A stretch of 64,000 nt of DNA from NCBI RefSeq assembly GCF_026343945.1, contig NZ_JAPKNJ010000001.1:1426001-1490000 (forward strand), written 5' to 3'. This DNA is from Kaistia algarum (GTDB lineage: Bacteria > Pseudomonadota > Alphaproteobacteria > Rhizobiales > Kaistiaceae). The notes under the pieces were generated by a model. That model was given only the letters and a program-made list of their open reading frames with translations. It was not told the DNA's origin and searched no databases. The position numbers and the translations under genes were made by a program. Shown here piece by piece: positions 1 through 64,000 of the stretch. Each line of letters opens with the position of its first letter. Within the stretch, counting starts at the first letter, position 1.

Positions 1-522
1 GTCGCTCGCGAACAGTGCCCGGCTCGCGTCCTCGAAGCGCGGCTGGTCTCCGGCCATCGCCATCATGAAGCGATTGGCGGCTTCCTGGGCATCGCGCTTC
101 CGGTCCCGCTCGCCATGGACGCGCCGGGCCTCATCGACGAGCTTCCGCAGCGCGACCGACGCGCCGCCCGGCTGGCGGCCCAGCCACTCCCAATGCCGCG
201 GCAGCAGCGTGACCTCGCGAGCGACGACACCGAGCTTCGGCCGCCCGCGTCCCCTCGCTGCCGGGATGTCCATGTCGGCCGGCTCCGTTTTAGCGACCGC
301 CTCGACCGTTTCCGGTTCGGTATCGATGCGGGCCCGCACCTCCTCCGCCGTGCCGCGAAAGTCGATCTCGATCGGACGGCTGGTGGCATCATCGAAAATC
401 GCGACGGTTTCGCCGCGGTCGACCAGTCCCTTGACAGCGACCGCCACATCGCCGGCAAGCCCCGAGGCGACCCGCTTCAGCCCGCAAAAGGCCGTGCAAT
501 AGAGCGTACTGACAACTTTCAT
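1..522 (-). CDS. DUF2239 family protein (partial, C-terminus off the window edge)
   Basis: The gene starts at the ATG complementary to 520-522 and stays open to base 1, giving 174 codons without a stop. The N-terminus reads MKVVSTLYCTAFCGLKRVASG, followed by an IFDDATSRPIEIDFRGT segment. A GRGRPKLGVVAREVTLLPRHW block follows at about residues 90-110, then GGASVALRKLVDEAR. These blocks are typical of the uncharacterised DUF2239 (COG3644) family, whose members are about 190-200 residues, so only a short C-terminal tail should be missing. No catalytic residues are known and I assign no function. A promoter-like sequence lies directly upstream at 556-584. The gene follows potI on the same strand after an 85-base gap and probably has its own promoter. 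Confidence 0.82.
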   Translation of the reverse strand, partial: MKVVSTLYCTAFCGLKRVASGLAGDVAVAVKGLVDRGETVAIFDDATSRPIEIDFRGTAEEVRARIDTEPETVEAVAKTEPADMDIPAARGRGRPKLGVVAREVTLLPRHWEWLGRQPGGASVALRKLVDEARRVHGERDRKRDAQEAANRFMMAMAGDQPRFEDASRALFASD

Positions 523-555
523 CGCGGCATCCTCAGCTTTCCGACCAATGGACAA

Positions 556-584
556 TTTATACCCGGATAAAATATCCGTGTCCA
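556..584 (-). promoter_or_regulatory. Sigma-70-like promoter with an internal inverted repeat, upstream of the DUF2239 gene
   Basis: On the minus strand TGGACA (579-584) is followed after 17 bases by TATAAA (556-561), both one mismatch from consensus. The spacer contains CGGATA-AAA-TATCCG (564-578), a 6+6 inverted repeat placed where a repressor could block RNA polymerase. The boxes are seen in the sequence; operator function is inference. Confidence 0.45.
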
Positions 585-607
585 TGACGGAAGCAGTGTG
601 CTTGGTA

Positions 608-1429
608 TCAGCCCTGTTGGGCCGCCAGCCGCTCGGCCTTCTGCCGCTCGACTTCGCGCCGCTTGCCAAACAGCGAGGCGACGAGCACGCCGACGGCAAT
701 AATGGCGATCAAGATCGTGGAGATCGCGTTGATTTCCGGCGTCACGCCGAACTTCACCTGGCTGAAGATCTTCATCGGCAGCGTCGTCGCGCCGGGACCG
801 GTGGTGAAGCTCGCGATCACCAGATCGTCGAGCGAGAGCGTGAAAGCCAGCATCCAGCCGGCAATGACGCCCGGAAGGATCAGCGGCAGCGTGATGACGA
901 AGAAGGTCTTGAAGGGCGGGCAACCGAGATCCAGCGCCGCTTCCTCCAGGCTGCGATCGAAGACGACGAGGCGCGACTGCACGACCACGGCGACGAAGCA
1001 CATGGTCAGCGTCACATGGGCGAGCGTCACCGTCCAGAAGCCGCGGTCGAGGTCGAGCGAGACGAAGAGGAGCAGCAGTGACAGGCCGGTGATCACATCC
1101 GGCATGACGAGAGGCGCATAGATCATGCCGGAAAAGACAGTCCGGCCGAGAAAGCGGCCGAACCGCACCATGGTGATCGCGGCCAGCGTTCCGAGCACGG
1201 TCGCGATTGTCGCCGAGACGAAGGCGAGGCGCAGCGTGATCCACGCCGCATCCAGCATGGCCTGGTCCTGAAGCAGCGCGGAATACCAGCGCGTCGAGAA
1301 GCCGCCCCAGACCGTTACGAGCTTTGAATCATTGAAGGAATAGATGACGAGGATGACGATCGGCGCATAGAGGAACGCAAAACCGAGCGCGACCGAGGTC
1401 GTGTTGAACCAGCTTTGGCCGTATCTCAT
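608..1429 (-). CDS. potI: Polyamine ABC transporter permease, PotI-like
   Basis: This 273-residue inner-membrane protein has an N-terminal TM segment and the MetI-type permease fold. The EAA-type cytoplasmic loop appears as LEEAALDLGCPPFKTFFVITLPLILPG, the contact site for the ATPase. Its length and its place as last gene of a potFGHI-ordered operon match PotI of putrescine/spermidine importers. Its ATG overlaps the stop of the upstream permease gene by four bases (ATGA, 1426-1429), which implies translational coupling. It should form the membrane channel together with PotH. The substrate is inferred to be putrescine because putrescine catabolic genes lie divergently next door. Confidence 0.88.
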   Translation of the reverse strand: MRYGQSWFNTTSVALGFAFLYAPIVILVIYSFNDSKLVTVWGGFSTRWYSALLQDQAMLDAAWITLRLAFVSATIATVLGTLAAITMVRFGRFLGRTVFSGMIYAPLVMPDVITGLSLLLLFVSLDLDRGFWTVTLAHVTLTMCFVAVVVQSRLVVFDRSLEEAALDLGCPPFKTFFVITLPLILPGVIAGWMLAFTLSLDDLVIASFTTGPGATTLPMKIFSQVKFGVTPEINAISTILIAIIAVGVLVASLFGKRREVERQKAERLAAQQG

Positions 1430-2355
1430 TTTCCGGCCTCCGCCGCCTGCTGATGATTCTGGAACAGGACAATCGGCACGACGAGGATCAGCAGCAGCAC
1501 CACCGCCACGGCGGATGCCAGCGGCCAGTTCCGGTTGTTGAAGAACTCGTACCAGAGCTGCTTGCCGATCATCATCGTCCCGGAACCGCCGAGCAGCTCC
1601 GGAATGACAAATTCACCGGTGATCGGGATGAAGACCAAGAAGCAGCCGGCGACGACGCCCGGCAGCGACAGCGGGAAGGTGATCTTCCAGAAGGCCTGCG
1701 TCGGCGGGCAGCCGAGATCGGCAGCGGCCTCCAGCAGCGTCTCGTCCATCTTCTCCAGCGTCGCGTAAAGCGGCAGCACCATGAAGGGCAGGTAGGAATA
1801 GACGATGCCGATATAGACGGCCCAATTCGTCGTCAGGATGGTCAGCGGCTGGTCGATCAGCCCGGTCCAGAGCAGGAAGCCGTTGAGCAGGCCCTCATTG
1901 CCGAGAATGCCGATCCAGGCATAGACGCGGATCAGGAACGACGTCCAGAACGGCAGGATCACCAGCATCACCAGGATCGACCTCCACTGTCGCGGCGCCC
2001 GCGCCATGCCATAGGCGATCGGATAGGCGACGATGAGGATCAGCACCGTTGAGATGAGCGCGATCTGGACGCTGGAGAGATAGGACTGCCAATATTTGGA
2101 CTGGCTGATCAGCGTCCAATAATTGGCAGGCGTGAAAAGCTGGAGCTGCGCCCACAGTCCCGCGATTCCATCGGCGAAATCGAGCACGGGCTTATAGGGC
2201 GGCATCGCCCTCGCCCGGGTCGAAAACGACATCTTGAAGACGTTGAAGAACGGGATGAGGAAGAAGACCAGCAGCCAGGCGAAGGGGATCGCGACCAGCA
2301 GCCATTTGAGCCAGCCGCGCTTTTCCTTGGGAGCGATCGTTTCCGTCACCGCCAT
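1426..2355 (-). CDS. potH: Polyamine ABC transporter permease, PotH-like
   Basis: This is a 309-residue MetI-type permease with about six TM segments and an EAA loop (LLEAAADLGCPPTQAFWKITFPLSLPG). I chose the ATG at 2353-2355 (MAVTETIAPKEKRG) because a GGGCGGGA Shine-Dalgarno-like stretch precedes it. An in-frame ATG six codons upstream (2373) is possible but has no clear ribosome site. The first TM segment follows a basic cytoplasmic tail, as in PotH/PotB proteins. The gene sits between the ATPase gene and potI and should form the heterodimeric channel with PotI. A conserved GEFVIPELLGG segment after the EAA loop supports assignment to the polyamine subfamily. Confidence 0.87.
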   Translation of the reverse strand: MAVTETIAPKEKRGWLKWLLVAIPFAWLLVFFLIPFFNVFKMSFSTRARAMPPYKPVLDFADGIAGLWAQLQLFTPANYWTLISQSKYWQSYLSSVQIALISTVLILIVAYPIAYGMARAPRQWRSILVMLVILPFWTSFLIRVYAWIGILGNEGLLNGFLLWTGLIDQPLTILTTNWAVYIGIVYSYLPFMVLPLYATLEKMDETLLEAAADLGCPPTQAFWKITFPLSLPGVVAGCFLVFIPITGEFVIPELLGGSGTMMIGKQLWYEFFNNRNWPLASAVAVVLLLILVVPIVLFQNHQQAAEAGK

Positions 2356-2396
2356 GTCGTTCCCGCCCCTCATTGCCTCGTCACCGATGGCCGCTG

Positions 2397-3548
2397 CTAG
2401 CTCGTCAGCACCACGCCGGCATCGTTCGACCAGGTGAGCCAGACCTTGTCTTCCCAGGTGATTGGCCGCGCGACGAGCCGGGTCGCGTTGGTGATCGTCG
2501 CCTTCATGGTGGCGCCGGTTGGAAGCCGCACATGATAGATCGACACGTCACCCAGATAGCCGATATCCCAGACTTCGCCGGAAACGGCATTGACCGTCGG
2601 ATCGGCTGGCGGCTCCAGCGAGATGCGCACCTTCTCCGGGCGGATCGAAAACCAGGCCTGCGAGCCGACCGGCGCCGACAGCGATTGCGCGATCTGGACC
2701 GTTGCGCCAGTGCCGACGCATTCGAGCCGCGCCTCGCCGGCCCCGCTCGCCCCGACGCGGCCTTCGAGCAGATTGATGTCGCCGATGAAATCCGCGACGT
2801 AGCGGGAATTCGGCTGCTCATAGATCTCGGCCGGCGTCGCCACCTGGACGATGCGGCCCTGGTCCATCACGGCGATACGATCGGCGACGGTCATCGCCTC
2901 TTCCTGGTCATGCGTGACGATCAGGAAGGTCATGCCGAGATTGACCTGCAGATCGGTCAGCTCGAACTGCGTCTGTTCGCGCAGCTTCTTGTCGAGCGCG
3001 CCGAGCGGCTCGTCGAGCAACAGCACCTTCGGCTTCTTGGCGAGCGACCTTGCCAGCGCCACGCGCTGGCGCTGGCCGCCGGAGAGCTGGTGCGGTTTGC
3101 GGCGGGCGAATTTCTCCAGCTTGACGAGGGCGAGCATCTCCTCGACACGCTGCGCCATCTCGGCCTTCGGCATGCCAGCCTGTTTCAGGCCGAAGGCGAT
3201 ATTGTCCCAGACGCTCATATGCGGAAACAACGCATAGGACTGGAACATCATGTTCGTCGGGCGCCGGTAAGGGGGAATGCCGACCATATCCTGCCCGTCA
3301 AGCAGCACCTGGCCTTCGGTCGGATTGTCGAAGCCCCCAAGCATGCGCATCAAGGTCGTCTTGCCGCAGCCAGACGGGCCAAGCAGGGCGAAGAACTCAC
3401 GCTCGTAGATCTTGAGGCTCAGATTGTCGACGGCGACGAAATCGCCAAAGCGTTTGGTGACGTTGCGAAATTCGATGAAGGGCTTGGAGCTGGGGTCATT
3501 CCAGGGCGCAAAGGAGCGCCGAACCGGACCGATCGCAAGACCCACCAT
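2397..3548 (-). CDS. potG: Polyamine ABC transporter ATP-binding protein, PotG-like
   Basis: This 383-residue ATPase has Walker A GPSGCGKTT near residue 60, the [15 protein letters not shown] signature, Walker B VLLLDEPLGALD and the switch HD in TVTHD-type context (IVTHDQEEAMT). A C-terminal TOBE-type domain (about 270-375) carries regulatory residues in PotA/PotG proteins. The N-terminal extension before FIEFRNVTKRFG is longer than in sugar importers and is usual for PotG. It energises uptake through PotH/PotI. It is the second gene of the operon, separated from potF by a 76-base gap with a strong hairpin. Confidence 0.9.
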   Translation of the reverse strand: MVGLAIGPVRRSFAPWNDPSSKPFIEFRNVTKRFGDFVAVDNLSLKIYEREFFALLGPSGCGKTTLMRMLGGFDNPTEGQVLLDGQDMVGIPPYRRPTNMMFQSYALFPHMSVWDNIAFGLKQAGMPKAEMAQRVEEMLALVKLEKFARRKPHQLSGGQRQRVALARSLAKKPKVLLLDEPLGALDKKLREQTQFELTDLQVNLGMTFLIVTHDQEEAMTVADRIAVMDQGRIVQVATPAEIYEQPNSRYVADFIGDINLLEGRVGASGAGEARLECVGTGATVQIAQSLSAPVGSQAWFSIRPEKVRISLEPPADPTVNAVSGEVWDIGYLGDVSIYHVRLPTGATMKATITNATRLVARPITWEDKVWLTWSNDAGVVLTS

Positions 3549-3575
3549 GCTCTAACCCCCATTTCGCCGGAAGAA

Positions 3576-3604
3576 GCCGCCCGCAGCGAGATGCAGCGGG
3601 CGGC
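3576..3604 (-). promoter_or_regulatory. Intercistronic GC-rich hairpin between potF and potG
   Basis: A perfect 9-bp stem, GCCGCCCGC (3576-3584) with GCGGGCGGC (3596-3604), encloses an 11-base loop. It starts 20 bases after the potF stop codon and has no T-tract, so it looks more like an RNA-stability or attenuation element than a full terminator. Similar hairpins follow the three other binding-protein genes in this window. Confidence 0.6.
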
Positions 3605-3624
3605 CGATGATGCGCACGGGCCGA

Positions 3625-4710
3625 CTAGTTGCCGGCGAGGATCTTCTGCCAGGTGTCCGTCAGAGCATCCTGCACATCCTCGCTGTTCGGCGTAGTCGTG
3701 TAGAGATGCGCGAAAGTATCCGGCAGCGGGTAGATCGACGGATCCTTCAGGATCGCCGGGTCGACATATTTCTGGGACTCGAGATTGCCGTTGGGATATT
3801 TCACGAAATTCGTCGCCTTGGCGATGACTTCCGGCTTCTGGATGTAGTTGATGAAAGCGAGAGCCGCCTCGGGGTTAGGCGCATCCTTGGGGATCACCAT
3901 CGAATCCATCCAGAGCAGCGCGCCTTCCTTCGGGATCGAATAATGCACGTCGATGCCGGCCTTGGCGCCGTCCTTGGCCTGCAGAATGTCACCGGAGAAG
4001 GAGAAGACGAGGCAGGCCTCGCCCGTCGCCAGCGGGTTGATCAGCGAGGAGTCGAACTTGCGGATATAGGGGCGGACCTTCATGAGGAGGTCGGCGGCCT
4101 TCTGCAGATCTTCCGGGCTCTTGGAATCGGCAGGAAGGCCGAGATAGTTGAGCGCCGCGGGCATCACGTCTTCGGCCGAGTTCAGCAGATAGATGCCGCA
4201 ATCGGCAAACTTTGCCGCCACTTCCGGCTTGAAGATCATGTCCATGGAATCGACCGGCGCGTTCGGCATGCGCTGGTCGATCTTGACCTTGTCATAGCCG
4301 AGGCCCGTGGTGCCCCACATATAGTTCACGGCGTATTTGTTGTCCGGATCATAGGTCGCGAGGCGCTTGTAAATGTCCGGCCAGGCATATTGGAGGTTCG
4401 GGATCTTGGCCTTGTCGAGTGGCTGGAAGGCGCCGGCCTCGATCAGGATCTGCATGTTGCGATCAGTCGGGACGACGATGTCGTAGCCCGAGCGGCCGGC
4501 ATACATCTTGGCTTCGAGCGTCTCCATCGCGTCATAGACGTCATAGACGACCTTGATGCCGGTTTCCTTGGTGAAATCCTTGAGGATGGAATCGTCGATA
4601 TAGTTCGACCAGTTGTAGATGTGAACTTCCTGGTTCGCAGCCGAGGCAACCAGGGTGCTGCCAGCAACCAGCATTGTCGACAAGGCCAGCCGGCCCAGCA
4701 ATTCCTTCAT
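3625..4710 (-). CDS. potF: Periplasmic putrescine/polyamine-binding protein, PotF-like
   Basis: This 361-residue protein begins with a Sec signal peptide (MKELLGRLALSTMLVAGSTL, cleavage near VASA). The mature part starts with VHIYNWSNYIDDSILKDF, the hallmark of PotD/PotF proteins. LQKAADLLMKVRPYIRKFDSS and the C-terminal half complete the two-lobed fold. I chose the ATG at 4708-4710 because GGAGG lies eight bases upstream; an in-frame GTG two codons earlier is less likely. It captures polyamine in the periplasm for PotGHI. It is first in the operon and divergent from the putrescine-degradation genes, so co-regulation from the roughly 205-base intergenic region is likely. Confidence 0.9.
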   Translation of the reverse strand: MKELLGRLALSTMLVAGSTLVASAANQEVHIYNWSNYIDDSILKDFTKETGIKVVYDVYDAMETLEAKMYAGRSGYDIVVPTDRNMQILIEAGAFQPLDKAKIPNLQYAWPDIYKRLATYDPDNKYAVNYMWGTTGLGYDKVKIDQRMPNAPVDSMDMIFKPEVAAKFADCGIYLLNSAEDVMPAALNYLGLPADSKSPEDLQKAADLLMKVRPYIRKFDSSLINPLATGEACLVFSFSGDILQAKDGAKAGIDVHYSIPKEGALLWMDSMVIPKDAPNPEAALAFINYIQKPEVIAKATNFVKYPNGNLESQKYVDPAILKDPSIYPLPDTFAHLYTTTPNSEDVQDALTDTWQKILAGN

Positions 4711-4915
4711 TCGCACTACCTCCGGAACGGCGCCCGCGGAGATCGATGCGCCCCCGTCAAGCCTGCCTGATGTTCAGGACGTTATGAGGCTTTTTGCGTC
4801 AGCTCAACCGTTTCCTTTTGCGCTGCGACAACTCCGTCCCGCAAGGCGCGGCAGTTGACTTCATCGGCTGGCTGGCGTCACTTCCGAGGTAAAGGCTAGA
4901 GGCCCAGGAGACGCT

Positions 4916-6325
4916 GTGACGAAGCGGAAGAAACCGTTGAAGCCGTTGAAGCCGCTCGAAGATGCGCGGCGCGGCGCCACTTCGCTTGAGGAGGCGCGCG
5001 ACTGGCTGAAGCAACGAGGCATCGAGGATATCGAGTGCGTCGTTCCGGATCAGGCCGGCGTCGCCCGCGGCAAGATGATGCCGGTATCGAAGTTTCTGGC
5101 CGGCGCGACCATGTCGATGCCGGGCTCGATCCTGACCCAGACGATCACCGGCGACTATCCGCCTGACGATGACGACTACAAGAGTGATGAGGCCGACCAG
5201 GACATCTTGTTCGAGCCGGACTTTTCGACGCTCGCCGTCGTGCCATGGGAAACGGACCCGACGGCGCAGCTGATCCATGACGGCTATCACCGCGACGGGC
5301 GGCCGGTGGAAACGGCGCCGCGCCAGGTGCTGCGCCGCATGGTCGAGCTCTATCACCATCAGGGCTGGAACCCGGTGGTGGCGCCGGAAATCGAGTTCTA
5401 TCTCGTCAAGCCCAACCACGACCCGGACTATCAGCTTGAACCGCCGACGGGGCGCTCGGGCCGGCCGGAAGCCGCGCGCCAGTCCTATTCGATCGCCGCG
5501 ATCAACGAGTTCGACGATCTATTCGACGACATCTATGATTTCTCCGAGCAACAGGGCCTCGAGATCGACACGCTGATCCACGAGGAAGGCGCGGCGCAGA
5601 TGGAGATCAACCTCCTGCACGGTGATCCGCTGGCGCTCGCCGATCAGGTGTTCCTGTTCAAGCGCACCATCCGCGAGGCGGCGCTGCGGCACGATATGTA
5701 TGCGACCTTCATGGCCAAGCCGATGTCGCGCGAGCCGGGTTCGGCCATGCATATCCACCAGTCGGTCACCGACCGCGACACGGGCAAGAACATCTTCTCC
5801 GATGCCGATGGCGACCCGACGCCGGAGTTCTTCGCCTTCATTGGCGGCTCGCAGAAATATTTGCCGGCCGTCATGTGCATGCTGGCGCCCTATGTGAACT
5901 CCTATCGCCGGCTGGTCCGCTCTTCCTCGGCGCCGGTGAACACACAATGGGGTTACGACAACCGCACGGTCGGCCTGCGCGTGCCAAATTCGAGTCCGTC
6001 CGGCCGTCGGCTGGAAAACCGTCTGCCGTCATCCGACGCCAATCCCTATCTGGCAATCGCCGCCTCGCTGGCCTGCGGCTATCTCGGCCTGATGGAAGGT
6101 CTGAAGCCCGGCGAGCCGGTGACCGGATCGGCCAATTCCGACGAGATCGACCTGCCACGTTCGATCCTCGAAGCGGTGTCGCTGTTTCAGGAGTGCGAGG
6201 AACTGGTCGAGATCTTCGGTCAGCGCTTCGTGTCGACCTACCGCGCGATCAAGCAGGCCGAATACGAGACGTTCATGCAGGTGATCAGCCCGTGGGAGCG
6301 GGAATTCCTGCTTCTGAACGTCTAG
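4916..6325 (+). CDS. puuA: Glutamine synthetase family protein, gamma-glutamylputrescine synthetase-like
   Basis: This 469-residue enzyme of the GS fold probably ligates glutamate to putrescine using ATP. GTG start at 4916 with AGGAG six bases upstream. Visible motifs are the metal-binding PEIEFYLV (about residue 155), EGAAQMEINLLHGD, the ATP/metal site AMHIHQSV and the YDNRTVGLRVP and NRLPSSDANPYLAIAASLACG blocks of the GS-III-independent PuuA branch. The first residues contain a KPLKPLKPLE repeat encoded by a tandem 9-base unit. The gene leads a plus-strand set with an aminotransferase and an FAD oxidase, opposite potFGHI, which supports a role in putrescine degradation. Substrate specificity is inferred. 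Confidence 0.85.
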   Translation: MTKRKKPLKPLKPLEDARRGATSLEEARDWLKQRGIEDIECVVPDQAGVARGKMMPVSKFLAGATMSMPGSILTQTITGDYPPDDDDYKSDEADQDILFEPDFSTLAVVPWETDPTAQLIHDGYHRDGRPVETAPRQVLRRMVELYHHQGWNPVVAPEIEFYLVKPNHDPDYQLEPPTGRSGRPEAARQSYSIAAINEFDDLFDDIYDFSEQQGLEIDTLIHEEGAAQMEINLLHGDPLALADQVFLFKRTIREAALRHDMYATFMAKPMSREPGSAMHIHQSVTDRDTGKNIFSDADGDPTPEFFAFIGGSQKYLPAVMCMLAPYVNSYRRLVRSSSAPVNTQWGYDNRTVGLRVPNSSPSGRRLENRLPSSDANPYLAIAASLACGYLGLMEGLKPGEPVTGSANSDEIDLPRSILEAVSLFQECEELVEIFGQRFVSTYRAIKQAEYETFMQVISPWEREFLLLNV

Positions 6326-6432
6326 GGCGCTATCGGCTCGGTGTGCGAGCTTTCGGCCTGCGCTTTCGTCGCCGCGTCGAACGGCGATGACGGCGATCAT
6401 CTTCGCTACCGCGACACAGGGCAGTCGGTACC

Positions 6433-7818
6433 TTGACCCAGCTTTCCAACATCACGGCCGATTATCGCGCTCGCGACGCCGCCCATCACATCCATCCCTT
6501 CTCGGACATGAAGGCGCTCAATGCCGAGGGCAGCCGCGTGATCGTGCGCGGCGAGGGCTCCTGGATCTGGGACAGCGACGGCAACCGCATTCTCGATGGC
6601 ATGTCGGGGCTCTGGTGCGTCAATATCGGCCATGGCCGCCCGGAAATCGCCGCGGCGGTCCAGCGCCAGATGGCGGATATTTCCTACTACAACACCTTCT
6701 TCAAGACGACGCATCCGCCGGCGGTGGCGCTCGCCGAGACGCTCGCCCGTCTGGCGCCGCCGCAGTTCAACCACGTCTTCTTCTGCGGTTCCGGCTCGGA
6801 GGCGAACGACACCGTCATCCGCATGGCTCGGCATTATTGGGCGAGCCTCGGCAAGCCGAACAAGAATGTGCTGATCGCGCGCAAGAACGGCTATCACGGC
6901 TCGACCATGGGCGGCGGCAGTCTTGGCGGCATGTCCTCAATCCATTCGCAGGGCGGCTTGCCGATCCCCGGAATCCACCACATCGCCCAGCCCTACTGGT
7001 TCGGCGAAGGCGGCGAGGCGAGCCCCGAGGAATTCGGCATCCTCGCCGCGCGCGAGCTTGAGAAGGCGATCGAGGCGATCGGCGAGGAGAACATCGCAGC
7101 CTTCGTGGCCGAGCCGATCCAGGGCGCGGGAGGCGTCATCATCCCGCCCTCCACCTATTGGCCGGAAATCGCGCGCATATTGAAAGATCGCGAGATCCTG
7201 CTGGTCGCCGACGAGGTCATCACCGGCTTCGGCCGCACCGGCAACTGGTTCGGATGCGAGACCTTCGGCATCGAGGCCGACCTGATGCCGATCGCCAAGG
7301 GCCTTTCCTCCGGCTATCTGCCGATCGGCGGCGTCATGGTTTCGGACAAGGTGGCCGATGTGCTGATCGGGCCGGGCGGCGAATTCAATCACGGCTTCAC
7401 CTATTCCGCCCATCCGGTGACGGCAGCGGCTGCGATCGAGAATTTGCGGATCCTTGAGGCCGAGAATCTGGTCGAGCGGGTGCGGGGCGATATCGGGCCC
7501 TATCTGCAGAAGCTCTGGCTGGCGCTCGGTGACCATCCGCTCGTCGGCGAAGCGCGAATGACCGGATTGATGGGCGCGCTGGAACTGGTGCCGAGCAAGC
7601 CCTCACGCGCGAAGCACTTTCCCGATACGGGCAAGGTCGGCACGATCGCGCGCGATTTCTCGTTCAAGAACGGCCTGGTGATGCGCGCGGTGCGTGACTC
7701 GCTGATCATCGCCCCCCCGCTGACGCTCAGCCATGACGAGGCGGATATCCTGGCCGCGACGGCGCGCAAGACGCTCGACGATACGTGGGCCGAGGTGAAG
7801 CGGCTGGGGCTGGTTTGA
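6433..7818 (+). CDS. Class III aminotransferase, putrescine-pyruvate aminotransferase-like
   Basis: This 461-residue PLP enzyme of fold type I starts at a TTG (6433). The N-terminus carries HHIHPFSDMKALN, typical of SpuC-type aspartate aminotransferase family enzymes. Cofactor motifs are FCGSGSEAND near 120, YHGSTMGGGSLGG, the VADEVITGFGRTG block, and the Schiff-base lysine K289 in PIAKGLSSGYLPIGG. The family moves the amino group of putrescine, cadaverine or beta-alanine to pyruvate. It follows the PuuA-like gene after 107 bases and precedes the oxidase gene. The exact amine donor cannot be read from the sequence. Confidence 0.86.
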   Translation: MTQLSNITADYRARDAAHHIHPFSDMKALNAEGSRVIVRGEGSWIWDSDGNRILDGMSGLWCVNIGHGRPEIAAAVQRQMADISYYNTFFKTTHPPAVALAETLARLAPPQFNHVFFCGSGSEANDTVIRMARHYWASLGKPNKNVLIARKNGYHGSTMGGGSLGGMSSIHSQGGLPIPGIHHIAQPYWFGEGGEASPEEFGILAARELEKAIEAIGEENIAAFVAEPIQGAGGVIIPPSTYWPEIARILKDREILLVADEVITGFGRTGNWFGCETFGIEADLMPIAKGLSSGYLPIGGVMVSDKVADVLIGPGGEFNHGFTYSAHPVTAAAAIENLRILEAENLVERVRGDIGPYLQKLWLALGDHPLVGEARMTGLMGALELVPSKPSRAKHFPDTGKVGTIARDFSFKNGLVMRAVRDSLIIAPPLTLSHDEADILAATARKTLDDTWAEVKRLGLV

Positions 7819-7842
7819 TGCCGGGCCGGGTCTCCGTCGCAT

Positions 7843-7870
7843 TCCCGCCCCCCTTGTGGGGGAGAGGTCC
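7843..7870. repeat. GC-rich palindromic repeat fragment (CCCCCC-TTGT-GGGGGA type)
   Basis: In the short gap between the aminotransferase and oxidase genes lies a C-tract, TTGT and a G-tract followed by GAGAGGTC. The same GGGGGAGAG core recurs at 44578-44600 and its complement at 44671-44692. This is the pattern of short interspersed palindromic repeats common in Rhizobiales genomes. It ends 24 bases before the oxidase start and could fold in the mRNA leader. Confidence 0.5.
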
Positions 7871-7894
7871 CGCCGCCTTCATCGACATCGCCCC

Positions 7895-9169
7895 ATGACC
7901 GACCGACCGCCTTCCTGGTATGAGGCGACGGCCGACGGGAAGCTCGCCTTCCCGCCGCTCGACGGCGACACCAAGGCCCATGTCGCGATCATCGGCGGCG
8001 GCTTTACGGGCTTGTCGGCCGCGCTGCATCTGGCAGAAGCTGGCATCGACACGATCCTGATCGAAGCGAACACCATCGGCTGGGGCGCTTCGGGGCGCAA
8101 TGGCGGCCAGCTTCACACCGGCCAACGCCGCGACCAGGACTGGCTGGAGCGCCATGTCGGGCGGCTGGCGGCGCATGAGCTATGGAACCTTGCCGAGGAG
8201 GCCAAGGCGCTGGTCATGGCGCTGATCGACAGGCACGGCATCGACGCCGAATGGCGCCCCGGCCTGATCGAGGCGGTCCACAAGCCGCGCCTCGTCGACG
8301 AAGAGCGGCACTATGTGGACAAGCTTCGCGACGACTACGCCTATCCGCATGCGGAGTGGATAGAGCGCGACCGCCTGGCCGCGAGGATCGGCACGGGCGA
8401 CTATTATGGCGGGCGGTTCGACCGCACAGCCGGCCATCTCCATCCGCTCAAATTCGCACAGGGCCTCGCCCGCGCCGCATCCAGGGCCGGGGCGCGGCTC
8501 CATGAGCAAACGCCGGCGATCCGTCTCCTCGACGGGGCGACGCCGACGATCGAGACGGCACGCGGGCGCATTCGCGCCGACATCATCGTCCTCGCCGGCA
8601 ACGGCCTCCTCGACGGCATCGATGCAGAGACCGAGACGCGGGCGATGCCGATCAAGAACTACATCCTGACGACGGCGCCGATCGGCGCCGGTGCACCCGG
8701 CGGGCTTATTCCCGGTGGCGAGGCGGTGTCGGATTCGCGCTTCGTCGTCTATTACTGGCGCCCGACGGCGGATGGCCGCATCCTGTTTGGCGGCGGCGAA
8801 ACCTATTCGCGCCGCGACCCCTCCGACATCACCGCGTTCGTGCGCAGGCATCTCCTGAAGATCTATCCGCAACTGGCGGGCGCCCGCATCGACCACGCCT
8901 GGGGCGGCACGCTCGCCGTCACCGTCAATCGGCTGCCGTTCTTGCGCCGGCTAAGTACCGGAGTCTATGCGGCTTCCGGCTATTCGGGTCAGGGCGTCGC
9001 GCTGGCGCCGTTCGGGGGCAAGATCATCGCCGATGCGATCCTCGGTGATCCGGGCCGCCTCGACGCCTTCGCCGCTCTGCCCTGCCCGCGCTTTCCCGGC
9101 GGCAAGCTGCTGCGCTGGCCGGCGCTGGTTGCGGGCATGAGCTGGTACGCGCTCCGGGACCGGATCTGA
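7895..9169 (+). CDS. puuB: FAD-dependent amine oxidoreductase, gamma-glutamylputrescine oxidase-like
   Basis: This is a 424-residue DAO/PuuB-type flavoprotein. The ATG at 7895 (MTDRPPSWYEATA) matches the usual start of the family; open reading continues upstream through the palindromic repeat but is unlikely to be coding. The Rossmann FAD-binding glycine motif HVAIIGGGFTGLSAALHLAEAG lies at about residues 30-50, followed by GWGASGRNGGQLHTGQR, where the flavin ring is held. A C-terminal ASGYSGQGVALAPFGGK block closes the FAD site. The reaction is oxidation of gamma-glutamylputrescine to the aldehyde with release of ammonia and hydrogen peroxide. It converges on the response regulator gene with a seven-base gap. 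Confidence 0.85.
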   Translation: MTDRPPSWYEATADGKLAFPPLDGDTKAHVAIIGGGFTGLSAALHLAEAGIDTILIEANTIGWGASGRNGGQLHTGQRRDQDWLERHVGRLAAHELWNLAEEAKALVMALIDRHGIDAEWRPGLIEAVHKPRLVDEERHYVDKLRDDYAYPHAEWIERDRLAARIGTGDYYGGRFDRTAGHLHPLKFAQGLARAASRAGARLHEQTPAIRLLDGATPTIETARGRIRADIIVLAGNGLLDGIDAETETRAMPIKNYILTTAPIGAGAPGGLIPGGEAVSDSRFVVYYWRPTADGRILFGGGETYSRRDPSDITAFVRRHLLKIYPQLAGARIDHAWGGTLAVTVNRLPFLRRLSTGVYAASGYSGQGVALAPFGGKIIADAILGDPGRLDAFAALPCPRFPGGKLLRWPALVAGMSWYALRDRI

Positions 9170-9176
9170 AGAAGCT

Positions 9177-10100
9177 CTACCGCTCCCCGATTGCCGACAG
9201 CGCCACGATCGCGGCTGAGGCGCGGTTTTCGACGCCGAGCTTCTGGTAGATCGTTTCCAGATGCTTGTTCACGGTGCGCGGCGAGAGGCCGAGGATTTCG
9301 CCGATGTCGCGGTTGGATTTTCCGCGCGTGATCCAGAGCAGTACCTCCGCCTCGCGCTGCGTGACGGCGAACTGGCGGCGCAGCGCCGCCTCCTGGCCGC
9401 TGTCATTGTCGCCGGTCAGACGGAACAGGAACTCGTCTTCCCCGGTATTGCCGAGGAAGGAGAGTTGAAGCTGGCGCCCACCCTCGACGATGATCGGCGT
9501 CGGCGGGGAGACGGCGCCGCGCTGACCGGCCGCGACCTTGAGCCAGACGCGAACCGTCTCGGGCAGATGGATGGTACCGCCGCGACTCGGCAGCGCCGCC
9601 TCAAGCAGCTTCGCGGCCTGCGGCGTGCACCAGAGGATCTCGCCGTTGCGATTGGCCGCCAGGAGGAAGCGGCCCGCAGTATCGAGTGCCAATCGGGCGC
9701 TCTGCGCGGTGCGCGCATTGGCGAGGTGGACGCGGATGCGGGCGAGGAGCACGTCGAGCACGATCGGCTTCGTCACATAGTCGACGCCGCCGGCTTCCAG
9801 CCCTTCAAGGATGTGCTCGGTCTCGGAAAGCCCGGTCATGAAGATGATCGGCACATGGCTGAGCGCGGCGTTGGCTTTCAGACGGCGGCAGGTCTCGAAA
9901 CCGTCCATGCCCGGCATGAGCGCATCCATGAGGACGATGTCGGGGGTGATCCGCTCGACGAGAGCCAGCGCCCGCGCCCCCTCGGTCGCGACCAGAACCG
10001 TGGCGCCGGAATGCTCCAGCGCGTCCGTCAGGAAGGAGAGCGTCTCGGGTGAATCGTCAACGACCAGGACGATGTCGCGCGCGCGCGATACTTCAGTCAT
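9177..10100 (-). CDS. Response regulator, REC-PAS-like-LuxR (NarL/FixJ type)
   Basis: This 307-residue regulator starts at the ATG at 10098-10100 (MTEVSRARDIVLVVDD). The REC domain covers about 1-130, with acidic pocket D15/D16 and phospho-acceptor D59 in VLMDALMPGMDG. Residues about 145-235 resemble a PAS fold (RFLLAANRNGEILWCTPQA). A LuxR helix-turn-helix follows (LTQREAEVLLWITRGKSNRDIG-type, ending TVNKHLETIYQKLGVENR). The start overlaps the end of the histidine kinase gene by eight bases, so the two are translationally coupled. A TAC-N10-GTA inverted repeat upstream of urtA is a plausible binding site. The ligand of the PAS-like part is unknown. Confidence 0.85.
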   Translation of the reverse strand: MTEVSRARDIVLVVDDSPETLSFLTDALEHSGATVLVATEGARALALVERITPDIVLMDALMPGMDGFETCRRLKANAALSHVPIIFMTGLSETEHILEGLEAGGVDYVTKPIVLDVLLARIRVHLANARTAQSARLALDTAGRFLLAANRNGEILWCTPQAAKLLEAALPSRGGTIHLPETVRVWLKVAAGQRGAVSPPTPIIVEGGRQLQLSFLGNTGEDEFLFRLTGDNDSGQEAALRRQFAVTQREAEVLLWITRGKSNRDIGEILGLSPRTVNKHLETIYQKLGVENRASAAIVALSAIGER

Positions 10101-13100
10101 GGCTCGCCATCGCCTCCAGGACGGAATGGTACTGCGCGAAATCGAAATTGCGGATGTGGACCCGCATCGCCGCGACGAAGGCCTGATTATCCGCATCCGT
10201 CTCGAGCCGGGCGAGTTTCGCCTCGATCCCCCGGACATAGCCGATATGGCCGAGGTCTAGAAGTTCGCGCACATGGCCGGCGCCCGGACTGCGCAGCGTC
10301 GCGTCCGATTCCGCCTTGGGCGGTACAGACGCCTCGTCGATCCAATCTATGCGCAGCAGAGCCTGAATGCGGTCCAGCAGTTGTCGAACATCGAAAGGCT
10401 TCGGCAGCGCCCCGTCATGAACCGCGTCCTCGGCCTTCTGCGGCTGCATCTCGCCAAGATTGGCGGACAGCATCACGATCGGCGCCCCATGGCCGCTTTC
10501 GCGCAGCCGCGCCGCCAATTCCCATCCCGTCATGCCGGGCATGGATATGTCGAGCAGGAAGATATCCGGCCTTATGTCACCGGTGAGCGCTAGGCAGGAA
10601 GGCCCATCCGGCACGGCGAGCACGATGAAGCCCAGCGGCTCCAGGATCTGGCGCACCAGGTCGCGGTGATCCTCGTCGTCGTCGGCGACGAGGACGGTGC
10701 GCCGCGGCCCCTCATAGCCGAAGATGCGCCGAGGCGGCGCGGGCGAAGGCAGAGGCCGGTCGATGGCGGCGAGCATCAGCCTTACGGTGAAGCGGCTGCC
10801 GATGCCGGGCTCGCTCATGACCGCCAGATCGCCGCCCATGAGCTGCGCCAGCATCTTGGTGATGGTCAGGCCGAGGCCGGTACCGGGCACCAGCTTCGCC
10901 ACGGAGCTGGTGCCGCGCTCGAAGGGCTCGAAGATGCGCTCGATATCCTCGGCCGGAATGCCGGGCCCGGTATCCTCGACCGTGATGGTCGCGATCTGGC
11001 TGCGATAGGCGATCTTCAGCACGACGATGCCGCTCTCGGTGAACTTGATCGCGTTGGACAGCAGGTTGACCAGGATCTGACGCAGCCGTTTCTCGTCGGT
11101 CGCGATCACCTCCGGCAGCCGATCGGGGCGATCGAAGCGGAAGGTGAGCCCCTTCGCTTCTGCCTGGAAGCGGAACATGTCGACGATCTGGTCGAGGAAA
11201 TCGCCAAGCCGCACCTCGTCGCGCTGCAATTGCAGCCGACCCGCCTCGATCCGCGAAATTTCGAGCAGCCCGTCGATCAGGCCGGAGAGATGCTCGGCGC
11301 TGCGGCGAATGACGGAAATGTTGCCGCGGCGGACACGCGGGATCGCCTCGTCGCGCTCCAGGATCTGCGCATAGCCGAAGACCGCGTTGAGAGGCGTGCG
11401 AAGCTCGTGCGAGAGGCCGACGAGATAACGGCTCTTGGCGAGGTTCGCGGCCTCCGCCACCTCCTTGGCGCGCTGCAATTCGGCGTCGGTGCGCTGGTGC
11501 GCGCTGATCTCGCGCAGCAGCAGCGTCGTCTGCCGCGCCGATTCCTCCTGCGCGACATGGCGGCTCTCATTGGCGAGGACGAGGAACCAGGAGGCAATAC
11601 CGGAGACGATCAGGAGGATGAAGAAGGCGGCCCAGAGCGTCTGGCCGATGATGGCGCTATGCGCGCCGCCATAGGAGGTCGCCTGGACGTGGATCAGCAT
11701 AAGGACAAGGCTGATCACGGCCATGAACAAGGTCAATATGCCAAAATACTGGACGATGCGCGGGCTGATCCGGGCGGCGACGCTTCGGGGCAGCACCGCC
11801 GAAACCGCCTCGCTGACCTGGGTCTGCAGCCGTGCATGCGGCTTGCAGAGATCGTGGCAGCGGGCGTCGAGCGAGCAGCAGAGCGAGCAGATCGGCCCCG
11901 AATAGGCCGGGCAATAGGCGCTGTCTTCCGGCTCGAAGAAATGCTCGCAGACCGTGCATTGGATCTCCTTCAGGAGGTGCCAGTGAGCCCGAGGCTTCCT
12001 TGCCAAATAGAAGCGACCGCCCGTCAGCCAGGCGATGGCGGGCGCGGCGACAAGCGAAATGCCGAGCGCGATGAAGGGGGCGAACGCCTTCGCCGTCTCG
12101 CCGAAGAGGCCCACCGCGGCGATCAGCGAGATCGAAGCAGCAATGCCCATACTGCCGACGCCGACCGGGTTGATGTCGTAGAGATGGGCGCGCTTGAACT
12201 CGATGCCTGGAGGAGAGAGGCCGAGCGGCTTGTTGATGGCAAGGTCGGCAACGATCGTGCCGAGCCAGGCGACGGCGACGACCGAGAACAGGCCGAGCGT
12301 CTGCTCAAGCGCGCGATAGATGCCGAGTTCCATCAAGAGCAGCGCGATCGCGACGTTGAACACGAGCCAGACGACGCGGCCCGGATGGCTGTGCGTCAGG
12401 CGCGAGAAGAAGTTCGACCAGGCGAGCGAGCCCGCATAGGCGTTCATCACGTTGATCTTCAATTGCGAGACCACGACGAAGGCGGCGGTGAGGAAGAGTG
12501 CCGCGTCCTGCCAGGGCAACACATAGCCGAAGGCGACGACATACATGCGTGCCGGCTCGGCCGCATGCTCGGCCGGGACGCCATGGCGCAGTGCCAGCAC
12601 CGCGAGGAAGGAGCCGAAGAGAAGCTTCGGCGCGCCGACGATGATCCAGCCGGCGCCGGCGAGCAGCATGGCGAGGCGGCCACGCCAGCCTCCGGGGCCG
12701 GAAGGGGGCACGAAGCGCAGTATATCGACCTGCTCGCCGATCTGCGGCATCAACCCGAGGATGACGGAACAAGAAGCGCCGAAGGCGACGAGGTCGAAGC
12801 TCGACCCACGCGCCGAGGCGAGGCCGGGAAAGGATAGCCATTCCGAGACCGAGCCCCAGTCCTGCCACAGTATGAACCCGACCGGCAGGATGTTGAGGAC
12901 GATCCAGAGCGGCTGTGTCCAGATCTGGAAACGGCTGATCCAGGTGATGCCGTGGGTGACAAGCGGAATGACGGCGGCGGCGGAGAGGATGTAGCCAAGC
13001 CAGATCGGTATACCGAAGGCAAGCTGCAGCGCCGTCGTCATGATCGACGCTTCGATGGCGAAGAGGATGAAGGTGAAGGTGGCGTAGATCAGCGAGGTGA

Positions 13101-13464
13101 TCGTCGAGCCGATATAGCCGAAGCCGGCGCCGCGGGTCAGCAGGTCGATGTCGACGCCGTAGCGCGCGGCATAGCGGGCGATCGGCAGGCCGGTGAGCAG
13201 CAGCACGACGCCGACGACCAGCGTCGCGGCGATGACGTTGACCGTGCCGTGCGACAGGGTGATCGTGCCGCCGATCGCCTCCAATGCCAGGAAGGAGATG
13301 GCGCCGATCGCCGTCTGCGCGACGCGCGGCGACGACCAGCGGCGGGCGCTCTTCGCGGTGAAGCGGAGCGCGTAATCCTCCAGCGTCTGGTTGGCGACCC
13401 AGCGATTATATTCCCGGCGGACCGGAAGAATACGCTGCCGGCCCGCTATGCTGCCTCTGCTCAC
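10093..13464 (-). CDS. Hybrid histidine kinase with NCS1 permease-like sensor domain
   Basis: This 1123-residue protein joins an integral membrane transporter-like domain to a kinase. Residues about 40-490 form roughly 12 hydrophobic segments resembling purine-cytosine permeases (NCS1): LTRGAGFGYIGSTITSLIYA and MPQIGEQVDILRFVPP. A cysteine-rich cluster at about 500-545 (CTVCEHFF, CSLCCSLDARCHDLC) looks like a zinc-binding module. Two further TM segments follow, then HisKA with H686 in GLSHELRTPLN, an HATPase domain (NLLSNAIKF, DTGPGIP, GTGLGLTI) and a receiver with D972 in FLLDISMPG. The last 90 residues are unassigned. The adjacent regulator overlaps its 3' end, and the divergent neighbour is the urea transporter operon, so sensing of urea or a purine-derived nitrogen source is inferred. 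Confidence 0.85.
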   Translation of the reverse strand: MSRGSIAGRQRILPVRREYNRWVANQTLEDYALRFTAKSARRWSSPRVAQTAIGAISFLALEAIGGTITLSHGTVNVIAATLVVGVVLLLTGLPIARYAARYGVDIDLLTRGAGFGYIGSTITSLIYATFTFILFAIEASIMTTALQLAFGIPIWLGYILSAAAVIPLVTHGITWISRFQIWTQPLWIVLNILPVGFILWQDWGSVSEWLSFPGLASARGSSFDLVAFGASCSVILGLMPQIGEQVDILRFVPPSGPGGWRGRLAMLLAGAGWIIVGAPKLLFGSFLAVLALRHGVPAEHAAEPARMYVVAFGYVLPWQDAALFLTAAFVVVSQLKINVMNAYAGSLAWSNFFSRLTHSHPGRVVWLVFNVAIALLLMELGIYRALEQTLGLFSVVAVAWLGTIVADLAINKPLGLSPPGIEFKRAHLYDINPVGVGSMGIAASISLIAAVGLFGETAKAFAPFIALGISLVAAPAIAWLTGGRFYLARKPRAHWHLLKEIQCTVCEHFFEPEDSAYCPAYSGPICSLCCSLDARCHDLCKPHARLQTQVSEAVSAVLPRSVAARISPRIVQYFGILTLFMAVISLVLMLIHVQATSYGGAHSAIIGQTLWAAFFILLIVSGIASWFLVLANESRHVAQEESARQTTLLLREISAHQRTDAELQRAKEVAEAANLAKSRYLVGLSHELRTPLNAVFGYAQILERDEAIPRVRRGNISVIRRSAEHLSGLIDGLLEISRIEAGRLQLQRDEVRLGDFLDQIVDMFRFQAEAKGLTFRFDRPDRLPEVIATDEKRLRQILVNLLSNAIKFTESGIVVLKIAYRSQIATITVEDTGPGIPAEDIERIFEPFERGTSSVAKLVPGTGLGLTITKMLAQLMGGDLAVMSEPGIGSRFTVRLMLAAIDRPLPSPAPPRRIFGYEGPRRTVLVADDDEDHRDLVRQILEPLGFIVLAVPDGPSCLALTGDIRPDIFLLDISMPGMTGWELAARLRESGHGAPIVMLSANLGEMQPQKAEDAVHDGALPKPFDVRQLLDRIQALLRIDWIDEASVPPKAESDATLRSPGAGHVRELLDLGHIGYVRGIEAKLARLETDADNQAFVAAMRVHIRNFDFAQYHSVLEAMASHD

Positions 13465-13748
13465 TCGATAAGCCTGCCTAGGAATTCAGCGAAAACTGTA
13501 GCGATCCGGCGCGCCAGCGCAAGGAAAGACCGGCCCTTCGATGCGTTTTGCCGGATCGGCCCGGCGGCAGTGGGAGCGACCCTACGTCGTTCGACGTATA
13601 TGCTGCGTTGCGAAAACCATCGGACATTCCCCCCGAGCGTCACGGAGTCCCGGCCTCCAATGAGGTCTCCGCGCCGTTTCGATCCGTGAACCAACCGCAA
13701 TCGCCGACCCGCTTCCGGGGCGGCGAGAAGCAACAGGGGGAATTCCAG
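13465..13748. promoter_or_regulatory. Divergent intergenic region between the histidine kinase and urtA
   Basis: This 284-base gap must hold promoters for both the kinase/regulator pair and the urea operon. The clearest element is the inverted repeat at 13583-13598. I found no good sigma-54 -24/-12 pair and no convincing sigma-70 boxes. A short G-rich stretch (CAGGGGGAATTCC) ahead of 13749 can serve as the urtA ribosome site. Confidence 0.5.
13583..13598. promoter_or_regulatory. Inverted repeat TACGTCG-TT-CGACGTA, candidate LuxR-type operator
   Basis: Two perfect 7-base arms are separated by two bases. TAC...GTA ends are typical of sites bound by NarL/FixJ-type regulators. The site is 151 bases upstream of urtA and 119 bases upstream of the kinase start. 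Binding by the neighbouring regulator is inferred from position only. Confidence 0.45.
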
Positions 13749-15041
13749 ATGTTGAACAAGGTGAGCCGTACCATCGGCGCCCTTGCGACGGCGGCCATGA
13801 TCGGCGCCGGCGTAACGAGCGCGATGGCCGCGGAAGACACAATCAAGGTCGGCGTGCTGCATTCGCTCTCGGGCACGATGGCGATTTCCGAGACGACGCT
13901 GAAGGACACCGTTCTCTTCCTCATCGACGAGCAGAACAAGAAGGGCGGCCTTCTCGGCAAGAAGCTCGAGGCCGTCGTCGTCGACCCGGCGTCGAACTGG
14001 CCGCTCTTCGCGGAAAAGGCCCGCGAACTGATCAGCCAGGACAAGGTTGCCGTCGTGTTCGGCTGCTGGACCTCCGTGTCCCGCAAGTCGGTCCTGCCGG
14101 TCTTCAAGGAGTTGAACTCGATCCTGTTCTATCCGGTCCAATATGAGGGACAGGAATCCGAGCGGAACGTGTTCTACACGGGCGCTGCCCCGAACCAGCA
14201 GGCCATTCCCGCCGTCGACTACCTGATGAGCGCCGATGGCGGCTCGGTGAAGCGTTGGGTCCTCGAAGGCACCGACTACGTCTATCCGCGCACGACCAAC
14301 AAGATTCTCGAGGCGTACCTGAAGTCGAAGGGTGTCGCCGAAGAAGATATCATGGTCAACTACACGCCGTTCGGCTTCTCCGACTGGCAGACGGAAGTCG
14401 CGGCGATCAAGAAGTTCGGCTCCGCCGGCAAGAAGACGGCGGTGGTTTCAACCGTTAACGGCGACGCCAACGTTCCCTTCTACAAGGAACTCGGCAACCA
14501 GGGCATCAAGGCGACCGACATTCCGGTCGTGGCCTTCTCGGTCGGCGAAGAAGAACTGGCCGGCATCGACACCAAGCCGCTGGTCGGCCATCTCGCCGCC
14601 TGGAACTACTTCGAATCGATCGATACGCCCGCGAACAAGGCGTTCATCAAGAAGTGGCATGCGTTCATCAAGAACGACAAGCGCACCACCAATGACCCGA
14701 TGGAAGCCACCTATATCGGCTTCAACGCCTGGATCAAGGCCGTGCAGGCTGCCGGCACGACCGATACCGATCCGGTCATCAATGCGCTCATCGGCACCGC
14801 CGTGCCGAACCTCACGGGTGGATACTCGGCCGTCATGCCGAACCACCACATCACCAAGCCGGTCTATATCGGCGAGATCCAGGGCAACGGCCAGCTCGAC
14901 GTGGTGTGGCAGACCAAGGGTCTTCTTCCGGGCGATGCCTGGTCGCCCTACCTGCCGGAATCCAAGAGCCTGATCTCGGATTGGCGGTCGCCGCTCTCCT
15001 GCGGAAACTACGACGTCGCCACCGGAAAGTGCGGCGGCTGA
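13749..15041 (+). CDS. urtA: Urea ABC transporter substrate-binding protein UrtA
   Basis: This 430-residue periplasmic protein has a signal peptide (MLNKVSRTIGALATAAMIGA, cleavage after AMA). The mature N-terminus IKVGVLHSLSGTMAISETTL and the blocks VVVDPASNWPLFAEKARELI, VAVVFGCWTSVSRKSVLPVF and LFYPVQYEGQE are diagnostic of UrtA among branched-chain-type binding proteins. I chose the ATG at 13749 because it gives the signal peptide; upstream in-frame sequence is non-coding. The protein delivers urea to UrtBC. It is the first gene of urtABC-DE, followed by two strong hairpins before urtB. Confidence 0.95.
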   Translation: MLNKVSRTIGALATAAMIGAGVTSAMAAEDTIKVGVLHSLSGTMAISETTLKDTVLFLIDEQNKKGGLLGKKLEAVVVDPASNWPLFAEKARELISQDKVAVVFGCWTSVSRKSVLPVFKELNSILFYPVQYEGQESERNVFYTGAAPNQQAIPAVDYLMSADGGSVKRWVLEGTDYVYPRTTNKILEAYLKSKGVAEEDIMVNYTPFGFSDWQTEVAAIKKFGSAGKKTAVVSTVNGDANVPFYKELGNQGIKATDIPVVAFSVGEEELAGIDTKPLVGHLAAWNYFESIDTPANKAFIKKWHAFIKNDKRTTNDPMEATYIGFNAWIKAVQAAGTTDTDPVINALIGTAVPNLTGGYSAVMPNHHITKPVYIGEIQGNGQLDVVWQTKGLLPGDAWSPYLPESKSLISDWRSPLSCGNYDVATGKCGG

Positions 15042-15055
15042 CGGCAACGCATGGC

Positions 15056-15078
15056 ACGGATCCTGCTTTGCGATCCGT
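15056..15078 (+). promoter_or_regulatory. Hairpin 1 in the urtA-urtB gap
   Basis: A 7-bp stem ACGGATC/GATCCGT (15056-15062 with 15072-15078) encloses a 9-base loop, 15 bases after the urtA stop. It precedes a stronger hairpin by 12 bases. Confidence 0.5.
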
Positions 15079-15090
15079 CTGGAAAAAGCG

Positions 15091-15116
15091 CCGGAGGCGG
15101 TGATCGCCGCCTCCGG
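15091..15116 (+). promoter_or_regulatory. Hairpin 2 in the urtA-urtB gap
   Basis: A perfect 10-bp stem CCGGAGGCGG/CCGCCTCCGG encloses the six-base loop TGATCG. There is no T-tract afterwards. The likely role is partial attenuation or protection of the urtA message, as for binding-protein genes in other ABC operons. Confidence 0.6.
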
Positions 15117-15184
15117 GCAACCCCAGGGCCCCAAGACATCTTGCCGCCCGGACCCTCGTGACGCCTGAACGGACATCGTTGACC

Positions 15185-16807
15185 ATGCGTGTTTCGCTCC
15201 CGTCCCTCTCGACCCTGGCTGCCGCCTTCTTGCTGATCCTGACGGCATTCAACCCGGCTTTCGGCGCGGATATCCGCCCGGAGGTCAACGCGCTCGGCAA
15301 TCCCGGCTATTCGTCGCTGAAGGACGCGATCGCGGCGCTGGCGGCAACCGGCGACCCCGCCGTTCCCGCCTTGCTGCAATCGCTCAGCGATGGCGAGCTT
15401 TACGTCCGCGCGGCCGACAGCGCCGTCTTCAAGGTCACGGAGACCGATGACGGCTACAATTTGCTCGATCCGCTGACGGGCGAGGACGCCGGACCGGCGG
15501 CCGCCGACGAAGTCAGCAAGATCACCGTCAACAATTCCGTCCGCGAGACGATCAGCGCCTCGCTTGGCCTGATGACCCTGCTTTCGCCCGACCCGCAGAA
15601 ACGGCTCGCCGCGGCAGGCGACGTCTACAAGAGCCAGGATCCCAAGCAGATTCCGCTGCTCGATACAGCGATCGCCAAGGAGACCGACAAGAAAGTCACC
15701 GCAGCTCTGCAGATGGCGCGGGCCGCGGCCGTGCTTCGCTCCGATATGGGCGATGCCGACAAGCTGGCTGCCGTCGATGTCATCAGTGCGCGCGGCGACC
15801 AGGATGCCGTCTCGCTGTTGTCCTCGTTCTTTGCCACAGCCCCGGATGGCTCCGCTAAGACGGCGGCGGCTTCCGCGATCTCCACCATCCAGGGGACGTT
15901 GCAGCTCTGGAGCGGCCTACAGAACGTATGGTACGGCGTATCGCTCGGCTCGGTGCTGCTGCTCGCCGCGATCGGCCTGGCCATCACCTTCGGCGTGATG
16001 GGCATCATCAACATGGCGCATGGCGAGATGGTCATGCTCGGCGCCTACACGACCTTCGTCGTGCAGGACATCATCCGCACCTCCTATCCCGAATTGTTCG
16101 ACTGGTCGCTGGCGATCGCCCTGCCGCTCGCCTTCCTCGTTTCGGGCGCCGTCGGGGTGCTGATCGAGCGCTCGGTGATCCGCTTCCTCTATGGCCGGCC
16201 GCTGGAGACGCTGCTCGCGACCTGGGGTATATCGCTGATCCTGCAGCAGGCGGTCCGCACCTATTTCGGCCCGAACAACCGCGAGGTCGGCAACCCGTCC
16301 TGGATGTCCGGCACCTTCGACCTCGGCCATCTCGCCATCACCTATAACCGCATGTGGATCGTGGTCTTCGCGCTCGGCGTCTTCGCCGTGCTGATGCTGG
16401 TACTGAAGCGCACGCCGTTCGGCCTGCAGACCCGAGCGGTGACGCAGAACCGTCCGATGGCCTCCTCGATGGGTATTCGCACGCCTTGGGTCGATGCGAT
16501 GACCTTCGGTCTCGGCTCGGGCATTGCCGGCATCGCCGGGGTCGCACTCAGCCAGATCGACAATGTCAGCCCCAATCTCGGCCAGAGCTACATCATCGAC
16601 AGCTTCATGGTCGTCGTGTTCGGCGGCGTCGGCAATCTCTGGGGCACGCTGGTCGGCGCCTTCACGCTCGGCATCGCCAACAAGTTCCTGGAGCCGTATG
16701 CGGGCGCCGTGCTCGCCAAGATCCTGGTGCTCGTCTTCATCATCCTGTTCATCCAGAAGCGTCCGCGGGGCCTCTTCGCCCTCAAGGGCCGGTCGGTGGA
16801 GGCGTGA
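15185..16807 (+). CDS. urtB: Urea ABC transporter permease UrtB with N-terminal periplasmic domain
   Basis: This is a 540-residue protein. A signal peptide (MRVSLPSLSTLAAAFLLILT, cleavage near AFG) is followed by about 210 residues of soluble, helical, HEAT-like sequence (AIAALAATGDPAVPALLQSL and similar repeats). From about residue 245 comes a LivH-type permease with about eight TM segments and the motifs GVMGIINMAHGEMVMLGAYT and GVGNLWGTLVGAFTLG. The ATG at 15185 is preferred over an upstream GTG because it begins the signal peptide. The long N-terminal part is common in proteobacterial UrtB proteins, but its role is unknown. Confidence 0.94.
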   Translation: MRVSLPSLSTLAAAFLLILTAFNPAFGADIRPEVNALGNPGYSSLKDAIAALAATGDPAVPALLQSLSDGELYVRAADSAVFKVTETDDGYNLLDPLTGEDAGPAAADEVSKITVNNSVRETISASLGLMTLLSPDPQKRLAAAGDVYKSQDPKQIPLLDTAIAKETDKKVTAALQMARAAAVLRSDMGDADKLAAVDVISARGDQDAVSLLSSFFATAPDGSAKTAAASAISTIQGTLQLWSGLQNVWYGVSLGSVLLLAAIGLAITFGVMGIINMAHGEMVMLGAYTTFVVQDIIRTSYPELFDWSLAIALPLAFLVSGAVGVLIERSVIRFLYGRPLETLLATWGISLILQQAVRTYFGPNNREVGNPSWMSGTFDLGHLAITYNRMWIVVFALGVFAVLMLVLKRTPFGLQTRAVTQNRPMASSMGIRTPWVDAMTFGLGSGIAGIAGVALSQIDNVSPNLGQSYIIDSFMVVVFGGVGNLWGTLVGAFTLGIANKFLEPYAGAVLAKILVLVFIILFIQKRPRGLFALKGRSVEA

Positions 16808-16809
16808 GC

Positions 16810-16992
16810 ATGATTGCGCGGGCGTTCACCTATATCGATCTGCCGCCCAAGGTTTCGCCGCTGGTCTGGTGCGGGCTGAACGAGCCGGAACCGAGCCCGG
16901 CCTCCGTCCCGACGCCGGTCGGATCGAAGCCGGGTGCGAGAATCGGATCCGGCGATGACAGGCAACAGTCGGCCCGGGGGCCCCAGTCATGA
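16810..16992 (+). CDS. Small ORF between urtB and urtC, unknown
   Basis: A 60-codon frame (MIARAFTYIDLPPKVSPLVW...) starts three bases after the urtB stop and has GGAGG seven bases before its ATG. Its TGA overlaps the urtC ATG (ATGA, 16989-16992). Ribosome entry and coupling to urtC therefore look real. The product has one mildly hydrophobic start and a Pro/Ser/Gly-rich, low-complexity tail, with no TM segment and no recognised domain. It may be a coupling peptide or a chance frame in a spacer. UrtB and UrtC genes are usually adjacent. Confidence 0.35.
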   Translation: MIARAFTYIDLPPKVSPLVWCGLNEPEPSPASVPTPVGSKPGARIGSGDDRQQSARGPQS

Positions 16993-18149
16993 TCACCGCC
17001 TTCTTCTTTCGTGCCCTCGACGGCAAGACCCTAATCGTATTGGCGATCCTGATCGGCATCGGTATTGCGCTGCCGCTGCTCAGCCTCACCGACCCATCCT
17101 TCCCGCTGCACATTCCGACCTACGCCATTGCGCTGATCGGCAAATATCTCTGCTATGCGCTGCTCGCGCTTTCGGTCGACCTGGTATGGGGCTATTGCGG
17201 CATTCTCTCCCTCGGCCATGCCGCGTTCTTCGCCCTCGGCGGCTACGCCATGGGCATGTATCTGATGCGCCAAATCGGCACACGCGGCGTTTATGCCAAC
17301 CCGGTCCTGCCGGATTTCATGGTCTTCCTGAACTGGCAGGAGCTGCCCTGGTTCTGGCACGGCTTCGACATGTTCTGGTTCGCGGCGCTCATGGTGCTGC
17401 TGGCGCCGGGGCTGCTCGCCTTCGTCTTCGGCTGGTTCGCCTTCCGCTCGCGCGTCACCGGCGTCTATCTCTCGATCATCACCCAGGCGATGACCTATGC
17501 GCTGCTGCTCGCCTTCTTCCGCAACGACATGGGCTTCGGCGGCAATAACGGCCTGACCGACTTCAAGGACATCCTCGGCTTCAACATCCAGGCCCCCGAG
17601 ACGCGCGGTGCGCTGTTCTTCGCTTCGGCGCTCGCTTTGGCGCTCGGCTTCCTAATCTGCCGCGCCGTCATCTCGTCGAAATTCGGCAAGGTGCTGATTG
17701 CCGTCCGCGACGCGGAGAGCCGGACGCGCTTCATCGGCTACCGTGTCGAAGGATACAAGCTGGTCGTTTTTGTCCTCTCCGCCATGATGGCAGGCGTCGC
17801 CGGATCGCTCTACGTGCCGCAGATCGGCATCATCAATCCGGGCGAATTCGCCCCTGCCAATTCGATCGAGGCGGTCATATGGGTCGCCGTCGGGGGGCGC
17901 GGCACATTGATCGGCCCGATCGTCGGCGCGCTGCTCGTGAACTTCGGCAAGACGTGGTTCACGAGCGGCGTGCTAGCCGAATACTGGCTGTTCGTCCTCG
18001 GCGGGCTGTTCGTCGCCGTCACGCTGTTCCTGCCAAAGGGCGTCGTCGGCACGATCCTCGCGCGTAAAGCCAGAAAGCCTGACGAGGCGAAGTCCCCGCC
18101 GGAACCAACGCCGATCCAGGCGAGCCAGGCTGCGGAGGAAGGGGCATGA
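16989..18149 (+). CDS. urtC: Urea ABC transporter permease UrtC
   Basis: This 386-residue LivM-type permease has about ten TM segments. Diagnostic blocks are VDLVWGYCGILSLGHAAFFALGGYAMGMYL, SIITQAMTYALLLAFFRNDMGFGGNNGLTDFK and the C-terminal GVAGSLYVPQIGIINPGEF. It pairs with UrtB to form the urea channel. It overlaps the preceding small ORF by four bases and the downstream urtD by four bases (ATGA at 18146-18149), so expression is tightly coupled. The C-terminal tail after residue 360 is charged and Pro-rich, and varies between species. Confidence 0.94.
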   Translation: MITAFFFRALDGKTLIVLAILIGIGIALPLLSLTDPSFPLHIPTYAIALIGKYLCYALLALSVDLVWGYCGILSLGHAAFFALGGYAMGMYLMRQIGTRGVYANPVLPDFMVFLNWQELPWFWHGFDMFWFAALMVLLAPGLLAFVFGWFAFRSRVTGVYLSIITQAMTYALLLAFFRNDMGFGGNNGLTDFKDILGFNIQAPETRGALFFASALALALGFLICRAVISSKFGKVLIAVRDAESRTRFIGYRVEGYKLVVFVLSAMMAGVAGSLYVPQIGIINPGEFAPANSIEAVIWVAVGGRGTLIGPIVGALLVNFGKTWFTSGVLAEYWLFVLGGLFVAVTLFLPKGVVGTILARKARKPDEAKSPPEPTPIQASQAAEEGA

Positions 18150-18934
18150 GCGAGAAAGCCAAGGGTGACGAAAAGGCGAAGGGCCACGAGAAGGCTAAGA
18201 ACTCGCTGCTCTATCTCGACGGCGTCTCGGTTTCCTTCGACGGCTTCAAGGCGCTCCGCGGCCTGTCGCTGATCATCGAGCCAGGAGAGATGCGCGCTAT
18301 CATCGGCCCGAACGGCGCCGGCAAGACGACGATGATGGATGTGATCACCGGCAAGACCAAGCCGGACACGGGCGACGTCTATTTCGCTGGCGACACCGAT
18401 CTGACGCGCATGGACGAGGCCTCGATCGCCTCGCTCGGCATCGGCCGCAAGTTCCAGAAGCCGACGGTCTTCGAGAGCCACACCGTCTGGAACAATATCG
18501 ACTTGGCGCTGGCCGGCGTGCGGAAGCCCTTCGCGACCTTGTTCCATCGCACCAGCGCGCGGGAGACCGCCCGCATCGAGGAGATTCTCGCGACGATACG
18601 ACTGACCGACAAGAAGGATTGGCTCGCCGCCAACCTCTCGCATGGCCAGAAGCAATGGCTCGAGATCGGGATGCTGCTGGCGCAGGAGCCGCAGCTCCTG
18701 CTCGTCGACGAGCCGGTCGCCGGCATGACCGATGCCGAAACGCGCGAGACGGCCTCGCTGCTGCGCGAGATCGCCAAGACGAAATCCGTCGTCGTCGTCG
18801 AACACGACATGTCCTTCGTCCGCGACCTCGATGTGAAGGTGACCGTGCTTCACCAGGGCTCGGTGCTGTCGGAGGGCACGCTGGACGCGGTGTCTGCCGA
18901 CCCGACCGTCATCGAAGTCTATCTGGGACGATGA
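18146..18934 (+). CDS. urtD: Urea ABC transporter ATP-binding protein UrtD
   Basis: This 262-residue ATPase has Walker A GPNGAGKTT (near residue 55), signature LSHGQKQWLEIGMLL, Walker B LLLVDEPVAGMTD and the switch His in VVVEHDMSFVRDL. The N-terminus has a lysine-rich repeat (EKAKGDEKAKGHEKAK) not needed for the fold, encoded by near-tandem 12-15 base units. The LSHGQKQW form of the signature is characteristic of UrtD. It energises UrtBC together with UrtE. The next gene starts 107 bases downstream. Confidence 0.94.
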   Translation: MSEKAKGDEKAKGHEKAKNSLLYLDGVSVSFDGFKALRGLSLIIEPGEMRAIIGPNGAGKTTMMDVITGKTKPDTGDVYFAGDTDLTRMDEASIASLGIGRKFQKPTVFESHTVWNNIDLALAGVRKPFATLFHRTSARETARIEEILATIRLTDKKDWLAANLSHGQKQWLEIGMLLAQEPQLLLVDEPVAGMTDAETRETASLLREIAKTKSVVVVEHDMSFVRDLDVKVTVLHQGSVLSEGTLDAVSADPTVIEVYLGR

Positions 18935-19041
18935 TTGGCGTGCCCTCCGTCACTTGCCTCAACCGCAGCCTGCATCCAATCTGGCATTCCGAGCCAGACG
19001 AGGGGCTGTGCTCGAAGGGGCAAGAATTACGGGGCCAAGGA

Positions 19042-19566
19042 ATGCATATTCTGGGATTGCTGCTAGCTGCCGTCGTTGGCGCCGGCTTCTGGTACTGGCG
19101 CCTTCATGCGGCCAAGACGGCGGTGGATGATGTGGTCGACCAGGCCGGGCGGCTGCATGGCGCCTATAAACGGCGAAAGTTTCGCAACAAGGCGCAGGCT
19201 TCGACGCTATCAGGCATCGAGGATCCAGCCATCGGCGCGACAGTACTGTTCGTATCGCTGGTCGAGGCGGGAGGTCCCTTCGGGCCGGACCACGAAAAGC
19301 GGATCGACGGCTGGCTGCGCGAGGTCGCGGACTATGCGTCACCGGTCGAGGCGCTCACTTTCGCGCGCTGGGCGTCGCGCGAGGTCGTAGACGGCAATGA
19401 TGTCGTGCGACGGATGCTGCCGCTGTTCAACAACGCGCTGTCTCCGTCGGAAAAAGACGATCTTCTGGAGTTCGCCGGCAATCTCGCATCCAGCGCGGGC
19501 GAGCCGGAGCCGGCGCAGAAAGATATGTTGCGCCGCCTGCGCAGCGGCTTAGTCGTTCCATCCTGA
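19042..19566 (+). CDS. Membrane-anchored helical protein of unknown function inside the urt operon
   Basis: This 174-residue protein has an N-terminal hydrophobic segment (MHILGLLLAAVVGAGFWYW), then a basic stretch and a helical soluble domain. The latter includes GIEDPAIGATVLFVSLVEAGGPFGPDHEKRI and LSPSEKDDLLEFAGNLA, which faintly resembles TerB-like helical domains. It lies between urtD and urtE on the same strand, nine bases before urtE. No catalytic residues are visible. Its position suggests a role linked to the transporter, or a neutral insertion. The start at 19042 follows GGGGCCAAGG. Confidence 0.6.
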   Translation: MHILGLLLAAVVGAGFWYWRLHAAKTAVDDVVDQAGRLHGAYKRRKFRNKAQASTLSGIEDPAIGATVLFVSLVEAGGPFGPDHEKRIDGWLREVADYASPVEALTFARWASREVVDGNDVVRRMLPLFNNALSPSEKDDLLEFAGNLASSAGEPEPAQKDMLRRLRSGLVVPS

Positions 19567-19575
19567 GGTCTGATC

Positions 19576-20271
19576 ATGCTCGAAGCGAAGAATGTCGATC
19601 TCTATTACGGCGCGGCGCAAGCGTTGCGGAGCGTGTCGATCAAGGCGGAGACGGGCAAGGTCACCTGCCTGATGGGCCGCAACGGCGTCGGCAAGACCAG
19701 CCTGCTCCGGGCCATCGTCGGGCAGAAGCCGATCGCGTCCGGCGAGATCCTGTGGGAGGGCAAAGTGCTCGGCCGCTCGCCGGCCTATGATCGCGCCAAG
19801 GCCGGCATCGCCTATGTGCCGCAGGGCCGCGAGATATTCCCGCTGCTGACCGTGCAGGAAAATCTGGAAACCGGCTATGCGCCGCTTTCCCGCAAGGACC
19901 GCTACATCCCCGACTATATCTTCGATCTCTTCCCGGTCTTGAAGGACATGCTCGGCCGGCGCGGCGGCGACCTTTCCGGTGGCCAGCAGCAGCAATTAGC
20001 AATCGGACGCGCGCTCGTCACGCGCCCGCGGCTGCTCGTGCTTGACGAGCCGACCGAGGGAATCCAACCCTCGATCATCAAGGATATCGGCCGGGCTATT
20101 CAATGGCTGCGCGAACAGGGAACGATGGCGATCCTGCTGGTCGAGCAATATTTCGACTTTGCGCATGAACTCGCCGACACCTTCGCCGTGATGGATCGCG
20201 GCGAAGTCGTCGCATCGGGAACGCAGGCCGAGATGGGCAGCGAGACCGTCCGGGCTCACCTCACGGTGTGA
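19576..20271 (+). CDS. urtE: Urea ABC transporter ATP-binding protein UrtE
   Basis: This 231-residue ATPase has Walker A GRNGVGKTS, signature LSGGQQQQLAIGRAL, Walker B LLVLDEPTEGIQPS and ILLVEQYFDFA, where the usual switch His is Gln-like, as normal in the LivF/UrtE branch. The start LEAKNVDLYYGAAQALRSVS matches UrtE. It is the last gene of the urea operon and overlaps the converging small minus-strand gene by 11 bases. Confidence 0.94.
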   Translation: MLEAKNVDLYYGAAQALRSVSIKAETGKVTCLMGRNGVGKTSLLRAIVGQKPIASGEILWEGKVLGRSPAYDRAKAGIAYVPQGREIFPLLTVQENLETGYAPLSRKDRYIPDYIFDLFPVLKDMLGRRGGDLSGGQQQQLAIGRALVTRPRLLVLDEPTEGIQPSIIKDIGRAIQWLREQGTMAILLVEQYFDFAHELADTFAVMDRGEVVASGTQAEMGSETVRAHLTV

Positions 20272-20467
20272 AGCAGCGCTCGAAGAGTTCCATCGTGCGT
20301 GATCGCATCGGGTCACGCACGCGGCCTTTTTCGGCGACTTCGCGGAACAGCGCTCTTATCTCGTCCGAGCGCACGCCGTCGCTCGTCATCAGCATGGCGA
20401 TAATCGGCTCATGCAGCAGTTCGTTTAGCGATGAGTCCCTGCGCACACAGGCGGTGGAGTCGTTCAT
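20261..20467 (-). CDS. Small conserved-looking hypothetical protein
   Basis: This 68-residue protein (MNDSTACVRRDSSLNELLHE...) starts at the ATG at 20465-20467, seven bases after GGAGG on the minus strand. The sequence is helical and charged, with no TM segment and one cysteine (C7). LLHEPIIAMLMTSDGVRSDEI resembles small proteins seen in other Rhizobiales, but I cannot name a family. Its 3' end overlaps urtE by 11 bases. The good ribosome site and compact size favour a real gene. Confidence 0.55.
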   Translation of the reverse strand: MNDSTACVRRDSSLNELLHEPIIAMLMTSDGVRSDEIRALFREVAEKGRVRDPMRSRTMELFERCFTP

Positions 20468-20593
20468 CACGGGCCTCCTTCGGGTGTTGCGGTATGACCG
20501 TAACATTACGACGGGACGTGACGTTTGTAAGAACGAAGCCTTAAGCCGCGTTCACAATTACTTGATGCTGCAAGGCAATATCGCGCGCGACCG

Positions 20594-21217
20594 CTATGCT
20601 GCAGCGTCGAAGGCGGCGACGATCTCGACCGCCCTGCGGCCGACTTCCGCCGCGTCATACCCCGGCTTGTAGACGGCCGAGCCGAGGCCGAATCCGGCGC
20701 AGCCAGCCTGGATGAACTCGGCAAAGTTGGATGGGCCGGCGCCGCCGACAGCCAGCACGGGCACGTCTTTGGGCAGCACGGCCTTCATCGCCCGGATCCC
20801 CGCAGGACCGATCAGTTCAGCGGGGAAGAACTTCAGCGCGTCGGCACCGGCGGCGAGCGCCGCGAATGCCTCGGTCGGCGTGAAGACGCCGGGATAGGAT
20901 TCAAGACCCAGCGACTTGGACTTCGCGATCACGTCGACATTGGCGTTCGGCGAAACGATCAGCGTACCGCCGACATCCTTGACGGCGACGACATCCTCAA
21001 CCGTCAGCACCGTCCCGGCACCAACCTTCGCCCGGCCGCCGGCAATGCGGGCCAGCTTGCCGATCGAGGAAAAGGGATCGGGCGAATTGAGCGGCACCTC
21101 GATCAGCGTGATCCCGGCGGCAACCAGCGTCTCGAACACCGCCTCGACCTCGGCCGGCGTGATGCCGCGCAGGATGGCGACGAGGGGGCGGTGGCCGGTG
21201 AAAAGCGGATGGGACAA
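20594..21217 (-). CDS. dgoA: 2-dehydro-3-deoxy-6-phosphogalactonate aldolase
   Basis: This 207-residue class I KDPG-type aldolase starts with TTG (21215-21217). Motifs: RGITPAEVEAVFETLVAAGITLIEVPLNSPDPFSSI at the N-terminus, with the catalytic glutamate in LIEVPLNSP. The substrate loop GAGTVLTVEDV and the Schiff-base lysine in ALKFFPAELIGPAGIRAMKAVLP follow. The PLNSPDP version distinguishes the galactonate enzyme from Eda. It cleaves KDPGal to pyruvate and glyceraldehyde 3-phosphate. The kinase gene dgoK lies eight bases upstream. Confidence 0.92.
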   Translation of the reverse strand: MSHPLFTGHRPLVAILRGITPAEVEAVFETLVAAGITLIEVPLNSPDPFSSIGKLARIAGGRAKVGAGTVLTVEDVVAVKDVGGTLIVSPNANVDVIAKSKSLGLESYPGVFTPTEAFAALAAGADALKFFPAELIGPAGIRAMKAVLPKDVPVLAVGGAGPSNFAEFIQAGCAGFGLGSAVYKPGYDAAEVGRRAVEIVAAFDAAA

Positions 21218-21225
21218 TGGAAACC

Positions 21226-22161
21226 TCAGAGAAGACCGTTGGCACGGGCGATCACGACGAGCCCGGCACGCACCAGATCGGTGCCGTCGAGCGTCTCGGC
21301 TTCCTCGCCGAGGATGTTGAATGCCTTCTTATAGGCGCGGGCGAGCGAACGCGAGCCGATGATGCGCACCGCTTCGCCCGTCCGGCGAAGTCCGATCCTG
21401 CGAGCCGCCGCGATCTCGCCGCCGATGACGAGGCCCGAGAGATAGGCGAGGTTGTCGTCGCCGGAAACGCCGTTCAGAAGCTGACGCACGCGCACCGAGA
21501 AGACGGCCGCCAGAAAGGGCAGATCCGCCTCGACGCTGCGGCGGACCGCCAGCTCGAAATCCGGCGAGGCGGAGAGATCATCCGCCGATTCCGAGACCGA
21601 ATGGCGCAGGAAGGATTTCTTCGAAAGAAGCTCGAACAATTCGCCTGTCATGAAGGTCTGGAACGACAAAATGCTGCCGCCGCGAATGGCAGCCCATTTC
21701 GAATGGGTACCCGGCAGGATGGCGAGACCCTCGAAATCCGGCTCCTTCTCCATCAGCCCGACAAGCTGGGTCTCCTCGCCGCGGATGACGTCGCCATCGC
21801 GTTCAGCCGAGTGCAGCACCAGGCCCGGCACGATCGCCATGGGCCGATGGCGCGTCGTCTCGAAGCGCAGCAACCCGGCGGAGAGGGCGCCCAGAGAGGT
21901 TGGCACCTCGACATAGGCGGCCTCGCGCCAGCCCTGCCGACTGCCGACCATGCCCGCCATGATCGCCGGACGGTTGGGCCAGCCGGCCACGAGGCGATCG
22001 AAGGCCTCCTCATGGCCGTTGCCACCCAGCGCGGCGATGCCGTCGGCGCTGTCGGCCTCGGCGAGGATCGCACCGTCCTTGCCCAGCAGCAGCGCCCGGC
22101 AGCGCGAGGTGCCCCAATCGACCGCGATGAGGGCGGCGGCTTCGAGGGGGTCGTCGGTCAT
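21226..22161 (-). CDS. dgoK: 2-dehydro-3-deoxygalactonokinase
   Basis: This 311-residue kinase of the DgoK family has the nucleotide-binding start ALIAVDWGTSRCRALLLG, a WPNRPAIMAGMVGSRQGW block and the substrate/phosphate region LPGTHSKWA with FMTGELFELLSKKSFL. It phosphorylates 2-keto-3-deoxygalactonate for DgoA. No galactonate dehydratase or dehydrogenase gene lies nearby, so the acid must be made by enzymes encoded elsewhere. It lies downstream of an LprI-like gene and the LacI gene on the same strand. Confidence 0.92.
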   Translation of the reverse strand: MTDDPLEAAALIAVDWGTSRCRALLLGKDGAILAEADSADGIAALGGNGHEEAFDRLVAGWPNRPAIMAGMVGSRQGWREAAYVEVPTSLGALSAGLLRFETTRHRPMAIVPGLVLHSAERDGDVIRGEETQLVGLMEKEPDFEGLAILPGTHSKWAAIRGGSILSFQTFMTGELFELLSKKSFLRHSVSESADDLSASPDFELAVRRSVEADLPFLAAVFSVRVRQLLNGVSGDDNLAYLSGLVIGGEIAAARRIGLRRTGEAVRIIGSRSLARAYKKAFNILGEEAETLDGTDLVRAGLVVIARANGLL

Positions 22162-22227
22162 GGAAATTGGACTCCATTGAATGGCTGCCGGCGCGGCGAT
22201 CTCCGCCCCGTCCGGCTTCAGAAAAGA

Positions 22228-22662
22228 TCACGGATTGGAATAGCTGCGCAGCGCCAGGACCCGGCTCTTGACGAGATCGACATTGGCCTGGTCCAGCGTC
22301 ACGTTGATCAGCGTTCCCCGACCCGCAGTCCAGGGTGCCTGCCAGAACTTCCGTTCGGCATCGCGAAACGCGACCCACTGGCGCTGCGAGCGCTTCAGGA
22401 GGCCGCGCGACTTGGAATCCAGTGATTTGAACAGCGCCTGATAGGTGGTGTTGAGTTCCTTGTCCCAGGCGGCATAGGCGGCGTCGAGGCAGACGAGCAT
22501 TCCAGCGGTCGATTCGCCATCCTTCGAATCCAGGCAGCGGCTGAGTTCCGCATCGATGGGATCGGTCGCCGCGGCATCCGCCGCTGGCTGCGCGGATGCG
22601 GGGGCCGCCGTGACCAAGGCGAGGAGGATCGCGGCGGCTGCCGATGATTTCCAGATGAGCAT
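22228..22662 (-). CDS. Secreted LprI-like (DUF1311) protein
   Basis: This 144-residue protein has a signal peptide (MLIWKSSAAAAILLALVTAA, cleavage after ASA). The mature domain includes DPIDAELSRCLDSK, LVCLDAAYAAWDKELNTTYQAL and LLKRSQRQWVAFRDAERKFW, the pattern of lysozyme-inhibitor LprI-like domains, with two cysteines likely forming a disulfide. GAGGAGGG precedes the start. It sits between the LacI gene and dgoK with 66 bases to the latter. Its function in the periplasm is not known. Confidence 0.75.
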   Translation of the reverse strand: MLIWKSSAAAAILLALVTAAPASAQPAADAAATDPIDAELSRCLDSKDGESTAGMLVCLDAAYAAWDKELNTTYQALFKSLDSKSRGLLKRSQRQWVAFRDAERKFWQAPWTAGRGTLINVTLDQANVDLVKSRVLALRSYSNP

Positions 22663-22716
22663 GCATCCCTCCTCAAGGGGTCGAGGGAGGGATTTCGGCT
22701 GAAGCGGGGGCTGCCG

Positions 22717-23739
22717 TCAATCCCTCGGAACAGGCCCTGTCGATCCGCGGATGACGAGTTCCACCGGCCAGAGCTCATGGATCGAAGCGGCGGAACGCCC
22801 ACGCAGCAATTCCAGCAGCAATTCGCCGACCCGTTTGCCTGCGGCGCGGATCGAGGAACGGGTCGTGGACATGGTCGGCACCATCACGTCCGGGTTCAGG
22901 AATGGGAAGACGTCGTCGTGCGCGATCATCGATACGTCGCGGCCGAGTTCCAGCCCCGCGGCGCGAATGGCTCTGAATGCGCCCAACGACATCATCATGG
23001 AGGAGACGAGAAGCGCCGTCGGTCTCGGCCGCTCGGCCAGGAAGCGCTCCGTGATGCGATAGCCGATCTCGTCGCTCATCAACCCGCTCGCCATCAGCCG
23101 CGGATCTGCTTCCAGCCCACGGGCGGCGAGTGCGGCACGGAAGCCGAGCTCGCGGTCGCGGGCGAAATTGTAGCGGGCCTCGCCATTGATCAGGCCGATG
23201 CGACGGTGGCCGAGATCGAGCAGATGCTTGGTCGCATGGCGGAACGCGCCCTCATTGTCGATGTCGAGCCAGGCGTGCTCGATCGGCGTCTCCGTCCGGC
23301 CATGCAGGATGAAAGGCAGGCGGAGATCTGTGAGCAATTCGATGCGTTCGTCATGGACCAGCGGGCTGGACAGCACCACGCCGTCGACCCGCTCGCCGAC
23401 GGCGATGCGGCGATAGGCGGCGGTCTCGTCGCCCGCCCCGCTCGGGGTGAGCACAATGTCAATCTCGTCGCGCAGCAGCGTCTCGCCCAGCCCTGCCTGA
23501 AACTCGATGTAATGCGGATCGAGCAGCATGTTGCGGTCCGTCGGCATGACGATGCCGATGGCGCCGGCCTGGCCAGTCGCCAGTCGCCTGGCACTCGCAT
23601 TGGGCTGATAGCCGTGACGGCGCGCGGCTTCCAGCACGCGGCGGCGCGTTTCCTCGTTGACCTCCGGATAGCCGTTCAGGGCCCGACTCACGGTGGTCTG
23701 CGAAAGCTTCAAATGCGACGCCAATTCCTTGAGCTTCAT
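22717..23739 (-). CDS. LacI family transcriptional regulator of the sugar operon
   Basis: This 340-residue repressor starts at the ATG at 23737-23739 (MKLKELASHLKLSQTTVSRALNG), which begins the helix-turn-helix. The hinge helix YQPNASARRLATGQAG and a periplasmic-binding-like sensor domain follow. Upstream in-frame codons do not encode a LacI start. The gene is divergent from the sugar ABC operon, and two identical AAAGCGCTTT sites lie in between, one 32 bases before this start and one near the operon promoter. This resembles AglR/ThuR control of alpha-glucoside or trehalose uptake. The inducer is unknown. Confidence 0.9.
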   Translation of the reverse strand: MKLKELASHLKLSQTTVSRALNGYPEVNEETRRRVLEAARRHGYQPNASARRLATGQAGAIGIVMPTDRNMLLDPHYIEFQAGLGETLLRDEIDIVLTPSGAGDETAAYRRIAVGERVDGVVLSSPLVHDERIELLTDLRLPFILHGRTETPIEHAWLDIDNEGAFRHATKHLLDLGHRRIGLINGEARYNFARDRELGFRAALAARGLEADPRLMASGLMSDEIGYRITERFLAERPRPTALLVSSMMMSLGAFRAIRAAGLELGRDVSMIAHDDVFPFLNPDVMVPTMSTTRSSIRAAGKRVGELLLELLRGRSAASIHELWPVELVIRGSTGPVPRD

Positions 23740-23770
23740 TGAGCCCCATTCCTCCCCATTAAATCCATTC

Positions 23771-23780
23771 AAAGCGCTTT
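23771..23780. promoter_or_regulatory. LacI-type operator O1 (AAAGCGCTTT)
   Basis: This perfect 10-base palindrome with the central CG step is typical of LacI-family sites. It lies just upstream of the lacI-type gene start (23739), a position fit for autoregulation. Confidence 0.65.
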
Positions 23781-23957
23781 CAAAGATGCTGGCAAGCCTC
23801 TTTGAGAACGACGTGCCCGACGGCAGGGGGTTACTGCGGTGCACAAGGCCACAGCGCCCTCGGATTCAATCGAACATTCAACGCAATACTCTGATTTATC
23901 GTACTATTCCAATGCCCGGCCTGTTGCGGTGCAGCGACGAGGAATTGCACGGAAGGC

Positions 23958-23987
23958 TTGACACGCCACTGGCTTGCTGATGATGTT
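23958..23987 (+). promoter_or_regulatory. Candidate promoter of the sugar ABC operon
   Basis: A perfect -35 hexamer TTGACA (23958-23963) is followed 18 bases later by the weak -10 GATGTT (23982-23987). Operator O2 starts eight bases further on, about where transcription should begin. Confidence 0.45.
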
Positions 23988-23994
23988 CCATCTC

Positions 23995-24004
23995 AAAGCG
24001 CTTT
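23995..24004. promoter_or_regulatory. LacI-type operator O2 (AAAGCGCTTT)
   Basis: Identical to O1, with 224 bases between centres. It overlaps the expected transcription start of the sugar operon, so bound repressor would block initiation. Looping between O1 and O2 is possible. Confidence 0.65.
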
Positions 24005-24139
24005 GGAGGCATCGCTTTTGGCAGACTCTGGTGCGTTTTGGGTCTGGGGGGTATCGACGGCTGTCGCGGTCCTTCGCGGCAGGCACGGACGACCTCTCAT
24101 TCCCGAGCCGATCGACTATCTCTCAGGGAGGTTCACAAG

Positions 24140-25405
24140 ATGAAATTGCGTTCCGCGCTCCTCGGCTTTGCCGCGGGCTTCGTGCTGATTGCCGGCGCCG
24201 ATGCTGCCAATCTCTCGATCGTGTCCGGCGATACCGGCAACGGCATCGCGGTGCTCCGCGAAAAACTCGATCTCTTCGAAAAGGCGAGCGGCAACAAGGT
24301 CACGATCGTGCCGATGCCGTCGTCGACGACCGACCAGTTCGGCCAGTACAAGCTCTGGCTCGCGGCCGGCAATTCCGACATCGACGTCTACCAGACCGAC
24401 GTGATCTGGGCGCCGCAGCTCGCCGAGCAGCTCGTCGATCTGACCGAGGCGACGAAGGACGTTATCGGCCAGCATTTCCCGTCGATCGTCGAATCGCAGA
24501 CCGTGAACGGCAAGCTCGTCGCCATGCCGCTCTTCACCGACGCGCCGGCGCTCTATTACCGCAAGGACCTGCTCGAGAAATACGGCAAGACGCCGCCGAA
24601 GACCTGGGAAGAGCTCACCGCAACGGCGAAGGAAATCCAGGACAAGGAGCGCGCCGCCGGCTCCAAGGATATCTGGGGCTTCGTGTTCCAGGGCAACGCC
24701 TATGAGGGCCTGACCTGCAACGCGCTGGAATGGGTCAAGTCGAATGGCGGCGGTCAGATCGTCGAGGCCGACGGCACGATCTCGATCAACAACCCGAAGG
24801 CCGCGGCGGCCCTCGAAACCGTCAAGGGCTGGGTCAACACCATCTCCCCGCCCGGCGTGCTCGCCTATCAGGAAGAAGAAGCTCGCGGCGTCTGGCAGAC
24901 CGGCAATGCCGTGTTCATGCGCAACTGGCCCTATGCCTATGGTCTCGGCAATGGCGCCGACTCGGCCGTGAAGGACAAGTTTGACGTCGTTCCGCTGCCG
25001 GCAGGCTCGGCCGAAGGCGACAAGTCGGCCGCGACGCTCGGCGGCTGGAACCTCGCCGTGTCGAAATATTCGAAGAACCAGAAGGAAGCCATCGAGATGG
25101 TGAAATTCCTGGCTTCGAAGGACATGCAGAAACTGCAGGCGATGAAGGCCTCCAACCTGCCGACGATCATCGACCTCTATGACGATCCCGATATCGCCAA
25201 GACTGTCCCGATCATCCCGCGCTGGAAGGAAGTGTTCCTGAATGCCGTCCCGCGCCCGTCGGCTCCGACCAAGGTCAAGTACAACGAAGTCTCGTCCAAC
25301 TTCTGGACCGCCGTGCACAACACGATCAGCGGCAACGGATCGGCAGCCGACAACCTCGAACTGCTCGAGGCCCAGCTGACCAAGCTCAAGGGCGCCTCCT
25401 GGTAG
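24140..25405 (+). CDS. Sugar ABC transporter periplasmic binding protein (alpha-glucoside/trehalose type)
   Basis: This 421-residue family-1 solute-binding protein has a signal peptide (MKLRSALLGFAAGFVLIAGADA). Features include LWLAAGNSDIDVYQTDVIWAPQLAEQL, DAPALYYRKDLLEKYGKTPPKTWEEL and EEARGVWQTGNAVFMRNWPYAY, typical of trehalose/maltose/sucrose binders such as ThuE and AglE. The ATG at 24140 follows a GGGAGG site. The gene order binding protein, two permeases, alpha-glucosidase, ATPase equals aglEFGAK, while permease lengths are closer to thuFG. Substrate is therefore some alpha-glucoside, not further resolved. Confidence 0.88.
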   Translation: MKLRSALLGFAAGFVLIAGADAANLSIVSGDTGNGIAVLREKLDLFEKASGNKVTIVPMPSSTTDQFGQYKLWLAAGNSDIDVYQTDVIWAPQLAEQLVDLTEATKDVIGQHFPSIVESQTVNGKLVAMPLFTDAPALYYRKDLLEKYGKTPPKTWEELTATAKEIQDKERAAGSKDIWGFVFQGNAYEGLTCNALEWVKSNGGGQIVEADGTISINNPKAAAALETVKGWVNTISPPGVLAYQEEEARGVWQTGNAVFMRNWPYAYGLGNGADSAVKDKFDVVPLPAGSAEGDKSAATLGGWNLAVSKYSKNQKEAIEMVKFLASKDMQKLQAMKASNLPTIIDLYDDPDIAKTVPIIPRWKEVFLNAVPRPSAPTKVKYNEVSSNFWTAVHNTISGNGSAADNLELLEAQLTKLKGASW

Positions 25406-25423
25406 TTGCTCGACGCTGAAGAT

Positions 25424-25450
25424 CGCCCCCGGCTTTCAAAGCCGGGGGCG
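25424..25450 (+). promoter_or_regulatory. Intercistronic hairpin after the sugar-binding-protein gene
   Basis: A 12- to 13-bp stem pairs 25424-25436 with 25438-25450 (CGCCCCCGGC with GCCGGGGGCG plus three A-T pairs). It lies 18 bases after the stop codon and is not followed by a T-tract. It probably shields the binding-protein message or causes partial termination. Confidence 0.65.
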
Positions 25451-25580
25451 AAGCGATTGACGAACGACGCTACTGCGATACCGTCGTCCGATTCGACAAG
25501 CCAAGACCCTAAAAGCTTAGACCCGACGATCAACCAAGAACGGAACCGAAGCCGAACGGCTCGGAGGGGGGATACGCAGC

Positions 25581-26549
25581 ATGGCCGTCGCCGAATCCCT
25601 GGATGCGCCCGTCGCGAGGGCGGGCTCGGAACTGATGCGTCAGCGGGTGCGAGCCGCCTGGCTCTTTCTGGCACCGATGCTGATCGTGCTGGCGATGGTA
25701 GCGGGCTGGCCCCTGCTTCGAAGCATCTATTTCTCGTTCACCAACGCCTCGCTCACCAATATCGAGGGCGCGCAGTGGATCGGCTTCGAGAACTACCTGT
25801 CGGTCACCACACTGAAGAGCGGTCGCGTCCTTTATGACGGCCTGCTCGTCGATCCGCTCTGGTGGAAGTCCGTCTGGAACACGGTCCGCTTTTCCGTCGT
25901 CTCCGTGATCATGGAAACGATCATTGGCATGATGGTCGCGCTGGTCCTGAATGCAGAATTCCGCGGCCGCGGCGTCGTTCGCGCGGCGATCCTGATCCCC
26001 TGGGCGATCCCGACCATTGTGTCCGCAAAGATGTGGGCCTGGATGCTCAACGACCAGTTCGGCATCATCAACGACATTCTCATCCGGCTCGGCCTGATCA
26101 CGACCAAGATCGCCTGGACCGCCAATGCCGATACGGCCATGCTAGCCGTGCTCGTCGTCGACATCTGGAAGACGACGCCGTTCATGGCGCTGCTGATCCT
26201 GGCCGGCCTGCAGATGATCCCCGGCGACATCTATGAAGCCGCGAAGATCGACGGCGTCCATCCGGTGAAAGTATTCTGGAAGGTCACGCTGCCGCTGGTC
26301 CGCCCGGCGCTGATGGTCGCCGTGATCTTCCGCATGCTGGATGCGCTGCGCATCTTCGATTTGATCTATGTGTTGACCGCCAATAATTCGCAGACCAAGA
26401 CCATGTCGGTCTTTGCCCGAGAGAACTTGTTCGATTTCGACAAGTTCGCCTATGGCTCCGCTGCCTCGACCATGCTGTTCCTGATCCTGACCGTGATTAC
26501 GGTGGTCTACATCATCGTCGGCAAGGTCAATTTCGAGGGAGGCCGCTGA
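25581..26549 (+). CDS. Sugar ABC transporter permease (MalF/ThuF type)
   Basis: This 322-residue permease has about six TM segments and the EAA loop IYEAAKIDGVHPVKVFWKVTLPLVRP. ATG at 25581 with GGAGGGGGG upstream. The N-terminus (about 1-25) is cytoplasmic. It contains NSQTKTMSVFARENLFDFDKFAYGSAAS near the C-terminus, usual in MalF-like partners. The stop overlaps the next ATG (TGATG at 26547-26551). Confidence 0.9.
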   Translation: MAVAESLDAPVARAGSELMRQRVRAAWLFLAPMLIVLAMVAGWPLLRSIYFSFTNASLTNIEGAQWIGFENYLSVTTLKSGRVLYDGLLVDPLWWKSVWNTVRFSVVSVIMETIIGMMVALVLNAEFRGRGVVRAAILIPWAIPTIVSAKMWAWMLNDQFGIINDILIRLGLITTKIAWTANADTAMLAVLVVDIWKTTPFMALLILAGLQMIPGDIYEAAKIDGVHPVKVFWKVTLPLVRPALMVAVIFRMLDALRIFDLIYVLTANNSQTKTMSVFARENLFDFDKFAYGSAASTMLFLILTVITVVYIIVGKVNFEGGR

Positions 26550-27379
26550 TGCTCTGGCATATCGTCAAACGCGCGGCCTTCTACCTGCTGGTCGTCGGCA
26601 TCGTCGTCGTCTCCGTCTTCCCGTTCTACTATGCGATCATCACGTCGTTCAAAACCGGAACGGCGCTGTTCGCGATCAACTATTGGCCGACGACATTCTC
26701 GCTGGAGAATTACAATTCGGTCCTGACCACAGGATCCTTCGTCCGCAATCTGGGCAACTCGCTCTTCATCGCCTCCGTCGTGGTGGCGATCTCGCTGGTA
26801 CTGGCCGTGACGGCTTCCTTTGCCCTGTCACGCGTGCGCTTCCGGGGTCGCTCAATCCTGCTGTTCACTATCCTCGCCGTATCGATGTTCCCGCAGATCG
26901 CTGTGCTTTCGGGCCTGTTCGAGCTGGTGCGCTTCTTCGGCATCTTCAACACGCCCTTCGCGCTGATCTTCTCCTATATGATCTTCACCCTGCCCTTCAC
27001 GGTCTGGGTGCTGACGACCTTCATGCGTGACCTGCCGATCGAGATCGAGGAAGCGGCGATCGTCGACGGCGCTAGTTCCTGGGTGATCGTCACGCGGGTC
27101 TTCCTGCCCCTGATGTGGCCGGCGCTGGTGACGACCGGGCTGCTCGCCTTCATCGCCGCCTGGAACGAGTTCCTGTTCGCGCTGACCTTCACCTCCTCCA
27201 ACGACACCCGCACCGTTCCGGTCGCGATTGCGCTGCTGTCCGGCAATTCCCAGTTCGAGATCCCCTGGGGCAACATCATGGCCGCTTCGGTGATCGTCAC
27301 CGTGCCGCTGGTCGTGCTGGTGCTCATCTTCCAACGCAAGATCATTTCCGGCCTGACGGCCGGCGGCGTGAAAGGCTGA
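26549..27379 (+). CDS. Sugar ABC transporter permease (MalG/ThuG type)
   Basis: This 276-residue permease has six TM segments and the EAA loop IEEAAIVDGASSWVIVTRVFLPLMWPALV. The opening YAIITSFKTG and closing QRKIISGLTAGGVKG are the normal start and end of MalG-type permeases. It pairs with the upstream permease. The start codon overlaps the previous stop codon and the alpha-glucosidase gene begins two bases after its stop. Confidence 0.91.
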   Translation: MLWHIVKRAAFYLLVVGIVVVSVFPFYYAIITSFKTGTALFAINYWPTTFSLENYNSVLTTGSFVRNLGNSLFIASVVVAISLVLAVTASFALSRVRFRGRSILLFTILAVSMFPQIAVLSGLFELVRFFGIFNTPFALIFSYMIFTLPFTVWVLTTFMRDLPIEIEEAAIVDGASSWVIVTRVFLPLMWPALVTTGLLAFIAAWNEFLFALTFTSSNDTRTVPVAIALLSGNSQFEIPWGNIMAASVIVTVPLVVLVLIFQRKIISGLTAGGVKG

Positions 27380-27381
27380 GA

Positions 27382-29049
27382 ATGAACGAGCAGGTTTCCA
27401 CCGTCGGGGCGGCTGCCCGTCCCGTCGATGCCGACTGGTGGCGCGGCGCGGTGATCTACCAGATCTACCCGCGCTCGTTCCAGGACACGAATGGCGATGG
27501 CGTCGGCGATCTGAAGGGCATCACACAACGGCTCGGCTACATCGCCGAACTCGGCGCCGACGCGATCTGGATCTCGCCCTTCTTCAAATCGCCGATGAAG
27601 GATTTCGGCTACGACGTGTCGGATTATTGCGCCGTTGATGGCCTTTTCGGCACGATCGAGGATTTCGATCGCCTGATCGCCGAGGCGCATGACCGCGGCA
27701 TCAAGGTCATGATCGACCAAGTCCTGTCGCACACCTCGGACCAGCATGCCTGGTTCAAGGAGAGCCGCTCGTCGAAGGACAATGCCAAGGCCGACTGGTA
27801 TGTCTGGGCCGATGCGAAGCCGGATGGCAACCCGCCCAACAACTGGCTGTCGATCTTCGGCGGCTCGGCCTGGGAGTGGGACACGACCCGCTGCCAGTAT
27901 TTCCTGCATAATTTCCTGACCTCGCAGCCCGACGTCAATTTCCACTGCATGGCGGCGCAGGACGCGCTGCTCGACACGGTCGAGTTCTGGCTGAAGCGCG
28001 GCGTTGACGGCTTCCGCCTCGATACGGTGAATTTCTACGTCCACTCGCAGGGGCTGGAAAACAACCCGCCCTCGTCGCTGGAAGACCGCAATTCGCCCGA
28101 GGCGCCGGCCGTCAATCCGTATAACTGGCAGGATCACATCCACGACAAGAGCCAGCCGGAAAATCTCGAATTCCTGAAGCGGTTGCGGGCGCTGCTTGAT
28201 CGCTATCCGGGCCAGACCACCGTCGGCGAGATCGGCGACGGGCCGCGTTCGCTGAAGACCATGGCGGCGTACACGTCGGGCGGCGACAAGCTGCACATGT
28301 GCTACACCTTCGACTTCCTGTCGCCGATCTTCACCAAGGAGCACTTCGTCGCCCGCATCAAGGCGTTCGAGGCGATCGTTGGCGATGGCTGGCCGTGCTG
28401 GGCGTTCTCGAACCACGACATCGTTCGCCATGTGAGCCGCTGGACCCATGACGGCGATTTCGACGCCATGGCCAAGCTCGCCGCGGCGATCCTCCTGTCG
28501 CTGCGCGGCTCGGTCTGCCTTTATCAGGGCGAGGAACTCGGTCTCACCGAGGCGGATATCGCCTTCGAGGATCTGCAGGATCCCTACGGCATTCGCTTCT
28601 GGCCGGAATATAAGGGCCGTGACGGCTGCCGCACGCCGATGGTGTGGGAATCGAACGGCACCTATGGCGGCTTTTCCAGCGCCAAGCCCTGGCTGCCGGT
28701 GCCGCAGGAGCACATCGCCCGTGCGGCCAATCGCGAGGAGAGCGACCATGCGTCGGTCCTTGAGCAGTATCGGCGCCAGATCGCCTTCCGCCATGCCCAT
28801 CCGGCGCTGATCCGCGGCTCGATCGCGTTTGTCGATACGCCCGACGACGTGCTCGGCTTCGTGCGCACCGAGGGCGACGAGGCAGTGCTTTGTCTGTTCA
28901 ATCTCGGCGCCAGTGCGGCGAGCGTCGCGCTGCCGGCCGGCGCCGAGGTGGCGGCGCTCGATGGACACGGCTTCACGGCGTCGCTCGATGCGGCGGCACG
29001 GACGGTCAGCCTCGGCGGCCGCGATGTTTTCTATGGAAGAATAGCCTGA
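27382..29049 (+). CDS. GH13 alpha-glucosidase
   Basis: This 555-residue glycoside hydrolase of family 13 has no signal peptide, so it acts in the cytoplasm on imported sugar. [29 protein letters not shown] opens the barrel. Region I is [15 protein letters not shown]; region [11 protein letters not shown] with nucleophile D214; region [11 protein letters not shown] with acid E283; region IV FSNHD with D346. It matches AglA/oligo-1,6-glucosidase-like enzymes that hydrolyse sucrose, maltose, trehalulose or similar sugars. It sits between permease and ATPase genes, as aglA does in aglEFGAK. Confidence 0.9.
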
Positions 29050-29072
29050 ACGGCAGAAGAGAGGGGACGAAC

Positions 29073-30164
29073 ATGGCGGATCTGCTGCTGCGCGGGATCA
29101 AGAAGTCCTACGGCAACGTCAAGGTACTGCACGGCATCGATCTCGACATCAAGGCGGGCGAGTTCGTCGTCTTCGTCGGGCCGTCGGGCTGCGGAAAATC
29201 GACTCTGCTGCGCCTGATCGCGGGGCTCGAGGACATTACGGGCGGCACGCTGCAGATCGACGGCAAGGTCGTGAACCAGTTGGCGCCGTCGAAGCGCGGC
29301 ATCGCCATGGTGTTCCAGTCCTATGCGCTCTACCCGCATATGACGGTCTACGACAACATGGCCTTCGGCATGAAGCTCGCCAAAGGCCACAGCTCTGACG
29401 AGGTCGACAAGCGCGTACGCTCGGCCGCGGACGTCCTGCAGATCACGCCCTATCTCGACCGCCTGCCGAAACAGCTCTCCGGCGGGCAGCGCCAGCGCGT
29501 CGCGATCGGCCGCGCCATCGTGAGGGATCCGAAGGTCTTTCTGTTCGACGAGCCGCTCTCCAATCTCGACGCGGCGCTGCGCGTGGCCACCCGCATCGAG
29601 ATCAACAAGCTGCACGAGAGCATGCCGGGCGTGACGATGATCTATGTCACGCATGACCAAGTCGAGGCGATGACCCTCGCCGATCGCATCGTCGTGCTGA
29701 ATGCCGGCCGCGTCGAGCAGGTCGGGGCGCCGATGGAACTCTATCACAACCCGGACAATCTGTTCGTGGCGCGCTTCCTCGGTTCGCCCTCGATGAACAC
29801 CATGCCCTGCACGATCGTCTCGGGCGGCGCGGAACCGGTCGTCAAGCCGGATGGCTGCGAGCCCGTCACGGTCCGCGCCGTGATCCCGACGAGCGCCGCA
29901 GGCTCGAAGGGCACTTTCGGCGTCCGTCCTGAGGATCTGGAGATTGCCACGGGCGACGACGTGATCTTCCGCGGCACCATCGACATCGTCGAACAGCTCG
30001 GCGAGGTCACGCTGATCTATGTCGATGTCGGCGCGCCCGAGCCGATCGTGGCCAAGATCGCCAACGACATCGCCGTCGCCAGAGGCGAGAAGGTGGCCCT
30101 GACGACCGAGCGCCGCCATCTCCACGTCTTCGACGAGAGCGGCAAGGCCTATCCGCGGAACTGA
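29073..30164 (+). CDS. Sugar ABC transporter ATP-binding protein (UgpC/MsmX/AglK type)
   Basis: This 363-residue ATPase starts at ATG 29073 after GAGGGGACG. Walker [10 protein letters not shown] (near 38), signature [15 protein letters not shown], Walker [13 protein letters not shown], switch [11 protein letters not shown], followed by a C-terminal OB/TOBE regulatory region from about 240 ([14 protein letters not shown]). It drives the two sugar permeases of the same operon. The C-terminal part is the usual place for regulation by sugar status. Confidence 0.92.
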
Positions 30165-30173
30165 GCCGCGCAA

Positions 30174-30548
30174 TCAGCCGCTGATTTCCGCCGGCTCCAG
30201 AAATTCGAGCCGGTTGCCGAACGGGTCGCTGACATAGCAGCGGTCATAGCCGGGGAGCGCGTCGTCCTCGATCAGCTGGTAGCCGGCGCTTGTCAGGCTG
30301 GCGCGTATTGCGTCGAGATCGGCAACGCGGAAGGCGGGATGCGCCTTGCGGGCGGGCCTGAAATCCGCCTCAACGCCGAGATGCAGCTGGCGGTCCCCCA
30401 CCTCGAACCATACGCCGCCGCGCCTGGCGAGTTCCTCTGGCTTGGCGATCTCGGCGAGACCGAGGACGGCGCCATAGAAAGCGCGCGCCTCGGCCTCACG
30501 ACCGCAAGGCATAGCGATCTGGACGTGGTCCAGACCAATGATCGCCAT
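30174..30548 (-). CDS. VOC family (glyoxalase/bleomycin-resistance fold) protein
   Basis: This 124-residue protein has the beta-alpha-beta-beta-beta modules of vicinal oxygen chelate proteins: MAIIGLDHVQIAMPCGREAEARAFYGAVLGL, then GGVWFEVGDRQLHLGVE and PAFRVADLDAIRASLTSAGY, ending CYVSDPFGNRLEFLEP. Likely metal ligands are H8, H57 and E117 in LDHVQ, LHLG and RLEFLE. It may be a dioxygenase or a thiol-transfer enzyme; nothing nearby decides. It converges with the sugar ATPase gene and lies seven bases after the Cys-rich repeat gene. Confidence 0.82.
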   Translation of the reverse strand: MAIIGLDHVQIAMPCGREAEARAFYGAVLGLAEIAKPEELARRGGVWFEVGDRQLHLGVEADFRPARKAHPAFRVADLDAIRASLTSAGYQLIEDDALPGYDRCYVSDPFGNRLEFLEPAEISG

Positions 30549-30555
30549 CCGGCGC

Positions 30556-31353
30556 TCAGCGCCCCAGCGTCATCAGCGCATATTTGCACGTCGGCGACAG
30601 CGCGGCGGAATTGAGCCGGAGGCAGGCGACGGCTCTGCCTTCGCCGACGGTTATGCCGCGGCAGAAGGCGCGGAAATCGCCGCGGCAGGACTGGCGGACG
30701 AAGCGGGCTTCTTCGCGCGCGGTCATGGGCGGGGGCGGCGGCGGCGCCATCTGGGCTGCCGGAGGGGGCGGCGGAACAGCCTTCGCGGCCGGCGCGGCGC
30801 CCTTCTTGGGCGGCGGCGGAGTGGCTCCGGCGGAAGCGGCGCCGACGGCGTTCACCGCCGACTGACAGGCCGGCGACAGGCTGGCGACATTCTTCTGCAG
30901 GCATTGCAGCGCCTCGGCGCCTCCGGGCGACACGCCCGCACAATTCGCGCGGAAATCGCCCTGGCAGGCCGAACGGATCGCCTGCTGCTGGGCGCTGGTC
31001 GGCGCGGCCTGGGCGGCGGGAGGCGGATTGGCGGCGGCCGGGGGCGTCGTCGCGGCGGCCGGCGCCGGCGCTGCGGGTGCTGGAGCAGGGGCAGCGGCTG
31101 GAGCCGGAGGGCTGACCGCGCTCACCGCGGCCTGGCAGGCGGGCGACAGGCTCGAAAGGTTCTTTTCGAGGCATTGCAGCGCATCAGCGCCTCCCGGCGA
31201 AACGCCGGAGCAGTTCGCGCGGAAATCGCTGGGGCAAGCCGAGCGGATCGCCTGCTGCTGAGCGCTGGTCGGCGCGGCGGAAGCGGGCAGCGCGGCGGCA
31301 ATAGCGAATAGGAGCGCCGGCATCGAGGCGCGGAGCCAAACCCGTTTCATCAT
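30556..31353 (-). CDS. Secreted cysteine-rich repeat protein with Pro/Ala linkers
   Basis: This protein of about 265 residues has a signal peptide (KRVWLRASMPALLFAIAAAL, cleavage after ASA). Three repeats of about 50 residues follow: two near-identical ones beginning TSAQQQAIRSAC with DFRANC and ALQCL, and a third beginning MTAREEARFVRQSC. Each has four cysteines (AC, NC/FC, QCL/ACL, PAC/PTC), probably two disulfides. Long Pro/Ala-rich linkers separate them. This is the cysteine rich repeat family (PF00839-like). GGGAGG lies just before the ATG pair at 31348-31353. The function in the periplasm is unknown. Confidence 0.75.
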   Translation of the reverse strand: MMKRVWLRASMPALLFAIAAALPASAAPTSAQQQAIRSACPSDFRANCSGVSPGGADALQCLEKNLSSLSPACQAAVSAVSPPAPAAAPAPAPAAPAPAAATTPPAAANPPPAAQAAPTSAQQQAIRSACQGDFRANCAGVSPGGAEALQCLQKNVASLSPACQSAVNAVGAASAGATPPPPKKGAAPAAKAVPPPPPAAQMAPPPPPPMTAREEARFVRQSCRGDFRAFCRGITVGEGRAVACLRLNSAALSPTCKYALMTLGR

Positions 31354-31522
31354 CCAATCCTCCCAAGACCTATCTCTCGATGCCACGCGCCTCGGGCGAA
31401 CGCAATCGCCCACGGCATCGTCCGGGCTATTGCGCGACGATTGGCCTTCCCCGCTGTCATTCATCCGTCGGCATGATATGCGATGACGGCTTTAGAGTTC
31501 TCAGTCCCCTAGGAGGCACGCC

Positions 31523-32014
31523 ATGTCCGATCTCGTCGTCATCGTCTATCCGACGATCGAAAAAGCCGAAGCGGTTCGTACCGAGCTGCTCGAGCTGCAG
31601 AAGGAATATCTGATCACCCTCGATGACGCGGTGATCGCGACCAAGACGGATGACGGCAAGATCAAGCTGCACCAGATGGTCAACACCACGGCAGCCGGCG
31701 CCGCGTCGGGCTCGTTCTGGGGCCTGCTGGTCGGCATGATTTTCCTGATGCCCGTCGTCGGCGTCGCCATCGGCGCGGCTTCCGGCGCGCTCGGCGGCCT
31801 GCTGGCCGATTTCGGCATCAACGACAAGTTCATGAAGGACCTCGCCGGTTCGATCCAGCCGGGCAACGCCGCCCTCTTCGTACTGATCCGCTCGATGACC
31901 GGCGACAAGGTGCTGGAGCACATGAAGGGCACCGGCGGCGTCGTGCTGAAGACCTCGCTCGACAACGAGAAGGAAACCGCGCTCCGCGAAGCGATTTCCG
32001 GCCCGGCTGCCTGA
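31523..32014 (+). CDS. DUF1269 domain membrane protein
   Basis: This 163-residue protein begins MSDLVVIVYPTIEKAEAVRTEL and has a Gly/Ala-rich hydrophobic hairpin (GAASGSFWGLLVGMIFLMPVVGVAIGAASGALGGLL) at about residues 55-95. The C-terminal part includes NAALFVLIRSMTGDKVLEHM. This is the DUF1269 layout. AGGAGG lies eight bases before the ATG. A 169-base gap separates it from the divergent Cys-rich gene. Role unknown; DUF1269 proteins often appear with stress genes. Confidence 0.88.
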   Translation: MSDLVVIVYPTIEKAEAVRTELLELQKEYLITLDDAVIATKTDDGKIKLHQMVNTTAAGAASGSFWGLLVGMIFLMPVVGVAIGAASGALGGLLADFGINDKFMKDLAGSIQPGNAALFVLIRSMTGDKVLEHMKGTGGVVLKTSLDNEKETALREAISGPAA

Positions 32015-32053
32015 GCGGTCCGCATTCAGAACTCTTCGCGACGCGCCGTTCAC

Positions 32054-32140
32054 TTACTCGGGCAGCGCGTCGCCCTTCATCGGCGGATTGCCTTTGCCGG
32101 CCCGCGCCAGCACGTCGATTGCTTTGGCGACTTGGGCCGA
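32054..32140 (-). pseudogene. Possible 3' remnant of a disrupted gene
   Basis: On the minus strand, directly after the stop codon of the AT-rich gene and in the same frame, 28 codons read SAQVAKAIDVLARAGKGNPP then MKGDALPE and TAA (32054-32056). Base composition here is high GC like the host. The sequence looks like the end of a small soluble protein and has no start codon or ribosome site of its own apart from one internal ATG. I infer a host gene cut by insertion of the AT-rich DNA. Confidence 0.35.
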
Positions 32141-32896
32141 CTAGCCGACTGGTGAGCCGTTAGGACTAAGCTTGGACGGAGGCTGCGAGGTCTCAAGGAA
32201 CGTGCAAATCGAGAGCGTCGCTTTGGCGATTGCCTCAAGAAATTCATCCATTTTCAAGCCCCGCATTCGAACTCGTTGCGACCACTCGCGCACCAACTTG
32301 CGGTAAGCAACTAGGTGTTCGCGCGCCCAACCCCGCTGATCGTTATTTCGCGAAATTGACCCAGTTAGAAACACCCGATCGATCGCGATATCCTCAAATC
32401 GGCTACGATGGTTTACATCATTCCGGGCTCGCAACTCTTGGTCGAATTCGTCCGCAAAGTGCTTGATGAATTTCCCAAATTCCGCGCCGTGATTTGGTTC
32501 GACTGCCTTTATTGCCTCGAAATATTTCTTCATTCTCTCCTTGAATTCGTAAAATCTACTGAAATACATTTCGCAAACGTTAGTCACATGACTATCGCGC
32601 GTTACGGGCAATCCTCGAAAGGGGTATCTCCGAAAATAATACTCACATTCTTTTAGGGAAAATATCGTTCGCTGTAGATCCAGATATTGTAGAATGACGG
32701 CATGTTGTTTTTCTATTTTTTCTGAGAAAACAAAGTCTGCTTCGAACGATTTGGCATCGGAGGGGAAGGGATCATCGAAATATAAAGTGCGGGAGAACCG
32801 CTTTCGCCGCCATTCTTTCCAACCCGGCTCGTTCTCGAGTTTGCTCATCCAATTTTGAACGGCATTTGACATCATGTCCCGATTCGTCTCGATCAT
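32141..32896 (-). CDS. AT-rich accessory gene, HEPN-like helical protein (unknown)
   Basis: This 251-residue protein is predicted to be all helical and rich in aromatic and charged residues. The 60 bases from 32521 contain only 18 G/C, far below the surrounding genes, so the gene was probably acquired by transfer. ELRARNDVNHRSRFED includes R158-N159-x3-H163, which fits the Rx4-6H motif of HEPN ribonucleases with the polar residue after Arg. The length and C-terminal helices are like stand-alone HEPN proteins of defence or toxin systems. No antitoxin or nucleotidyltransferase partner lies beside it. ATGs at 32875 and 32872 (codons 8 and 9) are alternative starts. Confidence 0.55.
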   Translation of the reverse strand: MIETNRDMMSNAVQNWMSKLENEPGWKEWRRKRFSRTLYFDDPFPSDAKSFEADFVFSEKIEKQHAVILQYLDLQRTIFSLKECEYYFRRYPFRGLPVTRDSHVTNVCEMYFSRFYEFKERMKKYFEAIKAVEPNHGAEFGKFIKHFADEFDQELRARNDVNHRSRFEDIAIDRVFLTGSISRNNDQRGWAREHLVAYRKLVREWSQRVRMRGLKMDEFLEAIAKATLSICTFLETSQPPSKLSPNGSPVG

Positions 32897-33045
32897 CTAA
32901 AGCTACTTCCGAGGTGACGAGAAATGCTCTCTCAAGAAGTAGTGACAGGGCCCTGACGAGGTCAAGTCTTGCCGGTATGAGGCCCCCGCTCTCGCGGCGA
33001 AGCGCTGAGGGTCAAGAGCCACCGGGTTCCCGGCGCTCGTCTCGT

Positions 33046-34188
33046 TCAATCCAGCGTCCGCCGGTATCGCAGCAGCGCGATCGCCGCGACGCCCAGCCAG
33101 AAGGCAACCAGGGGCCAGATTTCGCCTGTCAGTTCAGGGATGCCGCTGCCTTTCAGCATGATGCCGCGCACCGAGCGGATGTAGTGGGTGAGCGGCAGGA
33201 TCGAACCGATGACCTGCGCCCAGTCGGGCATGCCGCGGAACGGGAACATGAAGCCGGAAAGCAGGATCGAGGGCAGGAACCAGAAGAAGGTCATCTGCAT
33301 GGCCTGCATCTGCGTCTTGGCGATGGTCGAGAACGTGTAGCCCAGCGTCACATTCGCCGCGATGAACAGGAAGGTGATGGCCACCAGCAGGGCCATCGAC
33401 CCCATCATCGGCACGCGGAAGAGAACATTGGCGCAGAGGAGGATCACCGCGACCTGAAGGCAGCCGATGCCGATATAGGGCACGATCTTGCCGATCATGA
33501 TCTCGAGCGGCGTCGCCGGCATCGCCATCAGGTTTTCGAGCGTGCCGCGCTCGCGCTCGCGCGTCAGCGCCAGCGCCGTCATCAGGATGGTCGTCATGGT
33601 CAGGATCGTGCCGAGCAGGCCCGGCACGATATTGTAGGCCGTGATGCCTTCCGGATTGAATCGGCGATGCAGCACGAGATCGATCGGCGAGGCCGTGGGC
33701 GCCGTACCCGCCATCGGACCTTTCAGATAGACGGCGAGCGCCTTGTCGACGATCTGCGGCAGCGCGCCCAGCGCATTGGCCGAGGCGGAAGGGTCGGTCG
33801 CATCAGCCTCGACCAGGATCTGCGGACGGAAGCCGCGGACGAGGTCGCGTTCGAAATCCGGCGGGAATGAAATGACATAGGCGACGCCGCCGCTGCGCAT
33901 CATTTCGTCGGCTTCCGCCTCGCTGGCAAAGCCGGGGCGGATCGCGAAATAGCGCGAGCTGGCGAGGCCGGCCACGACCGAACGGATGGCGGGGCCGTTA
34001 TCGGCGGAGGTGATCACCGCCGGTAGCTGCTTCGGGTCGGTGTTGATCGCATAGCCGAACAGCACGAGCTGCAGCACCGGGATCACCAGGATCATCGCGA
34101 AGGTCAGGCGGTCGCGTCGGAGCTGGATGAATTCCTTGATCATCAGCGCCCCGATGCGCGCCGGCGAGAAACGGCCACCGCCGTTCAT
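33046..34188 (-). CDS. ABC-2 type exporter permease (YbhS/YhhJ-like)
   Basis: This 380-residue permease starts at the ATG at 34186-34188, overlapping the ATPase gene by four bases. It has one TM at the N-terminus (LTFAMILVIPVLQLVLFGYAINTD), a large periplasmic domain and five C-terminal TM segments, with the ABC-2 signature LTRERERGTLENLMAMPATPLEIMIGKI. RSGGVAYVISFPPDFERDLV lies in the periplasmic part. It is the single permease of this operon; YbhSR-type systems normally have two. The last residues (LLRYRRTLD) are the usual end. A homodimer would be needed to form the channel. Confidence 0.88.
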   Translation of the reverse strand: MNGGGRFSPARIGALMIKEFIQLRRDRLTFAMILVIPVLQLVLFGYAINTDPKQLPAVITSADNGPAIRSVVAGLASSRYFAIRPGFASEAEADEMMRSGGVAYVISFPPDFERDLVRGFRPQILVEADATDPSASANALGALPQIVDKALAVYLKGPMAGTAPTASPIDLVLHRRFNPEGITAYNIVPGLLGTILTMTTILMTALALTRERERGTLENLMAMPATPLEIMIGKIVPYIGIGCLQVAVILLCANVLFRVPMMGSMALLVAITFLFIAANVTLGYTFSTIAKTQMQAMQMTFFWFLPSILLSGFMFPFRGMPDWAQVIGSILPLTHYIRSVRGIMLKGSGIPELTGEIWPLVAFWLGVAAIALLRYRRTLD

Positions 34189-35147
34189 GAGGCACCGTCC
34201 TTCGATGCGCGATCCTCGATCTGCGCCTGCTGCATCAGGCGGATGAACACGTCTTCGAGACTGGTCTCGCCGCTTCGCGCCGTCGCTCCGCCGCCCGACT
34301 GCGCGACGACAGCATCGACGGCGCGGCGGAGGGCATCGGCGTTGGAGCCGACGACATGGAGCTCGTTGCCGAACGGGGCCACCTGCTCGACGCCATCCTG
34401 GTCCTTCAGCGCGTCGGCGAGCCTCAATGTGTCGCCGCCCGTGACGATCATGGTGGTCAGGTGCGAGGCGGCAATCACCTCCGGAACCGTGCCGCGCGCG
34501 ACCACCCTTCCATAGGCGATATAAATGATGCGGTGGCAGCGCTCGGCCTCGTCCATGTAGTGGGTCGAGACCAGGACGGTCAGGCCCTCGGCGGCGAGGC
34601 GATGGATCTCGTCCCAAAACTCGCGCCGGGCCTGCGGATCGACGCCCGCCGTGGGCTCGTCGAGCAACAGCAATTGCGGGCGATGCATTACCGAGGCGGC
34701 GAGCGCCAGGCGCTGTTTCCAGCCGCCGGATAGCGAGCCGGCAAGCTGGTTGCGGCGACGGGTGAGGCCAAGGCGATCCAGCGTCTCGGCCACCACCTCC
34801 CGCCGCGCTGGCAGATCGTAAATACGGGCGACGAAATCGAGATTTTCGCGGATGGTGAGATCGTCATAGAGCGAGAAGCGCTGCGTCATGTAGCCGACCT
34901 CGCGCTTGATCCGGGCCGAGTCGGTTCGGATGTCGAGGCCAAGGCAGGTGCCGCTGCCGGCATCGGGCCGGAGCAGACCGCAGATCATCCGGATCGTCGT
35001 CGTCTTGCCGGAGCCGTTCGGGCCGAGAAAGCCGACGATCTCACCGCGCCGAACCTCCAGCGCGACATCATCGACGACCTTGCGGCCGCCGAAACTCTTG
35101 GTGAGGCCCTCGATCGAGATTACCCGGTCCGAGGCCGTATCCGCCAC
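34185..35147 (-). CDS. ABC exporter ATP-binding protein (YbhF-like half)
   Basis: This 320-residue ATPase has Walker A GPNGSGKTT, signature LSGGWKQRLALAASV, Walker B LLLLDEPTAGVDP and switch STHYMDEAERC. It corresponds to one NBD; E. coli YbhF carries two fused NBDs. The C-terminal 90 residues (LRLADALKDQDGVEQVAPFGNELHV) form the DUF4162-like tail. It sits between the membrane-fusion gene (five-base gap) and the permease gene (overlap), indicating one exporter complex. Confidence 0.9.
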   Translation of the reverse strand: MADTASDRVISIEGLTKSFGGRKVVDDVALEVRRGEIVGFLGPNGSGKTTTIRMICGLLRPDAGSGTCLGLDIRTDSARIKREVGYMTQRFSLYDDLTIRENLDFVARIYDLPARREVVAETLDRLGLTRRRNQLAGSLSGGWKQRLALAASVMHRPQLLLLDEPTAGVDPQARREFWDEIHRLAAEGLTVLVSTHYMDEAERCHRIIYIAYGRVVARGTVPEVIAASHLTTMIVTGGDTLRLADALKDQDGVEQVAPFGNELHVVGSNADALRRAVDAVVAQSGGGATARSGETSLEDVFIRLMQQAQIEDRASKDGAS

Positions 35148-35152
35148 GGTCG

Positions 35153-36127
35153 CTACTCCGCCGCCAAGGTGACGTCGACCGGCTGACCGGGCTCCAGCGA
35201 CGCCGCCGCGCCCTCCGGCCGCGCCTCGACCCGGAAGACCAGCTTGGCGCGGCTCTGCGTCGAATAGATCACGGGCGGCGCGAATTCGGCCTCCGAGGCG
35301 ATGCTGGTGACAATCGCCGAAAGGCCCGCCGCGCAGCCATCGCAGGCGATGGCGACGCGCTCGCCCGGATGGACGGACGCGCGGTTTGGCTCGGGAACGA
35401 AGAAGATGATCTTGCGGCCGCTATCGGGCAGCAGCGAAACGACCGGCTGGCCGGCCGGGACCATCTCGCCAATGCGAAAATAGGTGTCGTCGATGCGCCC
35501 GGCGGCCGGGGCGGCTCGCTGCCGGCGCTCCAGCCGGATGCGGGCGACGTCGACGGCCGCCGTCAGCGCTGCGACATTCTCCTCCGCCGCGCGGATCGCG
35601 TCCGGCCGCGCCGGCAGTTCGGCGACGCTCCGGCTGTGCCTGGCGGCGTCGACCCGTGCCGTTGCCGTGTCCAGATCGGCCTTGGCCTGATCGAGCGCTG
35701 CGGTGGAGGAAACCGCCTTGTCGGTGAGAGTGAGGTTCCGGGCATAGGACTTTTTCGCGGCATCAAGCGTCGCCTCGGCCTCGGCGCGCTGCGCGTCGAG
35801 GACCAGGATTTCCTCCGCTCGCTTGCCGGTCTGGAGATCGGCAAGCTGTGCTTCGGCGGCCGATTTCTGCGCCTCTGCTTCGACCAAGGCGGCCTGTTCG
35901 TCGCGGTCGTCGAGGGCGAAAAGGACCGCGCCTGCCGGAATCGCCGCGCCCTTCACAACATCGAGGCGGACGAGCCGTCCGGCCGCTTCGGGGGCGATCC
36001 GGACGAACTCTCCTTCAACGTAGCCTTGCGCGCTCGGCAGCTTCGAGCCGGACGAGCAAGCGGCCACGAGGAGCGGCAGCGCCATCGCCGCGCAGCGCAC
36101 CAGCACCGCCGCGGCGAGCCGGCTCAT
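35153..36127 (-). CDS. HlyD-type membrane fusion lipoprotein (YbhG-like)
   Basis: This 324-residue protein has a lipoprotein-type signal: hydrophobic stretch ALPLLVAAC with a lipobox LVAAC near residue 22. GYVEGEFVRIAPEAAGRLVRLDVVKGAAIPAGAVLFALD is the first lipoyl half. A long helical hairpin coiled coil follows (about 75-185), then the second lipoyl half and beta-barrel (APAAGRIDDTYFRIGEMVPAGQPVVSLLP). It bridges the ABC exporter to an outer-membrane channel. Start overlaps the TetR stop by four bases (36124-36127). Confidence 0.88.
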   Translation of the reverse strand: MSRLAAAVLVRCAAMALPLLVAACSSGSKLPSAQGYVEGEFVRIAPEAAGRLVRLDVVKGAAIPAGAVLFALDDRDEQAALVEAEAQKSAAEAQLADLQTGKRAEEILVLDAQRAEAEATLDAAKKSYARNLTLTDKAVSSTAALDQAKADLDTATARVDAARHSRSVAELPARPDAIRAAEENVAALTAAVDVARIRLERRQRAAPAAGRIDDTYFRIGEMVPAGQPVVSLLPDSGRKIIFFVPEPNRASVHPGERVAIACDGCAAGLSAIVTSIASEAEFAPPVIYSTQSRAKLVFRVEARPEGAAASLEPGQPVDVTLAAE

Positions 36128-36864
36128 CCGGTGACGCCACCCGCGAGCGGAGTCCCGAGGATCCGGTCTATGTTCTCCGAGGCGATGCGCTTGATCATCG
36201 ACCTGTCGCTTGCTCCAAAGGCGCTCTTGGCCAGCAAGCGCAGGACGAGGGGCTGGGCAATGCAGAAGATCACGACCTCCCCCATCAGCATGAACGTCCG
36301 GATCGCCACGATCGGATCGTCGGCCTCCTGATCCAGCAGCAAGGCAATCAGACGATTCATGGTTCGGTGCGCCTGCGTCATGTAGGCGAAGGTGATGTCG
36401 AAGACCGGGGACGGCTCCATCTGCTCGCGCATGAGGAACCGACCCCAGAGCTCCGCTTCCTTGTCGCCGACCATCTTCTCGACATGGTCCTCCGTCAAGC
36501 GCTGGAGCCATTGCCGCGCCTCCGGCTTCTGCATATCGCCCGCATCGAGACGCGCATCGATGTCGACAAGCAGCGTTCCCGACCGCTTGCGCATCTGGGT
36601 GACGACGTGCTCCGCGACGGCGAGATGCAGAGCTTCCTTGCTGCCGAAATGATAGACGATCGCGGCGAGATTGGCATCGGCGCCGCGGGCGATCTCGCGC
36701 GTTGACGACCCTTCGAAGCCATAGCGTCCGAAGGCATCGAGCGCGGCCATGATCAGCCGCTCGCGCGTTTCCGCGCCCCTGTCCTGCTGAGCCCGGCGAT
36801 AATGGCGGGAGCCGCGAGGCACGCCGGCGACAGCGGGCGTGCCGAAGCTGTAATCGATTGACAT
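36124..36864 (-). CDS. TetR family regulator, CecR-like
   Basis: This 246-residue repressor has an N-terminal TetR HTH (ALDAFGRYGFEGSSTREIARGADANLAAIVYHFGSKEALHLAVAEHV) and a C-terminal CecR/DUF1956-like ligand domain. It is first in the operon TetR-HlyD-ATPase-permease, the same architecture as cecR-ybhGFSR of enterobacteria. A perfect palindrome lies 52 bases upstream (36917-36932), as expected for autoregulation. In E. coli the system responds to antibiotics such as cefoperazone and chloramphenicol; the ligand here is not known. Confidence 0.88.
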   Translation of the reverse strand: MSIDYSFGTPAVAGVPRGSRHYRRAQQDRGAETRERLIMAALDAFGRYGFEGSSTREIARGADANLAAIVYHFGSKEALHLAVAEHVVTQMRKRSGTLLVDIDARLDAGDMQKPEARQWLQRLTEDHVEKMVGDKEAELWGRFLMREQMEPSPVFDITFAYMTQAHRTMNRLIALLLDQEADDPIVAIRTFMLMGEVVIFCIAQPLVLRLLAKSAFGASDRSMIKRIASENIDRILGTPLAGGVTG

Positions 36865-36916
36865 GAGACCTCCATGATCCTGCCCCAGCCCTTCATGAAT
36901 CCTCAGGGCCCAATAG

Positions 36917-36932
36917 TCAATCGATCGATTGA
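36917..36932. promoter_or_regulatory. Perfect 16-base palindrome TCAATCGATCGATTGA, candidate TetR operator
   Basis: The site lies between the TetR gene and the divergent DUF4126 gene. On the minus strand a TTGACT -35-like box (36915-36920) overlaps its end. This position suits repression of the exporter operon and perhaps of the divergent genes. Confidence 0.6.
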
Positions 36933-37043
36933 ATTTTTTAATCGTTCCAGCCTATCGATTTTCTGCGACAGAATGGCGCATAGGCGCTTGTCATAGGTGC
37001 GCGCGCGTAAGACACTCGTCCCGGGCGAAACGGGGGCACGACC

Positions 37044-37502
37044 ATGATCTATCTTCTGGCGGTTCTGATCGGCATCATCGCGGGACTTCGGGCCATGACC
37101 GCTCCGGCGGCGGTGAGCTGGGGGGTTTTCCTGACCTGGTTCGCCGTTGGCGGCTGGGCCGGCTTCATGGGCCATTGGATTGCGGTTGCGGTGTTCACCG
37201 TTCTAGCCCTCGTCGAACTCGTCACCGATCAGTTGCCTTCGACGCCGAGCCGCAAGGTTCCGCCCCAGTTCGGCGCAAGGATCGTTTCCGGCGCCTTTTG
37301 CGGCGCGGTGATCGCCTCGGCCACGGGCTCGCTGATCGGCGGGCTGATCGCCGGCGCGATCGGAGCGGTGATCGGGACACTGGGCGGCGCGGATCTGCGC
37401 GGCCGCCTGGCAGCGTCCTTCGGCAGCGATCGGCCGGCCGCCCTCATCGAGGATGCGGTGGCGATTATCGGCGGCTTTGCGATCGTCGCTGCCGTCGCAT
37501 GA
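37044..37502 (+). CDS. DUF4126-like integral membrane protein
   Basis: This 152-residue protein has four to five hydrophobic segments (MIYLLAVLIGIIAGLRAMTA, VFLTWFAVGGWAGFM, IAVAVFTVLALVELVTDQL, GALIGG-type Gly-rich helices). LRAMTAPAAVSW and VTDQLPSTPSR are recognisable in DUF4126 proteins. Its stop overlaps the next gene by four bases (ATGA, 37499-37502), so it is coupled to the flavoprotein. Function unknown. Confidence 0.75.
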   Translation: MIYLLAVLIGIIAGLRAMTAPAAVSWGVFLTWFAVGGWAGFMGHWIAVAVFTVLALVELVTDQLPSTPSRKVPPQFGARIVSGAFCGAVIASATGSLIGGLIAGAIGAVIGTLGGADLRGRLAASFGSDRPAALIEDAVAIIGGFAIVAAVA

Positions 37503-38875
37503 CGAAGCGCTTCGATGCCATCATCATCGGCGCCGGTCAGGCCGGGCCGCCGCTGGCCGGACGCCTCTCCGCCGCCGGCATGAAGGTCGCCGTCGTCGAG
37601 CGCAAGCTCTTCGGCGGCACCTGCGTCAATACGGGCTGCACGCCGACCAAGACGCTGGTCGCCAGCGCCTATGCCGCCCACTTGGCTCGCCGCGCCGCCG
37701 ATTTCGGCGTCAGCGCCGGTCCCGTCACCATCGACATGAAGAAGGTGATGGCCCGCAAGGACGAAATCGTCGGCAAATCGCGCCACGGCATCGAGGACTG
37801 GCTTGGCGGCATGGAGGGCTGCACGGTCTTTCGCGGCCATGCGATGTTCGAATCGCCCACCACGGTCCGCGTCGGCGACGATGTCCTCGAAGCGCCGCGC
37901 ATCTTCCTGAATGTTGGCGGCCGCGCCTCCGTCCCGCCGATGCCGGGGATCGACAAGGTCAAGGTGCTGACCAATACGACGCTGCTCGAGCTGGAGGAGC
38001 TTCCCAGCCATCTCGTCGTCGTCGGCGGCAGCTATATCGGGCTCGAATTCGGCCAGATGTTCGCCCGCTTCGGCTCGAAGGTGACCATCGTCGAGAAGGG
38101 GCCGCGCCTGGTCGGCCGCGAGGACGAGGACGTCTCGAAAGCGGTGGAGGATATCCTTACCGGCGAGGGCATCGCGCTGCGCCTCAATGCCGAGTGCATC
38201 CATTTCTCGCCTCATGCGGACGGGATTGCGGTCGGCGTAGACTGCACGTCCGGTGACCGCGAGGTCGTCGGCTCGCATGTGCTGCTCGCCGTCGGCAGGC
38301 GGCCGAACACTGACGATCTGGGGCTCGACAAGGCCGGCGTCACGGTAGATGCGCGCGGTTTCATCGTCGTCGACGATGAGCTCCGCACCAATGTTCCCGG
38401 CATCTGGGCAATGGGCGACTGCAATGGCCGCGGCGCCTTTACCCATACCTCCTATAACGATTTCGAAATCGTGGCGGCCAATCTCCTGGACGACGATCCG
38501 CGCTGCGTCAGCGACCGTACCGAATGCTACGCGCTCTATATCGATCCGCCCCTGGGCCGCGTCGGCATGACCGAAAAGGCCGTTCGCGCCTCCGGCCGCA
38601 AGGCGTTGATCGGAACGCGGCCGATGAGCCGTGTCTCGCGCGCCACCGAAAAGGGCGACACGCGGGGCTTCATCAAGATTCTGGTCGATGCGGAATCACA
38701 CCAGTTCCTGGGCGCCTCGATCCTCGGCATTGGCGGCGACGAGGTGGTGCACGGCATTCTCGACCTGATCTATGCCAAAGCACCGTCCACGGTGCTGCAG
38801 CGCTCGGTCGCGATCCATCCAAATGTCTCGGAACTGCTGCCGACCGTCGTCGGCGAGCTTCGGCCGCTGACGTGA
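37499..38875 (+). CDS. Pyridine nucleotide-disulfide oxidoreductase, mercuric-reductase-like
   Basis: This 458-residue class I flavoprotein has FAD motif FDAIIIGAGQAGPPLAGRLS, the redox-active pair C42-VNTG-C47 in GGTCVNTGCTPTKT, the NAD(P) motif VVVGGSYIGLEFGQMFARFG, the second FAD motif GIWAMGDCNGRGAFTHTSY and the C-terminal HPNVSELLPTVVGEL dimer motif. It lacks the HMA domain and C-terminal Cys pair of MerA. Such proteins are often labelled mercuric reductase, but the substrate is unknown. Coupled to the DUF4126 gene by overlap. Confidence 0.85.
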   Translation: MTKRFDAIIIGAGQAGPPLAGRLSAAGMKVAVVERKLFGGTCVNTGCTPTKTLVASAYAAHLARRAADFGVSAGPVTIDMKKVMARKDEIVGKSRHGIEDWLGGMEGCTVFRGHAMFESPTTVRVGDDVLEAPRIFLNVGGRASVPPMPGIDKVKVLTNTTLLELEELPSHLVVVGGSYIGLEFGQMFARFGSKVTIVEKGPRLVGREDEDVSKAVEDILTGEGIALRLNAECIHFSPHADGIAVGVDCTSGDREVVGSHVLLAVGRRPNTDDLGLDKAGVTVDARGFIVVDDELRTNVPGIWAMGDCNGRGAFTHTSYNDFEIVAANLLDDDPRCVSDRTECYALYIDPPLGRVGMTEKAVRASGRKALIGTRPMSRVSRATEKGDTRGFIKILVDAESHQFLGASILGIGGDEVVHGILDLIYAKAPSTVLQRSVAIHPNVSELLPTVVGELRPLT

Positions 38876-38891
38876 GCCGCGGTGAGGGAAC

Positions 38892-38911
38892 GCTGTGACG
38901 ACCATCACAGC
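38892..38911. promoter_or_regulatory. Perfect inverted repeat with CRP-type core TGTGA-N6-TCACA
   Basis: The sequence GCTGTGA-N6-TCACAGC has two perfect 7-base arms. It lies 17 bases after the flavoprotein stop and 141 bases before the alpha-2-macroglobulin start. It matches the CRP core consensus; it could instead act as a weak transcript hairpin. Downstream 38925-38955 is AT-rich and promoter-like. Confidence 0.45.
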
Positions 38912-39051
38912 ATTCCGAAGCTTCAAAAATTATCCAATATTTCAATATACTTAGCTGGCGATCCCGACCCGGGCCGCGGCTTTACCTGCCGACCGGCCGG
39001 ACGTAGACTGCGCGCCTCGGAAAAGGTGGCGTTTCGTCACGGGAGAGAATC

Positions 39052-42000
39052 ATGCGTCGCAAAGGTTTGCTCGCCAGCCTCGCGCTCGGCCTCGCCATCG
39101 CGTTTGCGGGGCTCGCGGGTCCAGCGGAGGCCGCCGGACAGCGCAGCGTGATCACCAGCCGCGACGCCGACTATGCCGGCTTCGACTACCAGACCGTGAA
39201 GGACGTCGACCAGAAGGCCTGCGCTAGCGCCTGTCTTGCCGACAATACCTGCCATGCCTTCACCTATAATGTGAAGGCGCGCTGGTGCTTCCTGAAGAGC
39301 GATTTCGGCGCCTTGTCCGTATCGGCCGGCGCCATGGCCGGCCGCGTCATCACGCTAAAGCCCTTCGACAAGACGCTGGAGCAGAAGCGCACGGATGAAC
39401 TCGCTTACCTCGGCCCGAGCCCGTTCGACGATGCAAGGCGCCAGGTCGGCAGCCTCGCCACCGACTATCCGACCGACGGCATGAGCTATTCCGCCATCCG
39501 CGCGGAGATCCAGCAGGCCCGCAAGGACGGCAAGATCGGCGCCGCCTCGCGCGCCCTCGGCGCCCTGCTCGGCATCGCGCCGGAAGACCCGGCCGACTGG
39601 CGCGATTTCGCCGACCTCCTGCTTCAGGTCCCGCCAGCCAATGACAATGAGAGGCAGATCTTCCCCGCCGCTGCCACGTCCGCGGCGATCAATTCCTACC
39701 TGCGCACCGAGGGCGTTCGCGACCAGGCGGTGACGCTCGGCCTGCTCGGCCATGCGCTGGAACGGCGCGATATGTGGAAGGAAGCGATCAAGACCTATCG
39801 CCTCGCCCTCACCTATCGCGACGATGCCGATATCCGCGCGGCGCTCGATAAGGCGGTGACGCAACACGGCTTCCGCGTCGTCTCCAATACGGTCGATGCC
39901 GATTCGGAATCGCCGCGCATGTGCGTCGTCTTCTCCGACCCGCTGCCGGTATCCGATCCGAAGCTGACCGATTTCGTTGTCGTCGAAGGCGGCACCGGCT
40001 TTGCCGTCGAGCCGCAGGACAATCAGATCTGCGTCGACGGGCTGAAGCATGGCAGCCGCTACACGATGCGCATCCGCGCCGGACTGCCCTCTGCCGATGG
40101 CGAGACGCTGGCCCAGAGCGCGGAAGTCTCCAGCTATGTCCGCGACCGCGCGCCGTGGGTCGGCTTTGCCGGCAATGCCTATGTGTTGCCTGCCGGACAG
40201 GGCGCCTCGATCCCGATCGATACCGTCAATACTGCCCTTGTCCAGGCCGAGGTCTACCGGATCGGCGACCGCTCGGTGGCGATCGCTGTGCGCGACGGCA
40301 ATTTCCTGCGCCAGCTCGACACCTATAGTGCCGGCCAGATCGCCAGCCAGTCCGGACAGTCGATCTGGAAGGGAGAGATCGAGGTCGCCGGCAAGCCGAA
40401 CGAGCTGGTGACGACGGCCATCCCGATCGGCGACGCGCTGAAGAAGGTCGAGCCCGGCGTCTATGTCATCACCGCGCAGGTCAAGACCGCCACGAACGAC
40501 TACTACGGTGACCTCGCCACGCAGTGGTTCATCGTCTCCGACCTCGGCATTTCGGCGCTCTCCGGCGATGACGGCATCCATGCCGTGATCCGCTCGCTCG
40601 GCAGCGCCGAGGCGCTGGCCGGCGTCAAGATCAAGCTCGTCGCCACCAATGACGAGGTGCTCGGCGAAGCGAAGACCAACGCAGACGGCTATGTCCATTT
40701 CGAGCCGGGCCTCGCACGCGGCGAGGGCGGCATGGCGCCGCAATTGCTCGTCGCCGAGACCGAAGGCGGCGACTATGCCTTTCTCGATCTGAAGAAGACC
40801 GCCTTCGACTTGACCGATCGCGGGGTCGACGGCCGTCCTTCACCCGGCAAGCTCGACACGTTCCTGACGACGGAACGCGGTATCTATCGTCCCGGCGAGA
40901 CCGTGCACCTGACGGCGCTGCTGCGCGATTCGCAGGCGAAGGCCGTTACGGGCCTGCCGCTGACGCTGGTCGTCGACCGACCGGACGGCGTCGAGCATCT
41001 GCGCGTCAAACTGACCGACCAAGGCGCTGGCGGCTATTCCTATGACATGCGCGTGCCGGATGGGGCCCAGCGCGGCGCCTGGCGTTTTGCGCTCTATGCC
41101 GATCCGGATGGGAGCGCGCTTACCGAAGTCTCGACTTTGGTCGATGATTTCGAGCCGGAGCGCGTGGCCTTCGAACTGTCCACAAGCGTGACGCGGCTGA
41201 CCTCCGGCCAGACATTCCCGATCGATCTGACGGCCAAATATCTCTATGGCGCCAAAGCGATCGGCCTCGGCGTCAATGGCGAAATCATCGCGACGCCGAC
41301 CGACACGATGAAGGAATATCCGGGCTACAGCTTCGGACTCACCGACGATCCGGTCGAGACCGTGCGCGATTCGCTCGGCGGGGTCGCCATTACCGATGAT
41401 GACGGCCGCGCCACCCTTGAGGCGACGGTGCCGGAATTGCCAGCGACGACCAAGCTTTTCGACGCCGAGATCGTCGTGCGCGTCACCGACACCAATGGCC
41501 GCGCCGTCGAGCGGCGGCTGAACCTGCCGGCCAATGCCGGCGGGCCGCATCTCGGCATCCAGGCGAAGTTTGACGACGGCGGCGTCCCGGAAGGCTCGAA
41601 TGCGCAATTCGACCTGATCGCGGTCGGATCGGAGGGCCAGCGCATCGAGGCGAAGGGCGTCACCTGGACGATCGAGAGGCTCGAAACCAATTACCAGTGG
41701 TATCGTCGCGATGGTGCTTGGAAATATGAACCGATCACGACCGCGAGCCGCGTCGCCAATGGCACGGTGGATATCGGCACCGACAAGTCCGTTCCGGTCG
41801 AGGCCAAGGTCGATTGGGGGCATTATCGCCTGACCGTGGCGCTGGCGGGCGAGACCGAGACCTCATCGAGCGTCGAGTTCGATGGCGGCTGGTATGTCGA
41901 CGCCTCAGCGAAATCCGAGACGCCGGACATGCTCGCCGTGTCGCTCGACAAGCCGGGATATAAGGTTGGCGAGACGGCCAAGTTCCGCCTCGATCCTCGC

Positions 42001-44550
42001 TTTGCCGGCATCGCGCAGATCATGGTGATCGACAATCGCGTCATCGACATGAAGACCGTCGCGGTTCCCGACGGCGGCACGGTGGTCGATCTTCCGGTCA
42101 CGCAGAACTGGGGGCCTGGCGCCTATGTGACCGCGACCTTGTTCCGCCCGATGGATGTCGCGGCGAAGCGCATGCCGTCGCGCGCGCTAGGCCTCGCCTG
42201 GGTTCCCGTGGATCCGGGTGACCGCAAGATCGCCATCGAGCTCGGCGTCGAGGACCAGATCCGTCCGCGCGGGCCGTTGACCATCCCCGTCAGCCTCACC
42301 AATGTCCCGGCAGGAACCGACGCCTATGTCACGGTCGCCGCCGTCGATGTCGGCATCTTGAACCTGACCGGCTTCAAGACGCCGGCGCCGGATGACTGGT
42401 ATTTCAGCCAGCGCCGTCTCGGCATGGAGCTGCGCGATCTCTATGGCCAGCTCATCGACCGCATGCAGGGTGTGCCCGGCAAGCTGCGCTCCGGCGGCGA
42501 CGGATCGCCGGCCGGCCTCAAGGCGCCGCCGCCGACCGAAAAGCTGATCGCCTATTACTCGGGCATCGTGAAGGTCGGCACGGACGGCAAGGCGACGATC
42601 ACCTTCGACGTGCCGGACTTCAATGGTTCGGTCCGCGTCATGGCGATGGCCTGGACTAAGGATGGCGTCGGACATGCCGAGAAGGACGTGATCATCCGCG
42701 ATCCGGTCGTGGTGATGGCGAGCCTGCCGCGCTTCATGACACCGGACGACCAGAGCCGCATTCTGGTCGAGATCAACAATGTCGAAGGCGAGGCCGGCGA
42801 TTATCGCCTCGCCGTCGATGCACCGGGCCTTACCATGGATCCGGGCGATGCCGACCGCTCCGTTCGGCTTGAGAAGGAAGGCCGCGCCACGCTGGCCCTG
42901 CCGATCACAGCGAAGGACATCGGCGATCACCCAATCAACGTCACCCTCGCAGGACCGAATGGCGAGAGCTTCGGGCGCAGCTACATGCTGGGTATCCGCC
43001 CGGCCGGCCAGCCGGTCTCGCGCCGCTCGCTGATCTCGCTGGCGCCGGGAGCAAAACTCACCGTCGACAAGGGCGCCTTCGCCGAGTTCAAGCCGCAGAC
43101 GACGAGCGCGACGCTCGCGGTCGGCGGGTCGGCGCGGCTCGATGTCGTGGCGATCCTCGCCTCGCTCGACCGTTACCCTTATGGCTGCACCGAGCAGATC
43201 ACGTCCAAGGCGATGCCGCTTCTCTACCTGAACCAGGTGGCGGCGACGATCGGCATCGCGCAGGACAGCGAGATCCGCAAGCGCATCCAGGCGTCGATCG
43301 GCAAGGTGCTCGACAACCAGGCAAGCGCCGGCTCTTTCGGCCTCTGGGGGCCGGGCTATGACGATTTGTGGCTCGACGCCTATGTTTCCGACTTCCTGAC
43401 ACGGGCGAAGGCGGCTGGTTATGAGGTGCCGGAAATCGCCTTCGGCAATGCGCTCGACAATCTCGCCAACCGCGTCGGCTATGCCCAGGACTTCGACAAG
43501 GGCGGCGAGGCGATCGCCTATGCGCTCTATGTGCTGGCGGCCAATGGCAAGGCGGCGATCGGCGATCTGCGCTATTACGCAGAGACGAAGCTGAACAGCT
43601 TCGCCACTCCGCTGGCGCAGGCGCAGATCGGCGCAGCCCTCGCCCTCTATGGCGACAAGGCCCGGTCGGCGGACGTGTTCAAGGTCGCTGTCGCCAATGT
43701 CCGCTCGGGCTTCGGCCCGACGCCGGCCTATCGCGAGGATTATGGCTCGTTCCTGCGCGATCAGTCGGCCGTCCTCACGCTCGTGGCCGAGACCAACGAT
43801 ACCAGCGTCGACCGCAAGGCGCTGGTCGACGAGATCGTCTCCAGCCGTGACCATCGCCGCTTCATTTCGACCCAGGAGCAAGGGTGGATGCTGATGGCGG
43901 CGGCCTCGTTGATGAAGGATATCCAGAACGCGACGCTCGATGTCGACGGCAACAAGGCCGAGGTGCCGCTCTATCGCAAGCTCCTGGGCACCGATGTCGA
44001 GGATCGGCCGCTGGTGGTCGAGAACACGTCGGGCATACCGCTCGACGCGGCACTGACGCTGACCGGCATTCCGCTCGATCCCGAGCCGGCCGGCGGCGAC
44101 GGCTTCACTATCGAGCGCCGCTACTTCACGCCTGACGGCACCGAGGTCGATCCCTCAACGGTCGCGCAGAACGACCGCCTCGTGGTTGTGCTCAAGGTGA
44201 ATGCGAGCGAGGCGCGCTTCGGGCGGATTCTGGTCGTCGACCCGCTGCCCGCGGGCTTCGAGATCGAAAACCCGAACATCTCGTCCTCGGGCGACACCTC
44301 GTCCTATGGCTGGCTGACCGCCGAACGCAGCATCGCTCATACCGAAGCCCGTACCGACCGCTTCGTCGCGGCACTGACGCGCTCGTCGACTGATCCGACC
44401 GAGTTCTCGGTCGCCTATGGCGTTCGGGCCGTCTCGCCGGGCAAGTTCGTCCATCCGGCGGCGACCGTCGAGGACATGTACGATCCCGACCGCCAAGCTC
44501 ATACGGACACGGGCATGGTCGAGATCGTCGGGCCGACGACGACAAAGTGA
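39052..44550 (+). CDS. yfhM: Bacterial alpha-2-macroglobulin with N-terminal PAN/Apple domain
   Basis: This 1832-residue secreted protein has a signal peptide (MRRKGLLASLALGLAIAFAG, cleavage near AEA) without a lipobox. Residues about 35-100 with four cysteines (CASAC, TCHAF, WCFL) form a PAN/Apple-like domain. MG domains then follow (for example RGIYRPGETVHLTALLRD, GYKVGETAKFRLDPRF). The thioester motif is C1379-T-E-Q1382 within YPYGCTEQ, followed by the alpha-helical thioester domain (LWLDAYVSDFLTRAK) and a C-terminal receptor-like domain. It traps proteases in the periplasm. The next gene is pbpC seven bases on, the classic pairing for cell-envelope repair. Confidence 0.93.
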   Translation: MRRKGLLASLALGLAIAFAGLAGPAEAAGQRSVITSRDADYAGFDYQTVKDVDQKACASACLADNTCHAFTYNVKARWCFLKSDFGALSVSAGAMAGRVITLKPFDKTLEQKRTDELAYLGPSPFDDARRQVGSLATDYPTDGMSYSAIRAEIQQARKDGKIGAASRALGALLGIAPEDPADWRDFADLLLQVPPANDNERQIFPAAATSAAINSYLRTEGVRDQAVTLGLLGHALERRDMWKEAIKTYRLALTYRDDADIRAALDKAVTQHGFRVVSNTVDADSESPRMCVVFSDPLPVSDPKLTDFVVVEGGTGFAVEPQDNQICVDGLKHGSRYTMRIRAGLPSADGETLAQSAEVSSYVRDRAPWVGFAGNAYVLPAGQGASIPIDTVNTALVQAEVYRIGDRSVAIAVRDGNFLRQLDTYSAGQIASQSGQSIWKGEIEVAGKPNELVTTAIPIGDALKKVEPGVYVITAQVKTATNDYYGDLATQWFIVSDLGISALSGDDGIHAVIRSLGSAEALAGVKIKLVATNDEVLGEAKTNADGYVHFEPGLARGEGGMAPQLLVAETEGGDYAFLDLKKTAFDLTDRGVDGRPSPGKLDTFLTTERGIYRPGETVHLTALLRDSQAKAVTGLPLTLVVDRPDGVEHLRVKLTDQGAGGYSYDMRVPDGAQRGAWRFALYADPDGSALTEVSTLVDDFEPERVAFELSTSVTRLTSGQTFPIDLTAKYLYGAKAIGLGVNGEIIATPTDTMKEYPGYSFGLTDDPVETVRDSLGGVAITDDDGRATLEATVPELPATTKLFDAEIVVRVTDTNGRAVERRLNLPANAGGPHLGIQAKFDDGGVPEGSNAQFDLIAVGSEGQRIEAKGVTWTIERLETNYQWYRRDGAWKYEPITTASRVANGTVDIGTDKSVPVEAKVDWGHYRLTVALAGETETSSSVEFDGGWYVDASAKSETPDMLAVSLDKPGYKVGETAKFRLDPRFAGIAQIMVIDNRVIDMKTVAVPDGGTVVDLPVTQNWGPGAYVTATLFRPMDVAAKRMPSRALGLAWVPVDPGDRKIAIELGVEDQIRPRGPLTIPVSLTNVPAGTDAYVTVAAVDVGILNLTGFKTPAPDDWYFSQRRLGMELRDLYGQLIDRMQGVPGKLRSGGDGSPAGLKAPPPTEKLIAYYSGIVKVGTDGKATITFDVPDFNGSVRVMAMAWTKDGVGHAEKDVIIRDPVVVMASLPRFMTPDDQSRILVEINNVEGEAGDYRLAVDAPGLTMDPGDADRSVRLEKEGRATLALPITAKDIGDHPINVTLAGPNGESFGRSYMLGIRPAGQPVSRRSLISLAPGAKLTVDKGAFAEFKPQTTSATLAVGGSARLDVVAILASLDRYPYGCTEQITSKAMPLLYLNQVAATIGIAQDSEIRKRIQASIGKVLDNQASAGSFGLWGPGYDDLWLDAYVSDFLTRAKAAGYEVPEIAFGNALDNLANRVGYAQDFDKGGEAIAYALYVLAANGKAAIGDLRYYAETKLNSFATPLAQAQIGAALALYGDKARSADVFKVAVANVRSGFGPTPAYREDYGSFLRDQSAVLTLVAETNDTSVDRKALVDEIVSSRDHRRFISTQEQGWMLMAAASLMKDIQNATLDVDGNKAEVPLYRKLLGTDVEDRPLVVENTSGIPLDAALTLTGIPLDPEPAGGDGFTIERRYFTPDGTEVDPSTVAQNDRLVVVLKVNASEARFGRILVVDPLPAGFEIENPNISSSGDTSSYGWLTAERSIAHTEARTDRFVAALTRSSTDPTEFSVAYGVRAVSPGKFVHPAATVEDMYDPDRQAHTDTGMVEIVGPTTTK

Positions 44551-44557
44551 GACGTCG

Positions 44558-46780
44558 ATGAAAGCCGCCGATCAGCCCTCTCCCCCTGTGTGGGGGAGAG
44601 TTGGAGACGGAGGTAACTCCGCGCCCTCTCCAGATGCAACGCTCTATTCCCCGGCAGACCGACCTCCCGGCCTCCCCCACAAGGGGGGAGGAGGGAAATG
44701 GCCGCGCCGGCTCGCCATGGCGGGGCTCGTCGTTGCGTCGCTCACCTATTTCAGCTTCGCCGGCCTTTCCGGCGCCATGCATGACATCACCGCCAAGCTC
44801 CCGCCGGTCCCGAACCCGGCGCAGGTGGCAACGTCGACGGTCATCCTCGACCGGGCCGGCGATCTGCTGCGGCCCTATACGATCGCCGATGGCCGCTGGC
44901 GCCTGCCGGTGACGCTCGCGGATGTCGATCCGACCTTCATCGCCATGCTAAAGGGCTATGAGGATCGCCGTTTCGCGGAGCATCACGGCGTCGATTGGCG
45001 CGCGCTTGGCCGCGCTGCCGGGCAGATCGCGCGGAACGGCCACATCGTCTCGGGCGGCTCGACGCTGACCATGCAGGTGGCCCGCCTGCTCGAAGGCGCC
45101 CCGACGCGCGGATTCCCTGAAAAGCTCCAGCAGATCGTGTTCGCGCGCGAGATCGAGGATCGGCTCGGCAAGGACGACATCCTCGCGCTCTATCTGGCGC
45201 TCGCACCCTATGGCGGCAATCTCGAAGGCGTCCGGGCGGCGAGCCTCGCCTATTTCGGCAAGGAGCCGCGCCGTCTCACCGTCGCCGAATCGGCGCTGCT
45301 CGTCGCCCTGCCTCAGGCACCGGAGGCGAGGCGCCCCGACCGCGACCCAAAGGCTGCCAAGGCAGCGCGCGACCGCGTGCTCGATCGTCTCGTCGCGGCC
45401 GGCATGCTCGACACCGAGACGGCCGCCTCGGCCAAGACGGAACGAATTCCCAAGGCGCGCAAGATCTTCCCCATGCTGGCGGCCCATCTCGGCGATGCCG
45501 GCCGCAAGGGCCATCCAAACACATCCGTCATTCGCCTTACGCTGGACGGGCGGCTGCAGAAGAAGCTTGAGGAACTGGCGTCCGACCGCGCCCGCGCCGT
45601 CGGCCCGAAGGCATCGGTGGCGATCGTCGTCGCCGACCATCTGACCGGCGAGATCCTCGCCTCGGTCGGCTCTGCGGATTTCATGGATAGCGGGCGCAAC
45701 GGCTTCGTCGATATGACCAACGCCATCCGCTCGCCCGGCTCGACGCTGAAGCCGCTCATCTACGGCCTCGCCTTCGAGCAGGGCATTGCCCATCCGCAAA
45801 GCCTGATCGAGGACAGGCCGACCGCCTTTGGCGGTTATGCGCCGGTCAATTTCGACGGCTTCTATCGCGGCACGGTGACGATTCATGACGCACTGACGGA
45901 ATCGCTGAATGTTCCGGCGGTGCAGGTGCTCGACGCGGTCGGGCCGGCAAGGCTGGTCGCGCGATTGAAACGCGCCGCCGCCAATCCGAAGCTGCCGGAC
46001 CTTTCGGCGCCCGGACTTGCGATCGGCCTCGGCGGCGTCGGCATCACGCTCAATGACCTCGTCTCGGTCTATGCCGCACTGGCCCGCGGCGGCCGACCGG
46101 TCGCGCTGCATGACGGCACCCGCGCAACCCCCGTCGCCAGCGACACGGCACCGATGCTGGAACCGCTCGCGGCCTGGTATGTCGCCGACATCCTGGCCGA
46201 CGTGCCGCCGCCGACCATCGGCGCCCGAGGCCGCATCGCCTACAAGACGGGAACCTCCTATGGCTATCGCGATGCCTGGTCGATCGGCTTCGACGGACGC
46301 TATGTCATCGGCGTCTGGGCCGGACGGGCCGACGGCGCCCCGGTTGCGGGTCTTTCCGGCATCGGCACGGCGGCGCCGGTTCTGTTCGAAGCCTTCGACC
46401 GGCTGGGCGGCAGCCGTGCGCCGCTGCGCGCCGCACCCGCCGGCGCGCTGATCGCGTCGAATGGCGAATTGCCGGCGCCGCTGAAGCATTTCCGCCGTCC
46501 GGGCATGCTGGCCGGCAAGGCGCCCGACAATCCCGAAATCGCCTTTCCGCCCAATGGCGTGCAGGTCGATCTCGGCATCCGAGCCGGCGATCCGGCGCCG
46601 CTCATGATCAAGATTCGCAACGGCAAGCCGCCCTTCACCTGGTTCGCCAACGGCACCCCGATCGCGCAGACGCCCTTTGCCCGCTCGGAAAGCTGGGAGC
46701 CGGATGGGCCGGGATTTGTTACCTTATCGGTGGTCGATTCGGCCGGTCGCTCCGACCGGGTGACGGTGTTCGTCGAATAG
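44558..46780 (+). CDS. pbpC: Penicillin-binding protein 1C
   Basis: This 740-residue bifunctional enzyme has one N-terminal TM (LAMAGLVVASLTYFSFAGL, about residues 52-70). Glycosyltransferase motifs: EDRRFAEHHGVDWRAL and GGSTLTMQVARLLE. Transpeptidase motifs: S395-TLK, SLN in TESLNVPAVQ, and K563-TG. The C-terminal BiPBP_C domain (about 640-740) is present. The first 45 codons (44578-44692) are translated palindromic repeat sequence; ATG 44717 just before the TM is an alternative start that would exclude it. It follows the alpha-2-macroglobulin gene, as in yfhM-pbpC. Confidence 0.92.
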   Translation: MKAADQPSPPVWGRVGDGGNSAPSPDATLYSPADRPPGLPHKGGGGKWPRRLAMAGLVVASLTYFSFAGLSGAMHDITAKLPPVPNPAQVATSTVILDRAGDLLRPYTIADGRWRLPVTLADVDPTFIAMLKGYEDRRFAEHHGVDWRALGRAAGQIARNGHIVSGGSTLTMQVARLLEGAPTRGFPEKLQQIVFAREIEDRLGKDDILALYLALAPYGGNLEGVRAASLAYFGKEPRRLTVAESALLVALPQAPEARRPDRDPKAAKAARDRVLDRLVAAGMLDTETAASAKTERIPKARKIFPMLAAHLGDAGRKGHPNTSVIRLTLDGRLQKKLEELASDRARAVGPKASVAIVVADHLTGEILASVGSADFMDSGRNGFVDMTNAIRSPGSTLKPLIYGLAFEQGIAHPQSLIEDRPTAFGGYAPVNFDGFYRGTVTIHDALTESLNVPAVQVLDAVGPARLVARLKRAAANPKLPDLSAPGLAIGLGGVGITLNDLVSVYAALARGGRPVALHDGTRATPVASDTAPMLEPLAAWYVADILADVPPPTIGARGRIAYKTGTSYGYRDAWSIGFDGRYVIGVWAGRADGAPVAGLSGIGTAAPVLFEAFDRLGGSRAPLRAAPAGALIASNGELPAPLKHFRRPGMLAGKAPDNPEIAFPPNGVQVDLGIRAGDPAPLMIKIRNGKPPFTWFANGTPIAQTPFARSESWEPDGPGFVTLSVVDSAGRSDRVTVFVE
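44578..44692. repeat. Palindromic repeat element inside the pbpC 5' coding region
   Basis: Two inverted G/C-tract hairpins bracket about 115 bases: CTCTCCCCC-TGTGT-GGGGGAGAG (44578-44600), and a second one at 44671-44691 with CCTCCCCC and GGGGGGAGG arms. The frame reads through both, giving SPPVWGRVGDGG and GLPHKGGGG. The core recurs at 7843-7870. Length and copy spread elsewhere are unknown. Confidence 0.65.
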
Positions 46781-46786
46781 GCCCCA

Positions 46787-47458
46787 TTGGGAGCCACGCC
46801 GATTTCGTCCCTACGTCTCTACTGGATGCAGCATTCCCGTTTCTACATCGCCGTCGCGGCGGGATTGATTGCCTTTGCGCTCCTCAGCGTCGTCTCGCGG
46901 GAAATCGCGGCGATCGCGGCGGGCGACGTGTTCTTCATCGTCTATCTCGGCGCCATGATCCTGATGGCCTCGCGGTCGACGCTCGAAAAGCTGCGCGATC
47001 GGGCCAGAACCGAGGATGAGGGCATCGTCGCGATCGTCGGCCTCACCGCGCTGGCGATCGCCTTTTCCTTCATCTCGATGTTCAGCTTGCTCGGCAAGGA
47101 CGCCAATCCGTCGACGCTCCAGCTGCTACTGGCGATCGCCAGCATTCCGCTCGGCTGGGCGGTGCTGCACATGCTGTTCGCCTATCATTATGCCCGGCTC
47201 TATTACGCGCCCAAGGGCAAGCGGGGCGGCAAGCCATCCGATGCCGGCGGGCTGGACTTTCTCGATACACCCGAGCCCGGCATCATCGAGTTCATGTATT
47301 TTTCCTTCATCATCGGCTCGACGGCGCAGACCGCCGACGTGAACCTGCGCTCGACCGGCTTCCGCAAGGTCGTGCTGTTCCACGGCATCGCCTCCTTCGT
47401 CTTCAACACGGTGCTGCTGGCGCTGGCCGTCAATGTGGCGGCGTCTCTGGTCCAGTAG
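46787..47458 (+). CDS. DUF1345 family membrane protein
   Basis: This protein of up to 223 residues has five TM segments (FYIAVAAGLIAFALLSVVS, VFFIVYLGAMILMAS, IVAIVGLTALAIAFSFISMF, LLLAIASIPLGWAVLHMLFAYHYARLYY, VVLFHGIASFVFNTVLLALAVNV). IIEFMYFSFIIGSTAQTADVNL is the DUF1345 hallmark. The start is uncertain: TTG at 46787 or ATG at 46826 (MQHSRFYI); neither has a clear ribosome site. It converges on, and overlaps by 29 bases, the MgtC-like gene. Role unknown. Confidence 0.85.
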   Translation: MGATPISSLRLYWMQHSRFYIAVAAGLIAFALLSVVSREIAAIAAGDVFFIVYLGAMILMASRSTLEKLRDRARTEDEGIVAIVGLTALAIAFSFISMFSLLGKDANPSTLQLLLAIASIPLGWAVLHMLFAYHYARLYYAPKGKRGGKPSDAGGLDFLDTPEPGIIEFMYFSFIIGSTAQTADVNLRSTGFRKVVLFHGIASFVFNTVLLALAVNVAASLVQ

Positions 47459-47948
47459 GCGGGCTGGCATCCGCGCTCCCGCTATCGGTTTGACCGAAGC
47501 GTTGGAGGATCCACAGTTCGATCGGCTTCGCCACCATCAGGATGACGAAGACGAGCACGAGGGCGATGACGACCAGCGACCAGTTGGCGAGGCCGCAGGC
47601 AATGCCGAGCGTCGCCGCCATCCAGACCGTCGCAGCCGTCGTGACGCCGCGCACCAGTTCCTCATGCTTGCCACGCCGCAGGATGGCGCCCGCGCCGATG
47701 AAGCCGATGCCGGCCAACACGCCCTGTATGGCGCCCTGAAGCCCCCGGCTCAGCGCATCGGCATGGCCGGCAAATTCGGGCACGGAAATGGCGGTCATGG
47801 TGACGAGGGCGGCGCCGAGCGCCACCAGCGCCAGCGTCCGCATCCCCGCCGTCTTCTCGCGTGCATCCCGGTTGATGCCGATCAGGAAGCCGCACAGCGT
47901 CGCAAGGCCGAGCCGCAAAGCTTGATCGAGAAGGACCGAAGTCAACAA
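47430..47948 (-). CDS. MgtC/SapB family membrane protein
   Basis: This protein of about 172 residues has four to five TM segments with the MgtC core LGLATLCGFLIGINRDAREKTAGMRTLALVALGAALVTM and GIGFIGAGAILRRGKHEELVRGVTTAATVWMAATLGIACG. The short C-terminus lacks the ACT-like domain of full MgtC, as in the SapB/YhiD form. The start is a TTG pair at 47943-47948 after GAGGAAG; an in-frame ATG at 48026 would add an atypical 26-residue tail overlapping the next gene. The role may be Mg2+ homeostasis, by family. Confidence 0.82.
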   Translation of the reverse strand: MLTSVLLDQALRLGLATLCGFLIGINRDAREKTAGMRTLALVALGAALVTMTAISVPEFAGHADALSRGLQGAIQGVLAGIGFIGAGAILRRGKHEELVRGVTTAATVWMAATLGIACGLANWSLVVIALVLVFVILMVAKPIELWILQRFGQTDSGSADASPPTGPETPPH

Positions 47949-48012
47949 ATCCGCTTCCTCGCCGGCTTGGGCGCCCACTCGGCACCCGCATCCGGCGGAG
48001 TCTACTGCCAGC

Positions 48013-49203
48013 TCAGCTTTCCGCAAACGGCCGCGTGAGGCGAATGGTATCGCGGCGAAGCTTCAAGCCGAAGCCTGGTCGATCCGACACCCCGATCTTT
48101 CCATCCACCGGCACGTCGTCGCCATCGAAGAGGCCACCGAAGACCGGCAGGACCTCCTCGCCATAGGGGCTCATGTTCACATATTCGCAGAACGGGATAT
48201 GCGGCTGCGAAATGACGAAATGATAGGAATAGGCACCGGAGGCATGCGGCACGACGGGGATGTCATAGGCCGCCGCCATGGCCGAGACGCGCAGCGCCTC
48301 GGTAAGCCCGCCCATCCACATCACATCGGGCTGGAGGATGTCGATCGCACGGCCCTCGATCAGCTGGCGAAAGCCGTAGCGCGAATATTCGTGCTCGCCG
48401 GTCGTCCATTTCATATCGGGAACCCGCTGCTTCAGCAGCCGGTGGCCTTCGACATCATCCGGCGAAAGCGGCTCCTCGATCCAGTGGATGGCGAGCGGGC
48501 GCAGCGCCTCGGCAAGCTCCACCGCATAGCCGACATCAAGAGACATGTAGCAATCGACCATCAGCGGAAAATCCGGGCCGATGCGCTGGCGATGATGGGC
48601 GAGAAACTCGTAGTTCGCCCGAAGGCCCGCCTTGCCGTCCGAGGGGCCATGCGGCAGCGGCACCTTGCCGCCCCAGAAGCCCATCTCCTTGGCGATGTCC
48701 GGACGCGGGCCGGTGCAATAGAGCGAGAGCTGGTCGCGCGCCTTGCCGCCGATCATGGCGTAGACCGGCTCGTCACGGACATGGCCGAGCGCATCCCAGA
48801 GCGCGAGGTCGACGACCGAGATGGCGGCGAGGGTGATGCCCTTGCGGCCATAGGGCATCGAGGCCCGGTACATCTGGTCCCACATCCGGTTGATGTCGTG
48901 GATGTCGGAGCCGACGAGGAAGCGGCGGAAGTGTTTCTCGATCATGAAGCAGGCTGGCGGGCCGCCAAGGCCGGTGGCGACGCCGACGATCCCGCCTTCC
49001 GTCTCGATCTCGACGAGGATCGAGCCCAGCACGGCGATGCCCCAGCTCGTGCGCGAGGCCTTGTAGTCGGCATAGGCCGACATGGGATTGGCGATCAGCG
49101 TGTCGATCAGCCAATGGCCCTTCTCGCGGGCATGATAATCGCCGCCAGCGCCCTGCGCATCGATGGTGTAGGCACGAACGTCGACGATCCGGTCGCGGCG
49201 CAT
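48013..49203 (-). CDS. rhmD: L-rhamnonate dehydratase
   Basis: This 396-residue enolase-superfamily enzyme has the capping N-terminus with HWLIDTLIANPMSAYADYKASRTSWG, typical of RhmD. The barrel holds metal ligands in MVDCYMSLDV, IHWIEEPLSPDDV and TTGEHEYSRYGF, and the general base region VVPHASGAYSYHFV. It dehydrates L-rhamnonate to 2-keto-3-deoxy-L-rhamnonate. It is the last gene of the twelve-gene operon that starts at 59113, 12 bases after the L-rhamnose dehydrogenase gene. Confidence 0.92.
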   Translation of the reverse strand: MRRDRIVDVRAYTIDAQGAGGDYHAREKGHWLIDTLIANPMSAYADYKASRTSWGIAVLGSILVEIETEGGIVGVATGLGGPPACFMIEKHFRRFLVGSDIHDINRMWDQMYRASMPYGRKGITLAAISVVDLALWDALGHVRDEPVYAMIGGKARDQLSLYCTGPRPDIAKEMGFWGGKVPLPHGPSDGKAGLRANYEFLAHHRQRIGPDFPLMVDCYMSLDVGYAVELAEALRPLAIHWIEEPLSPDDVEGHRLLKQRVPDMKWTTGEHEYSRYGFRQLIEGRAIDILQPDVMWMGGLTEALRVSAMAAAYDIPVVPHASGAYSYHFVISQPHIPFCEYVNMSPYGEEVLPVFGGLFDGDDVPVDGKIGVSDRPGFGLKLRRDTIRLTRPFAES

Positions 49204-49215
49204 TTTCTTTTTGTC

Positions 49216-49986
49216 CTACTGGAGGTTCACGAACATGCCGCCATCGACCAGCAGCGAGGCGCCGGTGACATAGCCGGCGAGGTCGGAGGCGAGGAAGACG
49301 ACGCATTTCGCCACCTCGACCGGCTCGCCGATCCGGCCGAGCGGAACGCGCTTGCTGAAATGATCGAGCTTGTCGGGCGTCAGGTCGTCGCGGTTGATGT
49401 CGGTCAGGATCGCACCCGGCATGACCGAGTTGCAGCGTATGCCATGCGGCCCGAGCGCGATCGCCACCGACTGCATCAGCGAATGCACCCCGGCCTTGGT
49501 TGGCGTGTAATGCGTCTGCATGGAGCCGCCGACCAGCGCGCTGATAGAGGAGACGGCGACGATCGCCCCGCCCTCGCCCTGTTTCACCATCTGGCGGGCG
49601 GCTGCCTGCGTCGTGAAATAGGCTCCTTCGAGATTGACATCGACGACCTTGCGGAAGAGGTCGACCGGCATGTCGAGGAAGGCATGGAACGGGCAGATGC
49701 CGGCATTGGAAACATGGATGTCGAGCCGGCCGAAATGCTGGACTGCCGCGTCGACCAACCTCTCGCCGGTAGCCGGATCGGCGACATCGCCATCGACCAG
49801 CACGCCCTCGCCGCCGACTTCGCGCACTTCGGCCAGCGTCTCTTCGCCGGCGGCGTCGCCGCCATCGGCCGAACGGAACTGGTTGATCACGACGGCGGCG
49901 CCGTGGCGCGCCAGCTCGACGGCGCAGGCCCGGCCGATGCCGCGCGAGGCTCCGGTAATGATGGCGACCTTCCCCTCCAGCAGCAT
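49216..49986 (-). CDS. L-rhamnose 1-dehydrogenase (SDR)
   Basis: This 256-residue short-chain dehydrogenase has cofactor motif GASRGIG (about 12-18), NAG as SNAG, and the catalytic Ser in SSISALVGG with the YTPTK tyrosine and lysine. ISALVGGSMQTHYTPTKAGV and LGPHGIRCNSVMPGAILTDIN closely match characterised L-rhamnose dehydrogenases of the non-phosphorylating pathway. It oxidises L-rhamnose to the lactone. AGGAGG precedes the ATG at 49984-49986. Neighbours rhmD and rhaM support the assignment. Confidence 0.85.
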   Translation of the reverse strand: MLLEGKVAIITGASRGIGRACAVELARHGAAVVINQFRSADGGDAAGEETLAEVREVGGEGVLVDGDVADPATGERLVDAAVQHFGRLDIHVSNAGICPFHAFLDMPVDLFRKVVDVNLEGAYFTTQAAARQMVKQGEGGAIVAVSSISALVGGSMQTHYTPTKAGVHSLMQSVAIALGPHGIRCNSVMPGAILTDINRDDLTPDKLDHFSKRVPLGRIGEPVEVAKCVVFLASDLAGYVTGASLLVDGGMFVNLQ

Positions 49987-49995
49987 CGAAACCTC

Positions 49996-50760
49996 CTAGC
50001 TCTCGATCGGCGGCAGGCCGCAGGCGGCGCGCAGATCCGCATCGCGGATGTCGATCTCTTTGCCGGCGAAGGGATTGCCAGCCGGCCCGCAGAGCCGCGC
50101 GATGGCCTTCGCCGGAAGCGCCGGATCGGCCAGCGAGCTTCGCTCCAGCTGGCTGACCGGATTGATGCCCGAGGCGCGGATCTCGGACTGCATGGCGGTA
50201 TCGACCACGCCCGGCGCGAAGCCGAAGACGCGGATGCCGGAGGCGGCATATTCGAGCGCCAGCATCTGCGTCACCATGGCGAGGCCGGCCTTGGCGGCGC
50301 AATAGGCCGTCCAGCCTTCGAGGGGCCGATGCGCGGCGCCGGAGGAGAGGTTGACGATCGTGCCGCGGCCCTTCGCCAGCATGCCGGGCAGGACCGCACG
50401 CGCCATCAGCGCCGCGCCGGTCAGCGTCGCATTGATATTGGCGGCGAAGGCCAGGGGATCGACGCTGTCGAGCCGGCCGATCGGACCGATCAGGCCGGCA
50501 TTATTGATGAGGATGGTCGGCGGCGACAGGCGGCGCTCGACCTCGCGGACCAGCCATTCGATCGCGATCGGATCGGACACATCGCATGGCAGCGCCACGC
50601 CGCCCTCGATCTGCTCGGCAACCTTCTCGGCATCGGCCTGTTTGCGGGCCGTGACGATGACGCGGGCGCCGGCCTCAGCCAGGGCGACGGCTGTGGCGGC
50701 GCCGATGCCGCGCGCACCGCCGGTGACGATCGCGATCTCGCCTTCGAGCGATTTGGCCAT
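49996..50760 (-). CDS. SDR family oxidoreductase of the rhamnose operon
   Basis: This 254-residue SDR has GGARGIG near residue 15, the NNAG motif in ILINNAGLIGP, Ser in NLSSGAAHRPLEG and the YCAAK pair. The start ATG at 50758-50760 overlaps the rhaM stop by one base (TGATG). It has a complete catalytic triad. The likely role is another oxidation step in rhamnose breakdown, such as the C4 oxidation of 2-keto-3-deoxyrhamnonate, but this is not shown. IRDADLRAACGLPPIES at the C-terminus is unlike the usual SDR end (VDGG). Confidence 0.85.
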   Translation of the reverse strand: MAKSLEGEIAIVTGGARGIGAATAVALAEAGARVIVTARKQADAEKVAEQIEGGVALPCDVSDPIAIEWLVREVERRLSPPTILINNAGLIGPIGRLDSVDPLAFAANINATLTGAALMARAVLPGMLAKGRGTIVNLSSGAAHRPLEGWTAYCAAKAGLAMVTQMLALEYAASGIRVFGFAPGVVDTAMQSEIRASGINPVSQLERSSLADPALPAKAIARLCGPAGNPFAGKEIDIRDADLRAACGLPPIES

Positions 50761-51074
50761 CAGTCCATCCGCCATTGCAGGGGCAGCAGGAAGGGGAAGT
50801 TCGTGCGGCTGTCGACCTCGACGCGCATGATCGGCGCCATCCATTCGCCCCAGCGCTTGTTGACCGGATCGACCGCGAGCATCGCTGCGGTCTTCGCGAA
50901 ATCATCGGTCTCGAAATAGCCAAACAGCGTCAGGCCGTGCTTGAAAATGTTGTAGTTGCGGATGCCGGACGCCGTCAGCGCTTCCAGCATCTCCGGCCAG
51001 ATCTCGTCATGGCGCTTCTTGTATTCTTCCTCGTATCCGGGGCGGATTTCGAGAATCCAGGCGTAATGTCCCAT
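50760..51074 (-). CDS. rhaM: L-rhamnose mutarotase
   Basis: This 104-residue protein has the dimeric alpha/beta fold of RhaM/YiiL: YAWILEIRPGYEEEYKKRHDEIWPEMLEAL, SGIRNYNIFKHGLTLFGYFE and WGEWMAPIM. The His in KRHDEIWP is the proposed catalytic residue. It interconverts the alpha and beta anomers of L-rhamnose. It overlaps the downstream SDR by one base and lies five bases after the ADC-like gene. This is the strongest single marker for L-rhamnose as the substrate of the operon. Confidence 0.93.
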   Translation of the reverse strand: MGHYAWILEIRPGYEEEYKKRHDEIWPEMLEALTASGIRNYNIFKHGLTLFGYFETDDFAKTAAMLAVDPVNKRWGEWMAPIMRVEVDSRTNFPFLLPLQWRMD

Positions 51075-51079
51075 CGTCC

Positions 51080-51865
51080 TCACCTTGCGAGATAATCGTG
51101 CACGATCCGGCCGGGCACGAGCGTGAAATCGGCGCGCCAATGGACGCCGTCGAGCATGTCGATCACCGGCAGCCGATGCACCGGCGCCTGCGCGTTCGGC
51201 CGGAGTTCCACCGTGCACGGCCCGCCCCAGCATTCATGGACGACGACATCGGTCAGCCGCCGCGCCGTCAATTGCCGGATCGCCGGCCGGCCGTCGATAT
51301 GGTCGATCGCCTTCAGATTGATGTTCTCGGCGAAATCAAAATGCGCCTTTAGACTGTCGAGGCTGTCGCGGCGCTGCTTGTAGGCCATTGTGCCGGTCAG
51401 GATGTCGATGCCGTTGCGCTCGACCGTGCCGACGACCAGATCGCCGCGATGCTCGAGCTTGGGATGCCCCAGCTTCTTCGGCTGGCCGTGGATCTCACGG
51501 CCATGGCTGACGCCGACCTCGGACGAGAGGAACAGATAGGGCGAATAGGAGCCAGCGAGCTCCGTTCCCGGCAGGCGGCAGCCGATCGAGACGTTCGACT
51601 CGCCATAGGGCCCGAGCCATTCCGTGTCGTTCATCTTGTAGATATGGGCGAGCACCACGTCGCTGGTCGGCACGAGCGGCGGCGGCAAGAGGCGCGCGAC
51701 GGCAGCCTCGCTCGTGCGCCAGACGATCGTCAGCACCTCGATATCGCGGAAGGCGAACGGGAAATGCGGGATCGTCGGCGCATCCCAGGGCGTCGAGAAG
51801 CCGCCCTGGATGATGTCCTCTTCCGTCAGGCGATCGAGACCGCCGCGGCGCAGATCCTTGCTCAT
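51080..51865 (-). CDS. Acetoacetate decarboxylase family protein
   Basis: This 261-residue protein has the ADC superfamily blocks GESNVSIGCRLPGT, GSYSPYLFLSSEVGVSHGREIHGQPKKLG and a candidate Schiff-base lysine among K130/K131 in the PKK motif. GCRLP and the beta-barrel spacing agree with the family at normal length. ADC relatives can decarboxylate, dehydrate or act as aldolases through the lysine. In this operon it has no obvious role in the textbook pathway; a retro-aldol or hydrolytic cleavage of a diketo acid is possible. Gaps to rhaM (5 bases) and the SDR (13 bases) indicate co-transcription. Confidence 0.85.
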   Translation of the reverse strand: MSKDLRRGGLDRLTEEDIIQGGFSTPWDAPTIPHFPFAFRDIEVLTIVWRTSEAAVARLLPPPLVPTSDVVLAHIYKMNDTEWLGPYGESNVSIGCRLPGTELAGSYSPYLFLSSEVGVSHGREIHGQPKKLGHPKLEHRGDLVVGTVERNGIDILTGTMAYKQRRDSLDSLKAHFDFAENINLKAIDHIDGRPAIRQLTARRLTDVVVHECWGGPCTVELRPNAQAPVHRLPVIDMLDGVHWRADFTLVPGRIVHDYLAR

Positions 51866-51878
51866 GTCACCGGCTCCA

Positions 51879-52667
51879 TCATGTCACGGGCTCCTTGGGC
51901 GGGGCGATGCCATAGCCGACGAAGCCGCCGGTGACGTTCAGGAGTTCGCCGGTGACGAAGGACGCACCCGGCGAGACGACATAGGAGACGGCGGCGGCGA
52001 CATCGGCGGGCCGGCACCAGCGGCCGACGGGGATCGTCTTCAGCACCTGCGCCTCAAAGGCTTCCCAGGAGAGGCCGAGCTTCTTCGCCTTGTCGCGGAA
52101 CTGCGCCTCCATGCCGGTGCCGGGACCAACATGGCCGGGGGCCACGGCGTTCACCGTGATGCCATAGGAGGCGAGCTCGACCGCGAGGCACTGGGTCAGG
52201 CCCCAGACGGCGTTCTTCGAAGCAATATAGGCGCTCGAATAGGGGTTCCCGAAGCCGAGACGGGTCGCGATATTGACGATCCGGCCGCGTTCGGCGCGCA
52301 TCATCGGCTTGGTCACGGCGCGGCAGGTCAGGAAGGTGCCGCGCGAATTGACCCGTTGGATGCGGTCCCAATCGTCGACGCCGGTTTCCGAGACGAGCTT
52401 CTGCAGATGGATGCCGGCGCAATTGACCAGCACGTCGATGCGGCCATGACGATCGAGAACACCGGCAAAGCCCTCATCGACCGAGGCCTCCTCGGTGATG
52501 TCGACGCCGAGCCCAGCGCCGCCGAGCGGCGCGGCGACGGCACGCGCCGCCTCGCCGTTCTGATCGGCGACGACGGTGAAATAGCCGTCGGCGGCGAGGC
52601 GCGCGGCAATCTCCCGGCCGATGCCGCCGGCGCCGCCGGTCACGATCGCAACGGGTTTTTCGCTCAT
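51879..52667 (-). CDS. SDR family oxidoreductase with atypical active site
   Basis: This 262-residue SDR has the cofactor motif GGAGGIG at 11-17, NCAG at 82-85 (one Asn changed to Cys), N107, Y147 and K151 in YIASK. The residue 13 places before the tyrosine, normally the catalytic Ser, is A134, followed by T135. The end (VTGELLNVTGGFVGYGIAPP) is family-like. Thr135 might substitute, or activity could be reduced. It overlaps the downstream end of the TIM-barrel gene by four bases. Role in the operon not known. Confidence 0.82.
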   Translation of the reverse strand: MSEKPVAIVTGGAGGIGREIAARLAADGYFTVVADQNGEAARAVAAPLGGAGLGVDITEEASVDEGFAGVLDRHGRIDVLVNCAGIHLQKLVSETGVDDWDRIQRVNSRGTFLTCRAVTKPMMRAERGRIVNIATRLGFGNPYSSAYIASKNAVWGLTQCLAVELASYGITVNAVAPGHVGPGTGMEAQFRDKAKKLGLSWEAFEAQVLKTIPVGRWCRPADVAAAVSYVVSPGASFVTGELLNVTGGFVGYGIAPPKEPVT

Positions 52668-53479
52668 GATTGCCAGCCCCTGACGAGGTCGCGCATGCGG
52701 ATCGTCTCGGTCAGGATGTCGTCGTAGAGCGAGTTCATGTAATCCTGGAACGTATATTCGATGGAAAGACGGCCGGAATAGCCGGCCTCGCGCAGCGTGC
52801 CGAGCTCGGCCGCGATGTTGATCGTGCCCTTGTCGAGCTTGGTCTGCAGTTCACCGATCTTGGACTGGCGGAGATGCACATGCGCCGCATGTGGCGCCAA
52901 TACGTCGATCTCGTCCTGGCGCCAGCCGAGACAGGTGAAATGGGCGTAATCGAGCGTCAGCTTCAGCCCCGGCACCTTGTCGATCAGTTCCAGCACCAAA
53001 GCCGGGCTTTCGAGATAGGAATGGACATGCGGCTCGATGGTGAGCGTCACGCCCGCCGCCTGCGCGACCGGCAGCAAGTCCCGCAGGCTTGCCGCCGATA
53101 CTTCCAGCGCGTCGCGCCGGTTCTGGCCGGGATTGATCACACCCGGCAGCACAAAAACGGTGGGGATCGCCGCTGCCTGGCAGAAACGCGCAACCTGGCG
53201 GAAATCGGCGAGATTGCGCTCGATATGGCGTTCGTCGGCGAGATTGCGGTCGGCGAGGCTGTCGCCGAAGAGATGATAGAGGTTGGGCAGGTCGATCCCG
53301 AGCGCCAGCACGCGCTCGGCCGCCCGTTCCGGTTCGGCCAGAAGCGCCACCTTGTCGATTGCCGGTCCGAAGAAATAGCCGAGATCGAGCGAGCCGATGC
53401 CCAGCACCTTGGAGATTCCGGCGGCCTCTTCCAGCGTGCAGGCGGGCAGCGACCAGGAGGTGAGCGAAAGCTTCATCAT
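52664..53479 (-). CDS. Sugar phosphate isomerase/epimerase (TIM barrel)
   Basis: This 271-residue xylose-isomerase-like barrel begins MMKLSLTSWSLPACTLEEA. Metal-site motifs are LTIEPHVHSYL (Glu and His), LKLTLDYAHFTC (Asp, His), VHLRQSK (His) and GRLSIEYTF (Glu). The start is one of two adjacent ATGs (53474-53479) after GGGGGAC. In sugar operons such proteins are often epimerases, isomerases or dehydratases of keto sugars. It overlaps the following SDR by four bases. Precise activity unknown. Confidence 0.85.
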   Translation of the reverse strand: MMKLSLTSWSLPACTLEEAAGISKVLGIGSLDLGYFFGPAIDKVALLAEPERAAERVLALGIDLPNLYHLFGDSLADRNLADERHIERNLADFRQVARFCQAAAIPTVFVLPGVINPGQNRRDALEVSAASLRDLLPVAQAAGVTLTIEPHVHSYLESPALVLELIDKVPGLKLTLDYAHFTCLGWRQDEIDVLAPHAAHVHLRQSKIGELQTKLDKGTINIAAELGTLREAGYSGRLSIEYTFQDYMNSLYDDILTETIRMRDLVRGWQS

Positions 53480-53487
53480 CGTCCCCC

Positions 53488-54534
53488 TCAGACCGCTTCC
53501 ATCCGGCCGCTCGCCGCCGAGCGGTACATAGCGTCGAGCACCTCGACCGCCCGCTGGCCGACCAGGCCCGGCGAACGGTTCTCGAAGGGCGCGCCGCGGG
53601 CGATGTCGACGAGAAGCTCCACCGGTTCCTCGCATGCATAGCCGCCCTCGCCGGGTGCCATCGGCACGATCGTGTCGTTGCCGTCGCGGCGGTGGATTTC
53701 GAGGCGCTGTCGCTCGATGTCGAGCAGCAGCATGCCCTCGGAGCCGAAGAGGCGAAGATCGATCTGGAACGAGCAATGCTTGGGCACGGTCGACGAGCCG
53801 GAGAGGGCCCCGGTAGCACCATTCGCGAACCGCACCACCGCCGCATCGTAATAGTCGACGCCGGTCGGCGAGCGACCGAATTCGGCAAAGACCCGCTCGG
53901 GCTGGAGGTCGGATATGCGGAACAGCAGGCCCAGCGCATGAACGAGCTGGCCCCAGCCATAGCCGCCGGAGCGCTTCGGATCGGCCCAGGTCGAGGCCGG
54001 AGGGCGGAACATCGCGCCTTCCGTCTCCTGCATCGGCTTGCCGGCCATCAGATCCTCGAGCGCCGAGGCCATTTCCAGCTTTACATGCTCGATACGGCCG
54101 ATCGCGCCGGCAGCGACCAGTTGATGGGCGCGGTCGGTGAACGGCTTGAAGTTCCAGCCATAGGGAACGACGATCTCCCGGCCGGCGGCCTGCGCCGCGG
54201 CGACGATGGCGCGCGCGTCGGCCGCGTTGGTGGCGAGCGGCTTCTCGACCATCACGTGGCAGCCTTTGGCCAGCGCCGCCAGCGCATGCTCATGATGGTT
54301 GACATGCGGCGAGGCGATGATGACGGCGTCCATGGGGACGACGTCCAGCATCTCGCGATAATCCTCGAACGCCGCCGGCACGTCGAATTCGGCCGCGACG
54401 GCGGCGAGTTCGTCGGCGCCGAGCCGGTTGACCGCCACGATCTCGCAATTCGGATTGGCCTTCAGCAGCGGCAGATGGTTCACCACCGCCCACCATCCGG
54501 CTCCGATGACGCCGATACGCGCCTTCCTCGTCAC
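53488..54534 (-). CDS. Gfo/Idh/MocA family oxidoreductase
   Basis: This 348-residue NAD(P)-dependent dehydrogenase starts at GTG (54532-54534) after GGGAGAGG. Rossmann motif RIGVIGAGWWAVVNHLPLL, the catalytic VMVEKPLATNAADARAI block with the conserved EKP lysine, and a C-terminal alpha/beta domain with SGGYGWGQLVHALGLLF. It lies between the GntR gene (40 bases) and the TIM-barrel gene (8 bases). It may oxidise rhamnose-derived keto sugars or act as an alternative to the SDRs. Confidence 0.88.
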   Translation of the reverse strand: MTRKARIGVIGAGWWAVVNHLPLLKANPNCEIVAVNRLGADELAAVAAEFDVPAAFEDYREMLDVVPMDAVIIASPHVNHHEHALAALAKGCHVMVEKPLATNAADARAIVAAAQAAGREIVVPYGWNFKPFTDRAHQLVAAGAIGRIEHVKLEMASALEDLMAGKPMQETEGAMFRPPASTWADPKRSGGYGWGQLVHALGLLFRISDLQPERVFAEFGRSPTGVDYYDAAVVRFANGATGALSGSSTVPKHCSFQIDLRLFGSEGMLLLDIERQRLEIHRRDGNDTIVPMAPGEGGYACEEPVELLVDIARGAPFENRSPGLVGQRAVEVLDAMYRSAASGRMEAV

Positions 54535-54574
54535 AATACCTCTCCCATAAAATTGCCGATCGTCTCGTCGGCCG

Positions 54575-55294
54575 TCATTCCCGCGCGCGCGCCATCGCCT
54601 CCAGCGTCGAGCGATGCACATTCGTCATGTGGACTTCCATTGCCTTGCCCGCCGCCTCGGGATCGCGGGCGGCGAGCGCTGCGACGATGAGCTGGTGATC
54701 GGCATAGGACTGGCGCGTCACCCCCGGAGTCTCGGCCGCGATGCGGCGATATTCCATGCCGAGCACATAGAGCGACGACGAGATCTGCACGAGGAAGGGG
54801 TTGTTGGTCGATTCCATGATCACGCGGTGAAACTCGGAATCGGCGACGCGGAAGCCGAGTGGATCGGTAATCAGATCCTTCTGCACGACGATCAGATTGC
54901 GCAGCCGCTCGATGTCGGCGTCGACCATGCGCTCCGCCGCGAGGCGGCCGATGCGCGCATCGATGATCAGCCGCGATTCATAGAGCGCGTCGACATTCTC
55001 GATGTTGAGCGTGATCAGGAACTGCAGCGGCGCCAGCAGGTCGGAGGCATCGAGCGACGAGACATAGATGCCGCCGCCCTGCTTGACCTTCAGGACGCCG
55101 AGGATCTGCAACCCGCGCAGCGCCTCGCGCACCGAGGGCCGGCTGACCTGCATCATGGTCGCCAGTTCGCGCTCCGGTGGCAACTGGTCGCCGGGCTTCA
55201 GATTCTTGGAGCGCACGAGATCGAGCAGGTGCTTCGCGACCTTCTCGGCCACGGAGCTCCTTTCGATCGGTGCGAAATCTCCGCTGAGGTTCAC
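54575..55294 (-). CDS. FadR-type GntR regulator of the rhamnose operon
   Basis: This 239-residue protein has a GntR wHTH (LKPGDQLPPERELATMMQVSRPSVREALRGLQILGVLKVKQGGGIYVSS) and an FCD ligand domain with likely metal ligands in DSEFHRVIMESTNNPFL and the C-terminal HQLIVAAL region. GTG start at 55292-55294 directly abuts the permease stop (55295). As FCD proteins sense sugar acids or carboxylates, a rhamnose-pathway intermediate is a likely effector. A candidate operator, AATTGG-N5-CCAATT, lies in the divergent promoter at 59382. Confidence 0.9.
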   Translation of the reverse strand: MNLSGDFAPIERSSVAEKVAKHLLDLVRSKNLKPGDQLPPERELATMMQVSRPSVREALRGLQILGVLKVKQGGGIYVSSLDASDLLAPLQFLITLNIENVDALYESRLIIDARIGRLAAERMVDADIERLRNLIVVQKDLITDPLGFRVADSEFHRVIMESTNNPFLVQISSSLYVLGMEYRRIAAETPGVTRQSYADHQLIVAALAARDPEAAGKAMEVHMTNVHRSTLEAMARARE

Positions 55295-56284
55295 TCAATC
55301 CCCCAGGGCACGGGTGCGGATCTGGTCGAGGCTGACGGCGAGCATGAGCACGACGCCGCGCGTCACATCCTGCCAGAACGAGGAGACGTTGAGCAGGGTC
55401 AGGCCGTTATTGAGCGTACCGAGAATGAGGATCGCCAGCAGCGTGCCCCAGACGGAACCGCGTCCGCCGTTCAGGCTGGTGCCGCCGAGGATGATGGCCG
55501 CGATCACGGTCAGGAGATATTGCCCGGCCGAGGTCGGCGCGGCGGCGCCGAGCATGGCGCAAAGGATGATACCGGCGACCGCGCCGGACAGCGCCGAGAC
55601 GACATAGAGCACGATGATCGTGCGATCGACGGGAATGCCGATCAGCCGCGCCGCCTCGGCATTGCCGCCCGAGGCATAGACGAAGCGGCCGAACCGGGTG
55701 CGCGTCAGCACGATCCACAGCGCGACGAACGTCACCGCCATGATGATGAGCGGGATCGGCACACCGGCGAAGCGGCCCTGGCCGACCCAGTTGAAAGTCG
55801 GGAACATCATCGGCCGCGTCAGGCCGCCGGTCAGCACCAGCGACAGGCCGGAAACGATGCTCATCATGCCGAGCGTGACAATCAGAGGATTGAGCCGGAG
55901 CCGCGTGGTGAACAGGCCGTTGACGATGCCGACACCGGCGGCAACCACCAGCGACAGGGCCACCGCGGCCCAGATATCGAGCCCCGTGCCCTGCAGGATC
56001 GAGATGACGACTCCCGTCAGTCCGGCGATGGCGGCAACGGAAAGATCGAGCCCGCCGGCAATGATCAGCGGCGTGCCCGCCGCCGCCATCAGGCCGACAA
56101 AGGCGATGTTCTGTCCAATCGACAGCATGTTGCGGATCGAGAGGAAGAAGGGCGACAACACCGAGAAGACGATGATCAAGGCGATATAGAAGACGAGCAG
56201 CACCGCGACGCCTGACCAGGGCTTGCCGAGGAGGCTGGTCATCAGGCGGCGATTGGCGGAACTCGTGTCGGAGACGGCGGCCAT
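55295..56284 (-). CDS. Sugar ABC transporter permease (RbsC family)
   Basis: This 329-residue permease has eight to ten TM segments and the RbsC hallmarks GGLDLSVAAIAGLTG, YASGGNAEAARLIGI and GTSLNGGRGSVWGTLLAILILGTLNNGLTLL. The ATG at 56282-56284 is preferred (GAGGATACG just upstream); a start at 56323 would overlap the ATPase gene by 29 bases. It forms the channel of the rhamnose-type importer. Only one permease gene is present, where the known rhaSTPQ system has two (P and Q). Confidence 0.88.
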   Translation of the reverse strand: MAAVSDTSSANRRLMTSLLGKPWSGVAVLLVFYIALIIVFSVLSPFFLSIRNMLSIGQNIAFVGLMAAAGTPLIIAGGLDLSVAAIAGLTGVVISILQGTGLDIWAAVALSLVVAAGVGIVNGLFTTRLRLNPLIVTLGMMSIVSGLSLVLTGGLTRPMMFPTFNWVGQGRFAGVPIPLIIMAVTFVALWIVLTRTRFGRFVYASGGNAEAARLIGIPVDRTIIVLYVVSALSGAVAGIILCAMLGAAAPTSAGQYLLTVIAAIILGGTSLNGGRGSVWGTLLAILILGTLNNGLTLLNVSSFWQDVTRGVVLMLAVSLDQIRTRALGD

Positions 56285-56294
56285 CTTCGTATCC

Positions 56295-57824
56295 TCAGGC
56301 AGCGGTAAAGGCGGGGTCGTCATTGGTGGCGGCCATCAGATCGGCAGCCGTGGCACCGCGATCGAACCGGCCGACGATGCGGCCGCGATCGAGTACCAGC
56401 ATGCGGTCGCCGATTCCGGCAACCTCTTCGACATCGGAGGAGAGGACGAGCACGGCAAAGCCTCGATCGGCCAGTTCGCGCAGCTTGCCGTAGATCTCCT
56501 TGCGCGCGCCGACATCGACGCCGCGCGTCGGTTCCTCGAGGATCAAAAGTTGGACGCCGTCGACCAGCCAGCGGGCGATGCAGACCTTCTGTTGGTTGCC
56601 GCCGGAAAGCGTGCGCAGTTTCTGTTCCGGCCCGCGCGTGCGGATGCCCAGCGCCTTGATCCAGTGGTTGGCATTGTCGGTCTCGGCTTCTTCCGAGACG
56701 AAGAGGCCGCGCTCGTAGCGCTCCTGGAAGGTGAGCGCCATGTTCTCGCGCACGGTCAGATCGGCGATGATGCCTTCCTTCTTGCGCTCCGCCGCGACGA
56801 AGCCGATGCCGGAAAGCTTGCCGTCGCGTGGCGATAGGGGCCGATAGGTGCGGCCGGCGAGCGTGATCTCGCCCGTCTTCAACGGGCCGAGGGCGCCATA
56901 AAGCGCGCGGCCCAGGATCTCGACGCCGGAACCGACGAGGCCGAAGACGCCGAGGATCTCGCCGGCCCGGATCGAGAAATCGATATCGTTCAGCTTGCCG
57001 GGAATGGTGAGCTTGTCGACGGCGAGAACATCGGCGCCTGGCGTGCTGCCGCCGCCCACGGCATAGAGATCGCCGACCGTGTTGCCGAGCATGGCGGATA
57101 GCACATCGGCCTGCTTCGTCTGAGCTGTGGCGAAGGTGCCGGCATTCTTGCCGTCGCGCAGCACGACGATCTGGTCCGAGATCTCGAACACCTCGGAAAG
57201 ATAGTGCGAGATATAGACGACGGAGACCTGCTGCTCCTTGAGGCGGCGGATGATCTTGAAGATCAAATTCGCCTCCTGCTCGGTCAGCGCCGCCGTCGGC
57301 TCGTCCATGATCAGGATGCGGGCCTGTCCGGCGAGCGCCCGCGCAATCTCGACGATGCGCTGCTCGGCGACGGAAAGGCGCTTCATCGTCGTTTCGGGAT
57401 CGATGGAGGCGAAGCCGAGCTGGTCGAGCAATTCGCGCGAGCGGCGCCGCATCGCACCGTCATCCACGGTCAGGAAGCCAAGGCTACGCTTCATCGGGAG
57501 ATCGCCGACGAAAATGTTCTCCGCGACGGTCATGTCCGGCATTATCGATATTTCTTGCGGCAGCAGGCGGACGCCGACCGCCACTGCCTCGGCCGGTGAA
57601 CCGAAGGTCACCTCCTGCCCGTCGATCGCGATCGTGCCGGCGTCGCGGGTGTAGAGCCCGGTCAGGATCTTCATCAGCGTCGATTTGCCGGCGCCGTTGG
57701 AGCCGAGCAGCGCCACGACCTCGCCGGCCGCGACGGTGAAATCGACATTGGAGAGCACCGGCACGCCGCCGAAGGACTTGCCGATGCCCTTCATCGTGAG
57801 GCGCGGGGTAGCGAAGGAATTCAT
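56295..57824 (-). CDS. Sugar ABC transporter ATP-binding protein (RbsA type, two NBDs)
   Basis: This 509-residue protein contains two NBDs. NBD1: GSNGAGKST (about 36-44), signature LSVAEQRIVEIARAL, Walker B ILIMDEPTAALT. NBD2: GLVGSGVE replaces a standard Walker A, signature LSGGNQQKVCIARWL, Walker B LLILEEPTRGVDVGA. The degenerate second P-loop is normal for the RbsA/MglA/XylG group. It drives the permease encoded directly downstream. Confidence 0.92.
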   Translation of the reverse strand: MNSFATPRLTMKGIGKSFGGVPVLSNVDFTVAAGEVVALLGSNGAGKSTLMKILTGLYTRDAGTIAIDGQEVTFGSPAEAVAVGVRLLPQEISIMPDMTVAENIFVGDLPMKRSLGFLTVDDGAMRRRSRELLDQLGFASIDPETTMKRLSVAEQRIVEIARALAGQARILIMDEPTAALTEQEANLIFKIIRRLKEQQVSVVYISHYLSEVFEISDQIVVLRDGKNAGTFATAQTKQADVLSAMLGNTVGDLYAVGGGSTPGADVLAVDKLTIPGKLNDIDFSIRAGEILGVFGLVGSGVEILGRALYGALGPLKTGEITLAGRTYRPLSPRDGKLSGIGFVAAERKKEGIIADLTVRENMALTFQERYERGLFVSEEAETDNANHWIKALGIRTRGPEQKLRTLSGGNQQKVCIARWLVDGVQLLILEEPTRGVDVGARKEIYGKLRELADRGFAVLVLSSDVEEVAGIGDRMLVLDRGRIVGRFDRGATAADLMAATNDDPAFTAA

Positions 57825-57867
57825 CAGGCGTGTTCCGGCTCGGACGACAGCGGCAGGAAGGATAGCG

Positions 57868-57894
57868 GACGGAGAGGCGGAGCGCCCCTCCGTC
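57868..57894 (-). promoter_or_regulatory. Intercistronic hairpin after the rhamnose-type binding-protein gene
   Basis: A 12-bp stem with one A-C mismatch pairs 57868-57879 with 57883-57894 around the loop GAG. It begins 16 bases after the binding-protein stop and 43 bases before the ATPase start. It matches the position of the hairpins after potF, urtA and the alpha-glucoside-binding gene. Confidence 0.55.
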
Positions 57895-57910
57895 GCGCTG
57901 CGTCTCGTGA

Positions 57911-59113
57911 TCAGTTGGTCGGGATCAGGTTCTCGAAGCCCTTGAGCTCCGGCGACTTGCGGATCTCGGCGAGATGGGCGGCGAACTTGTCCTGCGGCAA
58001 CTCGAAGGTGATCGGATCCTGGCCGGTCGTGCAGGCGAACTTCTCATAGTATTTGCAGACATTATCCTTGGTGACCATCACATGGTTGACCAGGACGGTA
58101 TCCGGCGTCGTCTTGCCGGCAAGCTGCATCAGCGCGAGCGGGATCAAATAATTGCCGTAACGCTCGGGGAAGTAACCGACCGAGGCGACGAAGGTCGGCT
58201 CGTCCATCATCGTCTGGATCTCGTCGGCGCCCATGCCAACGACGATCAGATCGCTCTCGCGGCCGGCCTGCTTGACGGCGCGCAGCATGCCCGTCGCCGA
58301 CTGGTCGTTGATCGCGGTCACGAAGATCGGCGCGCCGGCCGGGATGCGGCCGAGCACGTTGTTCATCTGGGTGAAGCTCTCTTCGAGCGTATTCTTCGAA
58401 TCGATCTTGATGACATGGTCGGCCGGGAAGCCGTCGACCGCGGCGAGGAAGCCGGCGACCTGGCCACCGGTGCGCATGGCGGGGATGGCACCCGACTGCG
58501 GCAGCTCGCCGATGACGAGATAGCCGGTCTTGGTCTTGTCGGCACCGAACTTCTTCAGCGCGGCCTGGCCGAGATAGGCGCCGCCCATGAAGCCAGAGCG
58601 GGGATTATTGGCGCCGAAAAAGGTCGCGCCCGGCATCGGAATGTCGATCGCCGTCACCTTGGTGTTGGCGTCATTCATCTTCTGCATGATCGTGGCGCCG
58701 AAATTGGCGTCGGTCTGGAACTCGATCACATAGTCGACCTGGCGCTGCAGGAAGCTCTCGGCATTGGCGAGCGCCGTGGCGCCGTCGAGATGATTATCGG
58801 TGACGACGACGTCGATGCCGGCCGCCTTGCCATTGGCGAGGATGCCCTCCTCGACCTTCAGCGTGAACGAGACGTCGCGGGTCAGATTGGCGAAGCCGAT
58901 CACCAGCCCCTTGCCGTCATTCGGCTTATGCGCCGCCGAAGCATCGGCGACCATCGCCTTGAGCTGGTCGGCGGACAGCATTGCACCGTCGAACTTCGCC
59001 GGATCGAAGCCGTGGAAATCCTCGGCGAAGGCGGCGCTCGCCATCAGGAGTGCGATGCCGGTCACGGCAGCCCGCGCCCCGAGACGCTTCATGCCGGTTT
59101 TTGCGAAAGTCAT
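57911..59113 (-). CDS. Sugar ABC transporter periplasmic binding protein (RbsB/RhaS-like)
   Basis: This 400-residue protein has a signal peptide (MTFAKTGMKRLGARAAVTGI, cleavage after AFA). The ATG at 59111-59113 is favoured because GGAGG lies at the correct distance; an ATG three codons upstream overlaps that site. The type I binding fold is seen in GLVIGFANLTRDVSFTLKVEEGI, DAINDQSATG-like hinge and VIEFQTDANF. First gene of the minus-strand operon; binds a sugar, presumably L-rhamnose from its context (rhaM, rhmD). NG: substrate cannot be proven from sequence. Confidence 0.88.
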   Translation of the reverse strand: MTFAKTGMKRLGARAAVTGIALLMASAAFAEDFHGFDPAKFDGAMLSADQLKAMVADASAAHKPNDGKGLVIGFANLTRDVSFTLKVEEGILANGKAAGIDVVVTDNHLDGATALANAESFLQRQVDYVIEFQTDANFGATIMQKMNDANTKVTAIDIPMPGATFFGANNPRSGFMGGAYLGQAALKKFGADKTKTGYLVIGELPQSGAIPAMRTGGQVAGFLAAVDGFPADHVIKIDSKNTLEESFTQMNNVLGRIPAGAPIFVTAINDQSATGMLRAVKQAGRESDLIVVGMGADEIQTMMDEPTFVASVGYFPERYGNYLIPLALMQLAGKTTPDTVLVNHVMVTKDNVCKYYEKFACTTGQDPITFELPQDKFAAHLAEIRKSPELKGFENLIPTN

Positions 59114-59497
59114 GGGTTCCATCCTCCCTGGAAGTCGATCCGGATCATTGGATCCGGGCTGATTGGCATTCCTCGCGCCAGCGCGGCCCCTCAAGGCCGC
59201 GCGCTGACGGAACGGATCGGTGTGGCTCGCTGGGCGGCAGACGCTGAGGGACGGGCGCAAGCCCCGACCCTCCGGCTAGCCGGAGCGACGACGAATTGGA
59301 TCGGTATTCCTCCTCGGATGCCGCGCCGCCTCCTCGCGGCGCCGGGCACCTTGCCTCCTGTCACAGGTTGGACAGCCATAAAATTGGACTGACCAATTAT
59401 CTGCGTTGACCACCATAACCACGCTCGCCTAGCTTGCCAATATGGTCGGGGGCAAAAATCGACGCCAAGGATCGGTGCCGCCCCGGGGAGAAACGCG
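59114..59497. promoter_or_regulatory. 384-base divergent promoter region, rhamnose operon and sugar-acid genes
   Basis: The region holds the palindrome at 59382-59398. A plus-strand TTGACC (59406-59411) to TAGCTT (59430-59435) promoter with an 18-base spacer follows it, and a minus-strand GATAAT-like -10 (59396-59401) overlaps it. The rest (59114-59380) shows no gene; part of it is GC-rich with G-A-T-C-C-G repeats. CGGGGAG before 59498 is the ribosome site. Confidence 0.5.
59382..59398. promoter_or_regulatory. Inverted repeat AATTGG-ACTGA-CCAATT, candidate GntR operator
   Basis: Two perfect 6-base arms are separated by five bases. TTGG...CCAA symmetric sites are common for FadR-type GntR regulators. 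Its position between two divergent promoter-like sequences would let one regulator control both the importer/catabolic operon and the genes from 59498. Confidence 0.5.
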
Positions 59498-60622
59498 ATG
59501 CGGATTTCGGGGGCTCGCTGCCACATTCTGAAGTGGCCGGAGCCGAATGATTTCAACCATGAGCGGATGACGGTGCTGGTGCGCGTCGATACCGCCGCCG
59601 GCATTTCCGGCTGGGGCGAGGCGATCGCCATGTGGCCGGAAGCCTGTCATGCCGCCGTGGTGCTGATCGAGGAAGGCCTGCTGCCGCTGCTCAAGGGCCG
59701 CGACCCGCGCGAGACGCTCGTCTGCTGGCAGGCGATGAAGGACCACACATGGTGGTATGGCGAGGGCGGCGTCGCGGCGCTCGCCATTTCGGCGCTCGAC
59801 ATGGCGATCTGGGACATTGCTGCCAAGGACGCAGGCTTGCCGCTGGTCGAATTCCTCGGCGGCGCAGCGCATCAAGGCCTTCCAGCCTGTGCCAGCCTGC
59901 ATGTCAACCAGGCGACGATCGACGATTCCGTCCGCGAAATCGCCGGCCATATCGACGCCGGCTTCCGTTCCACCAAGCTCGGCCTCGGCAAGCGCGGGCT
60001 GTCGAAGGCCGGCCGCGATCCGGACTACGACGTGGCCCTGGTGGCAGCGCTCAGGGCTGCGATCGGGCCGGATGCCGGCATCATGGTCGACGCCGGCAAC
60101 GGCACGAAATGGGATCTCGATACGGCCATACGCACCGTCCGCCGCATGGAAGAATCACGGATCGCCTGGATCGAGGAGCCATTCTTGCCGAGCCGCGTGG
60201 ACGACCACATCGCGCTGAAGGCCGCCGTCTCGACGCCGATCGCGGCCGGCGAACGAGAATGGGGCGAAGCCGGCTACCGGCGCTGGCTGGATACCGGCGC
60301 CGTCGATATTTTCGGCATCGATCCGGCCCGCGTCGAGGGCATCACCGGCTTCCGCCGCTCGGCCGCCGCGATCGAGGCCGCCGGCAAAATCGTCAATGCC
60401 CATGCCTGGTCCAGCGCGGTGCTGACCGCGGCAAGCCTGCACCTATCGCTCGCCGCACCCTCCGCGATATTGTTCGAACTGAAGCCGTTGCCGGGGCCGA
60501 TGCAGTTCGAACTCGTCGAGGAGCCGTTCTGGCACGAGAACGGCCTCGTCCGCGCGCCGAACCGGCCGGGCCACGGGGCGGAGCCGATCGCGGCGGTGAT
60601 CGAAAAATACAAGGTGGGCTAG
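59498..60622 (+). CDS. Mandelate racemase/muconate lactonizing enzyme family protein
   Basis: This 374-residue enolase-superfamily enzyme has the capping domain (ISGWGEAIAMWPEACHAAV), a KLGLGKRG segment for the lysine base, metal ligands in MVDAGNGTKWDLDTAI, WIEEPFLPSRVDDH and PIAAGEREWGE, and a C-terminal VNAHAWSSAV with a His general base. RhmD is a different branch (48013). Sugar-acid dehydratases or cycloisomerases of this group act on aldonates or aldarates. The gene is divergent from the rhamnose operon. Its exact substrate is unknown. Confidence 0.85.
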   Translation: MRISGARCHILKWPEPNDFNHERMTVLVRVDTAAGISGWGEAIAMWPEACHAAVVLIEEGLLPLLKGRDPRETLVCWQAMKDHTWWYGEGGVAALAISALDMAIWDIAAKDAGLPLVEFLGGAAHQGLPACASLHVNQATIDDSVREIAGHIDAGFRSTKLGLGKRGLSKAGRDPDYDVALVAALRAAIGPDAGIMVDAGNGTKWDLDTAIRTVRRMEESRIAWIEEPFLPSRVDDHIALKAAVSTPIAAGEREWGEAGYRRWLDTGAVDIFGIDPARVEGITGFRRSAAAIEAAGKIVNAHAWSSAVLTAASLHLSLAAPSAILFELKPLPGPMQFELVEEPFWHENGLVRAPNRPGHGAEPIAAVIEKYKVG

Positions 60623-60641
60623 GGCCCTCGGGAGGAACAAC

Positions 60642-61289
60642 GTGAAGACGATACTTTGCTATGGCGACAGCAACACCTGGGGGGCCATGCCGCAGCCGCG
60701 TCGCGGCGAGGGTGGGCGGTTCGCCAGCGATGTCCGCTGGACGGGCGTGATGCGCGCCGCGCTCGGCGGCGGCTATACCGTCATCGAGGAAGGTCTGAAT
60801 GGTCGCACGACCTGCATCGCCGATCCGGTCGAGGGCCGTCACAAGGACGGCGCGGCCTTCCTGACCGTGGCGCTGGAATCCCATCAGCCGCTCGACCTCG
60901 CCATCATCATGCTCGGCACCAATGATCTGAAAGCGCGCTTCGCGATGCAGCCGATCGATATCGGCTTCGGCATGGGCCAGCTTGCCGAGATCGCCCTGAA
61001 GTCGCCCTTCGGGCTGGACGGCAAGGCGCCGAAGGTCCTGCTGGTCTCGCCCGCGCCGCTGGCGAAGCTCTCCTGGTTCGAGCCCATGTTCGAGGGCGGC
61101 ACCGAGAAATCGCGCCACCTCGCCGCCGAGATCGAAGTGAATGCGCGCGAAAAAGGCGCTCATTTCTTCAATGCCGGCAGCGTCATCGCCTCCAGCGAGC
61201 ATGACGGCATCCATCTCGATGCGGATGCGCATGCGGCGCTCGGCAAGGCGCTGGCCGAGCGCGTCCGCGCGATCCTCGAGATCCCGTAG
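60642..61289 (+). CDS. SGNH/GDSL hydrolase (arylesterase-like)
   Basis: This 215-residue esterase starts with GTG (60642) after GGAGG. Block I is ILCYGDSNTWGAMP with the nucleophile S10 region; block II includes EEGLNGRTT (Asn/Gly oxyanion); block III LGTNDLK; block V DGIHLDADAH with the Asp-His pair. No signal peptide, so it acts in the cytoplasm. GDSNTWG plus RHKDGAAF is typical of the TesA-distant arylesterase branch. Together with the neighbouring genes it may open sugar lactones, which would fill the missing lactonase step; not shown. Confidence 0.85.
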   Translation: MKTILCYGDSNTWGAMPQPRRGEGGRFASDVRWTGVMRAALGGGYTVIEEGLNGRTTCIADPVEGRHKDGAAFLTVALESHQPLDLAIIMLGTNDLKARFAMQPIDIGFGMGQLAEIALKSPFGLDGKAPKVLLVSPAPLAKLSWFEPMFEGGTEKSRHLAAEIEVNAREKGAHFFNAGSVIASSEHDGIHLDADAHAALGKALAERVRAILEIP

Positions 61290-61311
61290 CCGGCAACGGG
61301 CGCGAGGCGAT

Positions 61312-61701
61312 TCAGAACGTCGGCGGCCAGACCCCGTCCACCGCGAAAGCCTCGTCGCTGCCCGGCCAGGGCGGCACCGTCGCTGTGACGGCTTCGAACG
61401 GAAGTTCGCCATCGGCGCGAAACTGGAACGACGTGCCGAGCGGGATCGAGATCGAATCGCCCGGCCCGACCGTGACGATCTCTTCCTGCCCTTCCATCCG
61501 GCGCCAGATGCGTCCCTGGCCGGCGACGACGTACCAAAGTTCGTCGACCGTCCGGTGGGCGACCGCAATGGTGACCGCGCCCGGCGCAAGACGGATATGA
61601 GCGAGTCCCGCCTCGCGAGTGCCCGCGAGCACACGGATCTCGGAGCCGTCGGGCGCGATGTGGTCGGGTTCCTCGGCAAGCGGCTTCGTCTCGAACGGCA
61701 T
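61312..61701 (-). CDS. Single-domain cupin protein
   Basis: This 129-residue protein has the cupin motifs VAHRTVDELWYVVAGQGRIW (His and Glu ligands) and GPGDSISIPLGTSFQF. It starts at the ATG at 61699-61701 with GGGGAC upstream. The C-terminal WPGSDEAFAVDGVWPP is a compact tail. It converges on the SGNH hydrolase gene (22-base gap) and is divergent from the dehydrogenase gene. Enzymatic role unknown. Confidence 0.8.
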   Translation of the reverse strand: MPFETKPLAEEPDHIAPDGSEIRVLAGTREAGLAHIRLAPGAVTIAVAHRTVDELWYVVAGQGRIWRRMEGQEEIVTVGPGDSISIPLGTSFQFRADGELPFEAVTATVPPWPGSDEAFAVDGVWPPTF

Positions 61702-61764
61702 GATCGTCCCCTTGCTTCTCAGGCCCAAGGGAATCAGCAAGCAAGCTGCGTGCCCCGGTGCGGT

Positions 61765-61778
61765 CCTTCGTTCGAAGG
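61765..61778. promoter_or_regulatory. Inverted repeat CCTTCG-TT-CGAAGG between the cupin and dehydrogenase genes
   Basis: Two perfect 6-base arms with a two-base centre sit in a 154-base divergent gap, 63 bases from the cupin start and 77 bases from the dehydrogenase start. It is a possible operator; no other support. Confidence 0.3.
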
Positions 61779-61855
61779 GTACCCAGCCGGCCAGGGGCTT
61801 CAACTGCCGCCGACCGTGTTCTAGGGTCGGCTCAAAGCAATACGGGAGGAATGAA

Positions 61856-62881
61856 ATGAGCGATCCGATCATCCTGGTCGATCCGCTGCCGCGGACGCTG
61901 AACCTGATCATGGAGCCCGATATCCGCGCCCGGCTGGAGCGGCTGGGCAAGGTAGTCCTCTCAGAAGATCGGCCGATGCCGGACGACGAAGTCGACCGCC
62001 TGCTGCCGGATACGGTGCTGTTGTTTGGCCAGACGGCTATGCCGCGCGAGCGGCTCGACCGGGCGCCCCATCTGAAGGCGATCTTCAACGTCGAGAGCAA
62101 TTTCCTGCCGAATGTCGACTATCAGGCCTGCGTGGAGCGCAACATCCCGGTGCTCTCGCCCGGCTCAGCCTTCGCCGCGCCGGTGGCGGAAGCGGCGCTC
62201 GGCATGGCGATTGACCTTGCCCGAGGCATCACCGAGGCAGACCGCGACTTCCGCGCCGGGCGCGAGAAATACGGGCTCGAGGCGAACACAAAGACCTTCC
62301 GCCTGATGGGCGCCCCGGTCGGGCTGATCGGCTTCGGCGATCTCGGCAAGAGCCTTCGCGAGCTGATCCGCCCGTTCAAGAACCGCGTCGCCGTCTATGA
62401 TCCCTGGCTGCCGGACGAGATCATCCGCCGCCATGATTGCGAGCCGGGCAGCCTCGATGAAGTGCTGTCGACCTCGAAGGTCATCTTTGTCTTTGCCGGC
62501 ATCACCAGCGAGAATCAGGGCCTGATCGACGCCCGCGCTTTCGCCAAGATGCAGAAGGGTACGGCCTTCCTGCTGATGAGCCGCGCCGCGATCGTCGATT
62601 TCCCGTCCATGCTGGACGCGATCCGCTCAGGCCATATCAGCGCGGCGGTCGACGTGTTTCCCGAGGAGCCTGTGCCGGCGGACGATCCGGTGCGTCGCCT
62701 CCCCGGCATCCTCCTCTCCGCCCACCGCACCGGCGGCACGACCGACGCGCTCTTCGCCATCGGCCGCATGACCGTCGCCGACGCGGAACTGATCATGAAG
62801 GGCCTGCCGCCGCAGCTCTGCCGCAAGGCCGATCCCGCCATCGCCAGCCGCCTGCGATCCAAGCCGGTCAGCATGACCTGA
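61856..62881 (+). CDS. D-isomer 2-hydroxyacid dehydrogenase
   Basis: This 341-residue enzyme of the D-2-hydroxyacid dehydrogenase family has the NAD motif VGLIGFGDLGKSLRELI, then the catalytic Arg in LMSRAAIVD, Glu in DVFPEEPV, and His in LSAHRTGGT. GGGAGG lies six bases before the ATG at 61856. The N-terminal half has the usual flavodoxin-like catalytic fold. Substrate likely a hydroxy- or keto-acid from sugar-acid breakdown, by context. A terminator-like hairpin follows. Confidence 0.88.
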   Translation: MSDPIILVDPLPRTLNLIMEPDIRARLERLGKVVLSEDRPMPDDEVDRLLPDTVLLFGQTAMPRERLDRAPHLKAIFNVESNFLPNVDYQACVERNIPVLSPGSAFAAPVAEAALGMAIDLARGITEADRDFRAGREKYGLEANTKTFRLMGAPVGLIGFGDLGKSLRELIRPFKNRVAVYDPWLPDEIIRRHDCEPGSLDEVLSTSKVIFVFAGITSENQGLIDARAFAKMQKGTAFLLMSRAAIVDFPSMLDAIRSGHISAAVDVFPEEPVPADDPVRRLPGILLSAHRTGGTTDALFAIGRMTVADAELIMKGLPPQLCRKADPAIASRLRSKPVSMT

Positions 62882-62900
62882 GACAGACGCTTTCAGCCGA

Positions 62901-62924
62901 TAGGCCGGGCAGGGTCCCGGCCTA
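62901..62924. terminator. Bidirectional hairpin between convergent genes
   Basis: A perfect 9-bp stem TAGGCCGGG/CCCGGCCTA encloses a six-base loop. It lies 19 bases after the dehydrogenase stop and 40 bases after the stop of the converging SDR gene. No long T-tract is present on either side, so termination is plausible but not certain. Confidence 0.5.
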
Positions 62925-62964
62925 GGCACGCCGCGCCATTGAAATGCTGCGCAGAGAGGCTGCG

Positions 62965-63693
62965 CTAGACGTCGAAATTGGTCGGCAGCACGATCATGTC
63001 GTGGATCGTGACGTTGCGCGGGCGGCTGAGAATGAACAGAACAGCGGCAGCGACCTCGGATGGTTCGATGAGCGCTCCATCATCAATCGCAGCCTGAAGC
63101 CGCTCCGGCTGCCAGTCAGCGAGCAGAGCCGAATTCACAGGCCCCGGCGAGACTTGCGACACGCGGACGCCGTGACGATTGACCTGGCGGCGGGTCGTCT
63201 GCGTGAAGCAGGTGATGGCCCATTTCGAAGCGGAATAGACCGGCTCCGGCTTGATGGCAGAATGGCCCGCCACGGAGCATGTCACGACGATGTCGCCACC
63301 GCCCCGCTCGATCATGTGCGGCAAGACGGCATGCACGTTCTTGATCACGACATTGACGTTGAGGTTCAGCATCCGATCGATCGTGGCGGCGTCTGTGTCC
63401 ACGAGATCGCCGCCGATATAGGTTCCGGCGTTGCAATGGAAGATATCGATCCGACCGGTCTTCGCCAGGATCTGAGGCACCAAGGCGTCGCACTGCTCCG
63501 TGTCGAGAAGATCAGTTACCTGCGCGATGGCCTTGCCGTTCCACTTCGATGTCAGCGACGCCAGAGCGGCTTCGTTGCGATCGACCATGACCACGGTCGC
63601 GCCGGCACTCATCAAGGTCTCGGCCGTGGCGAGCCCGATGCCGGAACCCGCCCCCGTGATGACGGCAATCTTTCCCTCGAGTTCATTGGCCAT
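62965..63693 (-). CDS. SDR family oxidoreductase, ribitol 2-dehydrogenase-like
   Basis: This 242-residue SDR has GAGSGIG (about 14-20), NAG as CNAG in DIFHCNAGTYIGGDL, N in LNLNVNVV, Ser in TCSVAGHSAIKPEP and YSASK. The segment HCNAGTYIGGDLVDTD with PEPVYSASKWAI resembles ribitol 2-dehydrogenases. ATG at 63691-63693 with GGGAGG upstream. It may oxidise a polyol; its neighbours are sugar-acid genes. It converges on the hydroxyacid dehydrogenase gene. Confidence 0.83.
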   Translation of the reverse strand: MANELEGKIAVITGAGSGIGLATAETLMSAGATVVMVDRNEAALASLTSKWNGKAIAQVTDLLDTEQCDALVPQILAKTGRIDIFHCNAGTYIGGDLVDTDAATIDRMLNLNVNVVIKNVHAVLPHMIERGGGDIVVTCSVAGHSAIKPEPVYSASKWAITCFTQTTRRQVNRHGVRVSQVSPGPVNSALLADWQPERLQAAIDDGALIEPSEVAAAVLFILSRPRNVTIHDMIVLPTNFDV

Positions 63694-63783
63694 TTTCGTT
63701 CCTCCCTGAACGTCGTCAGACGATGGTTTAGCCGCCGTCGATAGCCGAGGCGCATGCAATCGTCCGCCGCATCCGCATGTGAT

Positions 63784-64000
63784 TCACGGCAAGACTGGAG
63801 ATGCACGCTCGCCGGGCAGGTCGATCCGGTCCGGCTTCAGAAGGGCGATACGACCGCCGGGACGAACTTCGAAATTGTGGACGTAAAAGTACGTGTCGTC
63901 GCTGTCCCGGGCATTCATGACCGGCGACGGCGCCGAGACGATGAGCAGCCCGCCGCAGGTTCCGATCCAGTCGACATGGCGATGGCCATGCATCATCACC
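63784..64000 (-). CDS. Metallophosphoesterase family protein (partial, C-terminus only)
   Basis: The frame is open to the right edge, so only the last 71 or so residues are visible. VMMHGHRHVDWIG holds the GHxH motif (metal-binding motif V of calcineurin-like phosphoesterases). GGLLIVSAPSPVMN and a beta-strand YFYVHNFEVRPGGRIALL complete the fold. The gene begins outside the window. It is on the minus strand, 90 bases upstream of the SDR start. Confidence 0.75.
   Translation of the reverse strand, partial: VMMHGHRHVDWIGTCGGLLIVSAPSPVMNARDSDDTYFYVHNFEVRPGGRIALLKPDRIDLPGERASPVLP

Follow-up and report, generated by a model that had tools for sequence, protein, structure and literature searches.

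What does a histidine kinase respond to when it carries a transporter domain and is encoded back to back with a urea uptake operon? This question is raised by a locus of Kaistia algarum within a contiguous stretch of 64,000 bp (referred to as the window). The kinase gene (10093–13464, minus strand) codes for a protein of 1,123 amino acids and has a GTG start codon, with most aligned homologs starting about five codons further downstream. From the N-terminus, the protein comprises a transporter-like sensor domain with predicted NCS1/LeuT fold (residues ~25–500; 11965–13392), an eight-cysteine module with the spacing C-x2-C-x11-C-x7-C-x2-CC-x5-C-x3-C (residues 503–540; 11845–11958), two further transmembrane (TM) helices leading into the kinase, as judged from hydrophobicity and model helices (residues ~575–628; 11581–11742), a HisKA domain with the phospho-acceptor His686 in the motif SHELRTPLN (residues 677–742; 11239–11436; PF00512), a HATPase_c domain (residues 789–898; 10771–11100; PF02518), and a receiver domain with Asp972 (residues 924–1034; 10363–10695; PF00072), all on the minus strand. 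The latter three are the only Pfam matches in the protein, and since HisKA, HATPase_c, receiver, and catalytic residues are all present, it is a hybrid sensor histidine kinase. His686 and Asp972 are invariant among 25 aligned sequences. The order of cysteine cluster, HisKA/HATPase, and receiver behind the transporter domain, as given in a preliminary description of the locus, was confirmed by the Pfam matches and the invariant cysteines. The genome contains a single kinase of this type. An assignment of its C-terminal tail as HPt domain was rejected (no Pfam match, and no His of the tail is invariant in the 25-row alignment), as was a 723-amino-acid open reading frame on the plus strand (10666–12837), which is an antisense frame of the conserved kinase gene.

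The N-terminal half of the kinase has no Pfam match even at an E-value of 10, does not reach the gathering score of PF02133, and has no credible match in NCBIfam; SSF is absent from the Pfam matches of the protein. Its affiliation was assessed by comparison with standalone permeases. The sensor domain shares 31% identity (E = 3.4e-33) with one such permease, itself a member of PF02133, and alignment by hhalign of 29 sensors against 22 PF02133-type permeases gave E = 2.3e-42 over 443 columns. A profile of sensors only (A2) did not reach CodB in a PDB sequence search and matched Escherichia coli CodB weakly in hhalign (probability 11.5), the combined sensor-plus-permease profile reached CodB in the PDB search at E = 5.7e-5, and hmmsearch with a permease-only profile (A4) returned no matches. 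The structures nearest to an AlphaFold2 model of the domain (pLDDT 83.4, pTM 0.85; input alignment of 78 sequences including 21 permeases) are Mhp1 and CodB, with SSS chains such as DUR3 and CHT1 ranking at least 9 Z units below CodB. The DUR3 urea transporters (9vim, 9j7d) of the SSS family belong to another family than the sensor domain, ranked well below CodB and Mhp1, and carry no kinase. In several homologs the sensor domain is called purine-cytosine permease-like in the automatic JGI annotation. Profile homology and modeled fold agree that the domain is of the NCS1 type and not of the SSS type. The earlier reading of residues ~40–490 as purine-cytosine permease-like, and its distinction from the SSS/SLC5-type domain of CbrA, are thereby upheld, with somewhat wider limits of the domain. 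The nearest non-kinase kin seen was a standalone NCS1 relative in locus L086 (7949–11168), which adjoins a frame resembling, by eye, a two-domain nitrilase-type hydrolase and also lies near a further UrtA-like binding protein; it is a possible candidate for an amide or nitrile transporter.

The eight cysteines that follow the sensor domain are invariant in all 117 sensors. Comparison of the module with cysteine-rich and zinc-finger chains yielded weak matches only (E = 0.28 and 4.2), and we regard it as putatively zinc-binding. The linker between sensor domain and kinase has no match in Pfam or NCBIfam, libraries which may contain no STAC model, and we know of no other transporter-kinase with a linker of this kind. 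Directly downstream of the kinase, a response regulator is encoded (9177–10100, minus strand) whose Pfam receiver and GerE helix-turn-helix domains, separated by a middle region of ~110 amino acids, identify it as LuxR/FixJ-type. Its ATG at position 10100 overlaps the kinase stop codon by 8 nt, which suggests that both genes are translationally coupled.

A complete urtABCDE operon is encoded divergently from the kinase, as the preliminary description had proposed, and all five products exceed their NCBIfam cut-offs: the urea-type binding protein gene urtA (13749–15041, plus strand as all following genes; TIGR03407, 542.6 bits at a cut-off of 492.75; start codon picked by eye ahead of the signal peptide), the permease genes urtB (15158–16807; TIGR03409, 441.1 bits) and urtC (16989–18149; TIGR03408, 446.9 bits), and the ATPase genes urtD (18146–18934; TIGR03411, 384.9 bits) and urtE (19576–20271; TIGR03410, 342.9 bits). 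The genome encodes one UrtA at E = 1e-100. Its urease is located ~870 kb away, and the kinase locus itself thus carries transport genes only. No AmiE-type aliphatic amidase was found in the genome at E = 1e-40 and no FmdA at E = 1e-30, the latter in a search that also matched no control genome; the FmdA formamidase family does match in loci L052 and L083. Between positions 8000 and 24500, Rfam gave nothing at gathering thresholds. UrtB has an additional N-terminal region of ~250 residues, which matches HEAT repeats weakly. Convergent to the regulator gene is a putrescine/amine-degradation-like cluster (4916–9169) with a class III aminotransferase, an FAD oxidoreductase, and a glutamine-synthetase-family enzyme related to gamma-glutamylputrescine synthetase that scores below the cut-off of that family; the urt operon is followed by genes for a LacI regulator, a sugar ABC transporter, and a BglA/alpha-glucosidase-type enzyme (22717–29049).

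A set of 349 genomes drawn evenly from the Pseudomonadota was searched for the sensor domain, which was found in 47 of them (including that of the window), with some weak matches. Excluding the window, 45 matches were strong (E = 1e-160 or better), and 38 of these loci were retrieved with up to 20 kb of sequence, one (L085) being a contig of 4.8 kb. The urtA gene is present in 33 of the 38 loci and divergent from the kinase in 30 of these 33. Two loci contain urease (L076, L084) and two formamidase (L082, L083) without urt. According to coordinate tables, UrtA and kinase are neighbors in six of the seven strong matches not retrieved, and the remaining one (G138) is at a contig edge. In a second set of close relatives, consisting of the best 80 of at least 597 loci (the named loci, among them Rhizobium, Bradyrhizobium, Devosia, Aureimonas, and Roseibium), urtA is divergent from the kinase in 76. 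In 34 of the 38 phylum loci a full-length match to the regulator follows the kinase immediately, and in 2 more the match is confined to the receiver; all 80 named loci have a regulator match of at least 60 bits. The neighborhood seen in the window hence recurs in other genomes, and the linkage of the kinase to urt and urea genes is conserved across the Pseudomonadota. Neither of the two outcomes named beforehand as refuting the initial reading, a different transporter family or homologs unlinked to urea genes, was therefore observed. Locus L126 carries kinase and regulator with no urtA within 9 kb. In L082 and L083 (~2638–6587) the kinase lacks a receiver (885 and 894 amino acids, respectively), and behind it are encoded a separate receiver-plus-kinase protein and a formamidase; neither urt nor the usual regulator was found beside these kinases.

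The recurrent neighbors define two main locus types, one with formamidase (amide type; 756 bits at a cut-off of 500) and one with urease subunits and accessory proteins. Further recurrent clusters are an aliphatic amidase (716 bits, cut-off 427) and an RPWMISH-domain protein, and less frequent neighbors include a ClpB-like ATPase, a MetX-like hydrolase, an aldehyde dehydrogenase (cluster c76, for which an assignment as standalone permease was rejected), and a further binding protein. No purine genes occur among the annotated recurrent clusters, which cover all but the small clusters c6, c7, c9, and c116. A tree of 38 kinases (obtained in a rapid search with SH-aLRT as sole support measure; L085, as well as sequences that contained stops or had short ends, entered neither the tree nor the residue counts below) contained 25 amide-type and 10 urease-type rows, the mixed locus L056, and L051 and the window with urt only. 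It indicates four changes between the amide and urease types and groups the window protein with the urease clade L048–L051 (support 99). Four genomes have two kinases, of which G273, G185, and G252 have one beside each locus type and G118 has both beside formamidase.

A dyad search of the regions upstream of the kinase genes revealed a palindrome, ATACGTN6ACGTAT or a variant with ACGC/GCGT. In the window it reads TACGTCGTTCGACGTA (13583–13598), lies ~150 bp before the urtA ATG, and is the predicted regulator site of urtABCDE. Of 122 loci examined, 113 have a urtA match and enough upstream sequence, and 110 of these have at least 10 of 12 palindrome positions upstream of urtA (scored as the better of the two variants), compared to 5 of 113 after shuffling. 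By source, these comprise 31 of the 34 rows from the phylum sample, in which the window is counted (L064, L065, and L070 have no good site), all 76 named rows, and three own-family loci. This count is partly circular, as many of the kinase-upstream regions used for discovery are also urtA-upstream regions. Less circular are the following comparisons. Of 34 cases with kinase and urtA on different contigs or separated by at least 900 bp, 33 have the site at urtA; in G027, for example, kinase and regulator are on one contig and urtABCDE on another, and the palindrome occurs at urtA and is absent within 18 kb around the kinase. The site is absent in front of urtA in all 20 kinase-less genomes, for which the best score was 9. 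Of 20 second urtA copies from genomes with the kinase, 2 carry it, those of G252 and G046 (the latter weak with 10/12), and both of these genomes have a urease-type kinase without adjacent urt. Among own-family genomes, all 14 kinase-bearing genomes searched have the palindrome at urtA and none of 12 kinase-less ones does; the search did not cover G021, whose kinase gene match is broken and which has no UrtA match. The site is at urtA in all 24 kinase-bearing genomes searched (these 14, which were not selected by site, and ten chosen for good sites), 9 of which have one or more further copies. Of 22 kinase-less genomes, five contain any copy, never at urtA, although G003 among these has no UrtA match and G004 and G005 have sub-cut-off matches only. 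In the K. algarum genome the exact core occurs once, at the urtA promoter; this uniqueness proves little because a reversed control pattern also occurs once, and it is the position that is informative.

Second exact palindromes were seen inside amide-type loci of G081, G173, and G273 (L068:11845, L067:11886, and L072:16589, respectively, as calculated from genome coordinates) and may mark a second regulated promoter for amidase genes. Candidate sigma-54-like sites in the region separating kinase and urtA were set aside; a loose pattern found them in only 23 of 117 upstream regions. In the recognition helix of the regulator, residue 324 tends to follow the palindrome variant: with T..A sites it is Asn (49) or Thr (6), with C..G sites Asp (16), Thr (3), Asn (3), or His (1), and 14 rows have mixed site classes. 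As the clades are not independent, this correlation is suggestive only.

The former substrate site provides clues to the ligand. The TM6 break of CodB contacts the substrate; the sensors have a five-residue insertion in TM6, with Gln241, Glu244, and Gln245 invariant. The nucleobase is held in CodB by Gln105 and Trp108 (numbering from PMC9379551 and E. coli codB). In the sensors, Gln105 is replaced by Thr131 in all 117 sequences and Trp108 by Leu134 (60) or Phe134 (57), and the window protein, with T131 and L134, lacks both the base-site Gln and the base-stacking Trp. In TM8, which was mapped by an ungapped by-eye reading of the Y-x7-N motif and not by program alignment, Asn280 of CodB (Mhp1 N318) is retained as Asn338 in 117 of 117 sensors, and the sodium-site residues Thr278/Thr279 correspond to Lys336/Ile337 throughout. 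Conservation of the substrate site, a check suggested at the outset, was found for T131, E138, E244, Q245, and N338, each invariant in 117 of 117. Two further positions, 134 and 340, were tallied in 79 of the 80 named loci. The pair is Leu/Met wherever urease is in reach (25 loci), as it is in the window protein, and Phe/Thr wherever formamidase is present (19 loci); loci with neither have Leu/Met (30) or Phe/Thr (5). Phe/Thr is likewise found in all 25 amide-type rows of the phylum sample, but the three other urease clades retain Phe134, and the Leu/Met pair therefore represents a change in a single lineage. At position 303, every urease-clade row has Asp, as do 4 of 25 amide rows, and at position 402 all members of the urease clades except L080 show a change. 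The window protein is amide-like at both of these positions (E303, G402), which tend to differ between the two types; its ligand range could therefore be ancestral or broader.

We consider it likely that kinase and regulator form a two-component system in which the NCS1-fold domain senses urea in K. algarum, and short-chain amides in many relatives, and activates urt via the regulator. Urea, or formamide and acetamide-like amides in many relatives, would occupy the former substrate site, and the ligand-driven change between transporter conformations would be relayed to HisKA by the cysteine module and the final pair of TM helices. The product of the overlapping gene, the LuxR-type regulator, would then receive the phosphate, bind ATACGTN6ACGTAT upstream of urtA, and switch on, rather than repress, urtABCDE; elsewhere it may also switch on urease or formamidase/amidase genes. 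For CbrA, a chimera with the CrbS domain showed that transport is dispensable for signaling (PMC5715377), and its uptake is driven by protons rather than sodium (PMC7096432); both findings fit a sensor that has lost its sodium site. Points against this reading are the distant urease, the amide-like positions 303 and 402 of the window protein, the three phylum loci without a good palindrome, the absence of urtA from L126, and the regulator not found in L082 and L083.

A first alternative, which we hold to be possible though doubtful, is a true transceptor, whose sensor domain would import urea or amides in addition to signaling. Residues invariant in sensors and permeases alike are retained (e.g., E138, N338, N341, D407, and E422), and CbrA transports histidine driven by the proton gradient rather than by sodium and without conserved sodium-site residues (PMC7096432). 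Loss of the sodium-site threonines in all sensors argues against import, as does the dedicated ABC importer adjoining the kinase; the Lys336/Ile337 pair is no proof of lost transport, however, because standalone permeases carry Arg at this site. Extended to the phylum, the transceptor reading would give a tentative picture, also rather less than probable, of a Pseudomonadota-wide class of NCS1-fold transceptor kinases that import and signal via the cysteine-module linker. Their nucleobase site would have been rebuilt for urea and amides (Thr and Leu/Phe in TM3, a polar TM6 insertion, and Lys in the sodium site), with about four switches of locus type and presumably of ligand.

It is unlikely that the domain has no ligand of its own and that the kinase instead monitors transporter flux or nitrogen status by contacting UrtABCDE. 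The frequent co-occurrence with urt is compatible with such a contact, and co-sensing by permeases is known (mentioned in PMC5715377), but the kinases of L076, L084, L082, and L083 are found with urease or formamidase and no adjacent urt, and the invariance of the former substrate-site residues is expected of a binding site in use. Very improbable is a sensor of a nucleobase or purine breakdown product such as allantoin or hydantoin, with urea uptake as downstream purine-nitrogen response: the structurally characterized NCS1 transporters transport cytosine or hydantoins (PMC9379551, PMC4195764) and standalone relatives are automatically named allantoin or cytosine permeases, but the recurrent annotated neighbors are urt, urease, formamidase, and amidase, the base-holding residues are replaced and the TM6 insertion has its own invariant residues, and an NCS1 transporter reported for metformin, which is not a nucleobase (PMC13390362), indicates that the fold is not tied to bases. 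Of the two ligands first suggested, urea is thus favored by the neighbors and the palindrome, and a purine-derived compound is disfavored by the lack of annotated purine neighbors and the replacement of Gln105 and Trp108.

Fusion of a transporter domain to a kinase is already known from the SLC5/STAC kinases CbrA (histidine), CrbS/CrbR (acetate), and RpuS/RpuR (pyruvate), of which CrbS is a hybrid kinase with a LuxR-type regulator and an inverted-repeat target in acetate-use promoters (PMC13022988, PMC7096432, PMC5715377, PMC9100948). The urea-linked kinase resembles them in having a LeuT-fold transporter domain fused to a histidine kinase, and CrbS in particular in its hybrid structure, LuxR-type regulator, and predicted palindromic promoter site. 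It differs by its NCS1 instead of SLC5 domain, by the eight-cysteine module and two TM helices apparently in the place of STAC, and by its predicted ligand and regulon, with linkage to urea/amide genes and another palindrome. With CodB and Mhp1 (PMC9379551, PMC4195764) it shares the fold over the whole domain and the TM8 Asn (N338) but differs in the replaced TM3 Gln and Trp, the Lys in place of the sodium-site Thr, the TM6 insertion, and the kinase fusion. An amide/urea operon, fmdCABDEF, is described in Methylophilus methylotrophus, for which the available part of the source names one putative positive regulator and no kinase (PMC10781810). Among the matches listed in a search of the open-access literature, which leaves subscription journals mostly outside its scope, no description of this kinase, of another NCS1-fused kinase, or of the palindrome was found.

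If the proposed function is correct, many bacteria would possess a dedicated membrane sensor for urea and small amides, complete with regulator and DNA site, and the control of urea and formamide use would become directly testable. The results also suggest that a further transporter family besides SLC5 has given rise to sensors, with a linker of another kind, and the NCS1-kinase would then offer an independent case for how a transporter fold drives a kinase.
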